This document shows, piece by piece, positions 1-64,000 of a stretch of 64,000 nucleotides of DNA. The first letter of the stretch is position 1, and each line of letters starts with the position of its first letter. Made by a program: the position numbers and the translations under genes. Location: positions 62,001 through 126,000 of the forward strand of contig CALMGM010000005.1 of the NCBI GenBank assembly GCA_937863685.1, given 5' to 3'. Below the pieces are notes generated by a model. It had not been told where the DNA came from and did no database searches. It saw nothing but the letters and a program-made list of their open reading frames with translations. This stretch comes from an uncultured bacterium. GTDB taxonomy: Bacteria > Edwardsbacteria > AC1 > EtOH8.

Positions 1-373
1 ATCCTGTATCTTCGTTTACTTCATATAAAATATTCCCTTCTCTATCTTTCTTGAGATTACCGAGAATATAGGTGTAAGGCATTCCCCTTTTATCCGCACC
101 TTGAATTGCAATCCATTTTGCCATTAAAAGCGCCTTAATCCTCTTAGAAACCTCTCCGGGACTTAATTTCATCTGAGCAGCAAGTTTTCGACAGGATATA
201 CGAGAAACCAAATACCCCTCCTTATAATATTTCCCCAGTGGCCCGGTAGTTCTACGCCATATTCCGCATCGTAGGTGAAAATATACCCTTATGTTGTCCC
301 AGCCGACATCATTATCGTATCCGGTATAAAACAATGGATATGGCACTATTATATATAATTCAGAACGTTCCAC
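1..373 (-). CDS. Partial winged-helix-like hypothetical protein (3' end outside window)
   Basis: A reading frame open to the window edge starts at a GTG (371-373) placed 7 nt after a strong Shine-Dalgarno TAAGGAGG (383-390). About 124 codons are visible without a stop, beginning VERSELYIIVPYPLFYTG. Residues 68-95 (KLAAQMKLSPGEVSKRIKAL followed by a WIAIQG strand) look like a helix-turn-helix with a wing, as in replication initiators or MarR/DnaD-like DNA binders. I do not recognise the family. It lies downstream of the restriction operon on the same strand but behind a terminator, so it probably has its own promoter. DNA binding is inferred only from the pattern. Confidence 0.6.
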   Translation of the reverse strand, partial: MERSELYIIVPYPLFYTGYDNDVGWDNIRVYFHLRCGIWRRTTGPLGKYYKEGYLVSRISCRKLAAQMKLSPGEVSKRIKALLMAKWIAIQGADKRGMPYTYILGNLKKDREGNILYEVNEDTG

Positions 374-450
374 AATTAATAACCTCCTTAACAATTCTAT
401 TATTGTTTGACATATAGCAACCGATACTTTTGACTCGCATTTTGGGAAAC

Positions 451-477
451 AAAAAAGGCCCAGCCCGAAGGCTGAGC
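451..477 (-). terminator. Intrinsic terminator, leftward
   Basis: Read on the minus strand, GCTCAGCC-TTCG-GGCTGGGC forms an 8-bp stem (one G-U) closed by a UUCG tetraloop and followed by C and six T. It would end the restriction operon and the gene at 586-1785 before the next gene starts at 373. Confidence 0.85.
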
Positions 478-544
478 AATAATAACATAACCATAGAATA
501 TGTCAAAACCCTTGAACAGTGCTCTTTTTAACGTTGTTTAAGTA

Positions 545-580
545 TACTGAAACAATTGTTTTTCTATTATTGTTTCAGTA
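545..580. repeat. 12-bp perfect inverted repeat after the 586-1785 gene
   Basis: TACTGAAACAAT (545-556) and ATTGTTTCAGTA (569-580) are perfect inverted copies around a 12-nt spacer, five bases beyond the stop of the preceding gene. No T-tract follows on either strand, so it is not an ordinary intrinsic terminator, and a separate terminator lies at 451-477. A recombination or protein-binding site is possible. Confidence 0.6.
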
Positions 581-585
581 GGCCC

Positions 586-1785
586 CTATTTTTCAACCCC
601 CTTGTCTTTGTATAACGCCCGTGTCTCTCTCATCGCTACTTTAGCTTTCGGACGTATCTTCCATTGATTCTTTTTGTAATATGACTTGCTGTAATATTTT
701 CTACTACAATTTTTTCCCTCACCCGTCAAGGAACAATATTTTCTGCCCTTTTTATATTTATAAATATTCCCACAAGCGAGGCATTGCCATATCTTCTCCT
801 TGGCATTTAAATCTGCCACGAGGTCATTGAAAAAGCTACTGTAAAATTCATAGTAAGGTTCGGGATGTTTCCTTGATTTATCGTTAAATGCTACTAATAT
901 TTTCAAGTAACGGCTTGATACTTTCCCTTCTGCGTCTGCCCATCTAAGTCCAAGTTCAGCTATATCTCCTATAAGAGAATTACAATCATTTTTACTTAGG
1001 GTTCTATGCTTCAATATATTATATACAGTGTGGTGCACATGGTCAAATATGATGCTAAGGTCACGGTTTGAAGGCGTGCCATCTTCAATTATCCTATCAA
1101 AAGATTTGAGGTAATACGGCAGCACGTGGATTTTATCGAGATGATACTTTTGCTCCAAAACTGCCTGGGGTGTCTTACCGTCACCGCAAGAATCATATAT
1201 TATTCCCAGATAAAGCAAAATAGTATTCTTTTTCTTTTTAATAGATTGCAGTAGCTGTAAAGTGTTTTTGATTTCCAGTTGTTCTAATTTAACTTCTAAT
1301 GGTTTATTTGCCTTCACATGTTTGTTGTGTATATCTTTTAGGGTTGGATATGTTGACCTTGAATTCTCTTTCTGAATATTTATAAATTCCTCTTTTGTTC
1401 GCCCATAAAAATCACCAAATCCAGGATAATCCATGCATATAGTGGGATTTTCATCCCTGTCTGTAAAATAACTCTCGGACAGCAAAATTAAGACGGTTAT
1501 ATTGTAGGAGACATCCGCATACCCCTTGGGGAAATGAGAATCGTATATTTTCTCCCGGACATTGAGTATTTGGCCCCTTATAAAATAACCCATATATTTA
1601 TCCTTGCAGAATATTTCGATGGGTTGTTTTGGGTCGTTGAATATAATCCGGCTTTTGGGTGAGCCACCAACCTTGTTGCCCACGCCATAACTGGTCAGGG
1701 CAGCCATATCGATAGCTTTCCCTAAATGGTTATTACTTTTTATTTTTAGAGAGTCATTCATATTTTCGGATTTAGTAGGAACCAA
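586..1785 (-). CDS. Hypothetical protein with C-terminal zinc-knuckle-like motif, downstream of hsdR
   Basis: Reads as 399 aa from a TTG at 1785; an ATG at 1761 (M9) is an equally plausible start, since neither has a clear Shine-Dalgarno. The TTG lies 8 nt after the stop that hsdR would have if its frameshift were repaired (1794), so the gene looks translationally coupled to the restriction operon. The N-terminal 300 residues match nothing I recognise. Residues about 335-372 hold a cysteine cluster, CLACG...KYCS...CSRKYYSKSYYKK, resembling the CGNR-type or phage-like zinc-binding tails rich in Lys and Tyr. The gene is AT-rich relative to hsdM/hsdR. It may be a restriction-linked accessory gene, but no function is assigned. 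Confidence 0.7.
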   Translation of the reverse strand: MVPTKSENMNDSLKIKSNNHLGKAIDMAALTSYGVGNKVGGSPKSRIIFNDPKQPIEIFCKDKYMGYFIRGQILNVREKIYDSHFPKGYADVSYNITVLILLSESYFTDRDENPTICMDYPGFGDFYGRTKEEFINIQKENSRSTYPTLKDIHNKHVKANKPLEVKLEQLEIKNTLQLLQSIKKKKNTILLYLGIIYDSCGDGKTPQAVLEQKYHLDKIHVLPYYLKSFDRIIEDGTPSNRDLSIIFDHVHHTVYNILKHRTLSKNDCNSLIGDIAELGLRWADAEGKVSSRYLKILVAFNDKSRKHPEPYYEFYSSFFNDLVADLNAKEKIWQCLACGNIYKYKKGRKYCSLTGEGKNCSRKYYSKSYYKKNQWKIRPKAKVAMRETRALYKDKGVEK

Positions 1786-1858
1786 GTTCGTTGTTATATA
1801 ATTGTTGCCAGCCGCTCGAAAACCTTCAGCGCCTCGGCCACATAGTAGTTTATTAACC

Positions 1859-4789
1859 TTACGAAGCTGCCCCCATATTGCTTTGTATTACTGTTACGGC
1901 CATTATATCGAAGATACCGCCGAGGTCGGTGTATTTGGGGTCTGCCAACTCTTCGTAGCGGTCATATTCATTATATGACTGCTTTATTTTCCCGTTTACC
2001 TGCATTCTGTAAGCCCCATCCAGGAAAATGGCATCATCTTGGTGGATTTGCACGGTGCTCTTAATCTCTTTGTCGGCCACTTTTTCTTCGGTCACCCTTT
2101 TGATATACAAGGCTTCTTCGTCACTGATGGAAAACTTCACCCGTATCTCATCTATCATATCCTGGACAGTTATCTTTTTTACAACTGGCGCTGGCCCGTG
2201 CCTGCCTCGACCGGACTGGGGTTTCCTTGCTCCCCCAGAAATCTTCTCTATCCCCTGGTCTTCAACCGATGCCTTGATGACCTCAGTCTGATGTATGCGC
2301 TTCATCAGCTCAGAAACCGTTCCCTGCTTGATGAGCTGCGGCCCCACATAATCTGCAAAACTGGCAAATACTTTAAGTTCTTCTGGAAAGGTAAAAAAGC
2401 AGGTCATGAAATGGAAGCACTTAACGTATTTGGCCAACAGATACACATAGTCGTTCCGTAGTTCATGGGTCGAAAGCATGGCCTGGAATCTAACCTTGTA
2501 TCCGTGTATGATATACTGTATCCTGGCATCTGAAGCATCCGAAGATACTAACTGTTGGAAATCCGAGGCATCCTTTTGCGTGAACAACCCCACCGCTTTT
2601 ATTTGGGCGTAGAGATTGGGGCATAAGTCCTTGTCTGGTTCTTCCGGCTCGAACGGGGTTCCCTTACGATACTTGGTAAAAGCCTTCAGGATGCCCTTGG
2701 CGTTATTGGTGAAATCTACCACCACGACATCGGACTTGCCCTCGTAACATCTATTTAGCCGGGACACGGTTTGCACAGCGTTCCTGTCCTTCACGGGCTT
2801 GTCCAGGAACATACCCGCCAGCAGGGGCTGGTCGAATCCCGTCTGGAATTTATTGGCTACAATCATTAGCCGATAGTCACTGCCTTCAAACCTGTCTTCT
2901 ATCAGTTCTCCCTCTTTCAGTTCATTTATTGCATGTTCAGTGATGTTAGCGCTGGTTTGGGGGTGGGTAAAATCCGAGAAGGCATAAAGCACCTTATAAT
3001 CCGCCTGGCGCTCACGGAGCTTCTCCTTGATGATATTGAAATACCGCAGTCCAGCTATCCGTGAGGTAGTCACTATCAATGCTTTGGCCTGTCCGTCAAT
3101 CAAAGGCTTGACGCTGTTTTCAAATATGCGCAGCATCACCTCGGCCTTATATTGTATCAATTCATCGTCCTGGAAGGCGACATTCTGGAGAGCCTTGGCA
3201 ATAATGCCCTTGGAGAATACTCTTTCTTTGTCCTTGTCTGGGACAACTGAGCAATGCAGATTATAAAGTGTTTTATAAGATATAATGCTGGCCGCCACAT
3301 CAACGATATACCCCTCGTCAATGGCCTCGGCCTCTGAATAAACATCGAATGGTGAGCCGAACAGGGACACGGTTGAGGGAGCGGGGGTGGCGGTGAAGGC
3401 AACGAAAAGTTGATTGTTGTCATGCTCTCTTATAATCTTGGCGACAGCCTCTTCCTCGTCCTTTTCAGTGGCCGCAACATCCGTATCGGGTTCGTCCGGG
3501 TTTCGGAAGGGCACCCGTATCGCAACCCCCATCTGGCCCTCCTGGGAACGATGGGCCTCGTCTATGAGAAAGGCCACCCGCAGCTTCTTCAGCTCGGGCT
3601 TGTTCTCGATTTCCTCAAGAATCCATACGAACTTCTGAAGGGTTGATACTATTATCGGCTTACGCTGTGCCAGGAACCGGGGCAGGTCTTCGGCTTTTTT
3701 TGCGAGCCCTATAACATCCTTAAGATGAGTGAAGTTCTCCAGTTCATCCTTGATGTTTTTGTCGAGGGCCTTTCGGTCAGTCAGGATGAAAACGATATCG
3801 GTAAGCTTGTCGTTGGTGTCTGGTTTATACAGGCTGTGCAGGCGGTCGGCCAGCCAGCAGATAGACAGCGTTTTCCCGCTGCCTGCCGAGTGATTGATGA
3901 GGTATTTCCCGCCAATATTGCCAGACGCTGTAAAATGCTCCTGGGCGGCATTGGCCAGTTTCCGAACCATACGACTTTGGTGGTAGCGTGGCAGGATAGT
4001 GAACTGGCTTTGGGCTGGTCGGTCGTCCTGGGCATCCCGTTTGGGCACATTGATTAGGTAGAAGGAGAGGAGCTCCAGCAGCCTGTCCTTCGACAAGACT
4101 TCACGATATAGGAACTCAACAGGGTATTCGCCCTTTGTGATGGGCTGGTTCGTCAGACCAGTATTATGCCACTTGAAGTTCTCTGTTCGGCTTGGGTTGG
4201 TGGCAGCCATCACGTCGCTTGTATCGGCTGCCAGGTAAATGAAGGGATGCTGAAATATCTTTACAGATTGGTCTCGGGCTACGAACTGGGCAACGGCATC
4301 GTGGACGTTCTGGTTCTTCTCGTGCTTGAGCTCCAGGGCTACTATGGGAAGGCCGTTCAGGTAGAAGACGAAATCAATCTCTTCGTTTGTCTCGCCAAAA
4401 TAGAAGTGGGGTCTAAAGGTTATGCGGTTTTCTGTATATTTATCTGTGGCAGCACTCTGAAAGGAGCGGGGTTTGGGGTAATACAGGTGTAAATCCAGGC
4501 CACGAACTTTCAAGCCGTGCCGAAGAATCATCCACAGGGGGGAGCTGGCAAGTTCCTTGTGTAGCGCTTTGAAAACCTCATCACGGGCATCGGTGCCATA
4601 GTTTTCGGCGAGCTTTTTTAGAGTATCCCCTTGCGTGGCCATCAGGAACGACCATAAGTGACCCTCGGCTATAAAGTGCGTCGTGTCTGCGATATCTCCC
4701 CGTTCAAGCATACCATAGCTGTGCTCACGGACAAGGAAGTCCGCAATGTGCTTCTGAAAATCCAGCTCAGGGACTTTTTTCTTAGGCAT
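1859..4789 (-). CDS. hsdR: Type I restriction endonuclease subunit R (HsdR), 3' frameshift
   Basis: ATP-dependent translocase and nuclease subunit of a type I restriction enzyme, 976 aa as read. The N-terminal PD-(D/E)XK nuclease is visible as EEIDFVFYLNG followed by VALELKHEKN (about residues 135-157). SF2 translocase motifs follow: Walker A SAGSGKT (about 303), LIDEAHRSQEG (about 412), VAFTATPAPS, and motif VI SRLNRCYEGK. The start ATG overlaps the hsdS stop by 8 bp. The reading frame ends in an abnormal tail, VIQSNMGAAS. Restoring one A to the AAA run at 1891-1893 instead yields VIQKQYGGSFVRLINYYVAE and on to a stop at 1794-1796, which looks like the real C-terminus. This is a single-base deletion or a homopolymer sequencing error. 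Confidence 0.95.
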   Translation of the reverse strand: MPKKKVPELDFQKHIADFLVREHSYGMLERGDIADTTHFIAEGHLWSFLMATQGDTLKKLAENYGTDARDEVFKALHKELASSPLWMILRHGLKVRGLDLHLYYPKPRSFQSAATDKYTENRITFRPHFYFGETNEEIDFVFYLNGLPIVALELKHEKNQNVHDAVAQFVARDQSVKIFQHPFIYLAADTSDVMAATNPSRTENFKWHNTGLTNQPITKGEYPVEFLYREVLSKDRLLELLSFYLINVPKRDAQDDRPAQSQFTILPRYHQSRMVRKLANAAQEHFTASGNIGGKYLINHSAGSGKTLSICWLADRLHSLYKPDTNDKLTDIVFILTDRKALDKNIKDELENFTHLKDVIGLAKKAEDLPRFLAQRKPIIVSTLQKFVWILEEIENKPELKKLRVAFLIDEAHRSQEGQMGVAIRVPFRNPDEPDTDVAATEKDEEEAVAKIIREHDNNQLFVAFTATPAPSTVSLFGSPFDVYSEAEAIDEGYIVDVAASIISYKTLYNLHCSVVPDKDKERVFSKGIIAKALQNVAFQDDELIQYKAEVMLRIFENSVKPLIDGQAKALIVTTSRIAGLRYFNIIKEKLRERQADYKVLYAFSDFTHPQTSANITEHAINELKEGELIEDRFEGSDYRLMIVANKFQTGFDQPLLAGMFLDKPVKDRNAVQTVSRLNRCYEGKSDVVVVDFTNNAKGILKAFTKYRKGTPFEPEEPDKDLCPNLYAQIKAVGLFTQKDASDFQQLVSSDASDARIQYIIHGYKVRFQAMLSTHELRNDYVYLLAKYVKCFHFMTCFFTFPEELKVFASFADYVGPQLIKQGTVSELMKRIHQTEVIKASVEDQGIEKISGGARKPQSGRGRHGPAPVVKKITVQDMIDEIRVKFSISDEEALYIKRVTEEKVADKEIKSTVQIHQDDAIFLDGAYRMQVNGKIKQSYNEYDRYEELADPKYTDLGGIFDIMAVTVIQSNMGAAS

Positions 4790-5531
4790 GGGCTTTCACT
4801 TTTTTAATGTCCGCATCAGATATTCGTCGTTGGCCAGTAACACATTCATGGATTAAAGAATTTCTATAAGAACGAAGTATTTTCATTTGTTTATTAAGAA
4901 TGCCCTCGGTTAACCTTGTATCATCCTTTGGCGTGGCAAGGGCAGCTATAGTATCAATGGCCTTGCAACTTTTAAGGAGGTATTCGTTGATACGTTCTTG
5001 TTCAGCCCTCGGCGGCAGGGGAATTAAAGCAGACCTAACGACATACTGAGACAAACCAAAACGAGTCACTCCAACTGCGTTAGCTTCATATTGAGCACGG
5101 AATTGTTTTGACCTGTGAAGCCAAGCGATAAAATCACCAGTGACTCTTTTTGACCTGGGGCGTATTAAAGCTAAGTGATAACCACATATTACACCAGGCA
5201 ATTCTTCTGTAACTAACGCTGGGATTGCTATATCGTCTGGTTCCTCTGAATCTTTTGTTATAAGAACATCATATTTCTGTATTTGGAATTTGACTATTTC
5301 TCTATTTTCTGCTGTTGCCTCCATAAACTCAATATTAGCAGTTATAAACTCATTTTTATAAACATCCACATAGTTGCATAATTTTACAGGGTCTTCTCCT
5401 TCCAGCGAGTGTTTATCAACATTGCTAAAAATAACATCTGCTACTGTATCCAAACGACATAAAACCCATTCAGTTGGGATATTGTCGGCCCAAGGGGTTA
5501 GGGTCTTTGTTGTAAAATTATTTTGAATCAT
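4782..5531 (-). CDS. hsdS: Type I restriction specificity subunit, half length (HsdS)
   Basis: DNA-recognition subunit of the type I enzyme, 249 aa from the ATG at 5529-5531. That start overlaps the hsdM stop (ATGA) and has GGAGGG about 12 nt upstream; a frame-open extension to 5582 lacks support. Only one target-recognition domain is present (about residues 15-190), ending in the typical YVVRSALIPLPPRAEQERIN motif, followed by one helical spacer. Canonical HsdS proteins are about 400 aa with two such domains. Half-size subunits are known to work as dimers that recognise palindromic bipartite sites, so this can be functional. Alternatively it is the remnant of a truncated gene, but the tight overlaps with both neighbours argue against decay. 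Confidence 0.9.
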   Translation of the reverse strand: MIQNNFTTKTLTPWADNIPTEWVLCRLDTVADVIFSNVDKHSLEGEDPVKLCNYVDVYKNEFITANIEFMEATAENREIVKFQIQKYDVLITKDSEEPDDIAIPALVTEELPGVICGYHLALIRPRSKRVTGDFIAWLHRSKQFRAQYEANAVGVTRFGLSQYVVRSALIPLPPRAEQERINEYLLKSCKAIDTIAALATPKDDTRLTEGILNKQMKILRSYRNSLIHECVTGQRRISDADIKKVKAHA

Positions 5532-7507
5532 TGATTTGGCAAACCCTCCAGTAAGTGTTCTGCATCCCTTTCTAACGTCCAAAATTGCTTTAACAAGTTT
5601 TTTGACTTATCCAACCGTTGATAGTTGAAGAAATATTTATTTGGTAAAAACTCGTAGCCGAGTTGCGGGCTGTCTTGCCAGCGTATTATGGGCTGGGCTA
5701 TCTCTCTTTTCAGGAACACTTCAATGTCTTCCCCGTAAGGAACATATTCATCTTCCTTAATATAATGGCGGTGTGTCCATTGAACTGATACAACATTTGG
5801 CTTGCCCTCCATTAGGGCATTAAATATTTTAGCAACGTTAGTCTTAGGCAAAAGGTTTATAGTTTCAGTCTTCTCGGCTTTCCCAACCTTTAACTTTACT
5901 GTGAACGTCATCTCGCTGGCGTAGAAATCCAATTCTCTCTTGATGTTGGCAGCGGTAAAAGCCTTTGTGTATGCCTCTGTGATTATGGCTGGCTTGTCAT
6001 TTTCATCAAACTGCCAGAATACCACGCTTAACTTGTGAAAGGAGAAGTCCTCTCGGTGGAATATCTTCACTTTCTCATCTGTATAATCCTTTTTCCAGCA
6101 ATTTCGGTATCTCTCCTCGACCCAGGCACGATTGCCGTCTGAGATTCGGTTGCGCTTGCAACCGAATGATTTTGGTTCCTTTTCGAACTGCTGCCTGGCG
6201 TCTATCAACATCACCCTGCCCCTGTGTGAGACTGGCTTATCGTTCCGCAGGAGCCAGATATAGGTGAATATGCCAGTATTATAGAAAAGCTGGTCGGGGA
6301 GCATAACGATGGCGTCGAGCCAGTCATTCTCCAGTATCCAGCGACGAATCTCGCTTTCGCCCGACCCGCAATCACCATTGGATAAAGGAGAGCCATTGAA
6401 TATTATGGCTATCTTGCTGGCCCCCTTTGTTGGTTCCTTCATCTTTGCCAGCATGGTTTGAAGAAACAACAGGGCTCCGTCGTTAACCCTTGGCAATCCC
6501 GCTTGGTATCTGGTTTTTAATAGCTTCCTGACCTCTGTTTCATATCCATCCTTGCCACCCCAGGTCACGCCAAAGGGAGGATTAGAAAGCATAAAATCAA
6601 ACTGATACTTTGACTCTGGGAGTTGGTCACCCTTTTCCTTGTTGTGAAGCTCGTGTGGGATGAGCGAATTACCACAAAACACTTTGGTCTGTTTGTCATC
6701 CTTAATGATGAGGTCGGCCAGGCACACGGCGTAGTTGGTCGGGGATAATTCCTGCCCGTGAACGGTAACATACTTGTCAACGTTTGCCTTCTGGGCCGGT
6801 GTGGCTGCCTTATCAAGAAGATGTTCCTTGGCGACTGATAGCATCCCGCCAGTTCCGCAAGCTGGGTCGTAGATGGAGATATGATGGTCGGGAACAGGGA
6901 TTTCGAGCAACTCTACCATTAGCCGTATGACTTCACGGGGGGTAAAGTGCTCTCCAGCCTCCTCACCGCTTTGTTCCGAGAAGCGGCGCAGCAATTCCTC
7001 ATAAATATATCCCATCTCCAGTGGGGATAGCTTGTCTGGCCCCAGTTCAAGCTCCTTATACTGGTTGAGGATGGGGGCGAGACGGTTGTTCTTCACCATC
7101 AGGCCGATGGTTTCACGGTAGTTGAAATGCTCGATAATGTCATCGACGTTTTTCGAGAACCCGTTGATGTAGGCACGGAAATTTGCGTCCAGAAGAGTAT
7201 GGTCTTCTTCGTAGACCTTGCGTAATGTCCAATCGGTCTTATTGGAAAAAGGAAAGGTGCTGGTTTCCAGGCCCTTCACCAGCTTCTTCAGCTCCTTCTC
7301 TGGTGTATTGGGCCGTTTTTTCAGCACCTCGGCGGATTTGTCTTTTCGCCACTGGATGAGGACGCATTCCAGACGGCGAATAACAATTATCGGCAGGATG
7401 ACGTTTTGATACTCATATGGTTTGAACTTGCCCCGCAGCCGCTCAGCGGACTTCCAAATTTCGTTGGCAAGATTGTCAAGTTTGGGTTTGTCAAGAGATA
7501 AGGTCAT
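5528..7507 (-). CDS. hsdM: Type I N6-adenine methyltransferase subunit M (HsdM)
   Basis: SAM-dependent adenine methyltransferase that modifies self DNA and forms the core of the R-M complex, 659 aa. The N-terminal HsdM helical domain (KLDNLANEIWKSAERLRGKF) is followed by the SAM-binding motif YDPACGTGGML (about 217) and catalytic motif SNPPFGVTWGG (about 308), the N6-adenine NPPF signature. AAAGGA lies 7 nt before the ATG. It is first in the operon hsdM-hsdS-hsdR-unknown, with overlapping junctions, and has its own promoter at 7533-7562. The protein is longer than the usual 500-540 aa; the extra length is in the C-terminal third. Confidence 0.96.
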   Translation of the reverse strand: MTLSLDKPKLDNLANEIWKSAERLRGKFKPYEYQNVILPIIVIRRLECVLIQWRKDKSAEVLKKRPNTPEKELKKLVKGLETSTFPFSNKTDWTLRKVYEEDHTLLDANFRAYINGFSKNVDDIIEHFNYRETIGLMVKNNRLAPILNQYKELELGPDKLSPLEMGYIYEELLRRFSEQSGEEAGEHFTPREVIRLMVELLEIPVPDHHISIYDPACGTGGMLSVAKEHLLDKAATPAQKANVDKYVTVHGQELSPTNYAVCLADLIIKDDKQTKVFCGNSLIPHELHNKEKGDQLPESKYQFDFMLSNPPFGVTWGGKDGYETEVRKLLKTRYQAGLPRVNDGALLFLQTMLAKMKEPTKGASKIAIIFNGSPLSNGDCGSGESEIRRWILENDWLDAIVMLPDQLFYNTGIFTYIWLLRNDKPVSHRGRVMLIDARQQFEKEPKSFGCKRNRISDGNRAWVEERYRNCWKKDYTDEKVKIFHREDFSFHKLSVVFWQFDENDKPAIITEAYTKAFTAANIKRELDFYASEMTFTVKLKVGKAEKTETINLLPKTNVAKIFNALMEGKPNVVSVQWTHRHYIKEDEYVPYGEDIEVFLKREIAQPIIRWQDSPQLGYEFLPNKYFFNYQRLDKSKNLLKQFWTLERDAEHLLEGLPNQ

Positions 7508-7532
7508 AATATTCCTTTAAGTTAGAGCTATA

Positions 7533-7562
7533 AGAATACACCATTTGACTGTTTAAAATCAA
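7533..7562 (-). promoter_or_regulatory. Promoter of the hsd operon
   Basis: On the minus strand TTGATT (7557-7562), an 18-nt spacer and TATTCT (7533-7538) lie about 25 nt upstream of the hsdM ATG. It is a fair sigma70-type match. It is divergent from the riboswitch promoter at 7611, with about 50 bp between the two -35 elements. Confidence 0.55.
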
Positions 7563-7610
7563 GTTAATAATTTATTGCCAAGGCAGTATTTGTTTCTCAA
7601 ATTAATGGCA

Positions 7611-7638
7611 TTGACTTTTCAATATTTCATGGTATAAT
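7611..7638 (+). promoter_or_regulatory. Sigma70-type promoter of the SAM-riboswitch transcript
   Basis: TTGACT (7611-7616), 16-nt spacer, TATAAT (7633-7638). Transcription would begin near 7645, a few bases before the first P1 nucleotide of the riboswitch. Confidence 0.8.
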
Positions 7639-7650
7639 TATGTCAATAAC

Positions 7651-7757
7651 CTCATCGAGAGTAGGCCGAGGGACTGGCCCTATGACGCCTCAGCAACCTG
7701 GAGACTCCATAAGTCTCCGTGGTGCTAAATCCGAGTGATTAAAATCACGAAGATGAG
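7651..7757 (+). promoter_or_regulatory. SAM-I (S-box) riboswitch aptamer
   Basis: P1 is formed by CTCATC (7651-7656) and GATGAG (7752-7757). Between them lie the conserved S-box blocks in order: GAGGGACTGGCCC (7668-7680), TATGACGCCTCAGCAACC (7681-7698), the P3 stem GGAGAC/GTCTCC, GGTGCTAAATCC (7721-7732), and a P4 hairpin GTGATT/AATCAC. This is the full S-box consensus. In known members, SAM binding favours a downstream terminator and turns expression off. The genes that follow are not recognisable methionine or cysteine genes, which is unusual. Confidence 0.95.
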
Positions 7758-7769
7758 CCAAAGGAATTG

Positions 7770-7817
7770 AACCCTTTTCCTGTAGGCATATGCTTCGGGA
7801 CAGGGGTTTTTCTTTTT
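7770..7817 (+). terminator. Riboswitch-controlled intrinsic terminator
   Basis: AACC/GGTT and CCTGT/ACAGG arms (7770-7808, with an internal bulge) close over a loop containing TTCGGG, followed by TTTTTCTTTTT. It lies 13 nt after the aptamer and 40 nt before the first gene, the usual layout of a SAM-dependent transcription-terminating platform. Confidence 0.8.
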
Positions 7818-7832
7818 AGGAAGCCCTCCCCT

Positions 7833-7852
7833 CTCCAAATCAATTTGGAGGG
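7833..7852 (+). promoter_or_regulatory. Hairpin overlapping the ribosome-binding site
   Basis: CTCCAAAT (7833-7840) and ATTTGGAG (7843-7850) are inverted copies. The 3' arm contains most of the Shine-Dalgarno GGAGGG (7847-7852) of the gene starting at 7860. If it folds, it would mask the ribosome-binding site, adding a translational check to the riboswitch. Confidence 0.55.
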
Positions 7853-7859
7853 AACCATC

Positions 7860-8483
7860 ATGGAACAAAATGCCCAGCAGTTTTTCAGCTCGGTCTTCCT
7901 GGCCGGGCAAAAGGTGGAGCAGCACCATGACTATCAGCCCTATTTCCACATCAGGGGCTACCTGCGCCATAAATACCAACAGTCTGGGAAGACCGTCTCC
8001 GAACTGGCCCAGGCCTGCGGCTACCGCAAGCTGGAGAAGTTTAAGCGGCACCTGGAGGCCTGGCTGAAGGCAGAGAAGCCAGTGCCGGGAAAATTCCTGG
8101 GAGCCATCGGGGTTGAGCCGGAGATGCTTTGCAAGGTGCAGGTGCTGGATTTTGACTCGTGGGAAGAGGCCGTCAAATCGGTCAGGGTGCCCCAATGTTT
8201 CTCGGCCCGGTTGATGCCCGCCGTCTGGCAGTCCGTTCCCCTGCCGGAAAACCTCACCGAGGCCCAGACCGTGACTTACGTGAAGGATTATGCCCTGCTG
8301 AGAAGCCACCAGTGTCTAATAAACTATTCCGGGCTTAGGGTGACCTGGGTTTGGCCCGATGGCACCGTCAGCCGCCGCTACAGCTGGCCTTCAATTGAGT
8401 ATAAAAACCGCCTGGTCTACTTCAAGCTGGGCTCGGCCCAGCCGGACACGACCCAGCCGGGCATCACCAGGCTGGCAAGGTAG
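7860..8483 (+). CDS. Hypothetical HTH-like protein under SAM-riboswitch control
   Basis: 207 aa from the ATG at 7860, chosen because GGAGGG lies 7 nt upstream; an upstream in-frame ATG at 7767 sits inside the riboswitch platform. Residues about 28-85 (YLRHKYQQSGKTVSELAQAC through KFLGAIGVEPEML) look like a lambda-repressor-type helix-turn-helix. The rest (about 90-207) is a beta-rich region with WPDGTVSRRYSWPSIEYKN that I cannot place. No enzyme motif for methionine, SAM or methyl metabolism is visible. It is first of a unit with the 8489 gene, 5 nt away. A regulatory role is inferred from the HTH only. Confidence 0.75.
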   Translation: MEQNAQQFFSSVFLAGQKVEQHHDYQPYFHIRGYLRHKYQQSGKTVSELAQACGYRKLEKFKRHLEAWLKAEKPVPGKFLGAIGVEPEMLCKVQVLDFDSWEEAVKSVRVPQCFSARLMPAVWQSVPLPENLTEAQTVTYVKDYALLRSHQCLINYSGLRVTWVWPDGTVSRRYSWPSIEYKNRLVYFKLGSAQPDTTQPGITRLAR

Positions 8484-8488
8484 GGGCC

Positions 8489-8962
8489 ATGAAATACGAG
8501 GCATATTGGATATCCCCCAGGGGCAGGATTATCCCCGTTACCGGCCAGGTCGCAACCCATATCCGGGCCGTTATAAAGAACCCCGCCCAGTTCGGCCTGA
8601 GCCGTGAGACCGTCCAGAAGGCTTACAGAAGGCATCAGGAGCCCCTGGGACTGGAGGGAAAGGCCCGGCAGGAGATAATGGCAGGCCTGCTGCGGAAGGG
8701 TTGGGTGCGCCTCAGATTCGTTCCCAAGGCTCATGGCTTCACTATTCAGACAGGCTCGCTGAAAGCCCGCCAACAGAGCCATCTCCGGGCCTGGGCCAGG
8801 AAGGTTACCAACGAGGAGCTTGATACCTTGGACGCTGGGGCAGTCCACCTAAACATCATCACAGAATGCCCCCAGGAATCCTATCGGGGTTCTCTACGGA
8901 GCTTTCTCGACCGAGAGAGACCCAATAGCAGCCCGAGGCGCAGAACGTCCCTGGGGCATTAA
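8489..8962 (+). CDS. Conserved-looking hypothetical protein, second gene of the SAM-switch unit
   Basis: 157 aa, starting MKYEAYWISPRGRIIPVTG, 5 nt after the upstream stop. The pattern (an N-terminal strand with ISPRGRIIPV, then NPAQFGLSRETVQKAYRRH and a KARQEIMAGLLRKGWVRLRF segment) resembles small proteins of unknown function that I associate with phage and candidate-phylum genomes; this is memory of a pattern, not a search. The region after residue 100 is less ordered and Arg/Ser-rich at the end. It is co-transcribed with 7860-8483 by spacing and followed by a palindromic hairpin at 8979. Confidence 0.7.
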   Translation: MKYEAYWISPRGRIIPVTGQVATHIRAVIKNPAQFGLSRETVQKAYRRHQEPLGLEGKARQEIMAGLLRKGWVRLRFVPKAHGFTIQTGSLKARQQSHLRAWARKVTNEELDTLDAGAVHLNIITECPQESYRGSLRSFLDRERPNSSPRRRTSLGH

Positions 8963-8978
8963 AACGGGTAGAAGGTTG

Positions 8979-9002
8979 ATTCCTGCAATCAATTGCAGGA
9001 AT
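8979..9002 (+). repeat. Palindromic hairpin, CTGCAATCAATTGCAG family, copy 1
   Basis: ATTCCTGCAAT and ATTGCAGGAAT flank a CA centre. The 20-base core CTGCAATCAATTGCAGGAAT recurs exactly at 19629-19648, again just after the stop of an unknown gene. It may be a processing or attenuation hairpin ahead of the TPR gene at 9030. Confidence 0.7.
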
Positions 9003-9029
9003 TGAAAATTTTATCAAGGAGACGTAACT

Positions 9030-9572
9030 ATGTGGAACGAACTGAAAGCCAAAGCGGAAGAACTATATTACCAAGGTCGTTTTCCAGAGGCTCTCATATT
9101 GGCCGAGGAATCATTGAGCGCCGCAGAATCATGCTTCGGGCCGGAGCATCCCAACGTGGCCACAGCACTTAATAAGCTGGGAGAACTCTGCCTCCCCGAG
9201 GGGAAAAGAACAGAGGCCGAATCTCATTACCAGCGGGCGCTGGCGATTCAGGAAAAAGTGTTCGGCCCGGAGCACCTGGATGTGGCGGACACCTTGAACA
9301 ATCTGGGCGAGCTACATCGTATCCAAGGCCGATATGACCAGGCTGAGCCTCTGTATAAGCGAGCCCTGGCCATCCGGGAAAAGGCTCTTGCTCCTGAGCA
9401 TCCGGACGTATTGGTGTCCTTGGGCGAGCTGGAGGAGAATTACCATTGCCAGGGGCAATACGAGCAGGCGACAGGCCTATACAAGAGGAGATTGGCCATT
9501 AGAGAAAAACTCCTCGGGCACAAACTTCCGGACTACGGTGGACTATGGGCAAAAAGTAATAGGTGCAGTTGA
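9030..9572 (+). CDS. Kinesin-light-chain-type TPR protein
   Basis: 180 aa with about four tetratricopeptide repeats of the 42-residue kinesin-light-chain type, each carrying the EKxxGPEHPDVAxxLNNLGEL signature (about residues 25-165). Such repeats mediate protein-protein contacts and are common in bacterial signalling and conflict proteins. AAGGAG lies 8 nt before the ATG. No catalytic domain is attached, so it is shorter than most NB-ARC- or caspase-linked relatives. The stop codon TGA sits in the loop of the terminal hairpin (9558-9583). It may be the third gene of the SAM-switch transcript, 67 nt behind 8962. Confidence 0.85.
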   Translation: MWNELKAKAEELYYQGRFPEALILAEESLSAAESCFGPEHPNVATALNKLGELCLPEGKRTEAESHYQRALAIQEKVFGPEHLDVADTLNNLGELHRIQGRYDQAEPLYKRALAIREKALAPEHPDVLVSLGELEENYHCQGQYEQATGLYKRRLAIREKLLGHKLPDYGGLWAKSNRCS

Positions 9573-9583
9573 CTGCACCTATT
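9558..9583. terminator. Palindromic bidirectional terminator containing the TPR stop codon
   Basis: AATAGGTGCAGT and ACTGCACCTATT are perfect 12-bp arms around TG. The TGA stop of the upstream gene is read from the loop. T-rich DNA follows on the plus side (TTTCTATCTTATTTTTATTT) and ACTTTTTG on the minus side, so it can serve both convergent genes. A near copy lies at 11201-11226. Confidence 0.75.
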
Positions 9584-9609
9584 AAAGGTTTCTATCTTAT
9601 TTTTATTTA

Positions 9610-9936
9610 TTACTTCTTGATATTTGTTCTTTTCCCCAGAATCAAGACGGCCTCCCGGACAATTTTCGCTTCCTGCTCGGTCAGCTCTATCCCCACGAAC
9701 CCTGCCTTAGCCCCTTTCATGGCAGGCCGCTCGAATGATAGAATATCAACAATCCTGACATTCAGGGCATCAGCCAGCTTATACAGGGCCTCCAGGGACG
9801 GGGTTCTTTTCCCGGTCTCCAGCATGGCGATGTAGGTGTTGCTCAATCCCGTCCTTTCGGCCAGCTCCTCCTGGGTCAGGCCCTTCTTGTTCCGCAGGGC
9901 CAGTATCCTCTTGCCGAGGTCTTTACGAATATCCAT
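9610..9936 (-). CDS. XRE-family transcriptional regulator
   Basis: 108 aa from the ATG at 9934-9936, preceded by GGGAG; frame-open sequence upstream of it to 10146 is not supported. Residues 5-60 form a Cro/C1-type helix-turn-helix: GKRILALRNKKGLTQEELAE then RTGLSNTYIAMLETGKRTPS. The C-terminal half (ELTEQEAKIVREAVLILGKR) is helical and may dimerise. The 5' untranslated region holds a 13-bp inverted repeat that buries the Shine-Dalgarno (9938-9988). Targets are unknown; it sits between two TPR genes. Confidence 0.88.
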   Translation of the reverse strand: MDIRKDLGKRILALRNKKGLTQEELAERTGLSNTYIAMLETGKRTPSLEALYKLADALNVRIVDILSFERPAMKGAKAGFVGIELTEQEAKIVREAVLILGKRTNIKK

Positions 9937-9937
9937 C

Positions 9938-9988
9938 AAAATCTCCCGCCGTAGTGTTTCTGAATGATAGCACTTGGCGGGAGATTTT
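9938..9988 (-). promoter_or_regulatory. 13-bp inverted repeat masking the XRE gene's ribosome-binding site
   Basis: AAAATCTCCCGCC (9938-9950) and GGCGGGAGATTTT (9976-9988) are perfect inverted copies, 25 bp apart. In the leftward mRNA, the arm next to the start codon includes the Shine-Dalgarno GGGAG, so the stem would block translation. The upstream arm directly follows a TATAAT-like -10, so the DNA could also be a repressor operator. Confidence 0.65.
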
Positions 9989-10015
9989 ATTATATACCTA
10001 ATGTGTAATTTGTTC

Positions 10016-10044
10016 TTGACTTTGGGTTTTATTTCAATTACTAT
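10016..10044 (+). promoter_or_regulatory. Promoter of the secreted TPR gene
   Basis: TTGACT (10016-10021), 17-nt spacer, TACTAT (10039-10044), 43 nt before the ATG at 10087. Confidence 0.55.
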
Positions 10045-10086
10045 TATGTCGTGAATGTATCTAAAATACTGCAAAAGGATGACGTA

Positions 10087-11145
10087 ATGAAATACCTTAT
10101 AACTCTGCTGAGTATAGCCCTTCTCTTTTCTTTTTGTGGTGCGCAATCACTGAACAGCAATAGAGAATCAGCCATAGATGATTACAATAAGGGTAAGAAT
10201 GTCATTTCAAGCACAAGAAGAGAAAATGTATTATGGGAAGAAGCGATACGACATTTTAATAAGGCTATAGAGAAAGACACATGCTTCGCCGATGCATACT
10301 ATTTACGTGGGGCCAGTTATCAGCAAATAGGCAAACATAAAGAAGCCTTAAATGACTTAAATAAAGCCATTGAATATGGACAGAAAGATACGACATATTA
10401 CAAATACTACTTTAAGCGTGCTTTTATATACGACGCCTTGGGCGACAAAAGAAAAGAAATTCAAGACTTTACACAATGTATGGAGCTAAATCCTAATTAT
10501 ATTCGAGCATATTGCAATAGAGGTCTCACTTATGAAGAACTTGGAATACGGGATAGCGCACTCATAGATATAAAGAAAGCCCTATCATTAGACTCCACAG
10601 ATGCTATTGCGTTGAAACATTTAAAACTCTGGGACAAAAGGGAACAGGCCAAGATTAAAAAACAATTCGTAAATATTGAAAATACCGTTAAACTAAAAGG
10701 GTCCCGTTTAAGAGGGGCAATTTGGTATTTAATAGAAATTGAAGATTTGGGTAAGGTGTTATTATTAGATAGGTCTTTTACCCAAAGAAGATATGATAAC
10801 CTCGTTGCGAAATTACGCAAACGTGTTGATGCAGACATTAAAAGGCTCGCTCTTTATAGCGTTGGCTTGCAGGTTTGCAGGGAAATGTCTTGGAATGATT
10901 TTATTGACATCTATCGTATCTATGCAACCCCACGTGTAGTAGATTATAACTCCGCTCCCACCCTTGAATATGCCATAGAACTGATGATGCGTGACAGAGT
11001 ATTTGCTGGTAAAATAAGTAGGGAAGAATCAGAACGGCCCTATGCTGTAGATAGAAATGGCTATAATTTGTTTAGAAATTGTATTGTGAATATTTATGGA
11101 AAGGAATTATGGCGTGCATTAGATGGAACATGCTTTCCCCAATGA
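10087..11145 (+). CDS. Exported tetratricopeptide-repeat protein
   Basis: 352 aa from the ATG at 10087, which has AAAAGGATG upstream; an in-frame ATG at 10051 would place 12 residues before the signal sequence. Residues 1-20 (MKYLITLLSIALLFSFCGAQ) form a Sec signal peptide; the Cys could make it a lipoprotein but the box is poor. Residues about 45-185 contain three to four TPRs (ADAYYLRGASYQQIGKHKEA, IRAYCNRGLTYEELGIRDSA). The C-terminal 150 residues are unrecognised. The gene is AT-rich compared with rmuC next door, suggesting acquisition. Confidence 0.8.
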   Translation: MKYLITLLSIALLFSFCGAQSLNSNRESAIDDYNKGKNVISSTRRENVLWEEAIRHFNKAIEKDTCFADAYYLRGASYQQIGKHKEALNDLNKAIEYGQKDTTYYKYYFKRAFIYDALGDKRKEIQDFTQCMELNPNYIRAYCNRGLTYEELGIRDSALIDIKKALSLDSTDAIALKHLKLWDKREQAKIKKQFVNIENTVKLKGSRLRGAIWYLIEIEDLGKVLLLDRSFTQRRYDNLVAKLRKRVDADIKRLALYSVGLQVCREMSWNDFIDIYRIYATPRVVDYNSAPTLEYAIELMMRDRVFAGKISREESERPYAVDRNGYNLFRNCIVNIYGKELWRALDGTCFPQ

Positions 11146-11200
11146 GCTGCCAAGGGTAAAATAATAGAAACCACCCAATTTGCGAAATGGATATAAAACA

Positions 11201-11226
11201 AATGGGCGCAGTTAACTGCGCCCATT
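11201..11226. terminator. Palindromic bidirectional terminator, GCAGTTAACTGC type
   Basis: AATGGGCGCAGT and ACTGCGCCCATT are perfect 12-bp arms around TA, extended by AAC/GTT. It lies between the convergent TPR gene and rmuC. The arms differ from the 9558-9583 element at a few paired positions, all compensated, so the two share an ancestor or a constraint. Confidence 0.75.
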
Positions 11227-11296
11227 GTTATTTGTAAATCGAATGTTTATTCTTGTTTTTCGTCTGTGCCCGAAGGTTAGTGAATACTGGTGTATT

Positions 11297-12514
11297 TTAT
11301 TGAATTGCTATGTCTTCTAAGGTCTCAACCTCTATGGGCGTTGCATCAATTGGAATTCCATTTTGTATCCGGAGGTCTTCAATTTTCTTGAGAGGTTTTT
11401 CAAGCATGTTCCGACGAGTGCTCATCAGCAAATGATATTCGCTTTGAGCCTCGTCAATTTTTTTACCCATTTTATCCATCGCTTTCAGGAAGACTTTCCA
11501 TTGGGCATTGAAGGTGCCCAGCAAGGCAAGAATCTGGGAGGCGGTCTTCTCCAGGCTGAAGTTGTCCACCGCCTGGCGAATGACCGCCAGGATGGCATAC
11601 AGGGTCACAGGCGAGCAGAGGATGACCTTGTTCTTCATGGCATCGTCCAGCAGGGTTCGGTCATTGTCGTTGATGAAGCCGTAGACCTGCTCGTTGGGAA
11701 TGAACACGATAACGTAGTCCACGGTGTTCTCTGCTGGGTTGATGTAATCACGGTTGTTGACCTCCTTGACTCTCTGCCGGACGTCTTGCAGAAACTTTTT
11801 CTTATAGGCCTGCCGGTCGGTCTCCGCCGCCGCCTCCAGGAACTGGACGTAGTTGTCCAAGGGGAATTTTACGTCCATGTTGACCTTGAGGTTCTGGGGC
11901 AGCAGGAAGGTATAGTCCGGGATGGTGGTTCCGGTGGCCAGGGACTTCTGCTTTAAGTAGTTGATGCCCTCGATGAAGCCCGCCAGCCTTAATACATCCT
12001 CGGCCATTCTCTGGCCCCACTGGCCCCGGACATCCCGGCTGGCCAGGGCGGTCTTGAGATGGTCGGTTGTCTCCCGGAGCTTCTCAGTGACCTCTACGCT
12101 GTTCTTAAGCTGATTGGTAAGCTCACCGAACTTGTTCTCCCGGTCTTTTTCCAAAGTGGTGACCAGCGTCTGAACCCCCAGCAGGTCTGTTTTCATGGCG
12201 GCCAGGGTCTGGTCAATAAGTTGCTTTTTCCCCTCCAGCTCCTGCCCGCCCAGCTGGGTCTGTTTGGAGAGCGTTTCGTTGGCCAGATTCAGGAAGTCCG
12301 AGGTGTTTCTTGACAGAGCTTCCAGGGAGAGGGCTCCAAACGATTCTTTAATCCTTCCCATCAGGGCTTCCAAGTCCTGAATCTTTTGGGCCTCGGTTTG
12401 GGATATCAGTTCCTGGGCGAGTTGCTTGGCATCCCGGCCCCGCAGGTGGTTAAGGACTAATACAAGCGCAGCTCCCAGAACAATACCAAGGCCAAGAACA
12501 AGGGCGTAGTTCAT
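11297..12514 (-). CDS. rmuC: DNA recombination protein RmuC
   Basis: 405 aa from the ATG at 12512-12514, which has TTGGAGAG upstream; 30 further in-frame codons upstream look non-coding. An N-terminal membrane anchor (NYALVLGLGIVLGAALVLVL) precedes a long coiled coil (about 35-160) and the conserved RmuC domain with GQWGQRMAEDVLRLAGF, NMDVKFPLDNYVQFLEA and YVIVFIPNEQVYGFI. RmuC limits recombination at inverted repeats and has a predicted nuclease-like core. The gene stands alone, convergent to the TPR gene and divergent from the secreted metallo-beta-lactamase. Confidence 0.95.
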   Translation of the reverse strand: MNYALVLGLGIVLGAALVLVLNHLRGRDAKQLAQELISQTEAQKIQDLEALMGRIKESFGALSLEALSRNTSDFLNLANETLSKQTQLGGQELEGKKQLIDQTLAAMKTDLLGVQTLVTTLEKDRENKFGELTNQLKNSVEVTEKLRETTDHLKTALASRDVRGQWGQRMAEDVLRLAGFIEGINYLKQKSLATGTTIPDYTFLLPQNLKVNMDVKFPLDNYVQFLEAAAETDRQAYKKKFLQDVRQRVKEVNNRDYINPAENTVDYVIVFIPNEQVYGFINDNDRTLLDDAMKNKVILCSPVTLYAILAVIRQAVDNFSLEKTASQILALLGTFNAQWKVFLKAMDKMGKKIDEAQSEYHLLMSTRRNMLEKPLKKIEDLRIQNGIPIDATPIEVETLEDIAIQ

Positions 12515-12685
12515 AGCGGCTCTCCAATTAATTGTTAAGCAATTATACACTACAGGCCCGACAAAAATCCAGGCTAATGCTGGCTTGAAGACCCAAAGCA
12601 ACATGATTTAACAGGAACATGTATAAATGTCCTAAGGCCCGGTGGCTGCCTTGACAAACGGTCGTATTCGCTGTATGATGAGGTT

Positions 12686-13933
12686 ATGCGGAACTTTCTA
12701 ATGATATTAGGTGCCTTGGCGGCTTTGGCCGGGGCCTCCCCGGCCCAGTTGCGGATTACCTGCTTTGACATCGGCCAGGGCAATGGGGCCTACCTACAGT
12801 CACCCTCCGGCAAGAATGCGGTCATCGATGCCGGGCCGTCCAACACCGCAGGGCGGCTTATGTGGAAATTTATCCGGGACTCTATGGCCGTCCGGCACCT
12901 GGACTACACGTTTCTTAGCCACTACCACCTCGACCATATAGACGGACTCGACCAGATTATAGACAGCGTGAGCGTTTATCCCGACTCTTTCCGGGGCGGG
13001 GCCTACGACCGGGGCTACAGCTATACCACGGCGGCCTACGACGAGTATGTGGCCTCAGCCGGGGCAAAGCGGTCTACTGCCACCATAGGCCAAGTATTCG
13101 ACTTCGGCGGAGGGGTCACGGCCCAGTGCATCTCCGTCAACGGCAAGACCCTCTCCGGGGATTCCATCCTGCCGGGCACCGAGGAAAACAACAAGTCTTT
13201 CGGCCTGCTGATAACCTACGGCTCCTTCAAAATGGTTTTCGCCACAGACATCGCCGGATACAATTCCAGTCCCTACAAGGATGTGGAATCCATCCTGGCC
13301 CCGGACATCGGCCAAGTATCGGTCATGGTAGTCAACCACCACGGCAGCGCCTCCAGCTCCAATCCAACCTGGGTCAGCACACTGAACCCGCAAGCCTCCA
13401 TAATCTCCATTGGGGAGAACAACGACTATCCCCACCCAACCCAGGAGGCTATAGACAGGCTCTGCGCCAATTCCAGCACCTATATTTATCAGACTGAAGA
13501 CAGCCCTTTGGACGGAGGAACCATCCCAGCCGGTCGGGGCCGGGCGACCAACAGTAACATTCACATCATTGTGGGAGACACTTCCTTCACTGTTGATGGA
13601 GACCACTACAGCTTACCGGCCCAGGGCGTGGAAACCAACCTGCTAACCACAACCCCGCAGCTTGAAGTCGGGACACCATTTCCCAATCCCTCCAGGGGCC
13701 TGACCACCCTGACCTACCAATTGCCCCGAGCCTCTGATGTGGATGTCCGGATTTACAATGTGGCCGGGCAGCTGGTGAAACATCTTTTTACCGGGGTTCA
13801 GCAGCCGGGGAGAAATTCTGTTCGATGGGATGGGCGGGATGAGGCTGGCGGGAAAGCACCTACCGGGATTTACATTTGCAGGTTCAGCGGAGGGCCGGTC
13901 ACCAAGACGATGAAAATAATACTGATACGATAA
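12686..13933 (+). CDS. Secreted ComEC/MBL-fold hydrolase with C-terminal sorting domain
   Basis: 415 aa. A signal peptide (MRNFLMILGALAALAGASPA) precedes a metallo-beta-lactamase fold like the DNase-type domain of ComEC: FDIGQGNGAYLQSP, the metal motif SHYHLDHIDG (about residues 79-88), FATDIAG, and NHHGSASSSNP. Residues about 325-415 are a T9SS-type or FlgD-like sorting domain: GTPFPNPSRG, YNVAGQLVKHLF, APTGIYICRF. Likely an exported or surface-anchored nuclease or phosphodiesterase; the substrate is not shown. It stands alone with a strong terminator behind it. Confidence 0.88.
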   Translation: MRNFLMILGALAALAGASPAQLRITCFDIGQGNGAYLQSPSGKNAVIDAGPSNTAGRLMWKFIRDSMAVRHLDYTFLSHYHLDHIDGLDQIIDSVSVYPDSFRGGAYDRGYSYTTAAYDEYVASAGAKRSTATIGQVFDFGGGVTAQCISVNGKTLSGDSILPGTEENNKSFGLLITYGSFKMVFATDIAGYNSSPYKDVESILAPDIGQVSVMVVNHHGSASSSNPTWVSTLNPQASIISIGENNDYPHPTQEAIDRLCANSSTYIYQTEDSPLDGGTIPAGRGRATNSNIHIIVGDTSFTVDGDHYSLPAQGVETNLLTTTPQLEVGTPFPNPSRGLTTLTYQLPRASDVDVRIYNVAGQLVKHLFTGVQQPGRNSVRWDGRDEAGGKAPTGIYICRFSGGPVTKTMKIILIR

Positions 13934-13934
13934 G

Positions 13935-13967
13935 AAAAAGCCGGGCATTTTTGCCCGGCTTTTTTTA
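13935..13967. terminator. Bidirectional intrinsic terminator
   Basis: AAAAAGCCGGGCA and TGCCCGGCTTTTT arms around a TTTT loop, with T-tracts on both strands. It separates the convergent MBL gene and the ABC-3C operon. Confidence 0.92.
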
Positions 13968-13970
13968 TAA

Positions 13971-15764
13971 TTAAAATGATGTCTTAAATAGTTTTCCACT
14001 ATCGTCTTTATCGTGTAACTCCAGAATAATATCATCTTTGCTGAATTCTATTGGATTGCCGTTCTCATCTCTTGGCAAATCATCCTTGATGATACTAAGA
14101 ATATATTGAATATTATACTTGTCGCAATATATTCTCAATAACTTCAACAATTTTACCCTAATCTTATTCTCTTGATTTGAAAACACATCGTCATGGTAAA
14201 CAAATTTAAAATAGGATTCATTTGAGTATTCGGCTAATATTGCTAAATCAAAAACAACACAAAGCATTTTTTTATAAGTATGGCCTTCGCCTTTTCTTGT
14301 GTCACCAATCTTATAACTATATTCAACGTTATTGTTTTTATTTTTATGAATGGATATTATTGCTGGATAATTCAGCACTGACATTGCAAATTCTGAAAAA
14401 TAATTTCTAATGTTTATATAGCGGGTATTACTTTTCGTGTTGTCAATAATCGTCGTTAATTTTTGCACAGTTAATTTTAATTCGTCGTCTAATCTATCTA
14501 TTTCAGATTTCTTTATCTCAATAACTTTAATGGAATCCAATTGTGCTTCAAGCCTTGCTATTTCGTTTTCAAGTTTAATTAGGTCGTTTTGATATTCTTT
14601 TAATTTTTTTATGATTGTATTGTCTTGTAAGACATCCCTGTATTTTTCTTTTTCTTTGTTTAAATCTAACAGTGTTACTTTTACATCCCTTAGGGCAGCC
14701 ACTTTACTTGTCAGTGCTTCCTTTAAAAGGTCTTTACGTTCAATTGTAATCTGTTTGTTAAATTCAATTAACTCTTCGTATGATTTTGTTAATTGGTCAG
14801 GAAAATAAATCTTTGTTTCATTAAATATTTCTTTAATTGACTCTAAATCAAAGCTAAATTCACTTTTAAGTGAATCATTTATTTTTTTTATTTCAAATTG
14901 CAAGTTGTAGGATAGCTTGTTCAATTCACTTATCCTTGTTTCTATGTCATCAACCAACTCAACAATTAACTTGTCATCCTGATTGTAAAAGTTTAAACTA
15001 TCAAGTTCTTGAATCTTTTCTTTCTTTGACTTATTGAGAACTTGAATAAATCCTTCAACCTCATCCTTTTGACTTGATTGAATATTGAATCCTTCTTCCT
15101 GTTCCTTAATGACTTTGATTTTTTGAGTTATCTCATCTTCAACTCTATACTTTTCAGCAACAGAGTTTTTGTCGAACCCCAATAATGAGAACATAAACGT
15201 TTTCCATTTTTTCTCATCAAAAGTAAATTTTTTAAGCTTAAATAAATCAGCATAATCATCATCGTCTGGGACTCGAAGGGAATAATTAACTGTGTCTCTA
15301 TAATCTAAATCATTATTGTTTTTAAAAAAATCATAATCTAAGTATGTATTTAGTAATTCTATAGCTTTATCAATTCCAACATTTTCCCAATCCCAAGTTT
15401 CGGGGATATTAAAGTCATCTACACTGTCTTTTGAAAGCTTTAGAGATACTTTTGAACTATCCGCAACCGTCCTTTTTATTGTTAGATAGGAGCCAGAATT
15501 AAGCAGTATTTCTAAATAGAATTCATATCCGTTGAATTTTAATGTGCCTGTTTCAATATCTTTTGTTGATGTGAGGAAGTGTTGTTTAGGTAGTATCTTT
15601 TTAAGCAGCAAAAAGTCTAACAACCTTATAAACTTTGTTTTACCGATGGAATGAGAGCTGTTGGGGCTTGACTTCGCTTTGACATCAGCAATAATCACGT
15701 TTAAGCCAAGGTTAAACTTGGTGTTGTGAAATGCTTTATTGCTATACAACTTGCTAAGTTTCAT
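13971..15764 (-). CDS. ABC-three-component system ATPase, DUF2326-like
   Basis: 597 aa SMC/Rad50-like ABC ATPase. Unlike textbook ABC proteins, the N-terminal P-loop region is degenerate (SSHSIGKTKFIRLLDFLL, about 38-55). A coiled-coil middle (about 200-440) is followed by DUF2326-like C-terminal motifs: GEGHTYKKMLCVVFDLAIL (signature region) and FKFVYHDDVFSNQENKIR (Walker B and beyond). This is the ATPase of ABC-three-component (ABC-3C) conflict systems predicted by comparative genomics, in which the ATPase senses invading nucleic acid or protein and licenses an effector. It is the last gene of the operon, 1 nt after the middle component, and strongly AT-rich. Confidence 0.82.
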   Translation of the reverse strand: MKLSKLYSNKAFHNTKFNLGLNVIIADVKAKSSPNSSHSIGKTKFIRLLDFLLLKKILPKQHFLTSTKDIETGTLKFNGYEFYLEILLNSGSYLTIKRTVADSSKVSLKLSKDSVDDFNIPETWDWENVGIDKAIELLNTYLDYDFFKNNNDLDYRDTVNYSLRVPDDDDYADLFKLKKFTFDEKKWKTFMFSLLGFDKNSVAEKYRVEDEITQKIKVIKEQEEGFNIQSSQKDEVEGFIQVLNKSKKEKIQELDSLNFYNQDDKLIVELVDDIETRISELNKLSYNLQFEIKKINDSLKSEFSFDLESIKEIFNETKIYFPDQLTKSYEELIEFNKQITIERKDLLKEALTSKVAALRDVKVTLLDLNKEKEKYRDVLQDNTIIKKLKEYQNDLIKLENEIARLEAQLDSIKVIEIKKSEIDRLDDELKLTVQKLTTIIDNTKSNTRYINIRNYFSEFAMSVLNYPAIISIHKNKNNNVEYSYKIGDTRKGEGHTYKKMLCVVFDLAILAEYSNESYFKFVYHDDVFSNQENKIRVKLLKLLRIYCDKYNIQYILSIIKDDLPRDENGNPIEFSKDDIILELHDKDDSGKLFKTSF

Positions 15765-15765
15765 T

Positions 15766-15999
15766 TTATTTAAGCTTAAAAGAATAAAGTATTGAATTGT
15801 ATTCTATTTTATTAAGAAGAAATAGAAAATTTAAAGCATGCGGAAATATATCTTTCGATTCTGCACCAAGCAACTTACAGGTTTCTATTTCAAGTTCATC
15901 ATATGACAGTATATTTATACGTTGCAATATACGTATAATAGTGGCACTCACATTAATTACAGAATGCTTTAAATCAAAGTATTTATCTGGAGTTATCAT
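15766..15999 (-). CDS. ABC-three-component system middle component (MC6-like)
   Basis: 77 aa, MITPDKYFDLKHSVINVSAT..., a small helical protein with the DIFPHALNFLFLLNKIEY pattern typical of ABC-3C middle components, probably the type-6 group. Its ATG overlaps the stop of the SMEK gene by 4 bp and its stop lies 1 nt before the ATPase start, so all three are co-translated. Middle components are thought to bridge ATPase and effector. Its identity rests on size, helical pattern and position. Confidence 0.8.
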   Translation of the reverse strand: MITPDKYFDLKHSVINVSATIIRILQRINILSYDELEIETCKLLGAESKDIFPHALNFLFLLNKIEYNSILYSFKLK

Positions 16000-16967
16000 T
16001 TTTTGTTTTCCCCGATGTCACACTGAAAATACATAAAGTGCAGTAAGATTCGAAGTGCCCTGCGGTCTGAGACTAATTCTGGGTTTTTAACGTTACAGGT
16101 ATCTTCTATCGCTTCAAAAATATCATCAAACAGGGCATAATTTTTCCTATTTGTTAATATTTCTTTTTGCAAATCAGCTGTTATGTTGTAATATATATTT
16201 TTCAAATCTTTGTTTTCAAATGATTCTAAAAATACTCTGAATTGTTCAAAAAATGGTAATGATTGTTGTTGAATTAGTTTAATGTATCCTTCACTAAGAT
16301 TATTGATTTTATTCTTTAGCGGGAAATCAGTTCTGTGAATATCTTTTATTCTTTTTGATATACTTCCAATTAAACTCGGATTTTTAGTTAAAAATCCATT
16401 AAGCAACTTTGCAATATCCTGTGGTGTAATGTCATCTATAAGTTTCCCTTTTAATTTGGAAACATGGCTCTCTAATATTGACAAGATTTCCTCTTGTATA
16501 TTTATGGGAAGTCCCTTAATCTGTGCCAATAAGTCTTCAAAGTCAATTATATGTTTGCTTTTATCGAAAGTATATTTCCCCTCTGTATCAAATATTGCGG
16601 TGTAATCTTTTTTCCTGGTTGTTATTAGAAAGTAATGAATGGGATAGGTTTCGTAAACTTTGTGTTTAATGTTTATCCCTATTTTCTCCTTGATATATGT
16701 TGATGTGTCTGTTGCGGTTACAGACACGCCAATCCCTTTGGCAGTATCGCCCAAATCAATTGCTGGGTAATTAGTGTGCGAGGTATTGAGATTTTTCAGA
16801 TTCCATCCATACACTTTATTCAATATTAAGACGCATAATTCTTCGTTAGTGTTGTTAACATCGTTCAGACGAGCCGCCGAACTTAACTCGGTATAAACCC
16901 GCCAATGGGTAAGTTGATTTAAGATTTTATGGATTATTTCAAGGTTCTGCATTTTTTGCAAACTCAC
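15996..16967 (-). CDS. SMEK-domain ABC-three-component system effector
   Basis: 323 aa from a GTG at 16965-16967; an ATG five codons on is an alternative. Residues 10-160 match the SMEK domain: LNDVNNTNEELCVLILNKVY, then NTSHTNYPAIDLGDTAKGIG, VSVTATDTSTYIKEKI and HYFLITTRKK, a PD-(D/E)XK-like arrangement with AIDLGD as a candidate acidic site. The C-terminus (SDRRALRILLHFMYFQCDIG) is the ABC-3C C-terminal helical module. It would be the first gene and the effector of this predicted anti-phage system. Nuclease activity is inferred from the fold family. Confidence 0.8.
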   Translation of the reverse strand: MSLQKMQNLEIIHKILNQLTHWRVYTELSSAARLNDVNNTNEELCVLILNKVYGWNLKNLNTSHTNYPAIDLGDTAKGIGVSVTATDTSTYIKEKIGINIKHKVYETYPIHYFLITTRKKDYTAIFDTEGKYTFDKSKHIIDFEDLLAQIKGLPINIQEEILSILESHVSKLKGKLIDDITPQDIAKLLNGFLTKNPSLIGSISKRIKDIHRTDFPLKNKINNLSEGYIKLIQQQSLPFFEQFRVFLESFENKDLKNIYYNITADLQKEILTNRKNYALFDDIFEAIEDTCNVKNPELVSDRRALRILLHFMYFQCDIGENKK

Positions 16968-16990
16968 ATGGTTAACTTATTTAATGTTTC

Positions 16991-17019
16991 ATATTAGCAT
17001 TTTCTCTCTATAAAATCAA
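16991..17019 (-). promoter_or_regulatory. Promoter of the ABC-3C operon
   Basis: On the minus strand TTGATT (17014-17019), 17-nt spacer, TAATAT (16991-16996). The start site would be about 16984, leaving a leader of about 17 nt before the GTG. Confidence 0.6.
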
Positions 17020-17079
17020 GAGCCAAAAGCCATACCTTCAAAATCAATATTTATATGAACTGCCCACCATTTTTGTGGC

Positions 17080-18390
17080 TCAGCTCTTAATCCCCAGTCG
17101 GATAAATATATCCCTGGCCTCTTTTACCATGTCGGGCCGGGCCATGACCTGGCCATAATAACTCAAGGCCTTGGCCGTTTCCATCGGCTGGTTCAATTCC
17201 TGGAATATAGCCACTGCGTCCTTAAACTTATCCCCTGATTTCTCTATTCTGGCCTGTAAAAGCAAGGCCTCGGCCCTGCCAACCTTGGATTTCAGCTCTT
17301 CCGCCAGTTGCAGAGCCTGGAAGGCATAGTCGCCAGCCGTTTGGCCGCCGCTGACGATTTCCAGTTCCCCAAGTGCAGAATAAGCCCTGCGCAAAGCCTC
17401 TTTGGCCTTAATCTCCTTCGCTATCCGTTCCCCGGCCAAAAGGCGGCCCCTGGCAGTCTGGTATTCTTCCTGGGCCAGATGAATCCGGCCAATATTTATA
17501 AGACAAATGGCCTGCCCTTTCCGGTCGCTGGTGTCCTCTTTTATCTGCAAAGCTTTGGTGTAATAGTCCAAGGCCTGTGGATATTCACAAAGGTTTTTGT
17601 GCATGATTCCGATGTTATTCAAACTGCGGCCCTGGCCGTCCCGGTCACCAATCTCCTCCTGGGTTTTCAGGGCTTTGGAATAATATTCCAGAGCCTTCGG
17701 GTAGTCTCCCAGTTTGTCATACACAGTCCCGATATTGTTAAATCCGTTGGCCTGCCCCTTGCGGTCGCCTATCTTCTCTTTTATGGCAAGGGTTTCATTG
17801 TAATACTTAAGAGCATCGGAATAATCACCCCGGCTATAATGAACCGAGCCAATGTTGTTCAAACTGCGGGCCTGGCCTTCACGGTCACCGATGCCCTCCT
17901 GAATCTCCAAAGACCTGTTATAATTGTCCAGGGCCTTCCGGTAATCCCCGCAGCAGTAATGGAGATAGCCGATGTTGTTGAAACTATTTGCCTGACCCAA
18001 GCGGTCGTCCATAGCCTCCTGTATCTTAACGGCTTTGTCATAGTATTCCAGTGCCAACGGATAATTGCCTTTGGAGTTGTGGACATGTCCAATATTGTGG
18101 AGACTTTCTGCTTGGCCCTTTTCGTCATTAACCGACTGATACAGTAAAAGAGCTTTCCCCGCCTGGGCCAGCATGTCATCATTCCTGCCTACCGCACTGT
18201 AGATATCGCTCAACTGCAAATGACAATCGGCCTGGTGTTTATCATCCCGGATTTTACCGGACAGCACCAAGCCACGATTAAGGTCACCTATGGCCAATTC
18301 ATTCCGACCAACCAGACCCAGCACCTGGGCACGGTTCAACAGGATGTGGACTACCCTGGTGTGTTCGATATGGTGATTTTGCTTTGCCAT
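17080..18390 (-). CDS. Tetratricopeptide-repeat protein (Rapsyn/LGN-like repeats)
   Basis: 436 aa made almost wholly of 40-residue TPRs with a strongly repeated unit such as GQANSFNNIGYLHYCCGDYR; about eight repeats of the G-D-xxGQAxxxNNIG type between residues 30 and 330. No signal peptide, enzymatic domain or membrane segment. It resembles LGN/Rapsyn-type scaffolds and the other 436-aa TPR protein at 55264-56574, though the two are only repeat-level similar. Its promoter places the start of transcription almost on the ATG, with a palindrome around the -10. Role unknown. Confidence 0.9.
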   Translation of the reverse strand: MAKQNHHIEHTRVVHILLNRAQVLGLVGRNELAIGDLNRGLVLSGKIRDDKHQADCHLQLSDIYSAVGRNDDMLAQAGKALLLYQSVNDEKGQAESLHNIGHVHNSKGNYPLALEYYDKAVKIQEAMDDRLGQANSFNNIGYLHYCCGDYRKALDNYNRSLEIQEGIGDREGQARSLNNIGSVHYSRGDYSDALKYYNETLAIKEKIGDRKGQANGFNNIGTVYDKLGDYPKALEYYSKALKTQEEIGDRDGQGRSLNNIGIMHKNLCEYPQALDYYTKALQIKEDTSDRKGQAICLINIGRIHLAQEEYQTARGRLLAGERIAKEIKAKEALRRAYSALGELEIVSGGQTAGDYAFQALQLAEELKSKVGRAEALLLQARIEKSGDKFKDAVAIFQELNQPMETAKALSYYGQVMARPDMVKEARDIFIRLGIKS

Positions 18391-18427
18391 TTAGCTTAAG
18401 AATAGCAATTTAAGCTAAGAATATCAA
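18391..18427 (-). promoter_or_regulatory. Promoter with palindromic operator, near-leaderless start
   Basis: TTGATA (18422-18427), 17-nt spacer and TATTCT (18399-18404) on the minus strand end 8 nt before the ATG, so the mRNA would be leaderless or nearly so; no Shine-Dalgarno is visible. TTAGCTTAA (18391-18399) and TTAAGCTAA (18410-18418) form a 9-bp inverted repeat bracketing the -10, a good operator candidate. Confidence 0.6.
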
Positions 18428-18519
18428 GAATAATAATGCTATGCCATTGTCCTCGCCGCCCCGCTCTGCTACCGGCTTACAGAAGCCCCTGCGCCAAGAG
18501 CCTCATTGCATCAGGCTTC

Positions 18520-18549
18520 TTGACAAAGACAGCAAAAATATTGTATAAT
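18520..18549 (+). promoter_or_regulatory. Promoter of the structured leader
   Basis: TTGACA (18520-18525), 18-nt spacer, TATAAT (18544-18549). Both hexamers are perfect consensus; expected start about 18556. Confidence 0.8.
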
Positions 18550-18555
18550 CAGATG

Positions 18556-18634
18556 TAGATTAATATCACTGCTTGCGCAGTGGGCTCTACCCCGTTACCA
18601 GCGAACTATATCCGCTGGTGTCGGGGTTTTTTTG
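18556..18634 (+). ncRNA. Orphan structured leader or small RNA ending in a terminator
   Basis: After a perfect consensus promoter come a hairpin CACTGC-TTGC-GCAGTG (18567-18582), a short segment GGGCTCTACCCC that could form its own GGG/CCC stem, and a terminator made of CCCCG...CGGGG and CCAGCG...CGCTGG arms (18590-18626) followed by seven T. The GGG/CCC stem and the terminator compete for the same CCCC. This is the layout of an attenuator or small riboswitch, or else a free 80-nt RNA. I could not match it to any class I know. Confidence 0.6.
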
Positions 18635-18846
18635 TAAAAATGATTTGTTGTTGCTCATCCGCCCCCGCTTTTGCTTTGAGGGGCCACCATAACACCTTAT
18701 GAATATTAGGTTCGTCCCGGAGCTCCTGGTGGATGAAAGGGTAAAGGCACAGCTTGACAGAGAGACTAAAAAATAACTTCATCAATAACAATAACTTATA
18801 AAAATTGATGATACCGAAAGTATCATGGTTTTGAGGAGTAGATAAA
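18635..18846. other. Spacer between the leader terminator and the 18847 gene
   Basis: About 210 nt. It holds a possible 25-codon frame (18699-18776, MNIRFVPELLVDERVKAQLD...), with no good Shine-Dalgarno, and a TGATAC-CGAAA-GTATCA hairpin just before the GAGGAG ribosome-binding site of the 18847 gene. No second clear promoter is seen. The small frame is not called as a gene. Confidence 0.4.
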
Positions 18847-19620
18847 ATGGGTTCTAATGAGAAGGCAGGAGCCAAGAAATCAGTAAAGAACAGGAAGCAT
18901 GACGGCATCAAGTCGTGTAAGATATACAGCGACATCCACAATTGGCTGGTGAGCGGTATCCCGGTCGAGAAGGTAGCGGCCATGATTCGGGAGCCGGGGC
19001 ACCTGACCAAGATGAAGAAGGAATCCCTGGTGCTCGCTTTGAAGCGTTACCTGAAGGACGTTCCTCCAGGAGAGATAGTGGCAAAGCATATCCCACTCAT
19101 GGTCATCCGGGCAATGGAGAAAATCGAACCAGCGATAGAGACTATCAAGTTCATGCAGGGCGTCGTCAAGTTCTATATTGTCCGGGTGGAAAAGAAGTGG
19201 AACGCCTTTGCTAAAATTGAGGCGAAGCTGGAGGCCCAGATAGAGGGGGAGGTGAATCCGGAGTATGCAGCATCCCTCCTCCAGAACCTGTTTAAGCTGT
19301 CCGAGGGAGTCGAGGCCGACACGATAAAGATTGTGCATTTGCAAAAGGAAATAATTGAAGTCCAGGTCGACGCCGGAATCATTCAGCGGAACCTTGGCAC
19401 GCTGGACGTCAACGTGGTGAAGTATGAGGCCAGCATCCGGGAGATAGCCAAGACCAGCAGCATGAAGGTCGAGAACATCGAGGCTCTGCTGAAGAATCCG
19501 CAGTCAATGTATAAAGTCATGGATTTCGTGAAGGCGCTGAGAAAGGCCGACCCGAAAATCATTGACAGGTTCCTCAAGGAAGACCGGAAGGCCCTGGAAG
19601 AGGCGAAGAATAAAAAATAA
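18847..19620 (+). CDS. Hypothetical helical protein behind the structured leader
   Basis: 257 aa; GAGGAG lies 8 nt before the ATG. It starts with a basic tail (GSNEKAGAKKSVKNRKHDG), continues with a short helical region that could be a helix-turn-helix (IHNWLVSGIPVEKVAAMIRE), and is then nearly all alpha-helix or coiled coil to a charged end. The layout recalls small phage- or island-encoded DNA-binding proteins such as terminase small subunits, but no motif proves it. Its transcript is followed by the same CTGCAATCAATTGCAG palindrome that follows the SAM-switch genes, then an intrinsic terminator. Function unknown. Confidence 0.7.
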   Translation: MGSNEKAGAKKSVKNRKHDGIKSCKIYSDIHNWLVSGIPVEKVAAMIREPGHLTKMKKESLVLALKRYLKDVPPGEIVAKHIPLMVIRAMEKIEPAIETIKFMQGVVKFYIVRVEKKWNAFAKIEAKLEAQIEGEVNPEYAASLLQNLFKLSEGVEADTIKIVHLQKEIIEVQVDAGIIQRNLGTLDVNVVKYEASIREIAKTSSMKVENIEALLKNPQSMYKVMDFVKALRKADPKIIDRFLKEDRKALEEAKNKK

Positions 19621-19624
19621 TTCA

Positions 19625-19648
19625 ATTTCTGCAATCAATTGCAGGAAT
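19625..19648 (+). repeat. Palindromic hairpin, CTGCAATCAATTGCAG family, copy 2
   Basis: ATTTCTGCAAT/ATTGCAGGAAT around CA. It shares a 20-base exact core with 8983-9002 and lies 4 nt after the stop of the upstream gene. Confidence 0.7.
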
Positions 19649-19665
19649 CAATAATAATGGGAAAT

Positions 19666-19695
19666 GCCAGGCCGTAAAGCCTGGCGTTTTCTTTT
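19666..19695 (+). terminator. Intrinsic terminator after the 18847 gene
   Basis: GCCAGGC (19666-19672) and GCCTGGC (19679-19685) with a CGTAAA loop, followed by GTTTTCTTTT. Confidence 0.85.
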
Positions 19696-19746
19696 GTAAC
19701 GTTTCTGCTCAACGGCAAATCCCAACCATGCCAGGGAGCCTCGGTA

Positions 19747-21018
19747 TCAGACCGCCTTAGCCACCGGCAGGTCTTCCCAGCTGGTTGTGAACCTTGGAGA
19801 AAGCATCATCTGCCTCATCTTCCAGGGACGGTTGATTCCCGCTGCGGCATACTTGAGAGTTCCCCGGCCCATCCGGGAATTGATGGAGTCCACCGCCCGC
19901 ATCAGCCCGGTCTCTCCCGATTTCTCCTGGCCCGGCTCCAACATGTCCAGTTGGGTAATATCCCTCGGCCCGATACCAGCCAACAGCACCCCGGCCCGCT
20001 TGTAGGAATAACCGGGCTTGAAGATGTTCTTTAGCCCCCGGTGGGCCAGCTCCAGCAGACGGGGGGTATAGTCGGTGGGCTCGGGCAGGCCCAGGGTAAT
20101 GGAATTTGAATACTGGGGCTCATCCCGGAAACAGTTGCTGCCTATGAACACCGTCAGCAGGGAGGCCTTGGATTTCTGCTTCCGGAGCTTCTCGGCGCAC
20201 ATGGTGGTGAATTCGGCCACGGCCTGCTCCAGTTCCTCTTTGACGTGGACGTCCCGGCCAAAAGAGCGGGAGGTCATAATGCACTTCTTGGGCGGCGGGG
20301 TCTCCTGACCATCAATGCAGGGGTTGCCCCGGAGCTCCTCGACCATTCTGAGGCCCACCACGGTCATATGGCTCCGTATCCAGTCGTCATTGGCGTTCCT
20401 GAGCTGAAGGGCCGTCTGGATGCCGTGGCGGCTCAGGAGGGCCGTATAACGCCTTCCTACGCCCCATATATCCTCCACCTTGGTCTGGGCCAGCAGCTGG
20501 TCGATTTGGGGGTTGTCTGTGATATCGAGCACGCCGCCCAACCCTGGGTCTTTCTTGGCGAGGCGATTAGCCAGCTTGGCCAGGGTCTTGGTGGGGCCGA
20601 TGCCTATGGAGACCGGGATGCCAGTCCACTGGCTTACGGTGGCCTTGATTTTCCGGCAATAGGCCGTCCGGTCGATATTCATGCTGGCCAGGGATAGAAA
20701 GGCCTCATCGATGGAATAAATTTCCATTTCCGGCGTGAACTGCCGGAGGGTGGCCATCACCCGGCTTGAGAGGTCACCGTAAAGGGCGAAGTTGGCCGAG
20801 AAAACAGCCACGTTGTGCTGGTCGATAATTTGCTGGTATTTGAAGACTGGCTCAAACCCGGCGATGCCCAGGGCCTTGGCCTCGTTGGTGCGGGCTATGA
20901 CGCAGCCGTCGTTGTTGGATAGCACGATGACCGGCCTGCCCTCCAGAGATGGATTGAAGACCCGTTCACAGGAAGCATAAAAACTATTGCAGTCGGCCAG
21001 AGCGAATATCTTTCTCAT
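19747..21018 (-). CDS. umuC: DNA polymerase V subunit UmuC (Y family)
   Basis: 423 aa translesion polymerase. N-terminal [16 protein letters not shown] supplies the first metal-binding Asp; [17 protein letters not shown] is the fingers region; [14 protein letters not shown] holds the catalytic SIDE motif (about residues 99-107); helix-hairpin-helix [15 protein letters not shown] (about 180-195); little-finger domain from about 240. It lies 12 nt after umuD and is its operon partner; cleaved UmuD' normally activates UmuC for error-prone bypass after SOS induction. No gap or frameshift is visible. Confidence 0.97.
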
Positions 21019-21030
21019 AATGAAACCAGT

Positions 21031-21480
21031 TTACACCTTGTGTATGACAAAAACTACGACTCCCCAAATCTTCAGGTCAGCCAGGTCATCCAGCTTAACC
21101 TCCGGGTAATCCGGGTTCTCGGAAGCCAGATACATCCGCCCGGCCCGTTGCCGGAGCCGTTTTACAGTCAGCTCCCCGTCCAGTGCCGCCACCACTATCT
21201 TTTTGTCGCCCGGCTCCAGCGAGCGGTCTACCAGCAGAAGGTCGCCGGAATGGATACCAGCTCCAATCATTGAATTGCCGGATACCTTGACGATGAAGGT
21301 TGCGGCTGGATTCTTTATCAGGTGTTCATTCAAATCCAGCTTCTTCTCAATGAAATCATCGGCTGGAGAGGGGAACCCTGCCGGGACTCGGGAACTATAT
21401 ACCGGCAGGGCTACCCGGCCTTTTTGCCTGGGGCGGTAGATACCTGTAACTACAGTATAGTTTATTTTTGGGACGGGCAT
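21031..21480 (-). CDS. umuD: SOS mutagenesis protease UmuD (S24/LexA family)
   Basis: 149 aa from the ATG at 21478-21480, which has AAAGGTG upstream; a GTG three codons earlier is possible. The self-cleavage site VPAGFPSP has Ala34-Gly35. The catalytic Ser is in VSGNSMIGAGIHSGD (about 71) and the general base Lys is in LDGELTVKRL (about 108). RecA-driven autocleavage would release UmuD' for the polymerase encoded just downstream. No LexA box of a familiar phylum was recognised in the 225 nt upstream, where the control signal must lie. Confidence 0.95.
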   Translation of the reverse strand: MPVPKINYTVVTGIYRPRQKGRVALPVYSSRVPAGFPSPADDFIEKKLDLNEHLIKNPAATFIVKVSGNSMIGAGIHSGDLLLVDRSLEPGDKKIVVAALDGELTVKRLRQRAGRMYLASENPDYPEVKLDDLADLKIWGVVVFVIHKV

Positions 21481-21714
21481 TTTATTCACCTTTTAAATCT
21501 TTTATCTGGGCATTTCTTGCCAGAAAGATGATACTCCAATTACAAATGAAAATCAATATCAGAAACAACATGCTTACCATAACATCAATAACGATTTCAC
21601 TTGACATCTCAAGCTAAATATAATATATTTAATATTCGCCTTTAATCCAGATTTCTAAATAAATGGGTTGACTAATATTTTCAAACATAAGAGAGTGCAT
21701 CCACTAAGTAATTT

Positions 21715-22101
21715 ATGAATCCTGTTATTCAGTTTGAGAAATCAGAAGAATCCTACGAAGCTTCTGAATTATGCAATAAACATAAAAAATATTCAAGCAG
21801 TATAAATAGAATATACTATTCGCTGCTTCAATATATAAAAGGCGTGCTCCTTTTTGCGGGTAAAGATTTGAGTTCGTTGGCAGGACAGAATTCCCACGAT
21901 AAAATACGAACTGCGGGCATGGGATATGTTCTGGAGAAAAATCTTTTAAAGAATGCGTATTCCTTTGTGTGTGACTTTGATTCGCTGCGTAATCTACGTG
22001 TAAAGGCCGATTACGAATGCATACATATGGACGATACGGATTATAGTTTTGCCCAACTAACGTATGAAAAAATGAAGGGATATTTCAAATATGTGCCTTG
22101 A
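21715..22101 (+). CDS. HEPN-domain protein, putative toxin of a tripartite cassette
   Basis: 128 aa alpha-helical protein with the HEPN pattern SSINRIYYSLLQYIKGVLLF (about 28-47), a central SHDKI segment and LRNLRVKADYECIHMDD (about 96-112), the RxxADY hallmark of the family. Many HEPN proteins are RNases; the exact RxxxxH catalytic spacing is not clear here, so activity is uncertain. It is the first of three AT-rich genes: its end overlaps the next start by 11 bp. Partners at 22091 and 22564 suggest a toxin-antitoxin-chaperone arrangement. Confidence 0.75.
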   Translation: MNPVIQFEKSEESYEASELCNKHKKYSSSINRIYYSLLQYIKGVLLFAGKDLSSLAGQNSHDKIRTAGMGYVLEKNLLKNAYSFVCDFDSLRNLRVKADYECIHMDDTDYSFAQLTYEKMKGYFKYVP

Positions 22102-22561
22102 CATAAATCAAGAATTGAAGAAGATTAAGAAATCCATAAAGGACAACTTTTCTATTGACTCAGTTATCGTTTTCAATGAACATGATAACACCCATTCAGT
22201 TGTCATATCACGACCAGAGGTTTATTTGTCAGAGCGTTTTCGTGATTTTGCTTCTGAGGCGATAGGTTCATTGTGGGAAAGAGGCGTGCATAACTCTTCT
22301 ATCATTTGTGAGCCAGGATTAAATATTTGCCAAGAATTTAATTTCAATGAAGCTATTGTTGAATTATTAACTGGTTATACTATGCATTCCAAACAAAACG
22401 GTTGGCAGCCTGTAGGTGTTACATCAATAGTCAGCCTAACAAAGATTAACACTTATGGAATAAGTAGTATTAACTCATCTCCACTTGAACTTTATGCAAT
22501 ACCAAAGGATACTTCTCTGGAAAACAATATATTTTCAATGTCCTATTGTAAGGCCGCATAA
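22091..22561 (+). CDS. Hypothetical protein, middle gene of the HEPN/SecB-like cassette
   Basis: 156 aa, starting at an ATG inside the 3' end of the HEPN gene. Visible features: a short N-terminal helix (NQELKKIKKSIKDNF), a strand-rich core with DSVIVFNEHDNTHSVVISRP, and no signal peptide. It lacks the GSxARGxxxSDxDL motif of MNT nucleotidyltransferases that often pair with HEPN toxins. By position and translational overlap it is the best candidate for the antitoxin or adaptor that a SecB-like chaperone would hold, but nothing in the sequence proves this. Confidence 0.65.
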   Translation: MCLDINQELKKIKKSIKDNFSIDSVIVFNEHDNTHSVVISRPEVYLSERFRDFASEAIGSLWERGVHNSSIICEPGLNICQEFNFNEAIVELLTGYTMHSKQNGWQPVGVTSIVSLTKINTYGISSINSSPLELYAIPKDTSLENNIFSMSYCKAA

Positions 22562-22563
22562 CA

Positions 22564-22983
22564 ATGGATGAGACAAAACAGCCAGGCATTAAATGTAATG
22601 CCATTATTCTCAAACGCAGCGCATTTGAAAGACAACCTATAATTTCATTAAAACCTATTGTGCGTTCAGAGTTTTCTCTTGATGTTGCGATAGGGGATGA
22701 TAATAAAAAATCTTCCGTCGTGGTCGGGTGCATTATTAAATTTCTGAACGAGAAGGAAGAGGTTTTCGCACAAGCAGAAGTAGAATATCTTGGTTTATTT
22801 GAGGTTGATGGGCAATCCGAAAACATGGATATATCCCAATTTTCGAACAATAGCGCACCAGCAATTATTTTTCCATACGTGCGCAATTATATCCATAATT
22901 TAACACTTCTCTCTGGAATTTCACAAGTGATAATACCGCCTGTAAATATCCAAGCAGCAATACAAAAAGTGCTAAAGAAATAA
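22564..22983 (+). CDS. SecB-like chaperone
   Basis: 139 aa, 2 nt after the middle gene. The C-terminal half has the SecB signature NNSAPAIIFPYVRNYIHNLT followed by LLSGISQVIIPPVNI (about residues 92-130), and the N-terminal half has the expected strands (FSLDVAIGD, SSVVVGCIIKF, AEVEYLGLFEV). Canonical SecB guides exported proteins to SecA; short SecB-like proteins next to toxin-antitoxin pairs act instead as antitoxin-dedicated chaperones (TAC systems). The neighbours here are a HEPN protein and an unknown protein, which favours the second role. Confidence 0.75.
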   Translation: MDETKQPGIKCNAIILKRSAFERQPIISLKPIVRSEFSLDVAIGDDNKKSSVVVGCIIKFLNEKEEVFAQAEVEYLGLFEVDGQSENMDISQFSNNSAPAIIFPYVRNYIHNLTLLSGISQVIIPPVNIQAAIQKVLKK

Positions 22984-22989
22984 ATACAT

Positions 22990-23025
22990 AAAAACCCCCC
23001 AGTAAATAAATACTGGGGGGTTTTT
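22990..23025 (+). terminator. Strong intrinsic terminator
   Basis: AAAAACCCCCCAGTA and TACTGGGGGGTTTTT arms (perfect 15 bp) around AATAAA. It closes the HEPN/SecB-like operon. Confidence 0.95.
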
Positions 23026-23059
23026 ACTATGCAACTTTTTTAAATATATCCTACAGATT

Positions 23060-23428
23060 TATGCATTGGTAGGTTGGCCAGCCGGGGAATAACCTTCAGC
23101 GACAGTATCATAAGGTATGGGCTCGGCAAGGCGGCTGGTCAGCCCGTTGATAAAAATCCGGGATTCGGGTAGCGTTCATGCTTTCTAAGCTGCCTTAGGG
23201 CTTGACAGTTCCATATATGGCTTCTTTGTCAGGGCTTTAACATGGTTCGTTTAAACTCTTCGGATTGGTTGATTACCTCGTCAAGGGATTCTAAAGAATG
23301 GTAATAAATACTACATTCTACGGACATTAGCCAGTTGCAAATGTCGTCCACTTCAGCCAGCCAGTACACGAAGTCCGACAAATATATCTATCTCAAAAGG
23401 ACCCTATAGTTAAGCTATAGGGTCCTTT
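23060..23428 (+). repeat. Diverged long member of the intergenic element family, with terminator
   Basis: No gene is seen between 22984 and 23452. The 5' part has GGGGAATAACCTT, and the 3' part has GACATT...AATGTC (a hairpin where the other copies have the T-arm-like sequence), CGTCCACTTCAGCCAGCCA and a GTAC...GTCCGAC tail, in the same order as in 32301-32450. The middle is about 170 nt longer than in the other copies. It ends with the terminator AAAGGACCCTATAG...CTATAGGGTCCTTT (23396-23428). Kinship is by short blocks only. Confidence 0.45.
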
Positions 23429-23452
23429 AATTATGTTACTTATGAAAAATAA

Positions 23453-24817
23453 TTAAAAGCTATATTCAACCTTCAAACACGCTTCGTTGTTGTCTTTTAC
23501 CCTGCCGAAAGTGGTTGTGTTTTTGCCCTCAAATATGCGCAAACCCAAAGTGATTTCAGCATTATCAACGGGTTTATAGGATATCTCCGGCGTGTAGATA
23601 ACAGCATAGTTGTTCTTGATATCATTTGTATTCTTTATCTCTACACCCCCTCCAATAGGCGCAATTTTCAATTTCTCCTCAAGGAATTTCCGTTCCATGC
23701 GGAACATAAAATAATCTTCCAGGTTTTCCTTGCCTCTTTCGTGAATAAAGCCATGAAGATACTGCCCGTTGACATAGATCCCGTTCTTGAAAGTATAATC
23801 CCCACCCACAACGTATTTGGCGTAAGGCTCATCGTCTAATACCGTCATTTCCTGAATTCCCAAACCAAAGGCAGACAGATCCGTCACCATTGTTGCTCTG
23901 TCAGGAAATACTACGGCGGCTTCGGCCCAAATCCCAACATTGGCGACCGTTCCAGCCAAGTCGGCTCCTACAATGCGCCTGCGCGGGTACATAAGTTCGC
24001 TGGTGATGTCGACTTCGCCTGATGCCCCAGCCGGTACAAGGGATATCTCACTAGCTATAGGCAAGTCATCCCGTCCATAGATATAACTTAAGGAGAGATC
24101 ATAACCTAAAAGATTTTTGGACATTTGCAGGCCGGCGGTCGAACTTTCTTCAGGATTATTTCTGGGAAGCGAGACGATGTCGGTCCGTGATTTTAATATC
24201 ATACCAGCGGGAAGTTCCATGGACGGCGACAATACCGAAGCCCAATCACCCCGTGGAAGTACCGCTGGTGTAAACAAAGGTATATAAACTGCCGTCAAAG
24301 TATAGTCTCCGAGATAATAAGAAGCCTTCAAGCCCTCGGACCCCAAATGTCTTCCAAAATCCCAAATCTCCTCAAGGTCCTTGGGATTGAGGTTATCTGT
24401 TTGATTTAACTTATCGGCTGTTCCCCATGCGATGCGCTGTTTTCCTATACGCAAATCCAGTTTCTCAAACAGAAACCCATAAAAATCAACATACGCCTCT
24501 TTAAGTTCAATATTTCCTGGGGAAACCTTGTCTTTGTCCGTCAGGTCAGTAGTATTCATCACATTGCTCCCACCCCAGGTCCGCACCCACAATTCACCAT
24601 AAAAATGGCTTTTCGTTGTCGGTTTGACCTCCGCTTTTAGAACCCAACGGTATTCCTGCCAGGAATAATTATTTCTTCCTTTCAAGCGAAGACACTCATT
24701 CGCCTGTAAATACCCGCCCCAACTGATTCCATTATCCGTCGGGATACTATCCTGGGCCAGGACCGGACACACAGATATGGCCCAAAGAACGGATATTGTC
24801 AATATAAGTCTTTTCAT
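23453..24817 (-). CDS. Outer-membrane beta-barrel protein, DUF1302-like
   Basis: 454 aa. Signal peptide MKRLILTISVLWAISVCPVLAQ (split here only by length), then alternating amphipathic strands typical of a barrel: ISWGGYLQANECLRLKG, FEKLDLRIGKQRIAWGTADK, LGSEGLKASYYLGDYTLTAV and a terminal aromatic KVEYSF. The RIGKQRIAWG motif is characteristic of DUF1302/alginate-export-like barrels. It is the last gene of the envelope operon, directly after a LolA-like protein and an RND pump, so a role as the outer-membrane exit or receptor of that system is inferred. Confidence 0.85.
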   Translation of the reverse strand: MKRLILTISVLWAISVCPVLAQDSIPTDNGISWGGYLQANECLRLKGRNNYSWQEYRWVLKAEVKPTTKSHFYGELWVRTWGGSNVMNTTDLTDKDKVSPGNIELKEAYVDFYGFLFEKLDLRIGKQRIAWGTADKLNQTDNLNPKDLEEIWDFGRHLGSEGLKASYYLGDYTLTAVYIPLFTPAVLPRGDWASVLSPSMELPAGMILKSRTDIVSLPRNNPEESSTAGLQMSKNLLGYDLSLSYIYGRDDLPIASEISLVPAGASGEVDITSELMYPRRRIVGADLAGTVANVGIWAEAAVVFPDRATMVTDLSAFGLGIQEMTVLDDEPYAKYVVGGDYTFKNGIYVNGQYLHGFIHERGKENLEDYFMFRMERKFLEEKLKIAPIGGGVEIKNTNDIKNNYAVIYTPEISYKPVDNAEITLGLRIFEGKNTTTFGRVKDNNEACLKVEYSF

Positions 24818-24833
24818 GTTTTGTTTACCTCGT

Positions 24834-25589
24834 TCAGCGTGTCAAAAATCGTTCTGTAAACTTGTCATCGGGAATGCCCGAATCAAGTTTCATATCCGTC
24901 ATTATCATACGGGTTTTATGCTTTGTTTTCAGGTCCTCCATCTGCGATTCCGTACACACCCAGTAGCCGCTTATCTGTTCGATGCCGTCACGGGTCATGA
25001 TTTTACATAATTTCCCGCTCTTGTTGTAATGCTCAATCCGTTCGGGATAAAAGTTATCGGCCCGGACGGTCATAACCAATTTGGAATAATCAGACAACCC
25101 GGCGGCCTTGGGCGAAAGCTGCAGGACATATTTATTGTTTTCCGATCTTGCCAGGTCAGGCACCCATTTGTCAGCGTAGCGTATAGCTTCCATATCCTCA
25201 TAGGTGAAATCAGTCCCGGCAAAGTTGGTATTCTTTACGTGAGATGCGATACGTCTTGTTTTTTTGAAGGCCGGCAGGTAAAGGTACATCATATCGTTTG
25301 GCAAGGAAAGGAAAGCAATTCCCTTCTGATCGGCGGGGGAAAGGAATTTCACTACTCTTTTGTCACTGCCATTTTGAAGCATGGACATTTCACGCTCTTT
25401 TTCATTCCCCTTGCTGTCGATCAGTACCAACTTGACCTTGTAATCCTGATCCTTGGGAGCATTGATCACATCATCGACCTTATTTAGGATCAACACTGGA
25501 TTATTCAGAGGCTGGGCTTGAGTCAGGCATTGAGTAAAAATAACGATCGCGCTCAATGCCAAAAGAAACCGGGTATTAGTGATCTTCAT
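24834..25589 (-). CDS. LolA-like outer-membrane lipoprotein-sorting protein
   Basis: 251 aa. A signal peptide (LLALSAIVIFTQCLTQAQPL) precedes a domain of the COG2834 LolA/LppX-like type, with KVKLVLIDSKGNEKEREMSM, KRVVKFLSPADQKGIAFLSL, MYLYLPAFKKTRRIASHVKN and GTDFTYEDME motifs. Such proteins hold hydrophobic lipid moieties in a beta-half-barrel and often sit beside HAE3 RND transporters, as here (67 nt after the pump gene). It would carry a lipid from the pump across the periplasm. Confidence 0.88.
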   Translation of the reverse strand: MKITNTRFLLALSAIVIFTQCLTQAQPLNNPVLILNKVDDVINAPKDQDYKVKLVLIDSKGNEKEREMSMLQNGSDKRVVKFLSPADQKGIAFLSLPNDMMYLYLPAFKKTRRIASHVKNTNFAGTDFTYEDMEAIRYADKWVPDLARSENNKYVLQLSPKAAGLSDYSKLVMTVRADNFYPERIEHYNKSGKLCKIMTRDGIEQISGYWVCTESQMEDLKTKHKTRMIMTDMKLDSGIPDDKFTERFLTR

Positions 25590-25656
25590 TTTAATTTTCC
25601 TTTATATTTTATTTATGGTTGATTTATGGTGTCTACTATTCGGGTCTATTTATTCA

Positions 25657-27954
25657 TTATTCCTCCTTAAGAAATACAAATTTGAATTTTTCCTTTTCAT
25701 TTGCACTGCCGTTTCCTTTAGGTTTGCCCATGAATCCAGCTTTGGTCAACAGAATTAACGCCGGCAGGAATGTAACCGCCCCGATACCGCTGCTAATCAT
25801 GGTAACAGCCACCAGTATTCCGAACCTCTGCAAGGGAACGATGCTGCACAGAATAAGCGCCAGAAAGCCCAAAGCAACCGTCATCATATTGATGATAATG
25901 GCCCGGCCGGTTGTTTCTAGGGTTTTATCCAAAGCCTCCAGCGTAGTAGCCGAGCTATGGTAAAATGACTTAAACCTAACACTGAAATGGATCGAATAAT
26001 CAATACCGATCCCCATTGCAATACTGGAAACAAGTACTGTGGCGACATCCAGCGGAATATGGGCAAATCCCATGACCCCAAAGGCCATCATAACCGCAAA
26101 AACAATAGGTGCCAATCCTATAAGTCCGCCGACGAAAGATCGCAATTGGAACGCCAGGAGAATGAATATTAATATTAAAGCATAGGCGAATGATTCGATC
26201 TGGCTGGACATGATGCTTTCATCCAAATGCTGGTAGATAAGCGGAAAACCGGTTTGAACAAATTTGCCGTGATTAGAATCTATTTTATTAATATATGTCT
26301 CTACCGCTTTGACCAGTTCCGGCATCCTTTCAGAATTAGTGACCGTTGCCTGGATGATCGCTTCCGTCTTATCATCATTCACCAGCTGGCGCACTTCATC
26401 CTGCCCATCCAACAAAAACCAAAGATTGGCCACTTTATCTTTATTGTCGGGTATTTTCTTACCCTCGCCCATGACATCGCTCATTTCCTCGATCAGGTCA
26501 GCCACTGATTGGGGGTTGGTGGCATCCCCCTGCGATTCCAAATAATCTTCCAGCTTTATCATTTCATTCAAAACCACCGGATCCTGAATATCGCCTTGTA
26601 CCACGATTTGAATGGGCATGGACCCGCCGAATTTACTTTTCATCATCTTCTCAGTCAACCGAATCGGGCTGTTTGGCTTGAAGAAATCCATAAGATCGGC
26701 TTTCCTTTTGATTTGGGGAATGCCCAGCGCGCCGACAACCATCAATACCAGGCAAACGATTATGATTGCTTTTTCATGTTTTAATACATTTAACCCAAGC
26801 CAATCCATAAGCTTAACGATTGCTGGTTTGCCTGTTTTTTCACGTCTGACATCTCGAATCTTGATAAATGACAATATCGCGGGGATAACCGATACTGATA
26901 TGATAAGGGAGAATAATACACCCAATGCGGAAAACAAACCAAATTCCCTGATCATAGTAAGATAAGAGCCGAAAATGAACGAAGTAAAGCCGAAAATGAT
27001 AGTAGCCGCGGCCAGGATCACTCGCAAACCCACCTCTGAAAAGGCAGATTTAGTTTCGGCACCGGTGTTTCCGTATCTGGTATGATCTTCGTCGTACTTG
27101 CTGATGATATGTATGGCCGATGCGCTACCCACAGCTACTAGGATGACCGGGATAAGGTCTGAAACCACCGTCAAGGGTATTTTTAGAATGCTCATGCAAC
27201 CCATGGTCCAAATGGTGCTGATTAAAACAGAAAGCATTGGCAGCACTACCCCACGGATGCTGAGGAAGCTTAAGGCGAGGGCCCCAGCGATCAACAGCAC
27301 AACCAGGGGAATCAGCGTTTTAAGGTCTTGTACAATAAGATCCTGCAAATCCAATAACTGAAAGGGCAGGCCCCCATAATATACCTTCTCCTGTAATTCG
27401 GCGCTCTGGGTTATCTCTCTCAACTGGCGTGTTGTTTTGACCCTGTCAACATCATCATTCAACCGGCAGACCAGAACAGTGGCTTGCCCATCCTTGGAAA
27501 CCAACCGCCCCCGGTACATTTCCTTGGAAAGAGTATATTTCTTAAGATGCTCAAGCTCTTCTGCTGTTTCCGGCAATTTATACTCGTCAATTAACCGGCC
27601 AATCTCCAAACCATCATCTGTTTTCTTGATATCAAGAACATTGGTCAAGCTGGTTACATACGAGACCCCTTCCACACCCTTGAATTTGGCGGTAAGATTA
27701 TTGATATTGGCTATGGTTTCTTTCTTAAATATATCGTCCGACTCCAATACGATAATAGCCATTTGATTTCCGCCGTATTCTTCACCGATATAATTGAACA
27801 ACTGAACCGCCGGATCACTCTTAGGCAGTGAACTTATAACATCGGCGTTGATTTTCAGATCCTTGATGAAATAGCCCAATATCAAAGTGATCAGAATCGT
27901 TGCAATAATGATGGGCATCCTGAACTTGAAAACAAAATCCGTGAATTTCTTCAT
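25657..27954 (-). CDS. HAE3/MMPL-like RND transporter
   Basis: 765 aa with twelve predicted membrane helices in two six-helix halves (one after residue 10, five near 205-365, one near 395, five near 600-750) and two large periplasmic loops (SSLPKSDPAVQLFNYIGEEY opens the first; SPIRLTEKMMKSKFGGSMPI opens the second). SVIPAILSF and MGIGIDYSIHFSVRFKSF are RND/MMPL hallmarks, the latter with the conserved Asp-Tyr. This family moves lipids such as hopanoids or mycolate-type molecules. It has AAAGGAG before the ATG and lies between fabH and the LolA-like gene, pointing to lipid export. Confidence 0.9.
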   Translation of the reverse strand: MKKFTDFVFKFRMPIIIATILITLILGYFIKDLKINADVISSLPKSDPAVQLFNYIGEEYGGNQMAIIVLESDDIFKKETIANINNLTAKFKGVEGVSYVTSLTNVLDIKKTDDGLEIGRLIDEYKLPETAEELEHLKKYTLSKEMYRGRLVSKDGQATVLVCRLNDDVDRVKTTRQLREITQSAELQEKVYYGGLPFQLLDLQDLIVQDLKTLIPLVVLLIAGALALSFLSIRGVVLPMLSVLISTIWTMGCMSILKIPLTVVSDLIPVILVAVGSASAIHIISKYDEDHTRYGNTGAETKSAFSEVGLRVILAAATIIFGFTSFIFGSYLTMIREFGLFSALGVLFSLIISVSVIPAILSFIKIRDVRREKTGKPAIVKLMDWLGLNVLKHEKAIIIVCLVLMVVGALGIPQIKRKADLMDFFKPNSPIRLTEKMMKSKFGGSMPIQIVVQGDIQDPVVLNEMIKLEDYLESQGDATNPQSVADLIEEMSDVMGEGKKIPDNKDKVANLWFLLDGQDEVRQLVNDDKTEAIIQATVTNSERMPELVKAVETYINKIDSNHGKFVQTGFPLIYQHLDESIMSSQIESFAYALILIFILLAFQLRSFVGGLIGLAPIVFAVMMAFGVMGFAHIPLDVATVLVSSIAMGIGIDYSIHFSVRFKSFYHSSATTLEALDKTLETTGRAIIINMMTVALGFLALILCSIVPLQRFGILVAVTMISSGIGAVTFLPALILLTKAGFMGKPKGNGSANEKEKFKFVFLKEE

Positions 27955-28017
27955 TCCTTGTCTCCTTTATTTGTTTTAATTTACCAGCCTATATTATCTA
28001 AACATTTAGAGATATTA

Positions 28018-29001
28018 CTACCATTTGATTACGCATGTTCCCCAGGTAAATCCCGCACCAAAACCAGTCAATAAGACAATGTCATCCCTTTTAAGCATCC
28101 CAGCTTCTTCTGCTTCAACCAAGGCAATGGGAATAGAGGCAGCAGACGTGTTGCCATATTTAGAAATATTGACATACACGTTAGACAGGGGATATTTCAG
28201 TCTCTCGGCCAAACCTTCAAGAATGCGGATATTAGCTTGGTGGGGAATAAGTATATCTATATCCCGTGGTGATAACCCGATTTTATTTAAAGCGATTATT
28301 GTCGATTCGGCCATCGCTTTGGCGGCATATTTATAGATTTCTTTGCCGTTCATCTGCAGGAAATGCAATCGTTGATCTATTGTTTCATGACTGGCCGGTA
28401 ATAGTGAACCCCCGGCGGTCATTTTTAATAAATCACACCCTGATCCATCCGTTCCTAAATGAACAGAAATAATTTCCCGCTCCTTCGCTCCCGCTTGCAG
28501 AACAACCGCACCGGCACCATCTCCAAATAGAACACAGGTGTTTCTATCCTTCCAATCAAGAATTCGAGACATTTCTTCCGCGCCAATTACCAAAGCTGTT
28601 CTATACGTACCGTTTTGCAGATATTGTTGGGCGACAGATACTCCGTATATAAAACCGGAACAGGCTGCGCTGAGGTCGAACGCCACAGCCTTCGACAGCC
28701 CCAGCTTTTTCTGAATGATGCAGGCGGTTGCGGGAAATGGCATGTCGGGTGTCATGGTGGCAACGATAACCAGATCAATTTCACCCGCCTCTATGCCCGA
28801 ATCCAGAAGGGCTTTTTGGCCAGCGGCTACCGCCAAATCAGAAGTCACCTGGTTGTTGGCGGCGATTCTCCGCTCACGTATTCCCGTTCTGCTCCATATC
28901 CACTCATCGGTTGTATCAAGCATGTTTTCCAAATCAATATTCGATACAATCCTTTCCGGCACATAATATCCGGACCCTATAATGCCGACCGCTTGATGCA
29001 T
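28018..29001 (-). CDS. fabH: Beta-ketoacyl-ACP synthase III (FabH-like)
   Basis: 327 aa thiolase-fold condensing enzyme. Catalytic triad: Cys114 in SAACSGF, His in IPHQANIRI (about 252) and Asn in KYGNTSAASIP (about 282). MHQAVGIIGSGYYVPERIVS is the usual N-terminus. AGGAGGGG lies right before the ATG. FabH starts fatty-acid chains from acyl-CoA and malonyl-ACP, but its place inside a TetR-MCE-PAP2-RND operon rather than a fab cluster suggests a dedicated lipid such as an alkyl head group or specialised acyl chain. Gene symbol by family. Confidence 0.9.
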   Translation of the reverse strand: MHQAVGIIGSGYYVPERIVSNIDLENMLDTTDEWIWSRTGIRERRIAANNQVTSDLAVAAGQKALLDSGIEAGEIDLVIVATMTPDMPFPATACIIQKKLGLSKAVAFDLSAACSGFIYGVSVAQQYLQNGTYRTALVIGAEEMSRILDWKDRNTCVLFGDGAGAVVLQAGAKEREIISVHLGTDGSGCDLLKMTAGGSLLPASHETIDQRLHFLQMNGKEIYKYAAKAMAESTIIALNKIGLSPRDIDILIPHQANIRILEGLAERLKYPLSNVYVNISKYGNTSAASIPIALVEAEEAGMLKRDDIVLLTGFGAGFTWGTCVIKW

Positions 29002-29097
29002 TCCCCTCCTTGCTTTTCAATTAATTATGACTTTAGCAAATCTGTCTAAACCATTACTTTGTCAGATATTGGTACCATCTGGCTTGGTTTTCTTTAT

Positions 29098-29307
29098 TCA
29101 ATTCGTTCCACGTTTCCTGCGTTTTAGGACCGCAACCCGACAATTCTCCGTCTGCCCCACTCCGCAAGTAAAACAACGCCAGAGGATCTGTTGGGTTCCA
29201 TTTGCTGGATGCCTCCACACCTCTTCTATTTTAAGAATTGTCCCACATACAGAGCAGCGTTTTTCTTGGGACCTACAACAAATATTCCTTTTGGTGGTTT
29301 CATTCAT
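29098..29307 (-). CDS. Small zinc-ribbon protein
   Basis: 69 aa, MNETTKRNICCRSQEKRCSV..., with two CxxC knuckles (CSVCG and CFTCG, about residues 18 and 45) spaced like a zinc ribbon and a basic tail (VLKRRKRGTN). AAGGGGG lies about 14 nt upstream, a little far. It fills most of the gap between PAP2 and fabH in the same direction, which supports reality, but a small frame like this could be chance. Confidence 0.5.
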   Translation of the reverse strand: MNETTKRNICCRSQEKRCSVCGTILKIEEVWRHPANGTQQILWRCFTCGVGQTENCRVAVLKRRKRGTN

Positions 29308-29420
29308 TATTAATCATATCCCCCTTATAAGTTGAAATTACAATAACATTAAGGAGCCATATTTTCTCAAGAAGTTTTGAAATATTTATCTGATTTATTT
29401 TGGGGCAACACCCAATCCTA

Positions 29421-30308
29421 CTATATGATTGGACATTCATCTCGTTGCCACCATTTGTTCCAACATACAGATAAATACATAGCCAACCAGCCATGAATAA
29501 ATCCTCCCAGGATATCCGCCATATAATGATACCCGCCATAAAGAGTGGAAAGGAGAAGTAATACGGTGGAAATCATAAACGGCAAGAACCACCCCTTTGC
29601 ATGATGCCTGACAAAAAGGCAAATGATAAGGGACGCAGCAGCATGCCCGGAAGGGAACGAACCACCGCAATAAGAGCTTTTTGAAATAAACATATTGATT
29701 TGAGCAGTTAACCATCCGCCATTAAGCACAAGATCAGGGCAGGTCACAAAACGCGGACTATGCGCCGGAAACAACATGGAAAGTATATATGTGCCATAAA
29801 GCGCCATGACAATGCTTAACCTTAGGTCAGCAAAATCCCGAAAATAGTGCTTTTTATAAAAAATATAACTGCTGCCCAATATCATAATGAAAAATAAACA
29901 ATAAGACACCTGCATTAAGTCTGTAAACCACCATGAGGATAACCTTTGCAATATAACAACAGACTCACTCCCCAACAATAAACAATCAAACTGGTTAAGC
30001 AACAAATCAATTTCCCACGGAAATATCACATGAATAAAATCACCAGACCATCGATAAGCCAAGGGAAGGGTTAATATGGGGTACCAATCTGAAATAAAAA
30101 TCGTAAGCGACGAGGAATGGTCCGCAACGGCTCCTTGTATCAAAATTATTATTGCTATTACTATAATATGTCTCATGACCACCGTTTGCATAACGGAGAC
30201 TTCACTAAAATATAGCGCAGCCACAATAACCATCAAAATGTTATAAACTATTATGAAAAGATCAATCGGACGCAGAATGTTTTTATCTTTGTTCATAATG
30301 CACCACAT
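29421..30308 (-). CDS. PAP2-family lipid phosphatase
   Basis: 295 aa integral membrane protein with about six helices. The PAP2 signature is visible as the SGH motif GGSFPSGHAAASLIICLFVR (about 218-237), and YGGYHYMADILGGFIHGWLA (about 257-276) holds the H-x3-D motif. The first KxxxxxxRP motif is not clear. Members remove phosphate from phosphatidate or isoprenyl-pyrophosphate lipids at the outer face of the membrane. It starts 8 nt after the MCE gene; an internal ATG four codons on is equally possible. It lies in the lipid operon. Confidence 0.88.
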   Translation of the reverse strand: MWCIMNKDKNILRPIDLFIIVYNILMVIVAALYFSEVSVMQTVVMRHIIVIAIIILIQGAVADHSSSLTIFISDWYPILTLPLAYRWSGDFIHVIFPWEIDLLLNQFDCLLLGSESVVILQRLSSWWFTDLMQVSYCLFFIMILGSSYIFYKKHYFRDFADLRLSIVMALYGTYILSMLFPAHSPRFVTCPDLVLNGGWLTAQINMFISKSSYCGGSFPSGHAAASLIICLFVRHHAKGWFLPFMISTVLLLLSTLYGGYHYMADILGGFIHGWLAMYLSVCWNKWWQRDECPII

Positions 30309-30316
30309 CCCGTTTT

Positions 30317-31258
30317 TTATTGGACATTCTTATTGATATCAGATATCAAATTATCCAATTTACTTAAAGCAGCGGCAAAATCATTATAAAGATTGTCTTC
30401 CTTGGATATTGTCCCAAAAAATCCTTGTCCTTTTTCCAATTGAGTTGATGTTGAATCAATCATTTTCAGGGTACCAGTAAAAGCCCTATATGATTCCGAA
30501 GAACACACTGCGTTCCCGGCCCTACCTTGACCTTCTAAAACAGAGGCAACAAACATCCCTGCGCGTTGTGCGCCCTGGTTTATGTTGTCGTACAAAAAAG
30601 GGTTATGGCAAAGAAATCCAATCGTACCTTTACTTTCCTTTATATCTTCTATCATAGTGGTTGTAGTTGCCAGTAATGAATCCAGGTCCGTAGACATTCT
30701 AGGATCGTTTAATATTTTGCCCAAGCTTCCCGTTCCGTTTTCAACCTTTTTCACAATAACATTGAGCGACATCGCTGATAAATATAAATTATCAGAAATT
30801 TCATTAATGCAGTTCAATATCTCTTCGGGGGGCATTATGTTTACCGTGGCAATGGTTTCACCATTTTGGAGAACCGGCTGATCACCCACCCCTGGGACAA
30901 TCTCTACAAACTTGTCACCCAAAAGTCCCGCATTTTTAATCGTGGCTGTCGATCCTATTCTGATTCCCCTCTGGGCCCGTTTCTCGATCTTTAATTTTAC
31001 CAGTATCGTTATGTCACCTTCTTGTATCTTATCAACCACACCAATACGATAACCGGCAATATTGACAGGTGCACCTGGCTGAAGCCCTGTTATATTCTTA
31101 AATGATGCTGACAAATAAAAATGCTCTTTCATTAATCCCTGGCGTTCACCTACAGATATTACCGCAAATACAGCAACGGCAACGCCAAACAATATCAATG
31201 AACAAACCCTGAATACATGGGATTTTAGTATTTTTAATGTAACAGGCATTTTTATCAA
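30317..31258 (-). CDS. MCE/MlaD-family lipid-binding protein
   Basis: 313 aa: one N-terminal membrane anchor (about 15-35) then an MCE domain (about 40-125) with SASFKNITGLQPGAPVNIAG, YRIGVVDKIQEG and GSTATIKNAGLLGDKFVEIV, all typical of MlaD/Mce proteins. The C-terminal half is helical, as in Mce tunnels. MCE proteins form hexameric rings that pass phospholipids between membranes. No MlaE permease or MlaF ATPase is present in the operon; the RND pump may drive transport instead, or the partners lie elsewhere. Confidence 0.9.
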   Translation of the reverse strand: MIKMPVTLKILKSHVFRVCSLILFGVAVAVFAVISVGERQGLMKEHFYLSASFKNITGLQPGAPVNIAGYRIGVVDKIQEGDITILVKLKIEKRAQRGIRIGSTATIKNAGLLGDKFVEIVPGVGDQPVLQNGETIATVNIMPPEEILNCINEISDNLYLSAMSLNVIVKKVENGTGSLGKILNDPRMSTDLDSLLATTTTMIEDIKESKGTIGFLCHNPFLYDNINQGAQRAGMFVASVLEGQGRAGNAVCSSESYRAFTGTLKMIDSTSTQLEKGQGFFGTISKEDNLYNDFAAALSKLDNLISDINKNVQ

Positions 31259-31325
31259 TATGCAATTATTTTAAATGCAACGTTCGACCAAAATGGTTTT
31301 TTGTTCGATAGCTTGGTAAAAAAAT

Positions 31326-32063
31326 TTACCTTGTCTCAATTCCGTAAAAAAGAATCTCCAATAGATTGGCTATATGCTCTTTTATTTCATTGCTGTCTTT
31401 TTCTGTGAGCCACGAGTATTCCAACCCCTTTAAGGCAGTAAAAATTGCAAATGCAGTAACATCCAAATTTTTAATCGTAAATATACCAATATCTACCCCT
31501 TCCTTTAATATACTCTTAATAATGCTCTTTTCCGTATCATCTTGTTTTTTCCGGATCTTTTCGATAAAGCTATAGTTTTCAAGATAATCGTCTTTCAAAG
31601 CACCATAGTAATTAATCAGACTTTGTAGTGTTTGCATTCTGGTTATTACATAGGCATTGATTTTGGTCTGTGGTGTATCTGCAACTCTGACTGCATTCAT
31701 TATTTCTTGATTCAATTGTACGCTTTCTTTTTCCAATATCTCTCGAAATATATCCTCTTTACTGTCAAAGTAATGATAGATCGAACTTTTGGCCTTATGT
31801 GCTGCTTTTGCAATTTCATCTATTGTGGCCTTTTTAAAACCATAACGAGCAAATATATGCTGTGCCGCTAGCATTATTAATTCTTTAGGATCAATTGCTG
31901 ATTCCGACATGAAATCTCCTTTCTCTTGTCTGACTCGGTAAGAATTAACTCCAATCTCTTTACCACACCAACCGCAAGTTACTTTTGTAAGCTTTGGTTT
32001 ACTTGTAATTGAATTAGTACGCTTACATGAAGGGCAAGACCATTCATAAATAAAACAAGTCAT
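31326..32063 (-). CDS. TetR-family regulator with N-terminal zinc ribbon
   Basis: 245 aa from the ATG at 32063. Residues 1-50 contain CPSC and CGWC knuckles spaced as a zinc ribbon; residues 57-110 are a TetR helix-turn-helix (KELIMLAAQHIFARYGFKKA, IDEIAKAAHKAKSSIYHYFD); the rest is the ligand-binding helical domain. An internal ATG at about 31910 (MSESAIDPKE) has an excellent AAAGGAG, so a ribbon-free form could also be made. It heads the lipid operon and probably autoregulates at 32125-32152. Confidence 0.85.
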   Translation of the reverse strand: MTCFIYEWSCPSCKRTNSITSKPKLTKVTCGWCGKEIGVNSYRVRQEKGDFMSESAIDPKELIMLAAQHIFARYGFKKATIDEIAKAAHKAKSSIYHYFDSKEDIFREILEKESVQLNQEIMNAVRVADTPQTKINAYVITRMQTLQSLINYYGALKDDYLENYSFIEKIRKKQDDTEKSIIKSILKEGVDIGIFTIKNLDVTAFAIFTALKGLEYSWLTEKDSNEIKEHIANLLEILFYGIETR

Positions 32064-32124
32064 AATTCATTATATTTACCAATTTCAAAGCTATAAAACC
32101 AATAGAACAAATCAGTCTTATGGT

Positions 32125-32152
32125 ATTATACACTAAAATTATTAAATGTCAA
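32125..32152 (-). promoter_or_regulatory. Promoter of the TetR-headed envelope operon
   Basis: TTGACA (32147-32152), 16-nt spacer, TATAAT (32125-32130) on the minus strand: both hexamers are consensus. All eight genes to 23453 run leftward from here without a clear internal terminator. Confidence 0.85.
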
Positions 32153-32271
32153 GTCCTTTGAAAATAATTTTTATTGTTGGCTAAAAGAGTTTTATTCAGA
32201 GACTATTGCCAATGGAGAAGAAGTTCCATATATAAGCGACTAAACATATGCCTTTTGTAAAAAAGCATACA

Positions 32272-32484
32272 ACAGCCCCACCTTGGTTAAGAGATGGGGC
32301 TGTGAGAACTGGTGTGGGGATAACTATTGTTCTATTAATTGAATAATGCTCCGTTGCCGAAGGTCTGGAATGTAGATGAAGCCCTGGTATTTACATATGA
32401 CGGTTCGAACATCCTCCACTATCCCCAGCCAGTATACTAGGTACGAACCTAATAAAAGAGGCAACCGCTATGGTTGCCTCTTTT
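32272..32484 (+). repeat. Intergenic structured element, copy A
   Basis: Parts in order: hairpin ACAGCCCC...GGGGCTGT (32272-32303), a core of about 130 nt (32301-32431) with GAGAACTGGTGTGGGGATAA, CCGTTGCCGAAGGTCTGGAA and GACGGTTCGAACATCC, an end stem TGGGGATA (32315-32322) with TATCCCCA (32420-32427), then terminator AAAAGAGGCAACC...GGTTGCCTCTTTT (32454-32484). The core is shared with 40308-40439 and 50272-50403. It lies between the divergent TetR operon and kdp, so it is not a plain 3' untranslated region. No coding frame is seen in 32064-32586. Confidence 0.8.
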
Positions 32485-32514
32485 GTTATTGCATAAAAAG
32501 ATGATGTATATCTT

Positions 32515-32531
32515 TTAACACTATTTTAATG
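32515..32531 (+). promoter_or_regulatory. Possible response-regulator direct repeat before kdpA
   Basis: TTAACA (32515-32520) and TTAATG (32526-32531) repeat with the 11-bp period of OmpR/PhoB-family sites, 56 nt before the kdpA start. It is a candidate KdpE or PhoB-like site; only two units are present, so support is weak. Confidence 0.3.
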
Positions 32532-32586
32532 TCTTTATACCCCTATTTAACTTGACCAAACGGATGTTTAGCCGGATAATGATGTC

Positions 32587-34275
32587 ATGAAAACGAACGA
32601 CTGGGTTTATTTTATTACATACGGCGCAACTCTCACATTGCTGGCGCCGGTACTCGGCTACTGGATGGCCAAGGTACTCAACGGGCAGCCCGGGTTTCTT
32701 GGCCGTATCTTGAGTCCTCTGGAAAAGAGCATTTACCGTTTGACCGGGATCCAGCCGGACAAGGAAATGCACTGGAGGACATATCTGCTTTCTCTGCTGG
32801 CCTTCAATGGTCTGGGATTCCTCTTTGTCTTCCTTCTGCAGATCACCCAAAGGCACCTGCCGTTGAACCCTCAGCATTTGCCCAATGTTCCCGGATGGTT
32901 GGCCTTCAATACCGCTGTCAGTTTCACGACCAATACTAACTGGCAGGCGTATTCGGGCGAAACGACCCTGAGTTATCTGGTGCAAATGGCCGGATTGGAA
33001 GTGCAGAACTTCCTAAGCGCCGCCACCGGCATTGCCGTGATGCTGGCCCTGGCCCGGTCATTGATAAGACACTCATCCGAAGTAATAGGTAATTTCTGGG
33101 CTGACGTGACCAGGACGACCTTGTATGTCCTGCTGCCGATGTCCCTGCTCCTGTCCCTGGTCCTGGTCCAGCAAGGTGCAGTGCAGTCTTTCCGCCCCAA
33201 TGCAGTTGCCAGAACCATCGATGGATCGGAGCAAGTCATTCCACTGGGGCCGGTGGCCTCGCAAGTGGCAATCAAACAATTGGGCACCAATGGCGGTGGG
33301 TATTTCGGGACCAACAGCGCACATCCTTTCGAGAATCCCACCCCATTGACGAACTTCCTGGAGATGCTGGCCATCATGCTGCTGCCAGCGGCCCTGATAT
33401 TTACCTTCGGGAAAATGATAGGCAATAAAAAGCATGCCTGGATGATATACGGCGTGATGATGTTGATGCTGCTGGCCGGAATAACTGCTGCCTACTGGGC
33501 GGACTGGCGGATGGAAATGCAACTGCCCGGGATAGCTATGGAAGGCCGGGAATACAGGTTCGACAGAGCCAGCAGCGTGCTGTGGAGCGTGCTGACCACG
33601 GCCGTTTCCAACGGGTCGGTCAATGCCATGCACGGAAGCATGGCTCCGGTCACCGGGCTGGTGCAGCTGTTCAACATGATGATCGGCGAAGTGATTTTCG
33701 GCGGCGTGGGATGCGGCATGTACGGCATGATGTTGTACATTCTGCTGACGGTCTTCATCGCCGGATTGATGGTAGGCCGCACTCCCGAATATCTGGGCAA
33801 GCGGATCGACCGTTATACCATTGTCTGGGCCAGCATCGGCCTGCTGTTGCCCTCGGCGGTGATCCTGGAAGGCACGGCACTTTCCTGCCTTTCGCCCGCC
33901 GCTTTGGCTTCCCACCTGAACCACGGGCCGCGGGGTTTCAGTGAGATTCTCTACGCATGGACCTCCTCCTCCGCCAACAACGGAAGCGCCATGGCGGGGA
34001 TCAATGCCGCTACAAACTTCTACGCCATCGGTCTTGGTATGGCGATGTTGCTGGGGAGATTCGGGGTGATCGTGCCTGTACTGGCCATTGCCGGCCACCT
34101 GGCCCAAGGAAAATCGATCCCGCCGTCGGCCGGCACCCTGCCCACCGATTCACTGACCTTTTCCCTGGTGCTGACGGCTGTCATCATGATAGTGGGCGGC
34201 CTGACCTTCTTTCCCGCCCTATCGCTGGGCCCATTGATCGAACACCTGCTACTGGCAACCGGGCGGTTGTTCTAA
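32587..34275 (+). CDS. kdpA: Potassium-transporting ATPase, K+ channel-like subunit KdpA
   Basis: 562 aa, about ten membrane helices, the ion-selecting subunit of the high-affinity KdpFABC pump. Selectivity-filter-like loops are visible: NTNWQAYSGETTLSYL (about 115-130), KQLGTNGGGYFGTNSAHPFE (about 225-245), VSNGSVNAMHGSMAP (about 340) and SSANNGSAMAGINAAT (about 460), each with the conserved Gly. No kdpF is seen upstream. kdpB starts 9 nt after the stop. Promoter control is presumably through KdpDE, encoded downstream. Confidence 0.97.
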   Translation: MKTNDWVYFITYGATLTLLAPVLGYWMAKVLNGQPGFLGRILSPLEKSIYRLTGIQPDKEMHWRTYLLSLLAFNGLGFLFVFLLQITQRHLPLNPQHLPNVPGWLAFNTAVSFTTNTNWQAYSGETTLSYLVQMAGLEVQNFLSAATGIAVMLALARSLIRHSSEVIGNFWADVTRTTLYVLLPMSLLLSLVLVQQGAVQSFRPNAVARTIDGSEQVIPLGPVASQVAIKQLGTNGGGYFGTNSAHPFENPTPLTNFLEMLAIMLLPAALIFTFGKMIGNKKHAWMIYGVMMLMLLAGITAAYWADWRMEMQLPGIAMEGREYRFDRASSVLWSVLTTAVSNGSVNAMHGSMAPVTGLVQLFNMMIGEVIFGGVGCGMYGMMLYILLTVFIAGLMVGRTPEYLGKRIDRYTIVWASIGLLLPSAVILEGTALSCLSPAALASHLNHGPRGFSEILYAWTSSSANNGSAMAGINAATNFYAIGLGMAMLLGRFGVIVPVLAIAGHLAQGKSIPPSAGTLPTDSLTFSLVLTAVIMIVGGLTFFPALSLGPLIEHLLLATGRLF

Positions 34276-34284
34276 GGAGAAAAA

Positions 34285-36360
34285 ATGAGTTCCAATCACC
34301 CCAAGGAAAAGACCTTTGACCGCAAACTGCTGGCCCGGGCCGGCTGGGAAAGCCTGAAGAAACTATCCCCCAGGTCCCAGTTGAAGAACCCGGTGATGCT
34401 GGTGGTTTTCCTGGGGGCCATATATGCCACCATATCATCGATAGCGGTTCACTCCGGTTACCAGGCGCAGGTGGCCGGGTGGCTCTGGTTCACCGTGATC
34501 TTCGCCAATTTCGCCGAGGCGCTGGCCGAGGGGCGGGGAAAGGCCCAAGCCGATTTTCTGAGATCCATGCGCCGGACCGGGAAAGCCAGGCTGATCAAGG
34601 ACGGCAAAGAAGAATCGGTGACCCCGGCCGATCTCCGGGCCGGCGATACCGTTGTCTGCGAAGCCGGGGACATTATTCCCGCTGACGGCGAAGTGATCGA
34701 GGGCATTGCCAGCGTGGACGAATCGGCCATCACCGGCGAATCGGCCCCGGTCATCCGGGAAAGCGGCGGAGACCGGAGCGCGGTCACCGGCGGAACCAGG
34801 GTGCTGAGTGACCGGGTGCTGGTCCGGGTAGTCAGCGAGCCGGGGCGTTCGTTCATAGATAAGATGATAACCCTGGTGGAGGGGTCTAACCGCCGCCAGA
34901 CCCCCAACGAACAGGCCCTGAATGCATTGATCATAGGCCTGACGATACTGTTCATATTGGTGGTATCCACCATACCCTCGACTCTGGGCTACGCCGCTTC
35001 GGAAGGAGGCCGGCCGGCCGGCTTCTGCCTGGACCTGACCACTTTAATAGCCCTGCTAGTCTGCCTGATTCCCACCACCATCGGGGGACTGCTTAGCGCC
35101 ATCGGCATCAGCGGTATGGACCGGCTGGTGCGAAAGAACGTGCTGGCCACCAGCGGGCGGGCGGTGGAAGCCGCAGGGGACATTAACGTACTGCTGCTGG
35201 ACAAGACAGGGACCATCACCTTCGGCAACCGGATGGCCACTGACTTCATCCCGGCCCGCGGCGTTACCGCTAACGACCTGGCTTCAGCTGCCCAGCTGGC
35301 ATCTTTGGCCGATGAAACTCCGGAGGGACGATCTATAGTTGTGCTGGCCAAGGAACGCTATAACCTGAGGGAAAGGAACCTGTCCGGGCCCCATGCCCGG
35401 TATGCACCTTTCACGGCCAAGACCAGGATGAGCGGAATAGATCTGACAGAAGAAGGAACCATCCGCTCGATCAGGAAAGGCGCCGCCGATGCCATACTGG
35501 AGATGATCCGCAGCCAGGGGGGAAGCTTTCCCGAGGAAGTGACTAAAACCGTTGAAATGATATCCCGCCAGGGCGGCACCCCGCTGGTGGTGGCTGATAA
35601 TCGCCGGGTGTTGGGTGTAATTCAGCTAAGAGACGTGGTGAAAGGCGGAATCCGGGAAAGATTCGCCCAAATGCGGCGGATGGGCATCAAGACGGTGATG
35701 ATCACCGGCGACAATCCCTTGACGGCAGCTGCCATAGCCGCAGAAGCAGGGGTAGATGATTTCATGGCCAATGCCACGCCAGAGGACAAGCTGAAAAGGA
35801 TAAGACAAGAACAAGCCCAGGGACGTCTGGTAGCCATGACCGGCGATGGAACCAACGATGCCCCCGCCCTGGCCCAGGCCGATGTGGGGGTAGCCATGAA
35901 TTCCGGCACCCAGGCGGCCCGGGAGGCCGGCAACATGGTGGACCTGGACAGCAATCCCACCAAGCTGATAGAGATCGTGGAAACCGGCAAGCAATTGCTG
36001 ATGACCAGGGGTGCCCTCACCACCTTCAGCATCGCCAACGATGTCTCAAAATATTTTGCCATCATACCGGCCATCTTCGGGGGGCTTTATGCTGTCTCAG
36101 GGCGGCCGGGCCCCCTGTCGGTGCTGAACATAATGCGCCTGCATTCGCCGCAAAGCTCCGTGCTTAGCGCCGTGATCTTCAACGCCCTGATCATCATTAT
36201 GCTTATCCCCCTGGCCTTGCGCGGGGTGACGTATCGTCCTTTGGGGGCGGCCGCAGTGCTCAGACGTAATCTTTTGATATTCGGATTGGGCGGTCTGATA
36301 ACGCCTTTTATCGGGATAAAGATCATAGATCTGCTCATCAACTGGTTAAGGATAATTTAG
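34285..36360 (+). CDS. kdpB: Potassium-transporting P-type ATPase subunit KdpB
   Basis: 691 aa P-type ATPase that energises KdpA. Motifs in order: actuator [12 protein letters not shown] (about 148-160), phosphorylation site [12 protein letters not shown] (Asp near 307), nucleotide-binding [27 protein letters not shown] and hinge [20 protein letters not shown] (about 515-535). It has AAGGAG before the ATG and is 9 nt from kdpA and 11 nt from kdpC. Confidence 0.98.
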
Positions 36361-36371
36361 CAGGTGCCCTC

Positions 36372-36938
36372 ATGAGAAAGATATTCATAAAAGCTATCAT
36401 GTTGTTCATGGCGTTAACGGTCTTGACGGGCCTGATATACCCCCTGGCGGTCACCGGCATAGCCAACCTGTTTTTCCCGGTAACGGCCCAAGGCAGTTTG
36501 GTGATCCGGGACCGCGTGATAGTCGGTTCCGGACTGCTGGCCCAAAAAAACGATAGTCCGTTCTATCTCTGGTCCAGGCCTTCAGCTTCAGAGTACTCAA
36601 CCTGGCCGTCAGGAGCCAGCAATCTGGGCCCTGCCAGTAAAGTGCTTAGGGATCAAATGTCCGACAGACGACGGGACTGGAGGATCCAAAATGGAACAGA
36701 TAAAGATATGCCACTAGAACTGCTGACCGCCTCGGGGAGCGGTCTTGACCCCCATATCAGCCCGGAGGCTGCGGCTCGGCAGCTGGACCGCATCGCTAGA
36801 AAAAGAAAATGGAGCGCAAAGCAGACACGGTCGGCCAAACAGATTGTGGACCGGTTCACCGAACCACCGGTTTTGGGTTTCCTGGGGCAGCCCAGGGTCA
36901 ACATTTTATTGTTGAATTTGGCGCTGGATGGGATATAA
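36372..36938 (+). CDS. kdpC: Potassium-transporting ATPase subunit KdpC
   Basis: 188 aa; one N-terminal helix (FIKAIMLFMALTVLTGLIYP) and a periplasmic domain with SGASNLGPASKVLRDQMSD and TASGSGLDPHISPEAAARQL motifs, the KdpC hallmarks; the end, QPRVNILLLNLAL, is also typical. It stabilises the KdpAB complex and aids K+ or ATP binding. Its 3' end overlaps the first possible kdpD start. Confidence 0.96.
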   Translation: MRKIFIKAIMLFMALTVLTGLIYPLAVTGIANLFFPVTAQGSLVIRDRVIVGSGLLAQKNDSPFYLWSRPSASEYSTWPSGASNLGPASKVLRDQMSDRRRDWRIQNGTDKDMPLELLTASGSGLDPHISPEAAARQLDRIARKRKWSAKQTRSAKQIVDRFTEPPVLGFLGQPRVNILLLNLALDGI

Positions 36939-39603
36939 TAGCCTTATGCTCGAAAATAACCCAGATAAGGCCACTATCAATCAGTCGATTGTTCCGGGCC
37001 GGCTCAAGATTTTCCTGGGAATGTGCGCCGGGGTCGGCAAGACCTACGCCATGCTTCAGGATGCCCGGGAGGAATTGAAGGCGGGCAAAGACGTGGTGGC
37101 GGCGCTGGTGGAAACCCATGGGCGCAAGGAAACGCAATCCTTGCTGGAAGGTTTGCCCCAGATCCCACGGCTCAAATCCAGGTACCGTGGCATAGATCTT
37201 GAGGAAATGGATTTGGATGCGGTGCTGTCCCGGCACCCCAAGCTGGTGCTGGTGGATGAGGCCGCCCATACCAACATCCCGGGCAGCCGCCACCCCAAAA
37301 GGTACCAGGATATCGAGGAGCTATTGGCGGCCGGCATCTCGGTTTACACCACGCTGAACGTCCAGCATCTGGAAAGCCGGGCGGACGTGGTGCGGCAGAT
37401 CACGGCGGTTCCCGTCAACGAGACCGTGCCCGATTCGCTACTGGAGAAGGCGGACGAGATACAGGTGGTCGACCTGACCCCGGACGACCTCCGGGAGAGG
37501 CTGGCCGAGAAGAAGGTCTATTTGGGCCCTATTGCCGACATAGCCGCGGTCAATTTCTTCAAGGCAGAGAACCTGACAGCCCTGCGGGAAATGACCCTGC
37601 GGGTGGCGGCCGAGCATACCGACAAGAGCCTCCGGGACGAGATGCGGGTGCGGGGAATAAACGGCCCCTGGAAAGCCGGGGAAAGACTGATGGTCAGTAT
37701 CGGCACCAGTCCGTACTACGACAGCCTGATCCGCTGGACCCGCCGGGTGGCCGGGGCCCTGGATTGCGGATGGATCGCCGTTTATGTGGAAACAGACACC
37801 CAGCTAACCAAGGCGGAAACCGACAGCCTGACCGCCAATCTATCGCTAGCCCGTCAGCTGGGAGCCGAGATCATCACCGTGGCCGGGCATAATGTGGCTC
37901 AGACCCTGCTGAGGGTGGCCCGCCAGAGCAACGTCAGCCAGATTGTCATAGGCAAATCCCAGGAACCGTGGTGGCACGCCATGATGCACGGTGGTTCTCT
38001 GGCCCAGCAGCTGATCCGGCAGAGCGGGCTGATCGACATCTATATCGTCCAGCCGGACAAGAGCGGGCCTGAAACCAAGGCCCCCCAGCAGATAAAGATC
38101 TCGGGCACACCGCAGGCTTGGTTGACGGCCGGCGCAGTTACCGGCCTGTTGACCCTAGCCTTTTTTATTTTCTCCAAGAACCTGGGTTACGGAGCTATTG
38201 CCCCGATCTATCTTCTTTGGGTAGTTATCGCCGGCCTTAGATTCCCCCGCAGCGTGGTCCTGGCTGTGGCGGCCTGTTGCGCATTGTTATGGAATTTTCT
38301 GTTCATAACGCCGAAATATACTTTTGCCATCGGAAATGTTCATGACGCCACCATGTTCATCATGTTCTTTGTGGTATCCCTGGCGATCGGCCAACTGACA
38401 GCCAAACTTAAGACAAAGGAAATTGCTGAACAGAAAAGGGAGAGAAGGACCGCAGCTTTGTATGAACTGGCTAAACAGGCTGCGCTGGCCCCCGAACTGG
38501 ACGCCGGACTGACCGCCGGGGCCAGGTTGATAGAGAACCTGTTGAACAGCCGGATCGCCATCACCTTGAGGAAACCGGACCGAACTCTTTCCCCGGAGTC
38601 CCATCCCGCCAGCTCCCTGGCACTAGAGCCCAAAGAATACAGCGTGGCGGCCTGGGTATTCACCAGGGGTTTGCCCGCCGGACGCTTTACCGACACCCTG
38701 ACCGGATCGGCCGCCCTTCATCTTCCATTGCAGGCGCGGACCGGCATATACGGAGTGTTATCGGTCCAGCCCATCAGGGATAAATCTTTCGATATAAGCG
38801 AGCGTGATCTGCTTGAAGCCCTGACCGGACTGATGGCCGCCATCCTGGAGAAGGACCATTTCATACAGGCCTTCAGCCGGGCCGAGGTCATCGAAGCTTC
38901 GGAGCAGCTGCACCGGGCCCTGTTCGACAGCGTTCCCCACGAGCTCAAAACCCCTCTAGCGGCGCTTAAGACCGGATTCGAGTCCTTGCTTTATTTGACC
39001 AAACCGGAAAGCAGCAAGGCCAGGGAGGCGGCGGAAGAGGTGAGCCAGGCCCTGCAAAGGATGCAGATAGTGATCAACAATCTGCTGGACATGACCAGAA
39101 TCCAGGCGGGCGTCATCCGCCCCAAGCTGGAGTGGGCCGATGTCGAGGACCTGGCGCATTCAGCCATCGAACTGGCGAGCAGCGCCTTAAGCCAGCACAA
39201 GATAAAATTGGATATTGGTGCGGACATACTTGCGGTCAAACTGGACCAGGCCCTGATAGGGCAGTCGCTTTACAATCTTCTCATCAATGCCGCCAATTGG
39301 TCGCCCCCGCAAACAGCCATAACAATAAAAGCCGAGATTAAAGAAGGTAGGTTGAAATTGGTAGTGCAGGACGAAGGGCCGGGCATACCCGTTCAGGACC
39401 TTACCAGAGTGTTCGATAAATTCTACCGGGCGGCCGGGGCCCCAACGGGAGGCACCGGGCTGGGACTTTCTATCGTGTCCGGTTTCGTTAGAGCCCACGG
39501 TGGAACCGTCACCGCGGCCAACCGGCCTGAGGGCGGGGCGGAATTCATCATTGACCTTCCGGTGGAATCGTCCCCAACCGGCAATACGGAGATATTGGCA
39601 TGA
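36928..39603 (+). CDS. kdpD: Osmosensitive K+ channel histidine kinase KdpD
   Basis: 891 aa from ATG 36928 (overlaps kdpC by 11 bp); ATG 36946 is an alternative. The N-terminal KdpD domain has Walker A GMCAGVGKTYAML (about 29-41), then LVDEAAHTN and a Usp-like domain (about 250-370). Four membrane helices follow (about 395-500), then a GAF-like region, HisKA with DSVPHELKTPLAALKTGF (His about 670), and ATPase boxes INAANWSPPQ, DEGPGIP and GGTGLGLSIV. It senses K+ or turgor and phosphorylates KdpE. Full length. Confidence 0.97.
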   Translation: MGYNSLMLENNPDKATINQSIVPGRLKIFLGMCAGVGKTYAMLQDAREELKAGKDVVAALVETHGRKETQSLLEGLPQIPRLKSRYRGIDLEEMDLDAVLSRHPKLVLVDEAAHTNIPGSRHPKRYQDIEELLAAGISVYTTLNVQHLESRADVVRQITAVPVNETVPDSLLEKADEIQVVDLTPDDLRERLAEKKVYLGPIADIAAVNFFKAENLTALREMTLRVAAEHTDKSLRDEMRVRGINGPWKAGERLMVSIGTSPYYDSLIRWTRRVAGALDCGWIAVYVETDTQLTKAETDSLTANLSLARQLGAEIITVAGHNVAQTLLRVARQSNVSQIVIGKSQEPWWHAMMHGGSLAQQLIRQSGLIDIYIVQPDKSGPETKAPQQIKISGTPQAWLTAGAVTGLLTLAFFIFSKNLGYGAIAPIYLLWVVIAGLRFPRSVVLAVAACCALLWNFLFITPKYTFAIGNVHDATMFIMFFVVSLAIGQLTAKLKTKEIAEQKRERRTAALYELAKQAALAPELDAGLTAGARLIENLLNSRIAITLRKPDRTLSPESHPASSLALEPKEYSVAAWVFTRGLPAGRFTDTLTGSAALHLPLQARTGIYGVLSVQPIRDKSFDISERDLLEALTGLMAAILEKDHFIQAFSRAEVIEASEQLHRALFDSVPHELKTPLAALKTGFESLLYLTKPESSKAREAAEEVSQALQRMQIVINNLLDMTRIQAGVIRPKLEWADVEDLAHSAIELASSALSQHKIKLDIGADILAVKLDQALIGQSLYNLLINAANWSPPQTAITIKAEIKEGRLKLVVQDEGPGIPVQDLTRVFDKFYRAAGAPTGGTGLGLSIVSGFVRAHGGTVTAANRPEGGAEFIIDLPVESSPTGNTEILA

Positions 39604-40280
39604 AGCCCAGAAACAAAGCCTTGATCATAGACGACGAAAAGGCCATCCGCCGTCTTCTGACCCTGGTGCTGACCGAGCACGGCTATCAGGTATTCGAAGC
39701 CGAGACCGCCGAAGAAGGCATGAACCAAGCAGCCCAGAGGAAACCCGATGTCATACTGCTGGACCTGGGCCTACCGGACATGGACGGCCAGACGGCCCTA
39801 CGCCGCCTCAGGGAATGGTGCACTGTCCCGGTGCTGGTGGTCTCGGTCCGCAGCGATACAGATGAGAAGGTCAAAGCATTGAACAGCGGTGCGGACGATT
39901 ATATAACAAAACCATTCGACGTGCCCGAACTACTGGCCAGGTTGCAGGCCATTCAGCGTCGGGCTGGCGATACCGAGAAGGAATCAGTTTTCACGGCAGG
40001 ACCGCTGTTTATAGACTATGAAAGCCGGACGGTAAAGGTAAACAACAAGGTGGTCAATTTGTCGGTCATAGAATATTCATTGCTTAGACTGTTGGCCCAA
40101 CACCAGGGAAAGGTCATCACCCACAAACAATTGCTGCGTGATGTCTGGGGGACCGTTGCGGAGGATCGTTCCCAATACCTGCGGGTTTATATGACGCATT
40201 TAAGGAAGAAAATCGAAACTACCCCGCGGAAAAGAATGATAAGGACAGAGGTCGGCATCGGATATAGATTGGTTATTTAA
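39600..40280 (+). CDS. kdpE: KDP operon response regulator KdpE
   Basis: 226 aa OmpR/PhoB-type regulator; overlaps kdpD by 4 bp. The receiver has acidic pocket IDDEKAIRR, phospho-Asp in ILLDLGLPDMDGQ (about 54) and the conserved Lys in DDYITKPFD (about 103). The winged-helix effector holds LSVIEYSLLRLLAQHQGKVI and YLRVYMTHLRKKIE. It activates kdpABC in known systems. Confidence 0.97.
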   Translation: MKPRNKALIIDDEKAIRRLLTLVLTEHGYQVFEAETAEEGMNQAAQRKPDVILLDLGLPDMDGQTALRRLREWCTVPVLVVSVRSDTDEKVKALNSGADDYITKPFDVPELLARLQAIQRRAGDTEKESVFTAGPLFIDYESRTVKVNNKVVNLSVIEYSLLRLLAQHQGKVITHKQLLRDVWGTVAEDRSQYLRVYMTHLRKKIETTPRKRMIRTEVGIGYRLVI

Positions 40281-40307
40281 TAACCTATGCGTAAAGAGGG
40301 CCAAGAA

Positions 40308-40482
40308 CTGTGAGAACTGGTGTGGGGTAAACTATTGTTCTATTAATTGAATAATACACTGTTACCGAAGGTCTGGGATGAAGATATGGTTGTCATATTC
40401 ACAGATGGCGGTTCGAACGTCCTCCACTACCCCCAGCCAACACTTTATAAAGCAAGGTAATCCAATGGGTTGCCTTGCTTTT
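40308..40482 (+). repeat. Intergenic structured element, copy B
   Basis: The core 40308-40439 matches copy A with GTGAGAACTGGTGTGGGG, TATTGTTCTATTAATTGAAT, TACCGAAGGTCTGGGAT and GGCGGTTCGAACGTCCTCCA. The end stem is GGGGTA (40324-40329) with TACCCC (40428-40433). The 5' hairpin of copies A and C is missing or degraded here. The terminator is AAAGCAAGGTAA...TTGCCTTGCTTT (40449-40482), unrelated in sequence to the other copies. It follows kdpE; no coding frame is seen in 40281-40584. Confidence 0.8.
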
Positions 40483-40516
40483 TCTTATTATATTCTTGGC
40501 TAACCGGTAAAATACT

Positions 40517-40550
40517 AAAGCCCAAAGGCATTACGCCAATGGGCTTTTTA
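40517..40550. terminator. Bidirectional terminator between element B and the pst operon
   Basis: AAAGCCCA (40517-40524) and TGGGCTTT (40540-40547) with an inner GGC/GCC pair; T-tracts on both strands. It ends the leftward operon that begins at the porin. Confidence 0.8.
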
Positions 40551-40584
40551 AATAGAAGTCGCACAATAGACCAGGCAAGAAGGT

Positions 40585-40755
40585 TTAACCCTGTTCGGAA
40601 ACCATTTTATCGCAGATATCTATTACCACCTCTGCCTTTTTCAGCAAGCTTTTACGTGCTGTTTCATCTTTTGCCAATATTGCCAGCTTCTGTTCATCCT
40701 TAAAACCGTCTGTCTCCAGTTCCAATAATTTGAAAATTATTTCACGCGCTTTCAT
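40585..40755 (-). CDS. Small helical protein at the end of the pst operon
   Basis: 56 aa from the ATG at 40755, which has GAGGAGG upstream; the gene overlaps the end of the arsC-like gene by 14 bp. It is all helical with repeated Lys/Glu, [20 protein letters not shown]..., and an [11 protein letters not shown] tail. No family recognised. Its spacing, Shine-Dalgarno and position before the operon terminator support it as a real gene. Confidence 0.65.
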
Positions 40756-41215
40756 TCTGGATTCCTCCTCTATCACGATGGTTTGGATTATTGACCAGTT
40801 TGATGAAATCTTCTACGGCTTTTTTTATGCTGTCCCTGACCTCAACGGTCTTTTTCAGTTTTTCCTGGTCACTCCCGGTAAATGACGAAGGATCCGGAAA
40901 GCTCCAATGCAGCCTCCTGGCTATTCCGGGAAAGACCGGACATTTATCTTCTTCTTTGATATCACACACGGTTATTACAAAATTATACAGCTCCCCCTTA
41001 AGATATAGATCAAAAACGCTTTGCGGTTTTTTCTCTGATATATCTATTCCCATTTCGGCCATCGCCCGTATAGCATAGGGGTTCAGTTCCCCCGGCTCCA
41101 GGCCGGCGCTATTGGCCTGAAAACGGTCCCCGGCCAAATGGTTCAGCAGGGCCTCGGCCATCTGGCTGCGGGCCGCGTTATGACGGCAGATGAAAAGGAC
41201 TTTCTTTTTTTCCAT
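40742..41215 (-). CDS. arsC: Low-molecular-weight phosphatase / thioredoxin-type arsenate reductase
   Basis: 157 aa with the LMW phosphatase P-loop CRHNAARS (Cys10-Ser17), Cys84 and Cys92 in [14 protein letters not shown], and the DP pair FPDPSSF. The three-cysteine pattern (10, 84, 92) is that of thioredoxin-coupled arsenate reductases. Inside a phosphate operon it may protect against arsenate taken up by PstSCAB, or act as a protein phosphatase. It starts 1 nt after the phoU stop. Confidence 0.88.
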
Positions 41216-41216
41216 T

Positions 41217-41882
41217 TTATTTCTCCTGATGGTGCTTGATGACTTTGGCCTCGGAAATATAAATAACCTCTTCGCTGATGTTAGTTGATAGATCGGCTAT
41301 ACGCTCCAAATTACGGCTGATCAGTATCAGACCCATGGCCCGGCTGATCGCTTCCGGCTTCTCGAACATATAGGTCATCAATTCCCGCAAGGTTTGATCC
41401 TTCATCTGGTCCACCTGGCTATCGGTAGCGCATACCTGACGGGCCTTTTCTGCATCCCCGTGAACAAAACTGTCCAAACTGTCCTTTAGCATAGCGGTGG
41501 CCAATTGGGCCATCCTGGGAATATCTATCAACGGTTTCAAGGGTGGCTCCTGCCCCAGTTTCAACGTACATTGAGCGATATTCACTCCGTGATCGCCGAT
41601 GCGCTCGATATCGCTATTTATCTTTATTATGCCTATCAGCAATCGCAGATCCTTGGCAGCCGGCTGATGGCGGGCTATCAGTGAAATAGCCTCATTCTCT
41701 ATCTCTATCTCCAATTTGTCGATCTCCTTGTCCGTGGCCATGATCTTTTCAGCTTTGCCCAGATCCCTTTGTAAAAGCGATTCCACCGCCTGGCTGATGA
41801 TCTGCTCGGCCTTGGAAGCCATTAAAAGCAGTTTTTCCTTTATCTGCTCCAGCTCACGATCGATATGCCTAGATTGTTCCAT
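41217..41882 (-). CDS. phoU: Phosphate-transport regulator PhoU
   Basis: 221 aa, two three-helix bundles with the conserved metal-binding motif [14 protein letters not shown] (about 50-63) and [20 protein letters not shown] in the second. PhoU keeps the PstSCAB-PhoR complex silent when phosphate is ample. It lies 33 nt after pstB in the pst operon. Confidence 0.96.
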
Positions 41883-41915
41883 AATGTCCCTCCTTATTAT
41901 CTTATTTATTGAATA

Positions 41916-42683
41916 TCATCCGAATCTTCCGGTGATATATTCTTCAGTCAATTTACTGGCTGGATTGGTCATCATCTTCTCTGTAGGGCCGAATTCCACA
42001 AGTTTGCCCAGCATCAAAAAGGCGGTAAACCCGGACACCCGGGCGGCCTGTTGCATGTTATGGGTGACGATGACGATGGTATATTTCTCCTTGAGGCGGA
42101 ATATAAGTTCTTCGATCTTGGCAGTGGCTATGGGGTCCAGAGCCGAGGCCGGTTCGTCCATCAGGATGACCTCCGGCTCGACCGCCAAAGCCCGGGCAAT
42201 GCATACCCGCTGCTGCTGCCCGCCGGACAGCTCCATGGCCGAACGGTGCAGCCGGTCCTTTACCTCGTCCCAGATGGCGGCCTCCTTTAATGACCGCTCC
42301 ACCACCTCTTCCAATTTTTCCTTGGCCGGAACGTTATCGCCCATTCTCACCCCGAAAGCCACATTCTCGAAAATGGACTTGGGGAACGGGTTGGGGCGCT
42401 GAAAAACCATGCCCACCTTGCGTCTCAGCTCGACCACGTCTATGTCCTTTTGATATATGTCCTCCCCATCCAGCAGGATCTGTCCCTCTACCTTCACGCC
42501 GTCGATCATTTCGTTCATTCGGTTGATTGACCGCAATAGGGTTGACTTTCCGCAGCCCGACGGCCCGATGATGGCGGTCACCCTCTTTTCGGGGATGGTC
42601 ATCGAAATATCCTCCAGGGCCTTGGTTCGGTGGTAGTACAGGTTAAATCCCTTTATCTCCAAACGATCGGTTCCGGTCTGCAT
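41916..42683 (-). CDS. pstB: Phosphate ABC transporter ATP-binding protein PstB
   Basis: 255 aa ABC ATPase: Walker [10 protein letters not shown] (about 39-47), Q-loop [11 protein letters not shown], signature LSGGQQQR (about 148), Walker [14 protein letters not shown]-loop [25 protein letters not shown] is specific for PstB. It sits 1 nt after pstA. Confidence 0.98.
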
Positions 42684-42684
42684 G

Positions 42685-43599
42685 TTATCTTCCCTTTCTA
42701 AGCTGGCTTCTGGTGCGGGATCTTATGATTATGGCGATGATATTCAGCGAGAAGGTCAGGGCCAATAGTACCAGGGTGGCACCCATGGCAATGGGCACCG
42801 TGGCATCTATATCCGGCGATTGGGTGGTCATCACGAAGATGTGGTACCCCAGGGTCATGAACTGCTCGGTGGGCAGCTTGGGCAGGTACGGCAGGTAATA
42901 GGCCGCCCCGGTGAACATGATGGGCGCCACCTCACCGGCCCCCCGGCTGATGACCAGCACCACCCCGGTCAGGATGCCGGGGATGGCCTGGGGAAGCACC
43001 ACATGCCTTATGGATTGCCACTTGGTGGCCCCTAAAGCCAGGGCTCCGGCCCGTTCCGCCTGGGGAATGGCCCGTAAAGCCTCCTCGGTTGCCACTATGA
43101 TCATCGGCAGGTTCATCAGGGCCAGGGTCAGCGAGGCCCAAAGTATGCAGGGCTGTCCGAACAGGCCGGCCTGTCCCAGCGAGCGGTCAAGCCCCCCACC
43201 GATGAACTGGATGAAGAACCCCAGTCCGAACAGGCCGAAGACGATGGAGGGGACTCCGGCCAGATTGTTGACCGCCCCGCGGATCAACTTGGTCAGGATG
43301 AAACCGGGCTGGGCGTATTCATGTAAATAGACTGCCGTGGCCACGCCTACCGGCACCACAGCGATCAGCATCAGCAGCAGGGAGAACACCATCCCGAATA
43401 TGGCTGGAAATATCCCGCCCTTGGTCATGCCTTCAGTTGGCGCCTGGGTTAAAAATTCCCAACTGATGCTTTTATAGCCCCCGATGATGACCGTGCCCAG
43501 GATGATCGTCAGAATGGCCAGTATCAACAGCACCGCCGATCCGGTCAGGCCAATTTTAAGTTTATCTTTGATATTTCTTAGGTTCATCTTATTTGTCAT
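42685..43599 (-). CDS. pstA: Phosphate ABC transporter permease PstA
   Basis: 304 aa with six membrane helices and the binding-protein-dependent permease motif [20 protein letters not shown] (about 185-205). INSIDE the operon between pstC and pstB, 7 nt after pstC. Typical features: [20 protein letters not shown] and a C-terminal [20 protein letters not shown] loop. Confidence 0.96.
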
Positions 43600-43606
43600 A
43601 TATCAC

Positions 43607-44533
43607 CTATTTCTTTGACCCATAAAGCTTGCTCATCAGGCCGTCGAACAGCGCCCAGGAGGTCATGTTGATCACGAAGGTTACCAGGAACAGGACCAGC
43701 CCGATGAAGAACAGGGCATGGTAGTGCCCGCTGCCAAAGACCACCTCTCCCAGCTCGGCCGCAATGGTGGCGGTCATGGTCCGGGTGGAATTAAGAGGGT
43801 TGAACGAGAATAGCGGGGCATTCCCGGCCGCCATCAGCACCACCATGGTCTCGCCCACCGCCCGGCCCATTCCGAACAACACGGCCGCCGATACTCCCGG
43901 CAGAGCCGCCGGAAGAACCACTTTTACGGCCGTCTGCCAAGGCGAGGCCCCCAGCCCCAGGGCCGCCTCCCGGAATGATCTGGGCACCGCATTGATGGCA
44001 TCCTCGGCCAGTGAATAGATGGACGGAATGACGGCAAAGCCCAAAGCGATCCCGGCATTGACCGCATTGAGTCGGATCTCCCAGCCAAAGATATTTTTCA
44101 AAAAAGATGCCATCACCATCAGAGCAAAGAATCCCAACACTACCGAAGGGATCCCGGCAAGCAGCTCCACCGCCGGCTTGATGAATTCCTTTAACCGGCG
44201 CCCGGCGAACTCCGAGCTATAAAGGGCCGCTCCAATCGCCACGGGAACGGCGAAAAACAATGCGATCAGGGTCACCTTTAAGCTGCCCAGAATGATGGGC
44301 CACAGAGAGAACCGGGGATTATCCGACACCGGCTGCCAGGCGGTGCCTTTGAATAATTTACCAAAAGTTATCTCCTGCCGCACTTCGCCGTTGAAGAATA
44401 TCGGCAGCGATTCACGCATGATGAATATGAATATCAGGAACACCACCACGATGGCGAAGGTGGCGGTGATCTTTATGTTACCCTCTATCAGAGATTCTCC
44501 GAGGTATTTGAATCTCCTTTTCTTAAGACTCAT
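43607..44533 (-). CDS. pstC: Phosphate ABC transporter permease PstC
   Basis: 308 aa permease, six helices; the EAALGLGASPWQTAVKVVLP coupling motif (about 205-225) and LAGIPSVVLGFFALMVM. It pairs with PstA. A pstS-to-pstC gap of 86 nt contains an attenuating stem-loop. Confidence 0.96.
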   Translation of the reverse strand: MSLKKRRFKYLGESLIEGNIKITATFAIVVVFLIFIFIMRESLPIFFNGEVRQEITFGKLFKGTAWQPVSDNPRFSLWPIILGSLKVTLIALFFAVPVAIGAALYSSEFAGRRLKEFIKPAVELLAGIPSVVLGFFALMVMASFLKNIFGWEIRLNAVNAGIALGFAVIPSIYSLAEDAINAVPRSFREAALGLGASPWQTAVKVVLPAALPGVSAAVLFGMGRAVGETMVVLMAAGNAPLFSFNPLNSTRTMTATIAAELGEVVFGSGHYHALFFIGLVLFLVTFVINMTSWALFDGLMSKLYGSKK

Positions 44534-44559
44534 GTTCTTGGTTCCTTTGATAACGGGAA

Positions 44560-44597
44560 ATCCAAGGGGTCTGTTTTAGCCTAAAAACCCCCTGGAT
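44560..44597 (-). terminator. Stem-loop attenuator between pstS and pstC
   Basis: ATCCAAGGGG (44560-44569) and CCCC(C)TGGAT (44588-44597) form a long stem; on the minus strand a GTTTTTAGG run lies in the loop rather than after it. In other bacteria such a stem raises pstS mRNA over pstCAB; the same role is inferred. Confidence 0.6.
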
Positions 44598-44619
44598 CTT
44601 GCCCGAAATTCAAAATTAT

Positions 44620-45453
44620 TTATTTTACGGTAAAGTATCCTACCTTTTGCACCACTTCCTGGCCCTCGGGAGAAAGTACCCAATCGACCATCTTCTTGAT
44701 CTCACCGCTGGGCTTGCCCTGCAGGTACCAGTAAAGATTCCTAGCCAGGGGATACTGGCCGCTCTTGACGGTTTCGGTGTTAGGCTTGAAAGACCCCTTG
44801 GCTGTCTTTATGGCCAATTCCTTAACCCCCTTGGCGTAGGCTGCCCCGCCGTAGCCGATGCCGTACTTGTCCTTGGCCACCGCATTGACCACCGCCGCGG
44901 TGCCCGGCAGGGACTGCATGCTGGAAGTGTAGTCGGCGTTATTCATGGCCTTTTCCCGGAAGAACACATAGGTGCCGGAGCTGTTCTCGCGACCGTAGAC
45001 GATGATCTTGGCATCCGGCCCGCCCAGCTGGGACCAGTTGGTGGTCTTGCCGGTATAGATACCGCTGATCTGGTCCAGGGTCAGTTCATTCACCGGGTTG
45101 TTCTCGTTGATGTACAATGTCACCCCGTCCTTGGCCACCGCAATTTCGTAACCGGTGCTGAAATAGCGGTCGCGCAGCTTTTTCTTCTCGGAATCCTTCA
45201 TGCTACGGGAGGCCTGGCAGATGTTGGTGGAGCCGTTGATCAACGCGGCGATCCCCACACCCGAACCGCCCCCGGTCACCTGGATCACCACCCCGGGGTT
45301 CTTCTGCATGTACAGTTCGGCCCATCTCTGGCCCAGCATCAACAGGGTATCGGAGCCCTTGAGGGTGATGGCTTTCCCGGCCATAACGAAGGTACAGGTA
45401 AGGATGACCACCAGCGCCAGAGACGCCCAGAATATGATATTCTTGAATTTCAT
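44620..45453 (-). CDS. pstS: Phosphate-binding protein PstS
   Basis: 277 aa: signal peptide (about 1-27) then a periplasmic-binding fold with the phosphate-contact motif TLKGSDTLLMLGQRWAELYM, GGGSGVGIAALINGSTNICQ, YGRENSSGTYVFFREKAM and GTAAVVNAVAKDKYGIGYGG. AAAGGAGATATTTAG precedes the ATG. First ABC component of the operon, 28 nt after the porin gene. Confidence 0.96.
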   Translation of the reverse strand: MKFKNIIFWASLALVVILTCTFVMAGKAITLKGSDTLLMLGQRWAELYMQKNPGVVIQVTGGGSGVGIAALINGSTNICQASRSMKDSEKKKLRDRYFSTGYEIAVAKDGVTLYINENNPVNELTLDQISGIYTGKTTNWSQLGGPDAKIIVYGRENSSGTYVFFREKAMNNADYTSSMQSLPGTAAVVNAVAKDKYGIGYGGAAYAKGVKELAIKTAKGSFKPNTETVKSGQYPLARNLYWYLQGKPSGEIKKMVDWVLSPEGQEVVQKVGYFTVK

Positions 45454-45481
45454 CTAAATATCTCCTTTAATTAAATATTGC

Positions 45482-46792
45482 TTAGAATTTGATCTGCATC
45501 TGCATGGTGATCTTGTCGTCCTGGTAGGTGTTGTACTTGGGATGCAGCCCCAGGGCCATGTCGGTATGATACAGGGTGCGGTCCAAAGCCAGTGTCAGCC
45601 GGACGGCGTCGTCCCACCAGTAATTCACCGCCGCCGAGAGGTTGGAGGTCTGGTCAAAGGTGAGGTCGTTGGCGGTGCAGGCATATTTGGTGGTGTCGGA
45701 GGAGGTGTTGGGATCGTAGCTGTCGACCCTGAAGGCCACGCCCAGTTTATTGCCGATGTTCTGGACCACCATGGCGTAATATCCCAGTACTTCCTTGGTC
45801 TGGGTGACGCCTTTGATGGCCTCGGCCAAAACCGCCGTGCCGCCGATGGGCAGGAACTGGTTGTACAGCTCGAAGGAGCCGCCCATCCGGTTCTTGTAGA
45901 AGTTATCCGAGGCGGCCGAGGTCTTCTCGAATCCCTCGTAATAGGAGCCGGTCAGGGCCACCATGCCGAAATCGTACTTGACGCGCCCGATGAAATCCTT
46001 GGGCTTGGTGGGGTCAAACCAGGTGAAGGTGGAGTTGTCCACTCCATAGCCGTTGTAAACGCCCAGATCTACCCCAAGGTTTTTGACCGGGGTGAAATTC
46101 AGCTTGACGCCCCGGTCCCGCTCGCCCTTGAACAGCTTGTTGGACATGACGCTTCTCTCCGGCACCTCGCGCACCGAGGAGGAGCGCTCGATCTCCACCC
46201 CGAACGGCCAGTTCATCTGGCCCATGGTCAGATTGAATTTCATGGCGGTCCAGGGCTCGCTCAGTGTGATCCAGGCCTCTTTGAGGGAGACGGTATTCTT
46301 GGAGAAGTCGGGGTAGATGCAGTACTGCGAAGTGGCCGACGGAGTATAGACGAATTTGATCCGTCCCCGGCGGACATAGAACCAGCTGGAGTCGGTCCGG
46401 CTGTCGGTGGAGCCGGCCGCGGTGTCGATCTTGTCATGGTTGATGTACTCGAACCGGGTCTGAATATAGCCCGAGACCTTAAGTTTCTTGATACCGGCGA
46501 TGTCGCTCTCGGCGGTCAGCATCCTCTCGTCCATACCGGCTAGCTTATCGTGGGCGGCCGAGACCTTTTCTTCCACCGCCTGGACCGGGGTCTGCTCCTG
46601 TTTGTTCAATTGTTCCTTGGCCGCGCTCAGTTCCTGGCCCAGGCTGTTCACCTGCGATGTCAGGGCCTCCATTCTCAGCTGAAGGTTGATCACCGCAGTG
46701 TCCGGCTTGGAGGTTCTTGATCTCTGGGCAAATGCTGTCTGGCAGACCATCACTATTGCCAGACTGGTTACAATCACCTTTACCTTTCTCAT
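45482..46792 (-). CDS. Phosphate-selective porin (OprO/OprP-like)
   Basis: 436 aa outer-membrane barrel. Signal peptide (about 1-22), an N-terminal coiled coil (about 35-90, typical of OprO/P periplasmic trimer stalks), then barrel strands such as VSGYIQTRFEYINHDKI, SWFYVRRGRIKFVYTPSATS and GQMNWPFGVEIERSSSVREV with the conserved arginine-rich ladder, ending DKITMQMQIKF. It is the first gene after the Pho promoter at 46834-46887 and probably lets phosphate into the periplasm for PstS. Confidence 0.92.
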   Translation of the reverse strand: MRKVKVIVTSLAIVMVCQTAFAQRSRTSKPDTAVINLQLRMEALTSQVNSLGQELSAAKEQLNKQEQTPVQAVEEKVSAAHDKLAGMDERMLTAESDIAGIKKLKVSGYIQTRFEYINHDKIDTAAGSTDSRTDSSWFYVRRGRIKFVYTPSATSQYCIYPDFSKNTVSLKEAWITLSEPWTAMKFNLTMGQMNWPFGVEIERSSSVREVPERSVMSNKLFKGERDRGVKLNFTPVKNLGVDLGVYNGYGVDNSTFTWFDPTKPKDFIGRVKYDFGMVALTGSYYEGFEKTSAASDNFYKNRMGGSFELYNQFLPIGGTAVLAEAIKGVTQTKEVLGYYAMVVQNIGNKLGVAFRVDSYDPNTSSDTTKYACTANDLTFDQTSNLSAAVNYWWDDAVRLTLALDRTLYHTDMALGLHPKYNTYQDDKITMQMQIKF

Positions 46793-46833
46793 TTCTGCTC
46801 CTTGTGTTTATTTAATTTTGATTTTGTTTTGCA

Positions 46834-46887
46834 ATTATACATTTCGGGCGTTACATATAAATTGCGTCAACGTTAAAAATGCGTTAA
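46834..46887 (-). promoter_or_regulatory. Pho box and promoter of the porin-pst operon
   Basis: On the minus strand, direct repeats TTAACG (46882-46887), TTAACG (46871-46876), a poor GCAATT (46860-46865) and GTAACG (46849-46854) recur with an exact 11-bp period, followed 9 nt later by TATAAT (46834-46839). This is the layout of PhoB/PhoP-activated promoters. The first unit overlaps the stop codon of the PHP gene. Confidence 0.8.
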
Positions 46888-47594
46888 CTTGCCGCCATCT
46901 GATCAATCGCCCCTCCTTTAGGCCCGTACAGGGCCATTTTGCCCCATAGGTATTTCACAAGAAAGTCCCATAAGGCCTTGCCGTCAGATCTGCCGCTTTG
47001 GGCCTGCACCGCCTTGTTCCTGATGGCTGAATACAGCATGGCTGATCCTCTTCCCGGAAAAACCGTATATCCCTGGCCGATGGCTTCCGGAGTGTGAGCA
47101 TCGGAACCTCCCACACCTGCCAGCCGGAGCTTGGTGTTGAATTTTTGCGTGAAGGCATTACTAAATCCTTCGGTGGGGGAGCCGTTAACCGTCTCTATGG
47201 CGTCAAACTGTAGGCTTTCCACCAGAGCTCCCACCCCGCCGCATTTGAACAACTTAAGCCATACTGAAAAGGGGTGAACCGCCACCGCCAAACCTCCTTG
47301 CCGGTGAATCTCATCTACTGTGGCCTCGGCGGTCAATAGCGGCCGGATCCTGTCTTTTAAAAACAGGCCTACCACATGGCCGTCCGAAGTGGTTATTTCC
47401 TCCCCTATTATCACGTCAATATTAAGCCCCCATCTTACCGCCAGCTCCTTGGCTTTTCCCGCTCCTTCGATCTCGTTATGATCGGTAATGGCGATTGTAT
47501 CAAACCCTTCGGAGATTGACTTTCGCAGCATCTCTTCAACGGTTCCTGAGCCATCCGAATAGACTGTATGGATATGTATATCTGCTTTGCCCAT
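46884..47594 (-). CDS. PHP-domain phosphoesterase
   Basis: 236 aa. Metal ligands of the polymerase-and-histidinol-phosphatase fold: HIHTVYSDG (about 6-14), AITDHNEI (about 34-41), GEEITTSDGHVVGLF, VAVHPFSVW (about 102), and GGSDAHTPEAIG (about 160). Such proteins hydrolyse phosphoesters (for example nucleoside 3',5'-bisphosphate or RNA ends). Its position between two Pho promoters suggests phosphate scavenging. It lies upstream of and in line with the porin operon. Confidence 0.92.
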   Translation of the reverse strand: MGKADIHIHTVYSDGSGTVEEMLRKSISEGFDTIAITDHNEIEGAGKAKELAVRWGLNIDVIIGEEITTSDGHVVGLFLKDRIRPLLTAEATVDEIHRQGGLAVAVHPFSVWLKLFKCGGVGALVESLQFDAIETVNGSPTEGFSNAFTQKFNTKLRLAGVGGSDAHTPEAIGQGYTVFPGRGSAMLYSAIRNKAVQAQSGRSDGKALWDFLVKYLWGKMALYGPKGGAIDQMAAS

Positions 47595-47657
47595 ATACTC
47601 TTTTTTAAATTCTGACTAAATATAACCTTCTGCAGTTATGAAGTGATTACAGTAATG

Positions 47658-47733
47658 TTAAATTCATATTAAATATGATTTAACCCGGAATTAACAATTT
47701 CTTAACCCTTTTTCTCTTTACTTTATATATAAT
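47658..47733 (+). promoter_or_regulatory. Five-unit Pho box and promoter of phoBR
   Basis: TTAAAT (47658), TTAAAT (47669), TTAACC (47680), TTAACA (47691), TTAACC (47702): five hexamers at an exact 11-bp period, ending 20 nt before TATAAT (47728-47733). It implies that phoB-phoR is autoregulated; the box may also serve the divergent PHP gene 64 nt to its left. Confidence 0.85.
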
Positions 47734-47774
47734 TTCAACTATTATCTAATTGAATATATGGAGATACTGAAGAT

Positions 47775-48461
47775 ATGCCCAAGAAGATATATATCGTGGA
47801 AGACGAAAAGGATATAGCCGATATCATCAGGCATTATCTGAAGAATGCCGGATACACGGTGGAAGAATTCGATGACGGAGAAAAGGCTCTGCGCCGTATA
47901 CATGTTTCGGTCCCGGATCTTTTGCTGCTGGACCTGATGCTGCCTGGCATGGATGGCCTGGAGCTTTGCCGCCTGCTGAGATCGGAGCCGGCCACTAAAA
48001 AGCTGCCCATCATAATGCTTACAGCCAAGGGTGAGGAGACCGACAAGATCGTCGGCCTGGAGATGGGCGCCGATGATTATATAACCAAGCCCTTCAGTCC
48101 TAAGGAACTGGTGGCCCGGGTCAAGGCTCTTTTCCGCCGTAACCAGCCGGATGTGGAAGCGGCAAAGAACATTCAATACGGTAAGCTTTTCCTTGATGTC
48201 GAGACCCATACCGTATCCGTCAATAACAAAGAACTGACGCTTACCGCCAAGGAGTTTGCCCTGCTGGAATATCTGCTGAAACGTAAGGGCAAGCTGGTGT
48301 CGCGTGACAACATACTCGATGCGGTTTGGGGCATGGACTATTACGGGGGTAACCGCACCATTGACGTCCACATCCGCCATCTGCGGGAAAAGATACCCCT
48401 TTTAAAGACCTCCCTGGTCACCGTAAAATCATTCGGTTATAAATTGAAGGACGAAAAATAA
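47775..48461 (+). CDS. phoB: Phosphate-regulon response regulator (PhoB/PhoP-like)
   Basis: 228 aa OmpR/PhoB family. Receiver: VEDEKDIAD acidic pair, phospho-Asp in LLLLDLMLPGMDG (about 54), Lys in DDYITKPFSP (about 106). Winged helix: LTAKEFALLEYLLKRKGKLV and NRTIDVHIRHLREKIP. Its stop overlaps the phoR start (TAATG). Assignment to phosphate control rests on the adjacent pst operon and Pho boxes. Confidence 0.93.
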   Translation: MPKKIYIVEDEKDIADIIRHYLKNAGYTVEEFDDGEKALRRIHVSVPDLLLLDLMLPGMDGLELCRLLRSEPATKKLPIIMLTAKGEETDKIVGLEMGADDYITKPFSPKELVARVKALFRRNQPDVEAAKNIQYGKLFLDVETHTVSVNNKELTLTAKEFALLEYLLKRKGKLVSRDNILDAVWGMDYYGGNRTIDVHIRHLREKIPLLKTSLVTVKSFGYKLKDEK

Positions 48462-50209
48462 TGGCCAAAAGCCTTAAGTCCAGGCTGCTTTCTATCACCC
48501 TGCTGACCATTATCTGCATGATAGGCTTGCTGAGTATTTATCTTTCAGCGGTCAGCCGCCATTACCTGCTTAACATAACCCTCAAGGGAATGGAACCTCT
48601 GGCCAGACTGACTGCGGAGAACATCTCCAGATCAATGACCGGTCCGTCCCCTGTTCATCTGGATTCGCTGGCCGACGGTTTTTCTAAAATCATAGGTTAT
48701 CGCATAACCATCATAGATGCTACCGGCAAGGTCTGGGGAGACTCCGACGAGGACGGTGCGAACCTGGCCGCAATGGACAATCATCTGGGCCGCCCTGAAA
48801 TACGAAACGCTTCCCGAACCGGAAGCGGACATTCATTGCGCTACAGCCAAACGCTTAAAAAGGAACTGATCTATCTGGCGGTGCCGGTCATTGCCCGGGG
48901 CAATCCTTGGGGTTATTGCCGTATTGCCTGGCCTTTCACCGATTTCGCCTCCTACCGCTGGCACCTGTTCCTTTCATTAATAACCGGGTTCCTGATGGCC
49001 GCCGCTCTGTTGGTGTTTATTTATAATACCTACTGGAACACCGTGATTCTATCTATAAGAAAGATAGAGGCGGCCGTGAGGCGAATAAAAAACGGGGATC
49101 TCTCAGCCCGGGCGCCGTCCAAGCAGGGAAGCAGAGAAATAGATTTTATAGCCACATCCCTGAATGAATTAGCCCAATCATGGGAACAGACCCTGACAGA
49201 TCGCGACGGGCAAAGGCTACGGTTATCGGCAGTACTACAAGGCATGTCCGAAGGGGTCATCGTGATCGACAACCGGCAGAGGATAACGATGGTCAATGCT
49301 TCAGCTTGCCAAATGTTTGGGATAGAACATGCCGCTTGCCAGGGAAAACTGTTGATCGAAGTCATCCGCCATCCCGACATCGGGGAATGGTCCCAGCGCC
49401 CAGTGGCAAGCCTCGAGTTTACTGTAGGCGGCAAAAACTACCTGGCCCACGGATCACCCTTGGAAAACGAAAAGAAAGAATCGGACATAGTTATCGTCAT
49501 TACCGATATCACGGATTACAAAAGACTGGAGAACGTCCGCAAGGATTTTGTGGCCAATGTTTCCCACGAACTGAAAACACCACTGTCGGCCATAATTGGT
49601 TACAGCCAAGCTCTTCATGAAGGCAATTATCAGAACAAGGAACAGATGAATGATTTCCTGGAAAGGATACATCGGCAATCGGAACGCATGAATCGGATAA
49701 TAAATGACCTCTTAGCCCTGTCGGCGTTGGAAACAGGAAGTTATGAGATAAATCTCAGGTCGGTTCCGCTGAGGGAACTGTTGCAACGGGCTTTAGAAAA
49801 TGTCCAACAGCAGGCCGACCAGAAGAAACAGGTCATGTCACTAAAGAATATCCCCGATATTCTTCAAATAAAGGCAGACGAAGTCAAAATGGTACAGGCA
49901 CTGACCAACCTATTGGACAATGCTTCAAAATATACACCCGAAAAAGGAAAAATTGATATCTCTGTCGAATCCAGCGAAAACAGCATCCGGATAAAGATAT
50001 CAGACAACGGAAGCGGTATATCTACCGAGCACCTCCCCCGCATTTTCGAAAGATTTTACAGGGTTGATAAGGGGCGATCCCGCGAATTAGGGGGAACCGG
50101 CTTGGGATTGGCTATTGTCAAACATATCGCAGAAATGCACCGGGGGAAGATGGGGGTGGAAAGTGTTTTGGGGGAAGGAAGTACGTTCTGGATGGAATTG
50201 CCGGTATAA
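48461..50209 (+). CDS. phoR: Phosphate-regulon sensor histidine kinase (PhoR-like)
   Basis: 582 aa. Membrane helix 1 (about 10-30), extracytoplasmic domain (about 35-165), helix 2 (about 170-190), HAMP (about 195-245), PAS (about 255-345), HisKA VANVSHELKTPLSAIIGYSQ (His about 367) and catalytic boxes LTNLLDNASKYTPEKG, SDNGSGI, GGTGLGLAIVKH. It partners phoB with which it overlaps. The PAS-plus-HAMP layout is that of Gram-positive and FCB PhoR. Confidence 0.93.
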   Translation: MAKSLKSRLLSITLLTIICMIGLLSIYLSAVSRHYLLNITLKGMEPLARLTAENISRSMTGPSPVHLDSLADGFSKIIGYRITIIDATGKVWGDSDEDGANLAAMDNHLGRPEIRNASRTGSGHSLRYSQTLKKELIYLAVPVIARGNPWGYCRIAWPFTDFASYRWHLFLSLITGFLMAAALLVFIYNTYWNTVILSIRKIEAAVRRIKNGDLSARAPSKQGSREIDFIATSLNELAQSWEQTLTDRDGQRLRLSAVLQGMSEGVIVIDNRQRITMVNASACQMFGIEHAACQGKLLIEVIRHPDIGEWSQRPVASLEFTVGGKNYLAHGSPLENEKKESDIVIVITDITDYKRLENVRKDFVANVSHELKTPLSAIIGYSQALHEGNYQNKEQMNDFLERIHRQSERMNRIINDLLALSALETGSYEINLRSVPLRELLQRALENVQQQADQKKQVMSLKNIPDILQIKADEVKMVQALTNLLDNASKYTPEKGKIDISVESSENSIRIKISDNGSGISTEHLPRIFERFYRVDKGRSRELGGTGLGLAIVKHIAEMHRGKMGVESVLGEGSTFWMELPV

Positions 50210-50242
50210 TAAAGAATATTTGGAAGAACCATGGAAACTAAA

Positions 50243-50440
50243 ACAGCCCCACCTCAGTTAAGAGATGGGGCTGTGAGCCGGGGTGTGGGGTAACCTTATT
50301 TTTCTGTTAATTAAATAATACTTCGTTGCCGAAGGTCTGGAATATAGATATATCCTTGGTATTCACAGACCGCGGTTCGGACCTGCTGGACAATATTCAG
50401 CCAATAAAAAAGGGGTGATCCAAAGGATCACCCCTTTTTT
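50243..50440 (+). repeat. Intergenic structured element, copy C
   Basis: Hairpin ACAGCCCC...GGGGCTGT (50243-50274), core with GGGGTGTGGGGTAACCTTAT, TAATTAAATAATACTTCGTT, GCCGAAGGTCTGGAATATAG, ATTCACAGACCGCGGTTCGG and TTCAGCCA, then terminator AAAAAAGGGGTGATCC...GGATCACCCCTTTTTT (50406-50440). The end stem of copies A and B is lost here (3' side CAATATTCAG). It lies between convergent phoR and the 50466 gene. Confidence 0.75.
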
Positions 50441-50465
50441 ATTTAGACAATTACAGATACTTTAC

Positions 50466-53426
50466 TTACTTGATCACCACCATTTTCTTGGTGGCCAAGA
50501 ACGATCCCGCCCTTAAACGGTAAAAATATACCCCGGCCGATTGGTCCCCTGCATTCCAATATACAGAATGATGCCCCGCAGGCTGGTTCCCCTGTTCGAA
50601 AGTATTCACCAACTGTCCGGCGATGTTGAATATCTGCAGCCTGACATCCGATGCCTTTGGCAGTTGGTAATTGATGATCGTATTTCCCCTGGATGGATTT
50701 GGATAGGCCTGGCCCAAGGCGTAAAAGGCCGATATTCCGTCAAGCGGTTTGTCTGCCACCCCGGTGGGATATGTCAGAAGGAACGATCCGATTCCTGAAC
50801 TGACAAAATTCTTGGCATTATCCAAAGCCCAGATATAATAGCTGATATTTACAGTATCGCCGGTTGCCAAAAATTGTTCCGGGATGACTGCGCTGAAGGT
50901 ATCGGCCGCCTCGGGTGACAGGACAAGGGTGTCCCAGGCCCCGCCGTTGATCCGGTAATAAAGGACGGCCCGATCCACCCCACCGTCGTCGGTGATCACC
51001 GCGTTGACCGGATAAGGACCGTAGGCCGAATCAATGTCATCGGGCAGGGAATCAACCCAGATCGCCGGGGGCTGGGAGGCAGCATACCAATCGGTGATCG
51101 TTCCGAAAATGTCGTGCATCCTGAGACTTTCCGGTCTGTAGCCCCGGAAGGCGAAGAACAGCCGGTTGCCCGATGCGGCTACATTCTGCCCGCCGTCAAG
51201 GTCGTAGCCCTGCCATCCGGTGCTGTCAACCGCCATCTCTGGTATCCCCTGGGAGACCCCGTCCTGGTAACGCTGGCTGAGAAGCATCCCATTGCCGCTT
51301 GCTTGCCCATACCACAGCACGGTATACAGGGAACCATCCGGGGAAACCGCCACCGAGGGATGCATGCCGAACCCCGGGCTGACCGCAAAATTAGCGCCGT
51401 CCAGGCCGCCGCCCGCATCAAGCCGCTGTCCGTAAATCCCGTAATCGCCATCCCGGCTGTCGCACCAAACGGCCATGAAACCGCCCTCCGTTCCGGCTAT
51501 GGACGGCTCCTCCCGGGTTGAACTGACGCTGTCGCTGACGGCGTAATTGCCGCCCGATAAGGTTCCATCCCACAGAAATCTCTGGCCGTAGATCTGGCTG
51601 CCGGCCCGGTTATCCTGCCAGATCACGGTCAGCCCGCAGCTGTTGGCGGCCGCCAGGGGACGGGTATGCTGGAAACTTCCGGCCGTATCGTTCACCAGCA
51701 CCGTTGGGCCAATACTGTCGCCGTTGCTCCGGTACAAACGGCCGAAAACATCATACGTGCCGTATTTGTCGCTGCACCAAAATACCCCATATCCGCTGTC
51801 GGACGCCGCTATGGACGGGTGCAAAACCTGGCTGCCGGCCGTGCCGGTGGAGGCCAGAACATTCTGGCCCGATAAGTTGCCGGCGGCATCTATCCTCTGG
51901 CAGTAGACATTGTTTTCCGAACCGCTGCGACGATCGCACCAGGTGACCATATACGAGCCGTCGGCCAGCCCGGCCGCCTTGGGGTCCGTTGCGTTCCGGT
52001 TGAACTGGTCGTAGGCGGTATCGGAGGCGGGAAAATCTGCGGTCAGCGGATCGCCGTCGGCATCATACAATCTGGCGTAAATATCGCAGATGTCCCCGCT
52101 ATCCCGGTCCATCCGGTAATCCTGCCAGACCGCCAGGAATTTTCCATCCATCCCTGCAGCCACCGCCGGCTTCTGCTGGTCGGCATAACCGGGCAGGCTG
52201 TCGCAAAGCGGAATATTGGATCCCAAGACCGTCCCGGCCGGGTCGAAATATTGGCCGTATGTCTGGGGAACATCCTCGGCCTGCCGTTCGTCGGACCAAA
52301 AGACCGCCCAGCCGCTGTCGCTGGCCATGACCACAGGAACATCCTGCCTGCCGGTAATAACATCATTGACCGTTATCGGCCCGCTTAAGGCCGTACCGTT
52401 TGAGTTGTACCACCGGGCATTGATGTCACCATAGATATCCCACTCCCCGGTCTGCCAGGCCAGCCCCACCTTGTCCCCGTGACTGGCCAGGGATGGAACG
52501 CGGCTTTTTTCGCCTTCCATTCCGCTGGTGACCAGAGTATTACCGCCCGATGCCGCCCCCGTGCTGTCATATCTCTGGAAGTATATATCATAGGCATCGT
52601 TCCTGCTGTCTTTCCATGCCACCCAGAAACCGTTGTCAGTTCCGGTAACTGTTGGATCATTGTTAACTGAACTGGCAGTGGTGACCACGAATTCCGGTCC
52701 GATGGTATCTCCCGCCGCATGGTATCGTCTGGCATAGACCTGGCAGAAAGAACCACTGGCCACCCGGTAGTCGATCCAGGCCACGATGAAACCTTCGCCG
52801 GTCCGGCCAACCGCCGGAACCTGTTGTGAGAGATCCGTTACTCCGTTGACCCGGACATTTCCGCCAACGGGATGCCCCAAGGTGTCAAGCCTCTGCAGAT
52901 AAACCTCATTGTCGCCGGTGCGATTGTCGTACCAGACCACTACAAATCCGCTGTCGGTAGCCGCCGCCGACAGATTGTAGCATTCGACCCCGGAACTCTC
53001 ATCGATCCGCATGGTGGTATCCAGGGGAGTTCCATCAGAATCAAACAACCGCGAACAGGCGGACCGGTATTCCCGCCAGGCTATAAGAAACGACCCCTTG
53101 GACCCGGTCGCAACGGCAGGCTCCCGTTGAGCAGCCGAGCCGTCATTCACCATAAAGGCAGGGCCCAGGGCCTGTCCGTTGAAGGCATACTGCCTGTAAT
53201 ATACCCGGCGGCCTCCCGATCTTTCATCGCACCAAACGCTGACGGCGCTGCCATCCGGGCGCATCGCCGACACCGGGTCCTCCCGCGCCAGAATGCCGGC
53301 GAAAGGCAGGCTGTCGGTGTTCAGCCTGAAGGCCGGGGCTACGACACTTTTGAAGCCGGAAACAGCGTAGGGCTGGCTTATGAAAATGGTGGCCAATAAT
53401 AAAGCCCCATAAACTAACCGCTTCAC
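50466..53426 (-). CDS. Large secreted repeat protein with C-terminal sorting domain
   Basis: 986 aa from a GTG at 53426 with AGGAG 7 nt upstream. Signal peptide (about 1-24), then about fourteen repeats of a 50-60-residue unit whose core is VVWYDNRTGDNEVYLQRLD or AWKDSRNDAYDIYFQRYD, a beta-propeller-like series seen in secreted proteins of candidate phyla. An Ig-like segment follows (about 815-890). Residues 900-986 form a T9SS-type sorting domain: GQAYPNPSRGNTIINYQLPK, IFNIAGQLV, SAGVYFYRLRAG, KKMVVIK. Likely exported to the cell surface; binding partner unknown. Confidence 0.88.
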   Translation of the reverse strand: MKRLVYGALLLATIFISQPYAVSGFKSVVAPAFRLNTDSLPFAGILAREDPVSAMRPDGSAVSVWCDERSGGRRVYYRQYAFNGQALGPAFMVNDGSAAQREPAVATGSKGSFLIAWREYRSACSRLFDSDGTPLDTTMRIDESSGVECYNLSAAATDSGFVVVWYDNRTGDNEVYLQRLDTLGHPVGGNVRVNGVTDLSQQVPAVGRTGEGFIVAWIDYRVASGSFCQVYARRYHAAGDTIGPEFVVTTASSVNNDPTVTGTDNGFWVAWKDSRNDAYDIYFQRYDSTGAASGGNTLVTSGMEGEKSRVPSLASHGDKVGLAWQTGEWDIYGDINARWYNSNGTALSGPITVNDVITGRQDVPVVMASDSGWAVFWSDERQAEDVPQTYGQYFDPAGTVLGSNIPLCDSLPGYADQQKPAVAAGMDGKFLAVWQDYRMDRDSGDICDIYARLYDADGDPLTADFPASDTAYDQFNRNATDPKAAGLADGSYMVTWCDRRSGSENNVYCQRIDAAGNLSGQNVLASTGTAGSQVLHPSIAASDSGYGVFWCSDKYGTYDVFGRLYRSNGDSIGPTVLVNDTAGSFQHTRPLAAANSCGLTVIWQDNRAGSQIYGQRFLWDGTLSGGNYAVSDSVSSTREEPSIAGTEGGFMAVWCDSRDGDYGIYGQRLDAGGGLDGANFAVSPGFGMHPSVAVSPDGSLYTVLWYGQASGNGMLLSQRYQDGVSQGIPEMAVDSTGWQGYDLDGGQNVAASGNRLFFAFRGYRPESLRMHDIFGTITDWYAASQPPAIWVDSLPDDIDSAYGPYPVNAVITDDGGVDRAVLYYRINGGAWDTLVLSPEAADTFSAVIPEQFLATGDTVNISYYIWALDNAKNFVSSGIGSFLLTYPTGVADKPLDGISAFYALGQAYPNPSRGNTIINYQLPKASDVRLQIFNIAGQLVNTFEQGNQPAGHHSVYWNAGDQSAGVYFYRLRAGSFLATKKMVVIK

Positions 53427-53529
53427 AGTATTTCTCCTATAGTTGTTATTAATTATTATACAAACGGTATTTTACATGATTGATCAAAGCAAGTCAACAT
53501 TTTGCATTCTATGATTACCAAATGGGAAA

Positions 53530-53554
53530 GAGGCAATCCTTAGGATTGCCTCTT
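53530..53554 (-). terminator. Terminator after the diguanylate cyclase
   Basis: AGAGGCAATCC and GGATTGCCTCT (11-bp arms) around TTA; a short T-tract follows on the minus strand. Confidence 0.75.
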
Positions 53555-53568
53555 GTGTATTAGGCTCA

Positions 53569-55089
53569 TTATTCCTTATAAACGCACACCCTGTTCCTGC
53601 CGTATCTTTTGGCCTTGTAAAGCGCCACATCAGCCGATTTCAACAGGCCGTCCAGGGTGGCTTCCTTTGATGCCGTGCCGGATATGCCTATCGATACCGT
53701 GAAGAAGACGGCATCGCCCTGGGGGAGGGAGACCGATGTCTCGGAAAGTTTCTCCCTTATTCGTTCGGCGATCGTCCGGGCCTGTGCCTTACTGGTTTCC
53801 GGAAGCACTATGGCAAACTCCTCACCCCCCATGCGGGCAAAGATATCGATGTTGCGGATCATGCCCAGGCAGGTATTGCAGAGCGCCTTGAGAACCTCGT
53901 CCCCGATGTCATGCCCGTGGGTGTCGTTGACCCTTTTGAATTTGTCGATGTCCAGCATCAGAAAAGCCATCGGTTTGCTGGAGCGCTTGCCTCGCGACAG
54001 CTCCCGCCCGGCCAGTTCGAAGAAATGGCGCCGGTTGCTGATGCCGGTCAAGTGATCGGTTTGGGCCTGCCGTTCAAGCTCCTTGGATTTTTCCACCAGT
54101 AGATCCTTTATTTTCAAAAGGCGGCCGGCCAGCAGGGCAATGCCGATCAGCAGCCCGAAGATCAGTACCAGGCCGGCGGTCTGATAGAGGCACTGCTCCC
54201 TCCATTGCTCAAGGTCCTCCTTAACGGTGGAAGACACTATCACCGTATATGGGAAATCCCCTACCTTATGAAAGGCGCATACCCTCTCCTGGCCATCCCA
54301 GGAGGAAACTGTAATGGCCCGCAGCATTTTTGAACTGCTGGATAAAAATCTCTCCAGCACCGGAAAGTTTGATTTCTTTCCTTCGGTCCTGGCGACCTTG
54401 GGAATGCGGAGCAGAAGAATCCCGGCGGGATCGACCACGGCGATGGCCCCGGTTTTCGCGAAATCTGGCATTCCAAAAAGACCTGCCATCTGTTTTGCAT
54501 AAAGGCCGGCATAGATCACCCCGAACAGGCCGTTTCGCCCCTCCACCCGGATGACCCGGGAATAGGCGAACCAGATATCCTTGGTATTTAACTCCTCGAA
54601 CGCGCCTGAGCAGTGGATCTCCTCGTCGGGGTGCGACGATAGGTAGGAAAAGTACTCCCGGAAGGAGCGGTCCGCCCCGATGCTTTCCTTGACCGGACCG
54701 GAACGGTCAACTCCGCTGACAAAGACGCCCTTGGCATTCATGATACCCAGTCCGAATATCCAAGGATGGGTGTTGATCTTTTTCAACAGGACAGCATTCA
54801 GTTTGCCGGTGGCCTCTTTATTTGGACCGCTTACCAGACGGGGCATCATGCTGCTGACATCGTCGTGGATGCCGCGCATGATGTAATCGATCTCCCGTAT
54901 GGCACCTTCCAGCCTCTGGGCGGAGATCTTGGCGATATTGGCATTCCGTTGTTTGGCGTTTTCGATCAGGGTTTGGCGGGTATGCACCAGTTGGTATATC
55001 TCCAGAAGGCCTATCAGTGCGCCTGCCAACAGAGCCAGCAACAGGAAATAGTTCTTTTTGATCTCTATCTTCACAAAGCAAAGCCCCAT
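53569..55089 (-). CDS. Diguanylate cyclase with extracytoplasmic sensor
   Basis: 506 aa membrane protein. Helix 1 (FLLLALLAGALIGLLEIYQL, about 14-33), a periplasmic dCache/PDC-like sensor (about 40-290), helix 2 (about 300-322), coiled-coil linker and GGDEF domain (about 345-505) with active-site GGEEF and inhibitory I-site RNID five residues before it. It makes cyclic di-GMP from two GTP and is likely feedback-inhibited. No EAL partner is adjacent. Starts further in are possible but M1 keeps helix 1 whole. Confidence 0.92.
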   Translation of the reverse strand: MGLCFVKIEIKKNYFLLLALLAGALIGLLEIYQLVHTRQTLIENAKQRNANIAKISAQRLEGAIREIDYIMRGIHDDVSSMMPRLVSGPNKEATGKLNAVLLKKINTHPWIFGLGIMNAKGVFVSGVDRSGPVKESIGADRSFREYFSYLSSHPDEEIHCSGAFEELNTKDIWFAYSRVIRVEGRNGLFGVIYAGLYAKQMAGLFGMPDFAKTGAIAVVDPAGILLLRIPKVARTEGKKSNFPVLERFLSSSSKMLRAITVSSWDGQERVCAFHKVGDFPYTVIVSSTVKEDLEQWREQCLYQTAGLVLIFGLLIGIALLAGRLLKIKDLLVEKSKELERQAQTDHLTGISNRRHFFELAGRELSRGKRSSKPMAFLMLDIDKFKRVNDTHGHDIGDEVLKALCNTCLGMIRNIDIFARMGGEEFAIVLPETSKAQARTIAERIREKLSETSVSLPQGDAVFFTVSIGISGTASKEATLDGLLKSADVALYKAKRYGRNRVCVYKE

Positions 55090-55224
55090 GTAATGATATT
55101 ATTCAACCGGGCTGAATGGCGAACCGGAGACCTTACGCAATATTGATTCTCCCGCTTTTTAATACTATCATCCGTCACAGTATATGTCAATAATTAATAC
55201 GATATAAATTCATATTTTCGGATA

Positions 55225-55260
55225 ATTAAAAAGCCAGCGCATTTTGCTTCGGCTCTTTTA
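55225..55260 (-). terminator. Terminator after the 55264 TPR gene
   Basis: On the minus strand AGCC-GAAG...CGCT-GGCT closes an imperfect hairpin followed by TTTTTAATTATC. Confidence 0.6.
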
Positions 55261-55263
55261 TAC

Positions 55264-56574
55264 TCATTCCCCGGTTTCAAGCTCGCTTACCCGCTCCCTA
55301 TATTCGGCCCTGGGCTTTTCTTCCAGCATCGCCCGGTACAACCGCAGGGCTTCGCCCCGGTGGGCGGTGCTGGCTGTAGCCCTGTAGAGATCGTAATGCA
55401 GCTCCGCCTTTTGCCATTCATCTTCGGCTTCCTGCAGCAATTGTTCCAGGACCTGAATGGAATCCTCCTTTCCGGAAGCAGCCCCCAGCCGAGCAGAAAT
55501 GGCCCGGCAGCTGAAAATGTCAGACTGATCCCCCATCTGCTCCGCCATGCCCAGGGCCTCCCGGATTAGATTTTCGGCCTCGTCCATTCTTCCCAGCCGA
55601 AAAAATAGATCTGCTTTATCCGACAGATAACGGCATAAATACTGCTTGGCGTTCAATTCCCGTCCGGTGGCTATCGCCAGGTCGTAGTATTTTTCGGAAT
55701 TAGCGAAATCCCCGACCCTTTTATAGGCAATTCCCAGATTTGCCGCGGCTATGCCTACACCACGTCTATCGCCCAATCCCGAAGCCATCTCCAGAAAGGT
55801 CCTGAAGGATACAATGGCCTTCTGACAATCGCCCCGGTCGTTGTGGATCACTCCCGAATTGCCCACCGACACCCCGATGCTGCGCCTGTCGCCCAGCCGT
55901 CGGGCGATCTCCAGCTGCCGGTCATAACATTTCAAGGCTTTTTGCTCATCGCCCAGCATCTTATATACATTGCCCATATTCCCCACCGTAGCGCCGATGG
56001 CCTCCTGGTCGGCCAGTCCCTCGACCAGCTCCAGTTTCTGCCGAAAATAGCCCATGGCCTCGCCAAACTGGCCCTGCAGGCAATGAATGATCCCCAGATA
56101 TCCGTAGGAACGGGACATGCCGGCACTATCACTTTCCTGCCGGGCAATCCGCAGCTGCTCCTGGAAGCACTCCATGGCTCTGGTGAAATCTCCCAACTCC
56201 CGGTAGACGCACCCCAGACTGCCCGCCACTAAGCCGATACCGGCAGCATCGGACCGTTCCCGGTACCGGTCATAGGCCTGTTGATACAGGGACAGGGCCT
56301 GGGCATTGGCCCCTTTCAAATAAAGGACCCCGCCCAGCTCGTACTCGCTTTTGGCGATCAGGGCCTGGTCCCCCAATTCGACGGCACACCGCAGGTTTTC
56401 ATTAAGAACGGCCTCTTCCTCATCCCACTGACCGACCAATTCCAGCACCTGGGCTTTTTCCCGTCTTAGATCGTTGGGATAATACCGGTTGGTCTGCGGG
56501 TGTTCCCGCCAGAGCAGCCGCCTTTTATAGGCGCCGTGGGCAGCTTCCGTCATCTGATCGTTGCTCCTTGTCAT
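55264..56574 (-). CDS. Tetratricopeptide-repeat protein
   Basis: 436 aa with about seven 40-residue TPRs of the Rapsyn/LGN type: GLVAGSLGCVYRELGDFTRA, SRSYGYLGIIHCLQGQFGEA, GATVGNMGNVYKMLGDEQKA and so on (about residues 60-330). The N-terminus (AAHGAYKRRLLWREHPQTNR) is charged; no signal peptide or enzymatic part. AAGGAG precedes the ATG. The length equals that of the TPR protein at 17080 and the repeats are of the same class. A scaffold or signal-sensing role is inferred. Confidence 0.88.
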   Translation of the reverse strand: MTRSNDQMTEAAHGAYKRRLLWREHPQTNRYYPNDLRREKAQVLELVGQWDEEEAVLNENLRCAVELGDQALIAKSEYELGGVLYLKGANAQALSLYQQAYDRYRERSDAAGIGLVAGSLGCVYRELGDFTRAMECFQEQLRIARQESDSAGMSRSYGYLGIIHCLQGQFGEAMGYFRQKLELVEGLADQEAIGATVGNMGNVYKMLGDEQKALKCYDRQLEIARRLGDRRSIGVSVGNSGVIHNDRGDCQKAIVSFRTFLEMASGLGDRRGVGIAAANLGIAYKRVGDFANSEKYYDLAIATGRELNAKQYLCRYLSDKADLFFRLGRMDEAENLIREALGMAEQMGDQSDIFSCRAISARLGAASGKEDSIQVLEQLLQEAEDEWQKAELHYDLYRATASTAHRGEALRLYRAMLEEKPRAEYRERVSELETGE

Positions 56575-56673
56575 TGGAAAATATTATACCACACCGATTT
56601 TCCCATGGCAACATACCGATATTCTGTCAATTACGACTCGGGGCCGAACAATATCTTGCTCCCGGGCCGACTC

Positions 56674-56709
56674 GAAAGAGGGGATGAAGCATGCTTCATC
56701 CCCTCTTTC
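56674..56709 (-). terminator. Near-perfect palindromic terminator after catalase
   Basis: GAAAGAGGGGATGAAGC (56674-56690) and its exact inverse (56693-56709) around AT. It lies between catalase and the TPR gene, both leftward. Confidence 0.75.
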
Positions 56710-56835
56710 CCAGTTCCCGGCGCCTTTAATCTCCGTCCTCTTCTTCAAATATTAATTTTCTCAGAGATGCCACAAAAGGGATATTTCCGCCCCCCGGAGG
56801 TTTTCAAGGAATCTCGCAGCTTGCCCTTGCATCTC

Positions 56836-58266
56836 TTATTTTCCGCTTAGCGCTTTCCTCACTCCTTCGGCATAGGCCGGATCAGCTTTCTGGAAATGCC
56901 CCAGTTGCCGTTCAATGATCTCTTTGGGAACGTCCCTAATTGACCCGGCAATCGCCGCATGCAGCCGGTCACGCTCGGCCTGTGGCATCAGCCGGTAGAG
57001 GTTTCCGGCCTGGGTGTAATCGTCGTTGCCAACATGATGGTCGTAGCGATCGGCGTCCCCGCTGATGCGAAGCGGCGGCTCCTTGAACCGGTGATCCTCG
57101 ATCGGCCCATCGAAGCTGTTGGGCTCGTAGTTGACCGCCCCGCCGCCGTTGCCGTCGAAGCGCATTCTGCCGTCCTTGTAGTAATTGTTTACCTCGCAAC
57201 GGGGCTTGTTGACCGGCAGGCTCTGGTAGTTGACACCCAGCCTGTAGCGCTGGGCGTCAGCGTAGGAGGTCATCCGTAGCTGCAGCATCTTGTCGGGACT
57301 GTGACCTATTCCCGGCGGCACGTCCTTGGGGCAGAAGGCCGCCTGCTCCACCTCGGCGAAATAATTCTCGGGATTGCGGTTCAATTCCATCACCCCGACA
57401 TCGATCATCGGGTAATCCCTGTGCGGCCAGATCTTGGTGACATCGAACGGGGGATACGGGACCTTCTCGGCATCCATTTCGGGCATTATCTGAACCTGCA
57501 CCTTCCACTTGGGGTAATCCCCCTTGGCGATGGATTCGAACAGGTCCCGCTGGTTGCTCTCCCGGTCCGAAGCGATGATCTTGGCAGCCTCCTCCTCGGT
57601 TAGGCACTGGATGCCCTGCATGGTCTTAAAATGGAACTTGACCCAGAACCGCTCGTTCTTATCATTGAACAGGCTGAAAGTGTGGCAGCCGTATCCGTTC
57701 ATGTGCCGGAAGCTTTTCGGGATGCCGCGGTCCGAGAACAGGATGGTGACCTGATGCACCGATTCCGGTGACAGCGACCAGAAATCCCACGCGGCGGCGG
57801 CACTGCGCAGGTTGGTCTTGGGGTCGCGTTTCTGGGTATGGATGAAATCCGGGAACTTATAAGGGTCCCGTATGAAGAACACCGGAGTGTTGTTGCCCAC
57901 GATGTCCCAGTTGCCCTCTGAGGTGTAGAACTTCATGGCAAAGCCTCGGACATCACGCTCGGCATCGGCCGCGCCCCGCTCCCCGGCTACGGTGGAAAAC
58001 CGCAGAAAGCATTCGGTCTTGCTGCCTGGTTTGAAGACCGCAGCCTTGGTATACTTGGTGATGTCGCCGGTGATGGTCAGGACGCCATAGGCTCCCGACC
58101 CCTTGGCGTGAACCACCCGCTCCGGTATCCGCTCCCGGTTGAAGTGGGCGTGTTTCTCGAACAATTGCCAGTCCTGGGCCAGCAATGGGCCGCGCGGCCC
58201 GGCGGTCTGGGAGTTCTGGTTGTCGCCAATCGGTATCCCGGCGTCGGTGGTAAGTTTTTTCTTCAT
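56836..58266 (-). CDS. katA: Monofunctional haem catalase
   Basis: 476 aa small-subunit catalase that splits hydrogen peroxide. Active-site His in [15 protein letters not shown] (about 45-59), Asn in [20 protein letters not shown] (about 117-135), and proximal haem Tyr in [11 protein letters not shown] (about 328-338). Family length is 480-500. It is monocistronic. No OxyR or PerR-like box was recognised upstream. Confidence 0.97.
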
Positions 58267-58420
58267 CGTCCCCTCCTTGACCTTTTGTTTGATGGTGCTA
58301 CCTTTTTACCCCGGTATATTTTTGCCCATATGAAAAAAGCCCTGTTAGTAGACTATCACTACGTTAACAATTTGTCAAGTACCACCTGAAAGCATAGGTT
58401 TTATAATAACTATAACAGGA

Positions 58421-58444
58421 AGGGCTGAAGCGTGCTTCAGCCCT
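58421..58444 (-). terminator. Hairpin terminator after the CxxC protein
   Basis: AGGGCTGAAGC and GCTTCAGCCCT (11-bp arms) around GT; a weak pyrimidine-rich tail follows on the minus strand. Confidence 0.65.
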
Positions 58445-58463
58445 CACTTTGGATCATCCGGTC

Positions 58464-58889
58464 CTATTCGCCCTCCAGGGCCCTCAGGATCTTGTCCAGC
58501 TTGATGTTTATCTTATCCAGTTCCTTTTGAATCTGGTCCCCGCCCCCGGAATGCTCCTTGGACCCGAACCGGTCAGGCCTGACAAACCTGGGGCGCTCGG
58601 GCCGTTCAAAACGCCGGGGTGCCTCCGAGCCCTCCATTTTACGGAAACAATCGCGGCAGTATATAGGCTTTCCCCCGGTGGGCTTAAAGGGAACTTCGCA
58701 GCTTGCCCCGCAGCTGTCGCAGGTGGCTGAGTGCATTTGCTTTTCAAAGCTGCCTTTGCCGAAATCCCTTCCCCCGGGTTTCCCAAACCCGCTGCGTCCG
58801 AACTTCTTGGGACCGCGGGCCGGCGGCCGGCCGGAATCTTTTTTCCCGAACCGGCTGTTGTGTTCGATCTTTTTCATTCCTACTTTCAT
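58464..58889 (-). CDS. Small CxxC...CxxC zinc-binding, basic protein
   Basis: 141 aa. The N-terminal half is basic and Gly/Arg/Lys-rich (KKFGRSGFGKPGGRDFGKGS). Residues about 52-82 hold CDSCG and CRDC knuckles with VPFKPTGGKPIY between, the CxxC-x17-CxxC domain found in many candidate-phylum genomes (a ribosome- or nucleic-acid-linked role is suspected). A C-terminal coiled coil (IQKELDKINIKLDKILRALE) follows. The ATG at 58877 is an alternative start. Confidence 0.8.
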   Translation of the reverse strand: MKVGMKKIEHNSRFGKKDSGRPPARGPKKFGRSGFGKPGGRDFGKGSFEKQMHSATCDSCGASCEVPFKPTGGKPIYCRDCFRKMEGSEAPRRFERPERPRFVRPDRFGSKEHSGGGDQIQKELDKINIKLDKILRALEGE

Positions 58890-59146
58890 TATTTAGTATT
58901 TATTAAAGGTCAAGGCCATCAATACCGGCCACCCCCTTTTACATAAGTATACACCGATTGGCCCTTAATTACAAGCTTTAATGGATAACGGACCTTAACT
59001 GACATTTGCAGCCCGGGGCAGGAGAGCGACCGCGGATCTTTGACTATTGACTTTTGGGGGATAATATTATAAAATGTATGCCAGTTCAGTTATGATAATA
59101 ACTGGGCATTACTTGTAAAAGGGGTGGGGTCTTATACATGTACTGT

Positions 59147-59222
59147 GGCGCTATCGTCTAGTGGCCTAGGACGGATGGTTCTCAGCCATCAAACCGGGGT
59201 TCGATTCCCCGTAGCGCTACCA
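59147..59222 (+). tRNA. tRNA-Glu (anticodon CTC)
   Basis: Acceptor GGCGCTA pairs with TAGCGCT (one G-U), D-arm with AGTGGCCTAGGAC, anticodon stem GATGG/CCATC with loop TTCTCAG (CTC, Glu), T-arm CGGGG-TTCGATT-CCCCG and encoded CCA (59220-59222). Promoter candidates with TTGACT and TAATAT lie about 80 nt upstream. Confidence 0.97.
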
Positions 59223-59225
59223 TTT

Positions 59226-59258
59226 GAAGGGATGCTTCTTCCGGCATCCCTTCTTTGC
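59226..59258 (+). terminator. Terminator after tRNA-Glu
   Basis: GAAGGGATGC and GCATCCCTTC (10-bp arms), followed by TTTGC. Confidence 0.8.
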
Positions 59259-59383
59259 AATATTTCTTTGCCGGACCTATTTACATTTATCATTTTCACC
59301 CTTATAATTCTATTGTGGTCCGCAATGCGGCCAATGACCGATAAACCGCAAATATATTTTAACCATAAAAAGGAAATGATATC

Positions 59384-59749
59384 ATGGATACTTTTATCAG
59401 ACTATTGGGCGATAAGGTCCGCAAGATGCGGAAGGCCCAGGGGCTTTCCCAGGAGAAACTGGGGGAAAAGGCCGGTTTTGATTATCGCTACATCGGCTTC
59501 ATCGAACAGGCCAGGGTCAACCCCACCATCAAGACCCTGGAGAAGGTGGCCACCGCACTGAATGTATACCTCTGTGATATATGCCCCAGCAAGGCAGACC
59601 TGGAAAAGAACAAAAAAGGGGTGCCCGCCCAGTTCACCGAGCGGGAAAAGGTGATGTCCAAGATCATGCGCCATTTGAACAAGGTTGACAACGCCAAGCT
59701 CAAAAGCATCGAACGGATAATTAAGATCGCCGTCGAGGACGATAAATAG
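59384..59749 (+). CDS. XRE-family transcriptional regulator
   Basis: 121 aa; AAGGAAATG precedes the ATG. Residues 10-65 are a Cro/C1 helix-turn-helix: KVRKMRKAQGLSQEKLGEKA, GFDYRYIGFIEQARVNPTIK. The C-terminal helix (KVMSKIMRHLNKVDNAKLKS) may dimerise. It is similar in layout to the 9610 regulator. It lies just behind tRNA-Glu. Confidence 0.9.
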   Translation: MDTFIRLLGDKVRKMRKAQGLSQEKLGEKAGFDYRYIGFIEQARVNPTIKTLEKVATALNVYLCDICPSKADLEKNKKGVPAQFTEREKVMSKIMRHLNKVDNAKLKSIERIIKIAVEDDK

Positions 59750-59766
59750 TCCCTACTACTCAAATA

Positions 59767-59793
59767 AAAAACCGGTATTTTTACCGGTTTTTT
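59767..59793. terminator. Bidirectional terminator
   Basis: AAAAACCGGTA and TACCGGTTTTT around TTTT; T-tracts on both strands. It separates the convergent XRE and pyrophosphatase genes. Confidence 0.92.
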
Positions 59794-59883
59794 TCATTAA
59801 AGAACATAATTATTTTCATCACTTGAAAGCTTCCTTTGATCCGTGGATTTCAAGACAGAATCCGCCCCTCCGTATCAGTGCCT

Positions 59884-60393
59884 TCATTTTTTCTCCCCCA
59901 TCACATTTTTATAGCGATCTTCGGCCTCCCTGATCACTTTAACCGCCGCATCTCTGTCCTGCCAGCCTTCGATCCTGACGCTCTTTCCCTCCAAATCCTT
60001 GTAGATGGAGAAGAAGTGGTTTATTTCTTTTAGCAGGTGCGGAGGTATATCATTCAGCGAATTACAGTGGTTCCACAAAGGATCGGTGATGGGAACGCAG
60101 AGGATCTTCTCATCCTGCCCCTTTTCATCGAACATGACGAAGACCCCGATAGGCTTGGCCTCAATGACGCATCCCGGAAAAGTCGGCTCCCAGACCAGCA
60201 CCAGGGCATCCAGCGGATCTCCATCCAATGCCAGGGTATCGGGAATGAAACCATAATCACTGGGATAATGCACCGAAGAGAATAGCATGCGGTCGAATTT
60301 TATAACGCCGCTTTTCTTGTCGTATTCATACTTGTTGCGGCATCCCTTCGGGATCTCTATGGCAACTGTTACGAAGGTGTTTTGACTGTTCAT
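59884..60393 (-). CDS. ppa: Inorganic pyrophosphatase (family I)
   Basis: 169 aa cytosolic Mg-dependent enzyme that hydrolyses pyrophosphate. Signature: IPKGCRNKYEYDKKSGVIKF (about 14-33), YPSDYGFIPDT (about 43-53), and metal-binding DGDPLDALVLV (Asp65, Asp67 and Asp70 class). GAGGAAC precedes the ATG. Full length. Confidence 0.98.
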   Translation of the reverse strand: MNSQNTFVTVAIEIPKGCRNKYEYDKKSGVIKFDRMLFSSVHYPSDYGFIPDTLALDGDPLDALVLVWEPTFPGCVIEAKPIGVFVMFDEKGQDEKILCVPITDPLWNHCNSLNDIPPHLLKEINHFFSIYKDLEGKSVRIEGWQDRDAAVKVIREAEDRYKNVMGEKK

Positions 60394-60418
60394 AGTTCCT
60401 CTACTGTGTTTTAAGTAA

Positions 60419-63352
60419 TCAACCGCAGATGATCTTGTATTCGCATTGCCCGCAGTTCCGGTCGTTCTTGACCGGCCTGAAATTACCCGCCCGGATTTCC
60501 TTCACTGCCCGGTTGACGGCGTTTTTCATCTCCTCCATCTGTTTTTCGCTTCTGGTGGTGCTGACCTTCTCCCCCTGTTTGACGAAATAAAGCGACAAAA
60601 CCCTGGGTTTTATGCCCAAAGCCTCCTGGCAGGCCAGGGCATAGACCGTCAACTGATCGTCCTTGTCCACTTCCTTCTGGGTCCTATTTTTTCCTGTCTT
60701 GTAATCTATCACTTCGTAATCCCCTCCGGGCAGCCGGTCGATCCGGTCTATCCGTCCCACCAAATGGCAGCTTTCCAGCCTGACGGAGAATTCCTTCTCC
60801 AGCATCTCCGGAACGGAGTCCCTCCCGGCATCCAGCCGATGGTATTTTTCCAGCAGTTCCAAGCCCCCCTGATACATGGCATTCTCGTGTTCCTTGCTTT
60901 TGTACCCCGCCGCCACCCAGCGTTTATTATAGATCTCCATCAGCTGTTCCCGGCTGACACTTTTCCCGCCGGCCATGATTTGATGGTACTCGTTCAGAGT
61001 ATCATGGATGCTTTTTCCGAAACTGGCGTTGAAGGCCGGGGATTCGGGGATCTTGAGGATATATTTCAGCTTATAGAATCTGGGGCATTTTTCGTAATCC
61101 TTAAGCTGGCTGTAGGAGAAGCGCTTCACCTCCGTTATCTGGGGGTAGCTTCTCTGTTCCCAAACCAGGGATTTGGCCTGGGCCGCCTCCGGCAGCAGCC
61201 CCACTCCGGCCGGGATCTCCTGGGGCAGAGTCTCCCCCAGAGCTTCGGTTATGAAGCCGGATGGTTTGAATACCTTTTTGGCGGTGTACATTTCGGCGGT
61301 GGTCAGATACAGCCGTTCCCTGGCCCTGGTCAGCCCCACATAGAAAAGCCGCCTCTCCTCCTGGGCGTGAAAATCGCCGGCCGGTTTTTCCTCGGGGATC
61401 AATTCGTCGGGCAGTTCGATCTGGTCGCTCAGGTTCCTGCCGGGAAAGCGCAGATGTGCCAACTGCACCAAAAAGACCGCCGGATACTCCAGGCCCTTGG
61501 CCGAATGGACGGTGGATAGCGTCACCACATCGACATCCTCGATCACCGCCTGGGCCGGGTCGTCCCCGGCCTCATCCATCAGCTTCAGCCATTCGGCAAA
61601 CCCCCTCACCGTCCGGTCCCCGCTGGCGGATTCGAACTGGTTGAGCTTGCCCAGGAACAGGCCGATGTTCTTGATCCTGAGCTCCTCCTCCGGGGTCTCG
61701 GGGAAGGCCCCGATCCGGGCATAGTTGGTCTGCCGGATGAAGTCCAGCAGGACCAGGGACGCCGGCTGCCGGCGTGACAGCTCCAGATGGATATCTATCA
61801 GATCCTTTATTTTCCTGATCTTTTCCCGGCTCCCCGGGTTGATGGCCCGCAGGGCCGAAAATTCTTTTTGGCCTTCACGACTGTTATCCGGCGGACCGTA
61901 GGCATCTGCCCCGGCTTCTTGATGGCCAAGGGCGGACGCCAGGGTTTCGTACAAAGGCTGGTTCACCAGGCGGGAATGGGCCAGCAGCCGGGTGATGTCC
62001 TCCATGGGAAGCTCGAAACATTCCAGATTCAACAGCCGGAACAGGGCGGCGTTATCATATAAATTGTAAAGCACTTGAATATAAGCAATCAGGTTCCTGA
62101 TCGCCTCAAGCTGGTACAGTCCGCGGTTGCCCACCAGCTGGTAAGGAATGCCCCTCTGCTTCAAGGCGGTCACAAAAGGCAGCAGATGATCGTTGTTCCG
62201 GGACAATATGGCAAAGTCCGAAGGCCTGCCTTTACCGTCCTGCAAATCCCGCCGGATCTCTTCGGCCACCCAGGAAGCTTCGTCCTCGGATGATTTGAAT
62301 GACAGGTACCGGATGTCGTTATCTTTCTTTCCAGCGAAGGACACCAGTTTTTTATCCACCTTCTCCGACGCTTCCAACCGGTCGGGGTTGTTGAATTGTA
62401 TCAACCGGTAGGCGGCGTCCAGTATCTTCTGGCCGGAACGGTAATTATCGGTGAGCACCACCGTTTCCGCTTCCGGGTAGTCCCTGCGAAATTGAAGGAT
62501 ATTGCTGATGGAGGCCCCTCGGAACTTATATATCGACTGATCATCGTCACCGCAGACGGTTATATTCTTTTCCCGTCCCACCAGCATTTTCAGCATCTGG
62601 TTCTGGCTGTAATTGGTGTCCTGATACTCGTCGACCAGGAGGTATCTGAAACGGTCCCGGTATTTCTTTCTCAGGCTGGGTCTTTCCCTGAGAGCCTTCA
62701 GACAATAGGTCTGAAGGTCGGCGAAGTCCATAAAGCCCTGCTCCAGCATCAGTCCTTGGTAATCAAGGTAGGCCCGGGCCACCTCCAGCTGCTTGGCGGC
62801 GCTCTCCAGGACCGACCCATCCTCGTCTTTGATTTCCGAAGCCTTTTTGTGATTATTCTCGGCCCAGTTCAGATAGCTCTGGGCATCGATATCCTCATCC
62901 TTGGCCCGGGAGATGACCCTCAGCAGGGCATGGATGAACTGGGCCGGGTTGGCCAGGGGGCGGTAATGGTCAAGCGTGAATTTGAAAAGATTCTGCCTGA
63001 TGAAAAGCCAGGTCTCGGGCTCGGTCAATATCCGGTAATTTGTGTCCAGGCCGATCTCCAGGCCGTCCTGCCGCAGCAGCCTTTCGCAGAAGGAATGGAA
63101 GGTGGATATCCATATCTCCTCGTGCCCGATGGGCAGACCGGCGTCCACCCGGTCGGACATCTCCCGGGCCGCCTTTTCGGTAAAGGTCAGGGCCAGGATC
63201 TCGGAGGGATTGGCTTTCCCCGATTCAATCAGATACTTTATCCGCTCGGTTATCACCCGGGTCTTGCCGGTGCCGGCCCCAGCAATTATCAGCAGCGGCC
63301 CGGCGCTGTGCCTGACCGCCCTTTCCTGTGATCGGTTCAATTCCATGCTCAT
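60419..63352 (-). CDS. UvrD/Rep-type helicase fused to a RecB-like Fe-S nuclease
   Basis: 977 aa. SF1A helicase: Q motif LNRSQERAV, Walker A GAGTGKT (25-31), VDEYQDTNYSQ (about 225), GDDDQSIYKFRGA, TVHSAKGLEYPAVFLVQL (about 600) and motif VI LFYVGLTRARERLYL. From about 750 a PD-(D/E)XK nuclease: YSQLKDYEKCPRFYKLKY, DYEVIDYKTGKN (Asp and Lys of the active site), and C-terminal NCGQCEYKIICG, the three Cys that with the earlier KCPRFY Cys make an AddB-type Fe-S cluster. It suggests a stand-alone end-resection enzyme. GGGAATG upstream of the ATG is weak. Confidence 0.94.
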   Translation of the reverse strand: MSMELNRSQERAVRHSAGPLLIIAGAGTGKTRVITERIKYLIESGKANPSEILALTFTEKAAREMSDRVDAGLPIGHEEIWISTFHSFCERLLRQDGLEIGLDTNYRILTEPETWLFIRQNLFKFTLDHYRPLANPAQFIHALLRVISRAKDEDIDAQSYLNWAENNHKKASEIKDEDGSVLESAAKQLEVARAYLDYQGLMLEQGFMDFADLQTYCLKALRERPSLRKKYRDRFRYLLVDEYQDTNYSQNQMLKMLVGREKNITVCGDDDQSIYKFRGASISNILQFRRDYPEAETVVLTDNYRSGQKILDAAYRLIQFNNPDRLEASEKVDKKLVSFAGKKDNDIRYLSFKSSEDEASWVAEEIRRDLQDGKGRPSDFAILSRNNDHLLPFVTALKQRGIPYQLVGNRGLYQLEAIRNLIAYIQVLYNLYDNAALFRLLNLECFELPMEDITRLLAHSRLVNQPLYETLASALGHQEAGADAYGPPDNSREGQKEFSALRAINPGSREKIRKIKDLIDIHLELSRRQPASLVLLDFIRQTNYARIGAFPETPEEELRIKNIGLFLGKLNQFESASGDRTVRGFAEWLKLMDEAGDDPAQAVIEDVDVVTLSTVHSAKGLEYPAVFLVQLAHLRFPGRNLSDQIELPDELIPEEKPAGDFHAQEERRLFYVGLTRARERLYLTTAEMYTAKKVFKPSGFITEALGETLPQEIPAGVGLLPEAAQAKSLVWEQRSYPQITEVKRFSYSQLKDYEKCPRFYKLKYILKIPESPAFNASFGKSIHDTLNEYHQIMAGGKSVSREQLMEIYNKRWVAAGYKSKEHENAMYQGGLELLEKYHRLDAGRDSVPEMLEKEFSVRLESCHLVGRIDRIDRLPGGDYEVIDYKTGKNRTQKEVDKDDQLTVYALACQEALGIKPRVLSLYFVKQGEKVSTTRSEKQMEEMKNAVNRAVKEIRAGNFRPVKNDRNCGQCEYKIICG

Positions 63353-63393
63353 ATCATTTCATTCCCATCGATCCGCAAAGGTTAATTTCCGGT

Positions 63394-64000
63394 TTATTTG
63401 CCGCTCCCAAAAAGACTGATGATAAAGGCATATTCAAAGGCCTCCTCCTTCAGGTAATCAAACCTGCCGGTCAGTCCTCCGTGGCCGGCCCCCATGTTGG
63501 TCTTCAGGATCAGCAGATGCTGATCGGTCTTCAGGGCCCTTAGCTTGGCGGCCCATTTGGCCGGCTCCCAGAAACCCACCCGGGGATCATTAAGACCGGC
63601 GGTGATCAGCATATTCGGATAGGTCTGTCTCTTCACATTATCGTAAGGAGAGTATGATTTCATATAGAAATAGAACGCCGAATCGGCCGGGTCGCCCCAC
63701 TCTTCGTATTCGGCGGTGGTCAGCGGAATGGTCGGGTCCAGCATGGTGTTGATGACATCCACGAACGGGACATTGGCCACCACCCCCTTGAAAAGGTCCG
63801 GCCGCATGTTGGCCACCGCCCCCATCAACAATCCTCCGGCGCTTCCCCCGGTCATGACCAGCCTATCCGCTGATGTATACCCCAGCGAGATCAGGTGCTT
63901 GGCGCAGGAAATGAAATCGGTGAAGGTATTCTTCTTGTTCAGCAATTTTCCATGGTCATACCACCGGCGGCCCATCTCCCCGCCTCCCCTAACATGGGCG
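63394..64000 (-). CDS. ptrB: Oligopeptidase B / protease II, C-terminal part
   Basis: 3' part of an S9A prolyl-oligopeptidase-family serine peptidase, open to the window edge (about 202 codons visible). HVRGGGEMGRRWYDHGKLLN is the typical entry to the hydrolase domain. Nucleophile in GGSAGG, Asp in LNDPRVGFWEPAKWA, His in GAGHGGLTGR. The enzyme cleaves peptides after basic residues. It lies 41 nt downstream-side of the helicase gene on the same strand. Confidence 0.95.
   Translation of the reverse strand, partial: AHVRGGGEMGRRWYDHGKLLNKKNTFTDFISCAKHLISLGYTSADRLVMTGGSAGGLLMGAVANMRPDLFKGVVANVPFVDVINTMLDPTIPLTTAEYEEWGDPADSAFYFYMKSYSPYDNVKRQTYPNMLITAGLNDPRVGFWEPAKWAAKLRALKTDQHLLILKTNMGAGHGGLTGRFDYLKEEAFEYAFIISLFGSGK

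Follow-up and report, generated by a model that had tools for sequence, protein, structure and literature searches.

Why would a SAM-I riboswitch stand in front of two genes of no recognizable family, on a mobile element and beside a type I R-M operon, when the usual targets of such switches are methionine, cysteine or SAM genes? The question arises from one locus in the window, by which we mean the whole 64,000-nucleotide stretch of DNA that was analysed, and a SAM-sensing restriction or defence locus would be of interest because R-M cannot work without SAM, which phages in turn attack as a way around R-M. An earlier note on this DNA had described there a full S-box aptamer (7651-7757) behind a promoter, a terminator (7770-7817), a hairpin over the ribosome-binding site, two unknown genes of 207 and 157 aa (here A and B) and an adjoining type I R-M operon, and all of these were recovered in the present analysis (Table 1).

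Table 1. Features of the riboswitch locus, in window coordinates
Feature	Position	Strand	Evidence or remark
Type I R-M operon, divergent from switch	1859..7507	-	Pfam and PADLOC
hsdR	1859..4789	-	Pfam and PADLOC
hsdS	4782..5582	-	Pfam and PADLOC
hsdM	5528..7507	-	Pfam and PADLOC
Sigma-70-type promoter	7611..7638	+	TTGACT at 7611, TATAAT at 7633, spacer 16
SAM-I (S-box) aptamer	7649..7759	+	cmscan RF00162, 74.7 bits; G006 counterpart 77.3 bits
Antiterminator	7753..7791	+	Predicted fold -11.2 kcal/mol; similar hairpins in six related leaders
Leader intrinsic terminator	~7760..7817	+	Predicted fold -25.2 kcal/mol and U-run
Hairpin sequestering Shine-Dalgarno	7831..7852	+	-11.9 kcal/mol, GGAGGG in 3' arm
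Gene A	7860..8483	+	207 aa, orphan; weak helix-turn-helix signal, residues 36-69
Gene B	8489..8962	+	157 aa, orphan; start 5 bases past A stop codon
Intrinsic-terminator-like hairpin closing A-B operon	8976..9005	+	Fold of 8963-9025, -20.6 kcal/mol
TPR gene	9030..9572	+	Common to window and G006 elements; beyond A-B terminator
XRE helix-turn-helix protein	9610..9936	-	Common to both elements, 96% aa

A classical SAM-I leader precedes two orphan genes

When the leader was searched against Rfam with cmscan, as the earlier note had proposed, the score was high rather than low: the aptamer matched RF00162 (SAM-I) over its full length (1-108) at 74.7 bits (E 1.1e-15), as compared to a gathering score of 44.4 bits. 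In the alignment, the bases at the positions that contact SAM in the crystal structure are unchanged, including J1/2 G11, P1 A6-U and U7-A, J3/4 GCAACC and P3 GGUGC. By these measures the window aptamer is a true and ordinary member of RF00162, for which SAM binding is predicted. Downstream of it, the 3' strand of P1 (AUG..GCC) is predicted to pair with GGC..AU of the terminator region in an antiterminator that is exclusive with P1; indeed, P1 and the terminator on one side and the antiterminator on the other are predicted to be mutually exclusive, as in a SAM-I expression platform. The terminator hairpin ends in UUUUUCUUUUU and is conserved in seven leaders of the bacterial family, which are alike in aptamer and terminator throughout, although MAFFT alignments of these leaders misplace parts of P4. 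Read from sequence, the leader would therefore be of the classical type, off when SAM is plentiful and on when SAM is low, which agrees with what the earlier note had suggested.

Neither A nor B matched a family in Pfam, NCBIfam, PHROG or PADLOC, save for a sub-threshold helix-turn-helix signal in A (Pfam HTH_18, E 0.028, below cut-off) that is also present in the A protein of G006, the related genome described below; B gave no helix-turn-helix signal. Unlike the usual SAM-I regulon of Met, Cys and SAM genes, they thus include no sulfur- or SAM-metabolism family recognized by Pfam or NCBIfam, nor did either match the PADLOC profiles of known anti-phage defence genes. Comparison with PDB sequences returned nothing convincing for either protein. 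AlphaFold predictions were unusable for A (pLDDT 36.6) and fair for B (63, about 75 over residues 1-110), and the predicted fold of B had no PDB or viral fold match at E below 0.001. The earlier note had also allowed for a TPR gene in this unit. The terminator-like hairpin after B, whose G006 counterpart folds at -30.6 kcal/mol, speaks against such membership, and the TPR gene probably forms a unit of its own.

The switch cassette recurs beside a different type I R-M system

Among 386 genomes, whole-protein matches to A and B were confined to two, the window's own and G006, the latter from a different genus within the family. The G006 genes do not lie in an ordinary met operon; instead, they again follow a SAM-I element, the only one in that genome, and again stand beside a type I R-M operon. 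The two A proteins are 83% identical and the two B proteins 65%, with dN/dS values of 0.23 and 0.29, respectively, which argues that both genes encode proteins under purifying selection. In addition, a distant relative of B (~25-29% identity) was identified in G004 (contig named UBP2 UBA2255). Scanning genome contigs and viral contigs with patterns for A and B revealed nothing beyond this relative, tblastn against plasmids and phages gave no match, and one strict pattern for the SAM-I core consensus found none in viral contigs. Matches to A in G004 and G007 were rejected as orthologues, as they represent a 61-residue domain that is shared (30-33%) between small stand-alone proteins and A, in which it lies in the C-terminal half. 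These small proteins adjoin pilT-like genes in both genomes (G004, L016 9709-9984; G007, L018 4552-4944).

The other SAM-I elements of the family precede metF-like genes (G000, G001, G002 and G004) or, in G007, a HcyBio gene (PF01837). The Shine-Dalgarno hairpin is common only to the two A-B leaders and the G007 HcyBio leader, and on account of this shared hairpin the A-B leader may be derived from such a methionine leader.

To the left of the window are a tRNA-Gln (CTG) and a serine integrase that overlaps the tRNA with its C-terminus. The tRNA end, CCCCCAGCCA, is a 10-base direct repeat with a second copy at window 40430-40439, and the uninterrupted, empty site is present in the sister genome G002. 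Therefore, the island is an integrative element in tRNA-Gln, and from the recurrence of the repeat and the uninterrupted G002 site it spans about -3043 to 40439, or ~43.5 kb (left end at L019 8957). G006 carries the same tRNA-Gln followed by an integrase stretch with 91% identity across 1978 bases; the switch and A-B are shared at 80.7% over 1139 bases, and the TPR and XRE genes are also common to both elements. A and B are absent from the sister genomes, and the cassette lies on a variable mobile element.

Several other features of these islands were recorded. The window's island includes UmuD/UmuC-like ORFs (19747-21489), a kdp potassium-transport operon (32587-40280) and further PADLOC defence candidates (13971-15764 and 15996-16967), one resembling PDC-M68B/LmuB and the other matching an Aga_REase-PNTD profile over its N-terminal 174 residues. 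The G006 element contains a group I intron (RF00028, 75.9 bits; L039 5562-5809, minus strand) ~3.3 kb behind tRNA-Gln. The two islands also share a remnant at 84.6% (window 23257-23373, L015 18718-18833), which may be the trace of a former element end within the island; its G006 copy falls in the C-terminal portion of another serine-recombinase ORF, the second one there.

HsdM, HsdS and HsdR domains are all present in the operon that neighbours the switch in the window. In G006 a type I R-M operon occupies the same place, between integrase and switch and divergent from the switch, while its Hsd proteins are only 22-28% identical to those of the window and are non-orthologous. In this comparison the boundary of homology falls precisely on the A-B promoter (window 7610), and the hsdM-A gap holds no conserved operator. 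The low Hsd identity and the position of this boundary indicate that the R-M system was exchanged and the SAM-I/A/B cassette kept. Similarly, the G004 relative of B is the first gene of a third, different type I operon, whose hsdM is 26-30% identical to the other two; no Rfam riboswitch was found with this relative. A 246-aa protein of no assigned family lies between it and hsdM (L017 8718-9458). In fact, B or its relative is located within ~1.1 kb of hsdM in all three genomes that have one (G000, G006 and G004), a small count in which the elements with the switch number two and are themselves related. Random placement is nevertheless unlikely, because strong type I hsdM matches number one each in G000 and G006 and two in G004; a hand estimate is of the order of 1e-6 for two independent events, a figure weakened by defence-gene clustering. 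Since the related island carries this switch and these genes next to another R-M system, the link looks selected.

A low-SAM switch may restrain type I R-M

From these comparisons A and B form a conserved module of tRNA-Gln serine-integrase elements with adjoining type I R-M. Type I enzymes need SAM for their activity, including methylation and restriction (PMC3874165), and type I R-M is tightly controlled against autoimmunity, with restriction alleviation limiting self-damage (PMC11109961). When SAM is abundant, P1 would be stabilised, the terminator would form, and A and B would be off. Upon a drop in SAM, the P1 3' strand would join the antiterminator and A-B mRNA would be made, while HsdM could no longer keep the chromosome methylated and new chromosomal sites would stay unmethylated. 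A, with its possible helix-turn-helix, and B would then regulate or restrain the adjoining type I R-M, whichever system the element holds, and self-restriction would be prevented. We favour an R-M-restraining module because type I enzymes need SAM, are held back against self-damage and would leave sites unmethylated at low SAM. That this low-SAM-on operon encodes regulators or restrainers of the neighbouring R-M system is put forward tentatively; that the riboswitch of this mobile island uses A and B to make control of the resident type I R-M, whichever it is, depend on the SAM level approaches an even chance, and its stronger form would be a sensor of phage SAM destruction.

This proposal is consistent with the aptamer, terminator, antiterminator and Shine-Dalgarno hairpin of the leader, with the presence of this switch ahead of A-B in a second genus, with retention of the cassette (A 83%, B 65%) while the Hsd proteins are non-orthologous, and with the constant nearness of B to hsdM. 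Against it, A and B have no known domain beyond the sub-threshold helix-turn-helix, and the switch is present at two related loci only, so that adjacency could be element architecture. Also, the G004 relative is without an Rfam riboswitch, the hsdM-A gap is without a conserved operator and homology starts at the A-B promoter, and restriction itself needs SAM (PMC3874165), so that low SAM would limit self-damage anyway.

The explanation offered by the earlier note was a back-up response to SAM depletion; as back-up immunity, it would have phage SAM-destroying enzymes release the switch and A-B mount an anti-phage or growth-arrest response. The off-switch logic of the leader fits this idea, as does an element rich in PADLOC defence genes, and phage T3-type SAM lyases, which destroy SAM to evade R-M, are indeed early anti-R-M proteins (PMC7877911, PMC8406200). 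However, A and B have neither a toxin or nuclease signature nor a PADLOC match, and a newly transcribed two-gene operon would need to act fast. SAM-lyase phages of this phylum are not known to us. Back-up immunity seems unlikely, and a role in autoimmunity control of type I R-M would explain the locus at least equally well.

The remaining explanations are less likely than either R-M restraint or phage back-up. A and B might regulate the element itself, by acting on its excision, its transfer or its integrase, and SAM starvation would then be a stress signal. Both elements retain them alongside XRE, TPR and the integrase stretch of 91% identity, but A-B lie ~10.7-13.5 kb from the tRNA-integrase end and the G004 relative of B heads an R-M operon, with no integrase seen in the part of G004 that was read, and we regard such a role as rather improbable. 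More doubtful again is a lineage-specific service to methionine or SAM metabolism: the family's other SAM-I switches do precede metF-like genes and HcyBio, and Met/Cys metabolism is the role commonly given to SAM-I targets of no known function (PMC3766115), but A and B bear no enzyme or transporter signature and the cassette sits on a variable mobile element that is missing from sister genomes. Finally, a changed ligand, as in the spermidine-sensing SAM-I variants, which share the SAM-I architecture and likewise precede unusual genes (PMC10853860), is very improbable, since the SAM-binding positions altered in those variants (here J1/2 G11, P1 A6-U and U7-A, GCAACC and GGUGC) are all intact.

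Comparison with known systems

The window leader shares with transcription-terminating S-box leaders (RF00162) its aptamer, SAM-contact bases, antiterminator/terminator pair and off-switch logic, and differs from the usual ones in its extra Shine-Dalgarno hairpin and in its two target genes, which are orphans carried by an integrative element next to type I R-M. Likewise, the metF and HcyBio leaders of its own family are homologous in aptamer and terminator, and the HcyBio leader of G007 also shares this hairpin, but those leaders head methionine genes whereas the window leader is on a mobile element and precedes orphan genes. The proposed role of A-B resembles known controls of type I R-M, such as ClpXP-dependent restriction alleviation and Ral, in that it would prevent self-restriction; A and B have no homology to these, however, and SAM control by a riboswitch is not described for them in the literature that we found. 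Indeed, our literature search returned no paper joining a SAM riboswitch with R-M, a defence locus or a mobile element. The novelty lies in the target, a pair of orphan genes that an integrative element carries next to R-M, and not in the aptamer; the function proposed for A-B draws on two related elements and one distant relative of B. If A and B act on the R-M system, or replace it at low SAM, this switch would be a direct RNA link from methyl-donor supply to the control of DNA self and non-self.

Follow-up and report, generated by a model that had tools for sequence, protein, structure and literature searches.

The window, a stretch of 64,000 nucleotides, carries a row of eight genes on the minus strand, all intact open reading frames (ORFs) lying between 23453 and 32063. 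Their identities and order are those that a sequence-only reading had claimed. The first, a TetR regulator (31326..32063; PF00440, TetR_N, 51.6 bits, above the curated cut-off), likely starts at an internal ATG near 31910, after AAAGGAG (MSESAID...), and a ribbon-like stretch of 51 residues precedes it in frame (Zn_ribbon_SprT, 22.2 bits, under the cut-off of 28.1). It is followed by a 313-residue MlaD-like MCE protein (30317..31258; PF02470, MlaD/MCE, 61.9 bits, above the curated cut-off), which starts at a TTG or at the ATG at 31249 and comprises a membrane helix (judged from sequence), one MCE domain and a long C-terminal part, and by a membrane protein of the PAP2_3 type, a lipid phosphatase/phosphotransferase (29421..30308; PF14378, 53.7 bits, above cut-off). 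The next gene had been called a zinc ribbon; a 69-residue cysteine-rich ORF is indeed present (29098..29307), and it has no Pfam match above cut-off. FabH, or beta-ketoacyl-ACP synthase III (28018..29001; TIGR00747, 419.6 bits, cut-off 292.1; ACP_syn_III 115.7 bits and the C-terminal domain 115.5 bits, both above curated Pfam cut-offs), is the second copy in the genome; the other (C8:128454) is 51% identical, and a FabH tree did not resolve the ancestry. The row ends with a 765-residue HAE3/MMPL-like RND permease (25657..27954; PF03176, 185.7 bits, above cut-off), a LolA-like periplasmic protein (24834..25589; PF17131, LolA_like, 178.4 bits, cut-off 30) and a DUF1302 outer-membrane beta-barrel (23453..24817; PF06980, 26.7 bits, cut-off 23.2).

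A sigma-70-like promoter on the minus strand (32125..32152; TTGACA-16-TATAAT, 12/12) is the sole 12/12 site listed in 23000-32700, and its first base, 32152, is where the interval of the sequence-only reading ended. Promoter-like sites overall are not commoner here than in shuffles (31 vs 26.0, sd 5.8). Past the last gene lies a near-symmetric hairpin (23396..23428), a possible terminator that scored as such on the plus strand only. The genes are spaced 8-113 bases apart, with 8 bases between MCE and PAP2, and this spacing, the promoter and the shared strand point to a single transcript.

The operon is a new combination of known parts. It is a composite, built around a core of four genes (TetR, RND, LolA_like and DUF1302, in the same order on one strand) that forms a widespread cassette found in many phyla. 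RND, LolA and DUF1302 occur together in at least 59 of 80 named loci and with TetR in at least 41 (tblastn); these loci (L078-L157) are the best 80 of at least 578 LolA relatives, and many of their contigs end within the cassette, making the counts lower bounds. The best identities to the operon among them are 57% for TetR, 57% for RND, 64% for LolA and 62% for DUF1302. TetR and RND lie less than 400 bases apart in 39 of 46 loci and 2.1-4.7 kb apart in 6 of 46; the gap is about 3.4 kb in the operon, and we propose that FabH, which would initiate acyl chains, and the MCE-PAP2 pair entered the cassette at this spot.

In relatives, MCE and PAP2 prove to be dispersed. PAP2 was found in one of the 171 loci surveyed (167 after merging duplicated contigs), 3.4 kb beyond the cassette, and an MCE profile search found no MCE in 154 distinct RND-bearing loci. 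The combination is unusual, as had been supposed, even though its parts are of known kinds. The profile recovered all six MCE loci outside its building set that served as a check, one of them from the same phylum. The RND survey yielded 97 places: the window itself, four on contigs already included, four second places in covered regions, 80 that were added and eight of the weaker that were left out. Its figures of 77 among 386 genomes, and of no match in the nine other genomes of the phylum, come from two RND candidates scored per genome.

The best NCBIfam model for the RND is TIGR00921 (HAE3; 291.2 bits, under the cut-off of 351.9). The hopanoid transporter HpnN (6wu0), an HAE3-type RND, is its nearest solved chain by sequence, but the operon protein scores 143.7 of 751.85 bits with TIGR03480 and 82.6 of 1100 bits with NF052374. 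The LolA-like protein has profile matches to 9tp6, 3bk5, 4z48 and 3buu. The AlphaFold2 model of the DUF1302 protein (pLDDT 90.1) is a confident barrel, and its best chains are MOMP, the OprD/Occ family and AlgE (Z about 20-23, rmsd 3.4-4.9).

The closest studied analogue is AmeABCD of Castellaniella defragrans, which joins an HAE3 permease (that of the operon is HAE3-like) in one cassette with a LolA-superfamily periplasmic protein and a DUF1302 outer-membrane protein, as the operon does, and whose deletion cuts monoterpene tolerance (PMC6394551). As described in the available portion of that report, AmeB is a DUF1329 protein, whereas the operon protein has PF17131 of the same superfamily as its sole match at E <= 0.001, and AmeC (COG4447) has no counterpart in the operon, where every ORF belongs to another family or is the 69-residue ribbon; MCE, PAP2 and FabH are not named there for AmeABCD. 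Apart from this related system, we found no description of the cassette in the open-licence literature searched.

That the analogue, as far as that portion describes it, exports monoterpenes counts against a lipid cargo. In another reading, TetR would respond to a solvent or a compound of the terpene type, RND, LolA and barrel would expel that compound, and the part of MCE, PAP2 and FabH would be to mend or remodel the membranes. The loss of monoterpene tolerance on deletion of AmeABCD fits this reading, as do the deposited name of the MCE chain 6ic4, toluene tolerance efflux transporter, and the accessory nature of the gene set, present in one of ten genomes of the phylum. The operon, however, has no degradation genes by Pfam, and some other copies of the cassette adjoin lipid synthesis genes; we consider such a hydrophobe-stress role rather unlikely. 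Among the 80 loci L078-L157, chosen as above, the cassettes have patatin genes nearby in at least 22 cases, PlsC-type genes in at least 13, GNAT genes in at least 7 and SPT-like genes in at least 3, and KAS III genes likewise lie within some of the fetched loci. Judged from these neighbours, the setting appears lipid-like in part of the copies, with lipid genes near a minority. Genes of the acyltransferase, patatin, KAS III or sphingoid-base type adjoin part of the copies. As a tangible candidate for the export of lipids or hydrophobes, the cassette bears on a largely open question, the route of lipids to the outer membrane in bacteria other than Proteobacteria.

MCE and PAP2 have their kin in the Mla operon of this little-known phylum, in which an MCE sits in a MlaEF operon in all ten genomes sampled. 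The locus in the same genome (C9) reads Omp85, TamB, an unassigned ORF, MlaE, MlaF, MCE, PAP2, TetR, TolC, MFP and AcrB, a neighbourhood resembling that of Veillonella parvula, in which the MlaEFD operon, with a long MlaD, is followed by tolC and tamB (PMC10665443). The V. parvula system keeps MlaEF, and the available part of its report does not name HAE3, LolA or DUF1302 genes for it. As in the operon, MCE is followed in C9 by PAP2, and TetR and an RND exporter, complete with outer-membrane channel, stand next to them, so that this arrangement occurs in a native setting; PAP2 stands between MCE and TetR in two of the nine genomes of the phylum where the stretch is covered. C9 differs in having MlaE and MlaF, and its exporter is an AcrB-type RND with MFP and TolC, whereas that of the operon is HAE3-like with LolA-like and DUF1302 proteins. 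Its MCE is 42% identical to that of the operon, which is 42-47% identical to full-length MlaEF-linked MCEs of the phylum, and its PAP2 is 54% identical. A copy of MCE, PAP2 and TetR taken from C9 as one block was considered and rejected: by sequence, the operon TetR belongs to the cassette (57% identity to the TetR of L078 vs 26% to that of C9), and against the TetR of ten cassettes it is 45-57% identical, aligned from residue 37-63 on.

In a tree, the operon PAP2 groups with two PAP2 proteins of MlaEF operons at 97/98. A split with 100/99 support sets the MCEs of the phylum, with the operon MCE among them, apart from five that belong to other families; the operon MCE sits on a long branch whose position the program marked as uncertain, and it has an unusual letter make-up. 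It scores 76.2 bits with the MlaD equivalog TIGR04430 (cut-off 135), and its single-sequence model was poor (pLDDT 39.4) and left out of the evidence. Of the residues that eight MlaEF-linked MCEs of the phylum share without exception (an alignment that left out the C9-128kb and G008 MCEs), it retains 10 of 15 in the membrane stretch, 34 of 46 in the MCE domain and 51 of 93 in the third segment, in each segment more than any of five outside MCEs, as kinship alone would also give. The junction residues SVGERQG are retained as well; missing are the KYLxxxxF sequence at the C-terminus and a good part of the repeat pattern. Given this loss and the unusual letter make-up, the protein may have changed its partner or be drifting. 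A further reading is that MCE and PAP2 are passengers, a piece of the Mla operon copied into the cassette and transcribed with no role in export. The diverged C-terminus, the presence of the operon MCE in one of ten genomes and the stretches of 2.1-4.7 kb that separate TetR from RND in six of 46 other loci agree with it, yet the ORFs are intact, the MCE-domain invariants are kept to the extent given above and PAP2 retains its motifs as its kin do, and we regard mere passengers as unlikely.

The operon MCE resembles that of the Mla system (MlaFEDB) in having a single MCE domain and an N-terminal membrane helix, judged from sequence, and differs in that MlaE and MlaF are not encoded with it, as the sequence-only reading had said and as both Pfam and the ORF list bear out. 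Two MlaEF pairs lie elsewhere in the genome, that on C12 with no MCE beside it, so their absence from the operon does not imply absence from the cell; the idea that the genome lacks MlaEF was rejected on this finding of two MlaE. Nor does a separate pair co-vary with the operon MCE or appear to have arrived with it: two MlaE occur in nine of ten genomes of the phylum irrespective of this MCE, which occurs in one.

The same reading had put the RND in place of MlaEF. In one form of this idea the MCE ring would have no need of MlaEF: it would serve in the inner membrane as an acceptor or channel to which the HAE3 RND delivers or from which it draws, on a single export path from RND through MCE and LolA-like protein to the barrel. 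In its favour, MCE, PAP2 and RND stand in one tight row, no MlaEF co-varies with the MCE, and the available text of PMC12436622 describes PqiAB and LetAB as MCE systems whose inner-membrane partner has no ATPase. Against it, both MlaEF pairs are present, the membrane-helix and junction residues of MlaEF-linked kin are kept, no MCE occurs in the 154 RND-bearing loci, and no operon protein has a PqiA/LetA-like Pfam match, which makes it distinctly unlikely. A bolder form is a chimeric, RND-powered counterpart of Mla: a proton-driven HAE3 RND and a LolA-like shuttle would serve an MCE ring that has parted from its ABC pair. This too strikes us as distinctly unlikely; if true, MCE-PAP2 would be a portable lipid-receiving module in two RND exporters of one genome, AcrB-TolC at C9 and HAE3-LolA-DUF1302 in the operon. 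We found nothing that favours a replacement of MlaEF by the RND. Docking on resident MlaEF is the simpler reading because 10 of the 15 membrane-stretch invariants of MlaEF-linked kin are kept.

Our best explanation, to which we give about an even chance, is that of an Ame-like operon for the export of a lipid or other hydrophobe, probably acquired, with a spare MCE-PAP2 pair whose MCE docks on resident MlaEF. Of the earlier proposal of lipid export, this retains the TetR-linked module of RND, LolA-like protein and barrel, with the lipid-like setting of some copies, and drops the RND as a substitute for MlaEF. In the path that we predict, the RND extracts an amphiphile from the inner membrane and hands it to the LolA-like carrier; this cargo is most probably a membrane lipid of the cell itself or a precursor of one. 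At the outer membrane, the OprD/AlgE-like barrel would accept or discharge it. On induction of the operon the MCE would most likely form a ring docking on resident MlaEF, the C9 pair being the best-fitting partner, while PAP2 would act on phospho-lipids at the inner membrane; induction would thereby start both the export of lipid and its exchange by the MCE. An MCE-PAP2 module seems to have been exchanged naturally between two RND exporters, and whether an MCE can take on a different motor could be tested on this operon. Its GC content (41.9%) is lower than that of the rest of the window (50.3%; 54.3% in the 33-64 kb part), which is weak evidence of acquisition since the native PAP2 (44.4%) and TetR (42.2%) of C9 are also low.

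Serine palmitoyltransferase was tried as a marker of the substrate, to no avail: two or three relatives occur in all ten genomes of the phylum, none above the model cut-off. Direct repeats that seemed to flank the operon (a likeness of 29-35 bases, at 23338 and 32406) looked like the ends of a mobile element and were rejected, as the sequences differ beyond the likeness by eye and the pattern occurs at three places in the genome. A longer likeness, also seen by eye, joins 32.3-32.4 and 40.3-40.4 kb.

The eight minus-strand ORFs at 23453-32063 bear out the genes and gene order named in the sequence-only reading: TetR, MCE, PAP2, a 69-aa ribbon, FabH, RND, LolA-like, and DUF1302. All parts of the operon are of known kinds. 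Pfam matches lie above the curated cut-offs for 7/8 ORFs, the exception being the 69-aa ribbon. From their coordinates the ORFs are spaced 8-113 bases apart, a hairpin lies 3' of the last stop codon, and a sigma-70-like promoter (12/12 match) begins at 32152, exactly where the interval originally assigned to the operon (23453-32152) ends. In frame ahead of TetR is a ribbon-like stretch of 51 aa (31911-32063, minus strand) with CPSC and CGWC motifs, scoring 22.2 bits against Zn_ribbon_SprT, which is below cut-off; motifs of this type are absent ahead of TetR in the upstream stretch shown for ten related cassettes.

The exporter half of the operon corresponds to a cassette that is already known. 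Searching named genomes with a LolA alignment turned up at least 578 relatives; the best 80, used here, span many phyla (Aminicenantes, Spirochaetales, Cloacimonadota, Kryptonium, KSB1, Latescibacterota, Bacteroidota, and others). In 59 of these best 80 loci the genes for RND, LolA, and DUF1302 lie together on one strand, and TetR is also present in 41. Where TetR lies upstream (46 loci), its gap to the RND gene is <400 bases in 39 and 652 bases in one; the remaining six have gaps of 2.1-4.7 kb, indicating that this spot takes inserts of other genes elsewhere too; the gap in the window operon is about 3.4 kb. Best identities to cassette loci are 57% for TetR, 57% for RND, 64% for LolA, and 62% for DUF1302. 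These four window genes thus make up a cassette that has received MCE, PAP2, the ribbon, and FabH.

We predict that export proceeds from the inner membrane (RND) via the LolA-like carrier to the outer-membrane DUF1302 barrel. Among solved structures, the RND comes nearest to HpnN and MmpL proteins and the LolA-like protein hits chains of the LolA superfamily; DUF1302 is modelled with confidence as a barrel close to MOMP, the OprD/Occ family, and AlgE. According to PMC6394551, the same three protein classes occur in AmeABCD of Castellaniella defragrans, the experimentally studied analogue found, and its deletion reduces monoterpene tolerance. That the window operon is a hydrophobe-stress exporter is in our estimation rather unlikely. 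Genes in other cassette loci point to lipids in part of the cases: the 80 loci (best of at least 578) include patatin (22), glycosyltransferase (17), PlsC-type acyltransferase (13), GNAT (7), SDR (6), KAS III (4) and FabH (2), and serine-palmitoyltransferase-like genes (3). Some Bacteroidota loci (L106 and L151) carry acyltransferase, GNAT, SDR, patatin, KAS III, methyltransferase, and glycosyltransferase genes between LolA and DUF1302, most of which L109 has as well, and L106 encodes a GlsA-type glycine-lipid acyltransferase above cut-off (266 vs 260 bits). The window FabH and PAP2 fit this lipid-gene setting.

The MCE and PAP2 genes are akin to those of the phylum's own Mla row, represented on contig C9 of the same genome by Omp85, TamB, an unassigned ORF, MlaE, MlaF, MCE, PAP2, TetR, TolC, MFP, and a 1039-aa AcrB. 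MlaE, MlaF, and MCE are adjacent in 10/10 phylum genomes, followed by TetR in 9/9 with sequence there and by TolC and MFP in seven (G001 ends inside TolC and G009 is without both); AcrB is present in 7/8 with sequence there, and two genomes, this one and G004, have a PAP2 gene separating MCE from TetR. Loci L008 and L291 (C9:205.5-224 kb) thus hold Mla and a tripartite efflux pump (TolC, MFP, AcrB-type RND) in one gene row. Full-length MCEs of this row share 42-47% identity with the window MCE, against ≤35% for full-length matches from beyond the phylum (61 genomes). A 100/99 split places the window MCE with the phylum's proteins; its branch is long and flagged as unsure by the program. Identity between the window and C9 PAP2 proteins is 54%, and the two group with the G004 protein at 97/98; in the window, too, PAP2 follows MCE. 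Most simply, the pair would have been copied from the Mla operon of this phylum or of a close relative outside the sample. GC content is 34% in TetR, 39% in MCE and PAP2, and 44-47% in the other operon genes (operon 41.9%, remaining window 50.3%, its 33-64 kb part 54.3%), which by itself hints only weakly at acquisition, given that the native C9 PAP2 (44.4%) and TetR (42.2%) are also low. The more interesting point lies outside the operon coordinates: the phylum's MCE row already extends into TetR and an AcrB-type exporter, and the MCE-PAP2 pair, found in two genomes' Mla rows, recurs beside a different RND exporter.

The sequence-only reading had the operon make and export a special lipid, with the MCE ring as acceptor in the inner membrane and an RND pump instead of MlaEF. 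An MCE without MlaEF is by itself not new, since MCE systems with non-ABC partners, Pqi and Let, are described in PMC12436622. This genome has three MCE and two MlaE genes. No MlaEF pair co-varies with the window MCE: 9/10 phylum genomes have two MlaE genes, the exception being G007 (88% complete) with one, and the window-type MCE is in a single genome, so it arrived without an MlaEF pair. The MlaEF pair on contig C12 (L007 5092-6807) has no MCE beside it, and a PAP2-MCE pair at C9:127-128 kb (L006 5304-6857) has no MlaEF. These may be split partners, as adjacent MlaE, MlaF, and MCE in locus L105 best match the C12 MlaEF and the C9:128 kb MCE among the queries used; that pairing would leave the C9 MlaEF as the natural partner of the C9-type MCE. 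Eight MlaEF-linked MCEs of the phylum share invariant residues, of which the window MCE keeps 10/15 in the membrane helix, 34/46 in the MCE domain, and 51/93 in the helical part, and its C-terminal end is changed; five other-family MCEs, four of which adjoin MlaE and MlaF, keep 4-9, 25-28, and 26-47, respectively. The helix and junction are thus not specially worn, which they might be had MlaE docking been abandoned. Higher counts would also follow from closer kinship alone, and the pattern is residue retention, no proof of docking. We see an about even chance that the operon exports a lipid or lipid precursor, with MCE docking on resident MlaEF. Two other readings seem to us quite improbable: that the RND drives the MCE, and that MCE and PAP2 are passengers in the cassette.

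The window arrangement had no second example among the loci searched. An MCE profile, which recovered 6/6 loci left out of its construction, was run on 171 loci with flanks of about 10 kb at most and often shorter (80 LolA-based, 80 surrounding RND relatives in 386 sampled genomes, and 11 others), and found MCE in 0/154 RND-bearing loci after merging of duplicates to 167. The sole MCE comes from the 4.1 kb Calditrichaceae contig L105, which carries LolA, TetR, MlaE, MlaF, and MCE and starts inside LolA, such that any RND would fall outside it. FabH-like genes occur in 8/171 loci (one 6 kb away from its RND) and PAP2 in one (L274), 3.4 kb beyond DUF1302. Within the phylum, sampled as one family (nine other genomes and this one), the region is accessory: scoring two RND candidates in each of the nine others gave nothing at E ≤ 1e-60, no match to LolA exceeds 29% identity, and these genomes lack both a second C9-type MCE and any hit to the neighbouring KdpA at E ≤ 1e-50.

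An imperfect direct repeat of ~130 bases, recognized by eye at about 32300-32440 and 40310-40445, brackets a stretch that starts with kdpA. A DUF2326 protein and a SMEK_N/CTD12 protein (13971-16967, minus strand, in a stretch of ~30% GC) would by their Pfam names constitute an ABC-three-component system, and a HEPN-domain ORF, an unassigned ORF, and a SecB-like ORF, arranged in a row (21715-22983, plus strand), are possibly a set of the chaperone-linked toxin-antitoxin type.
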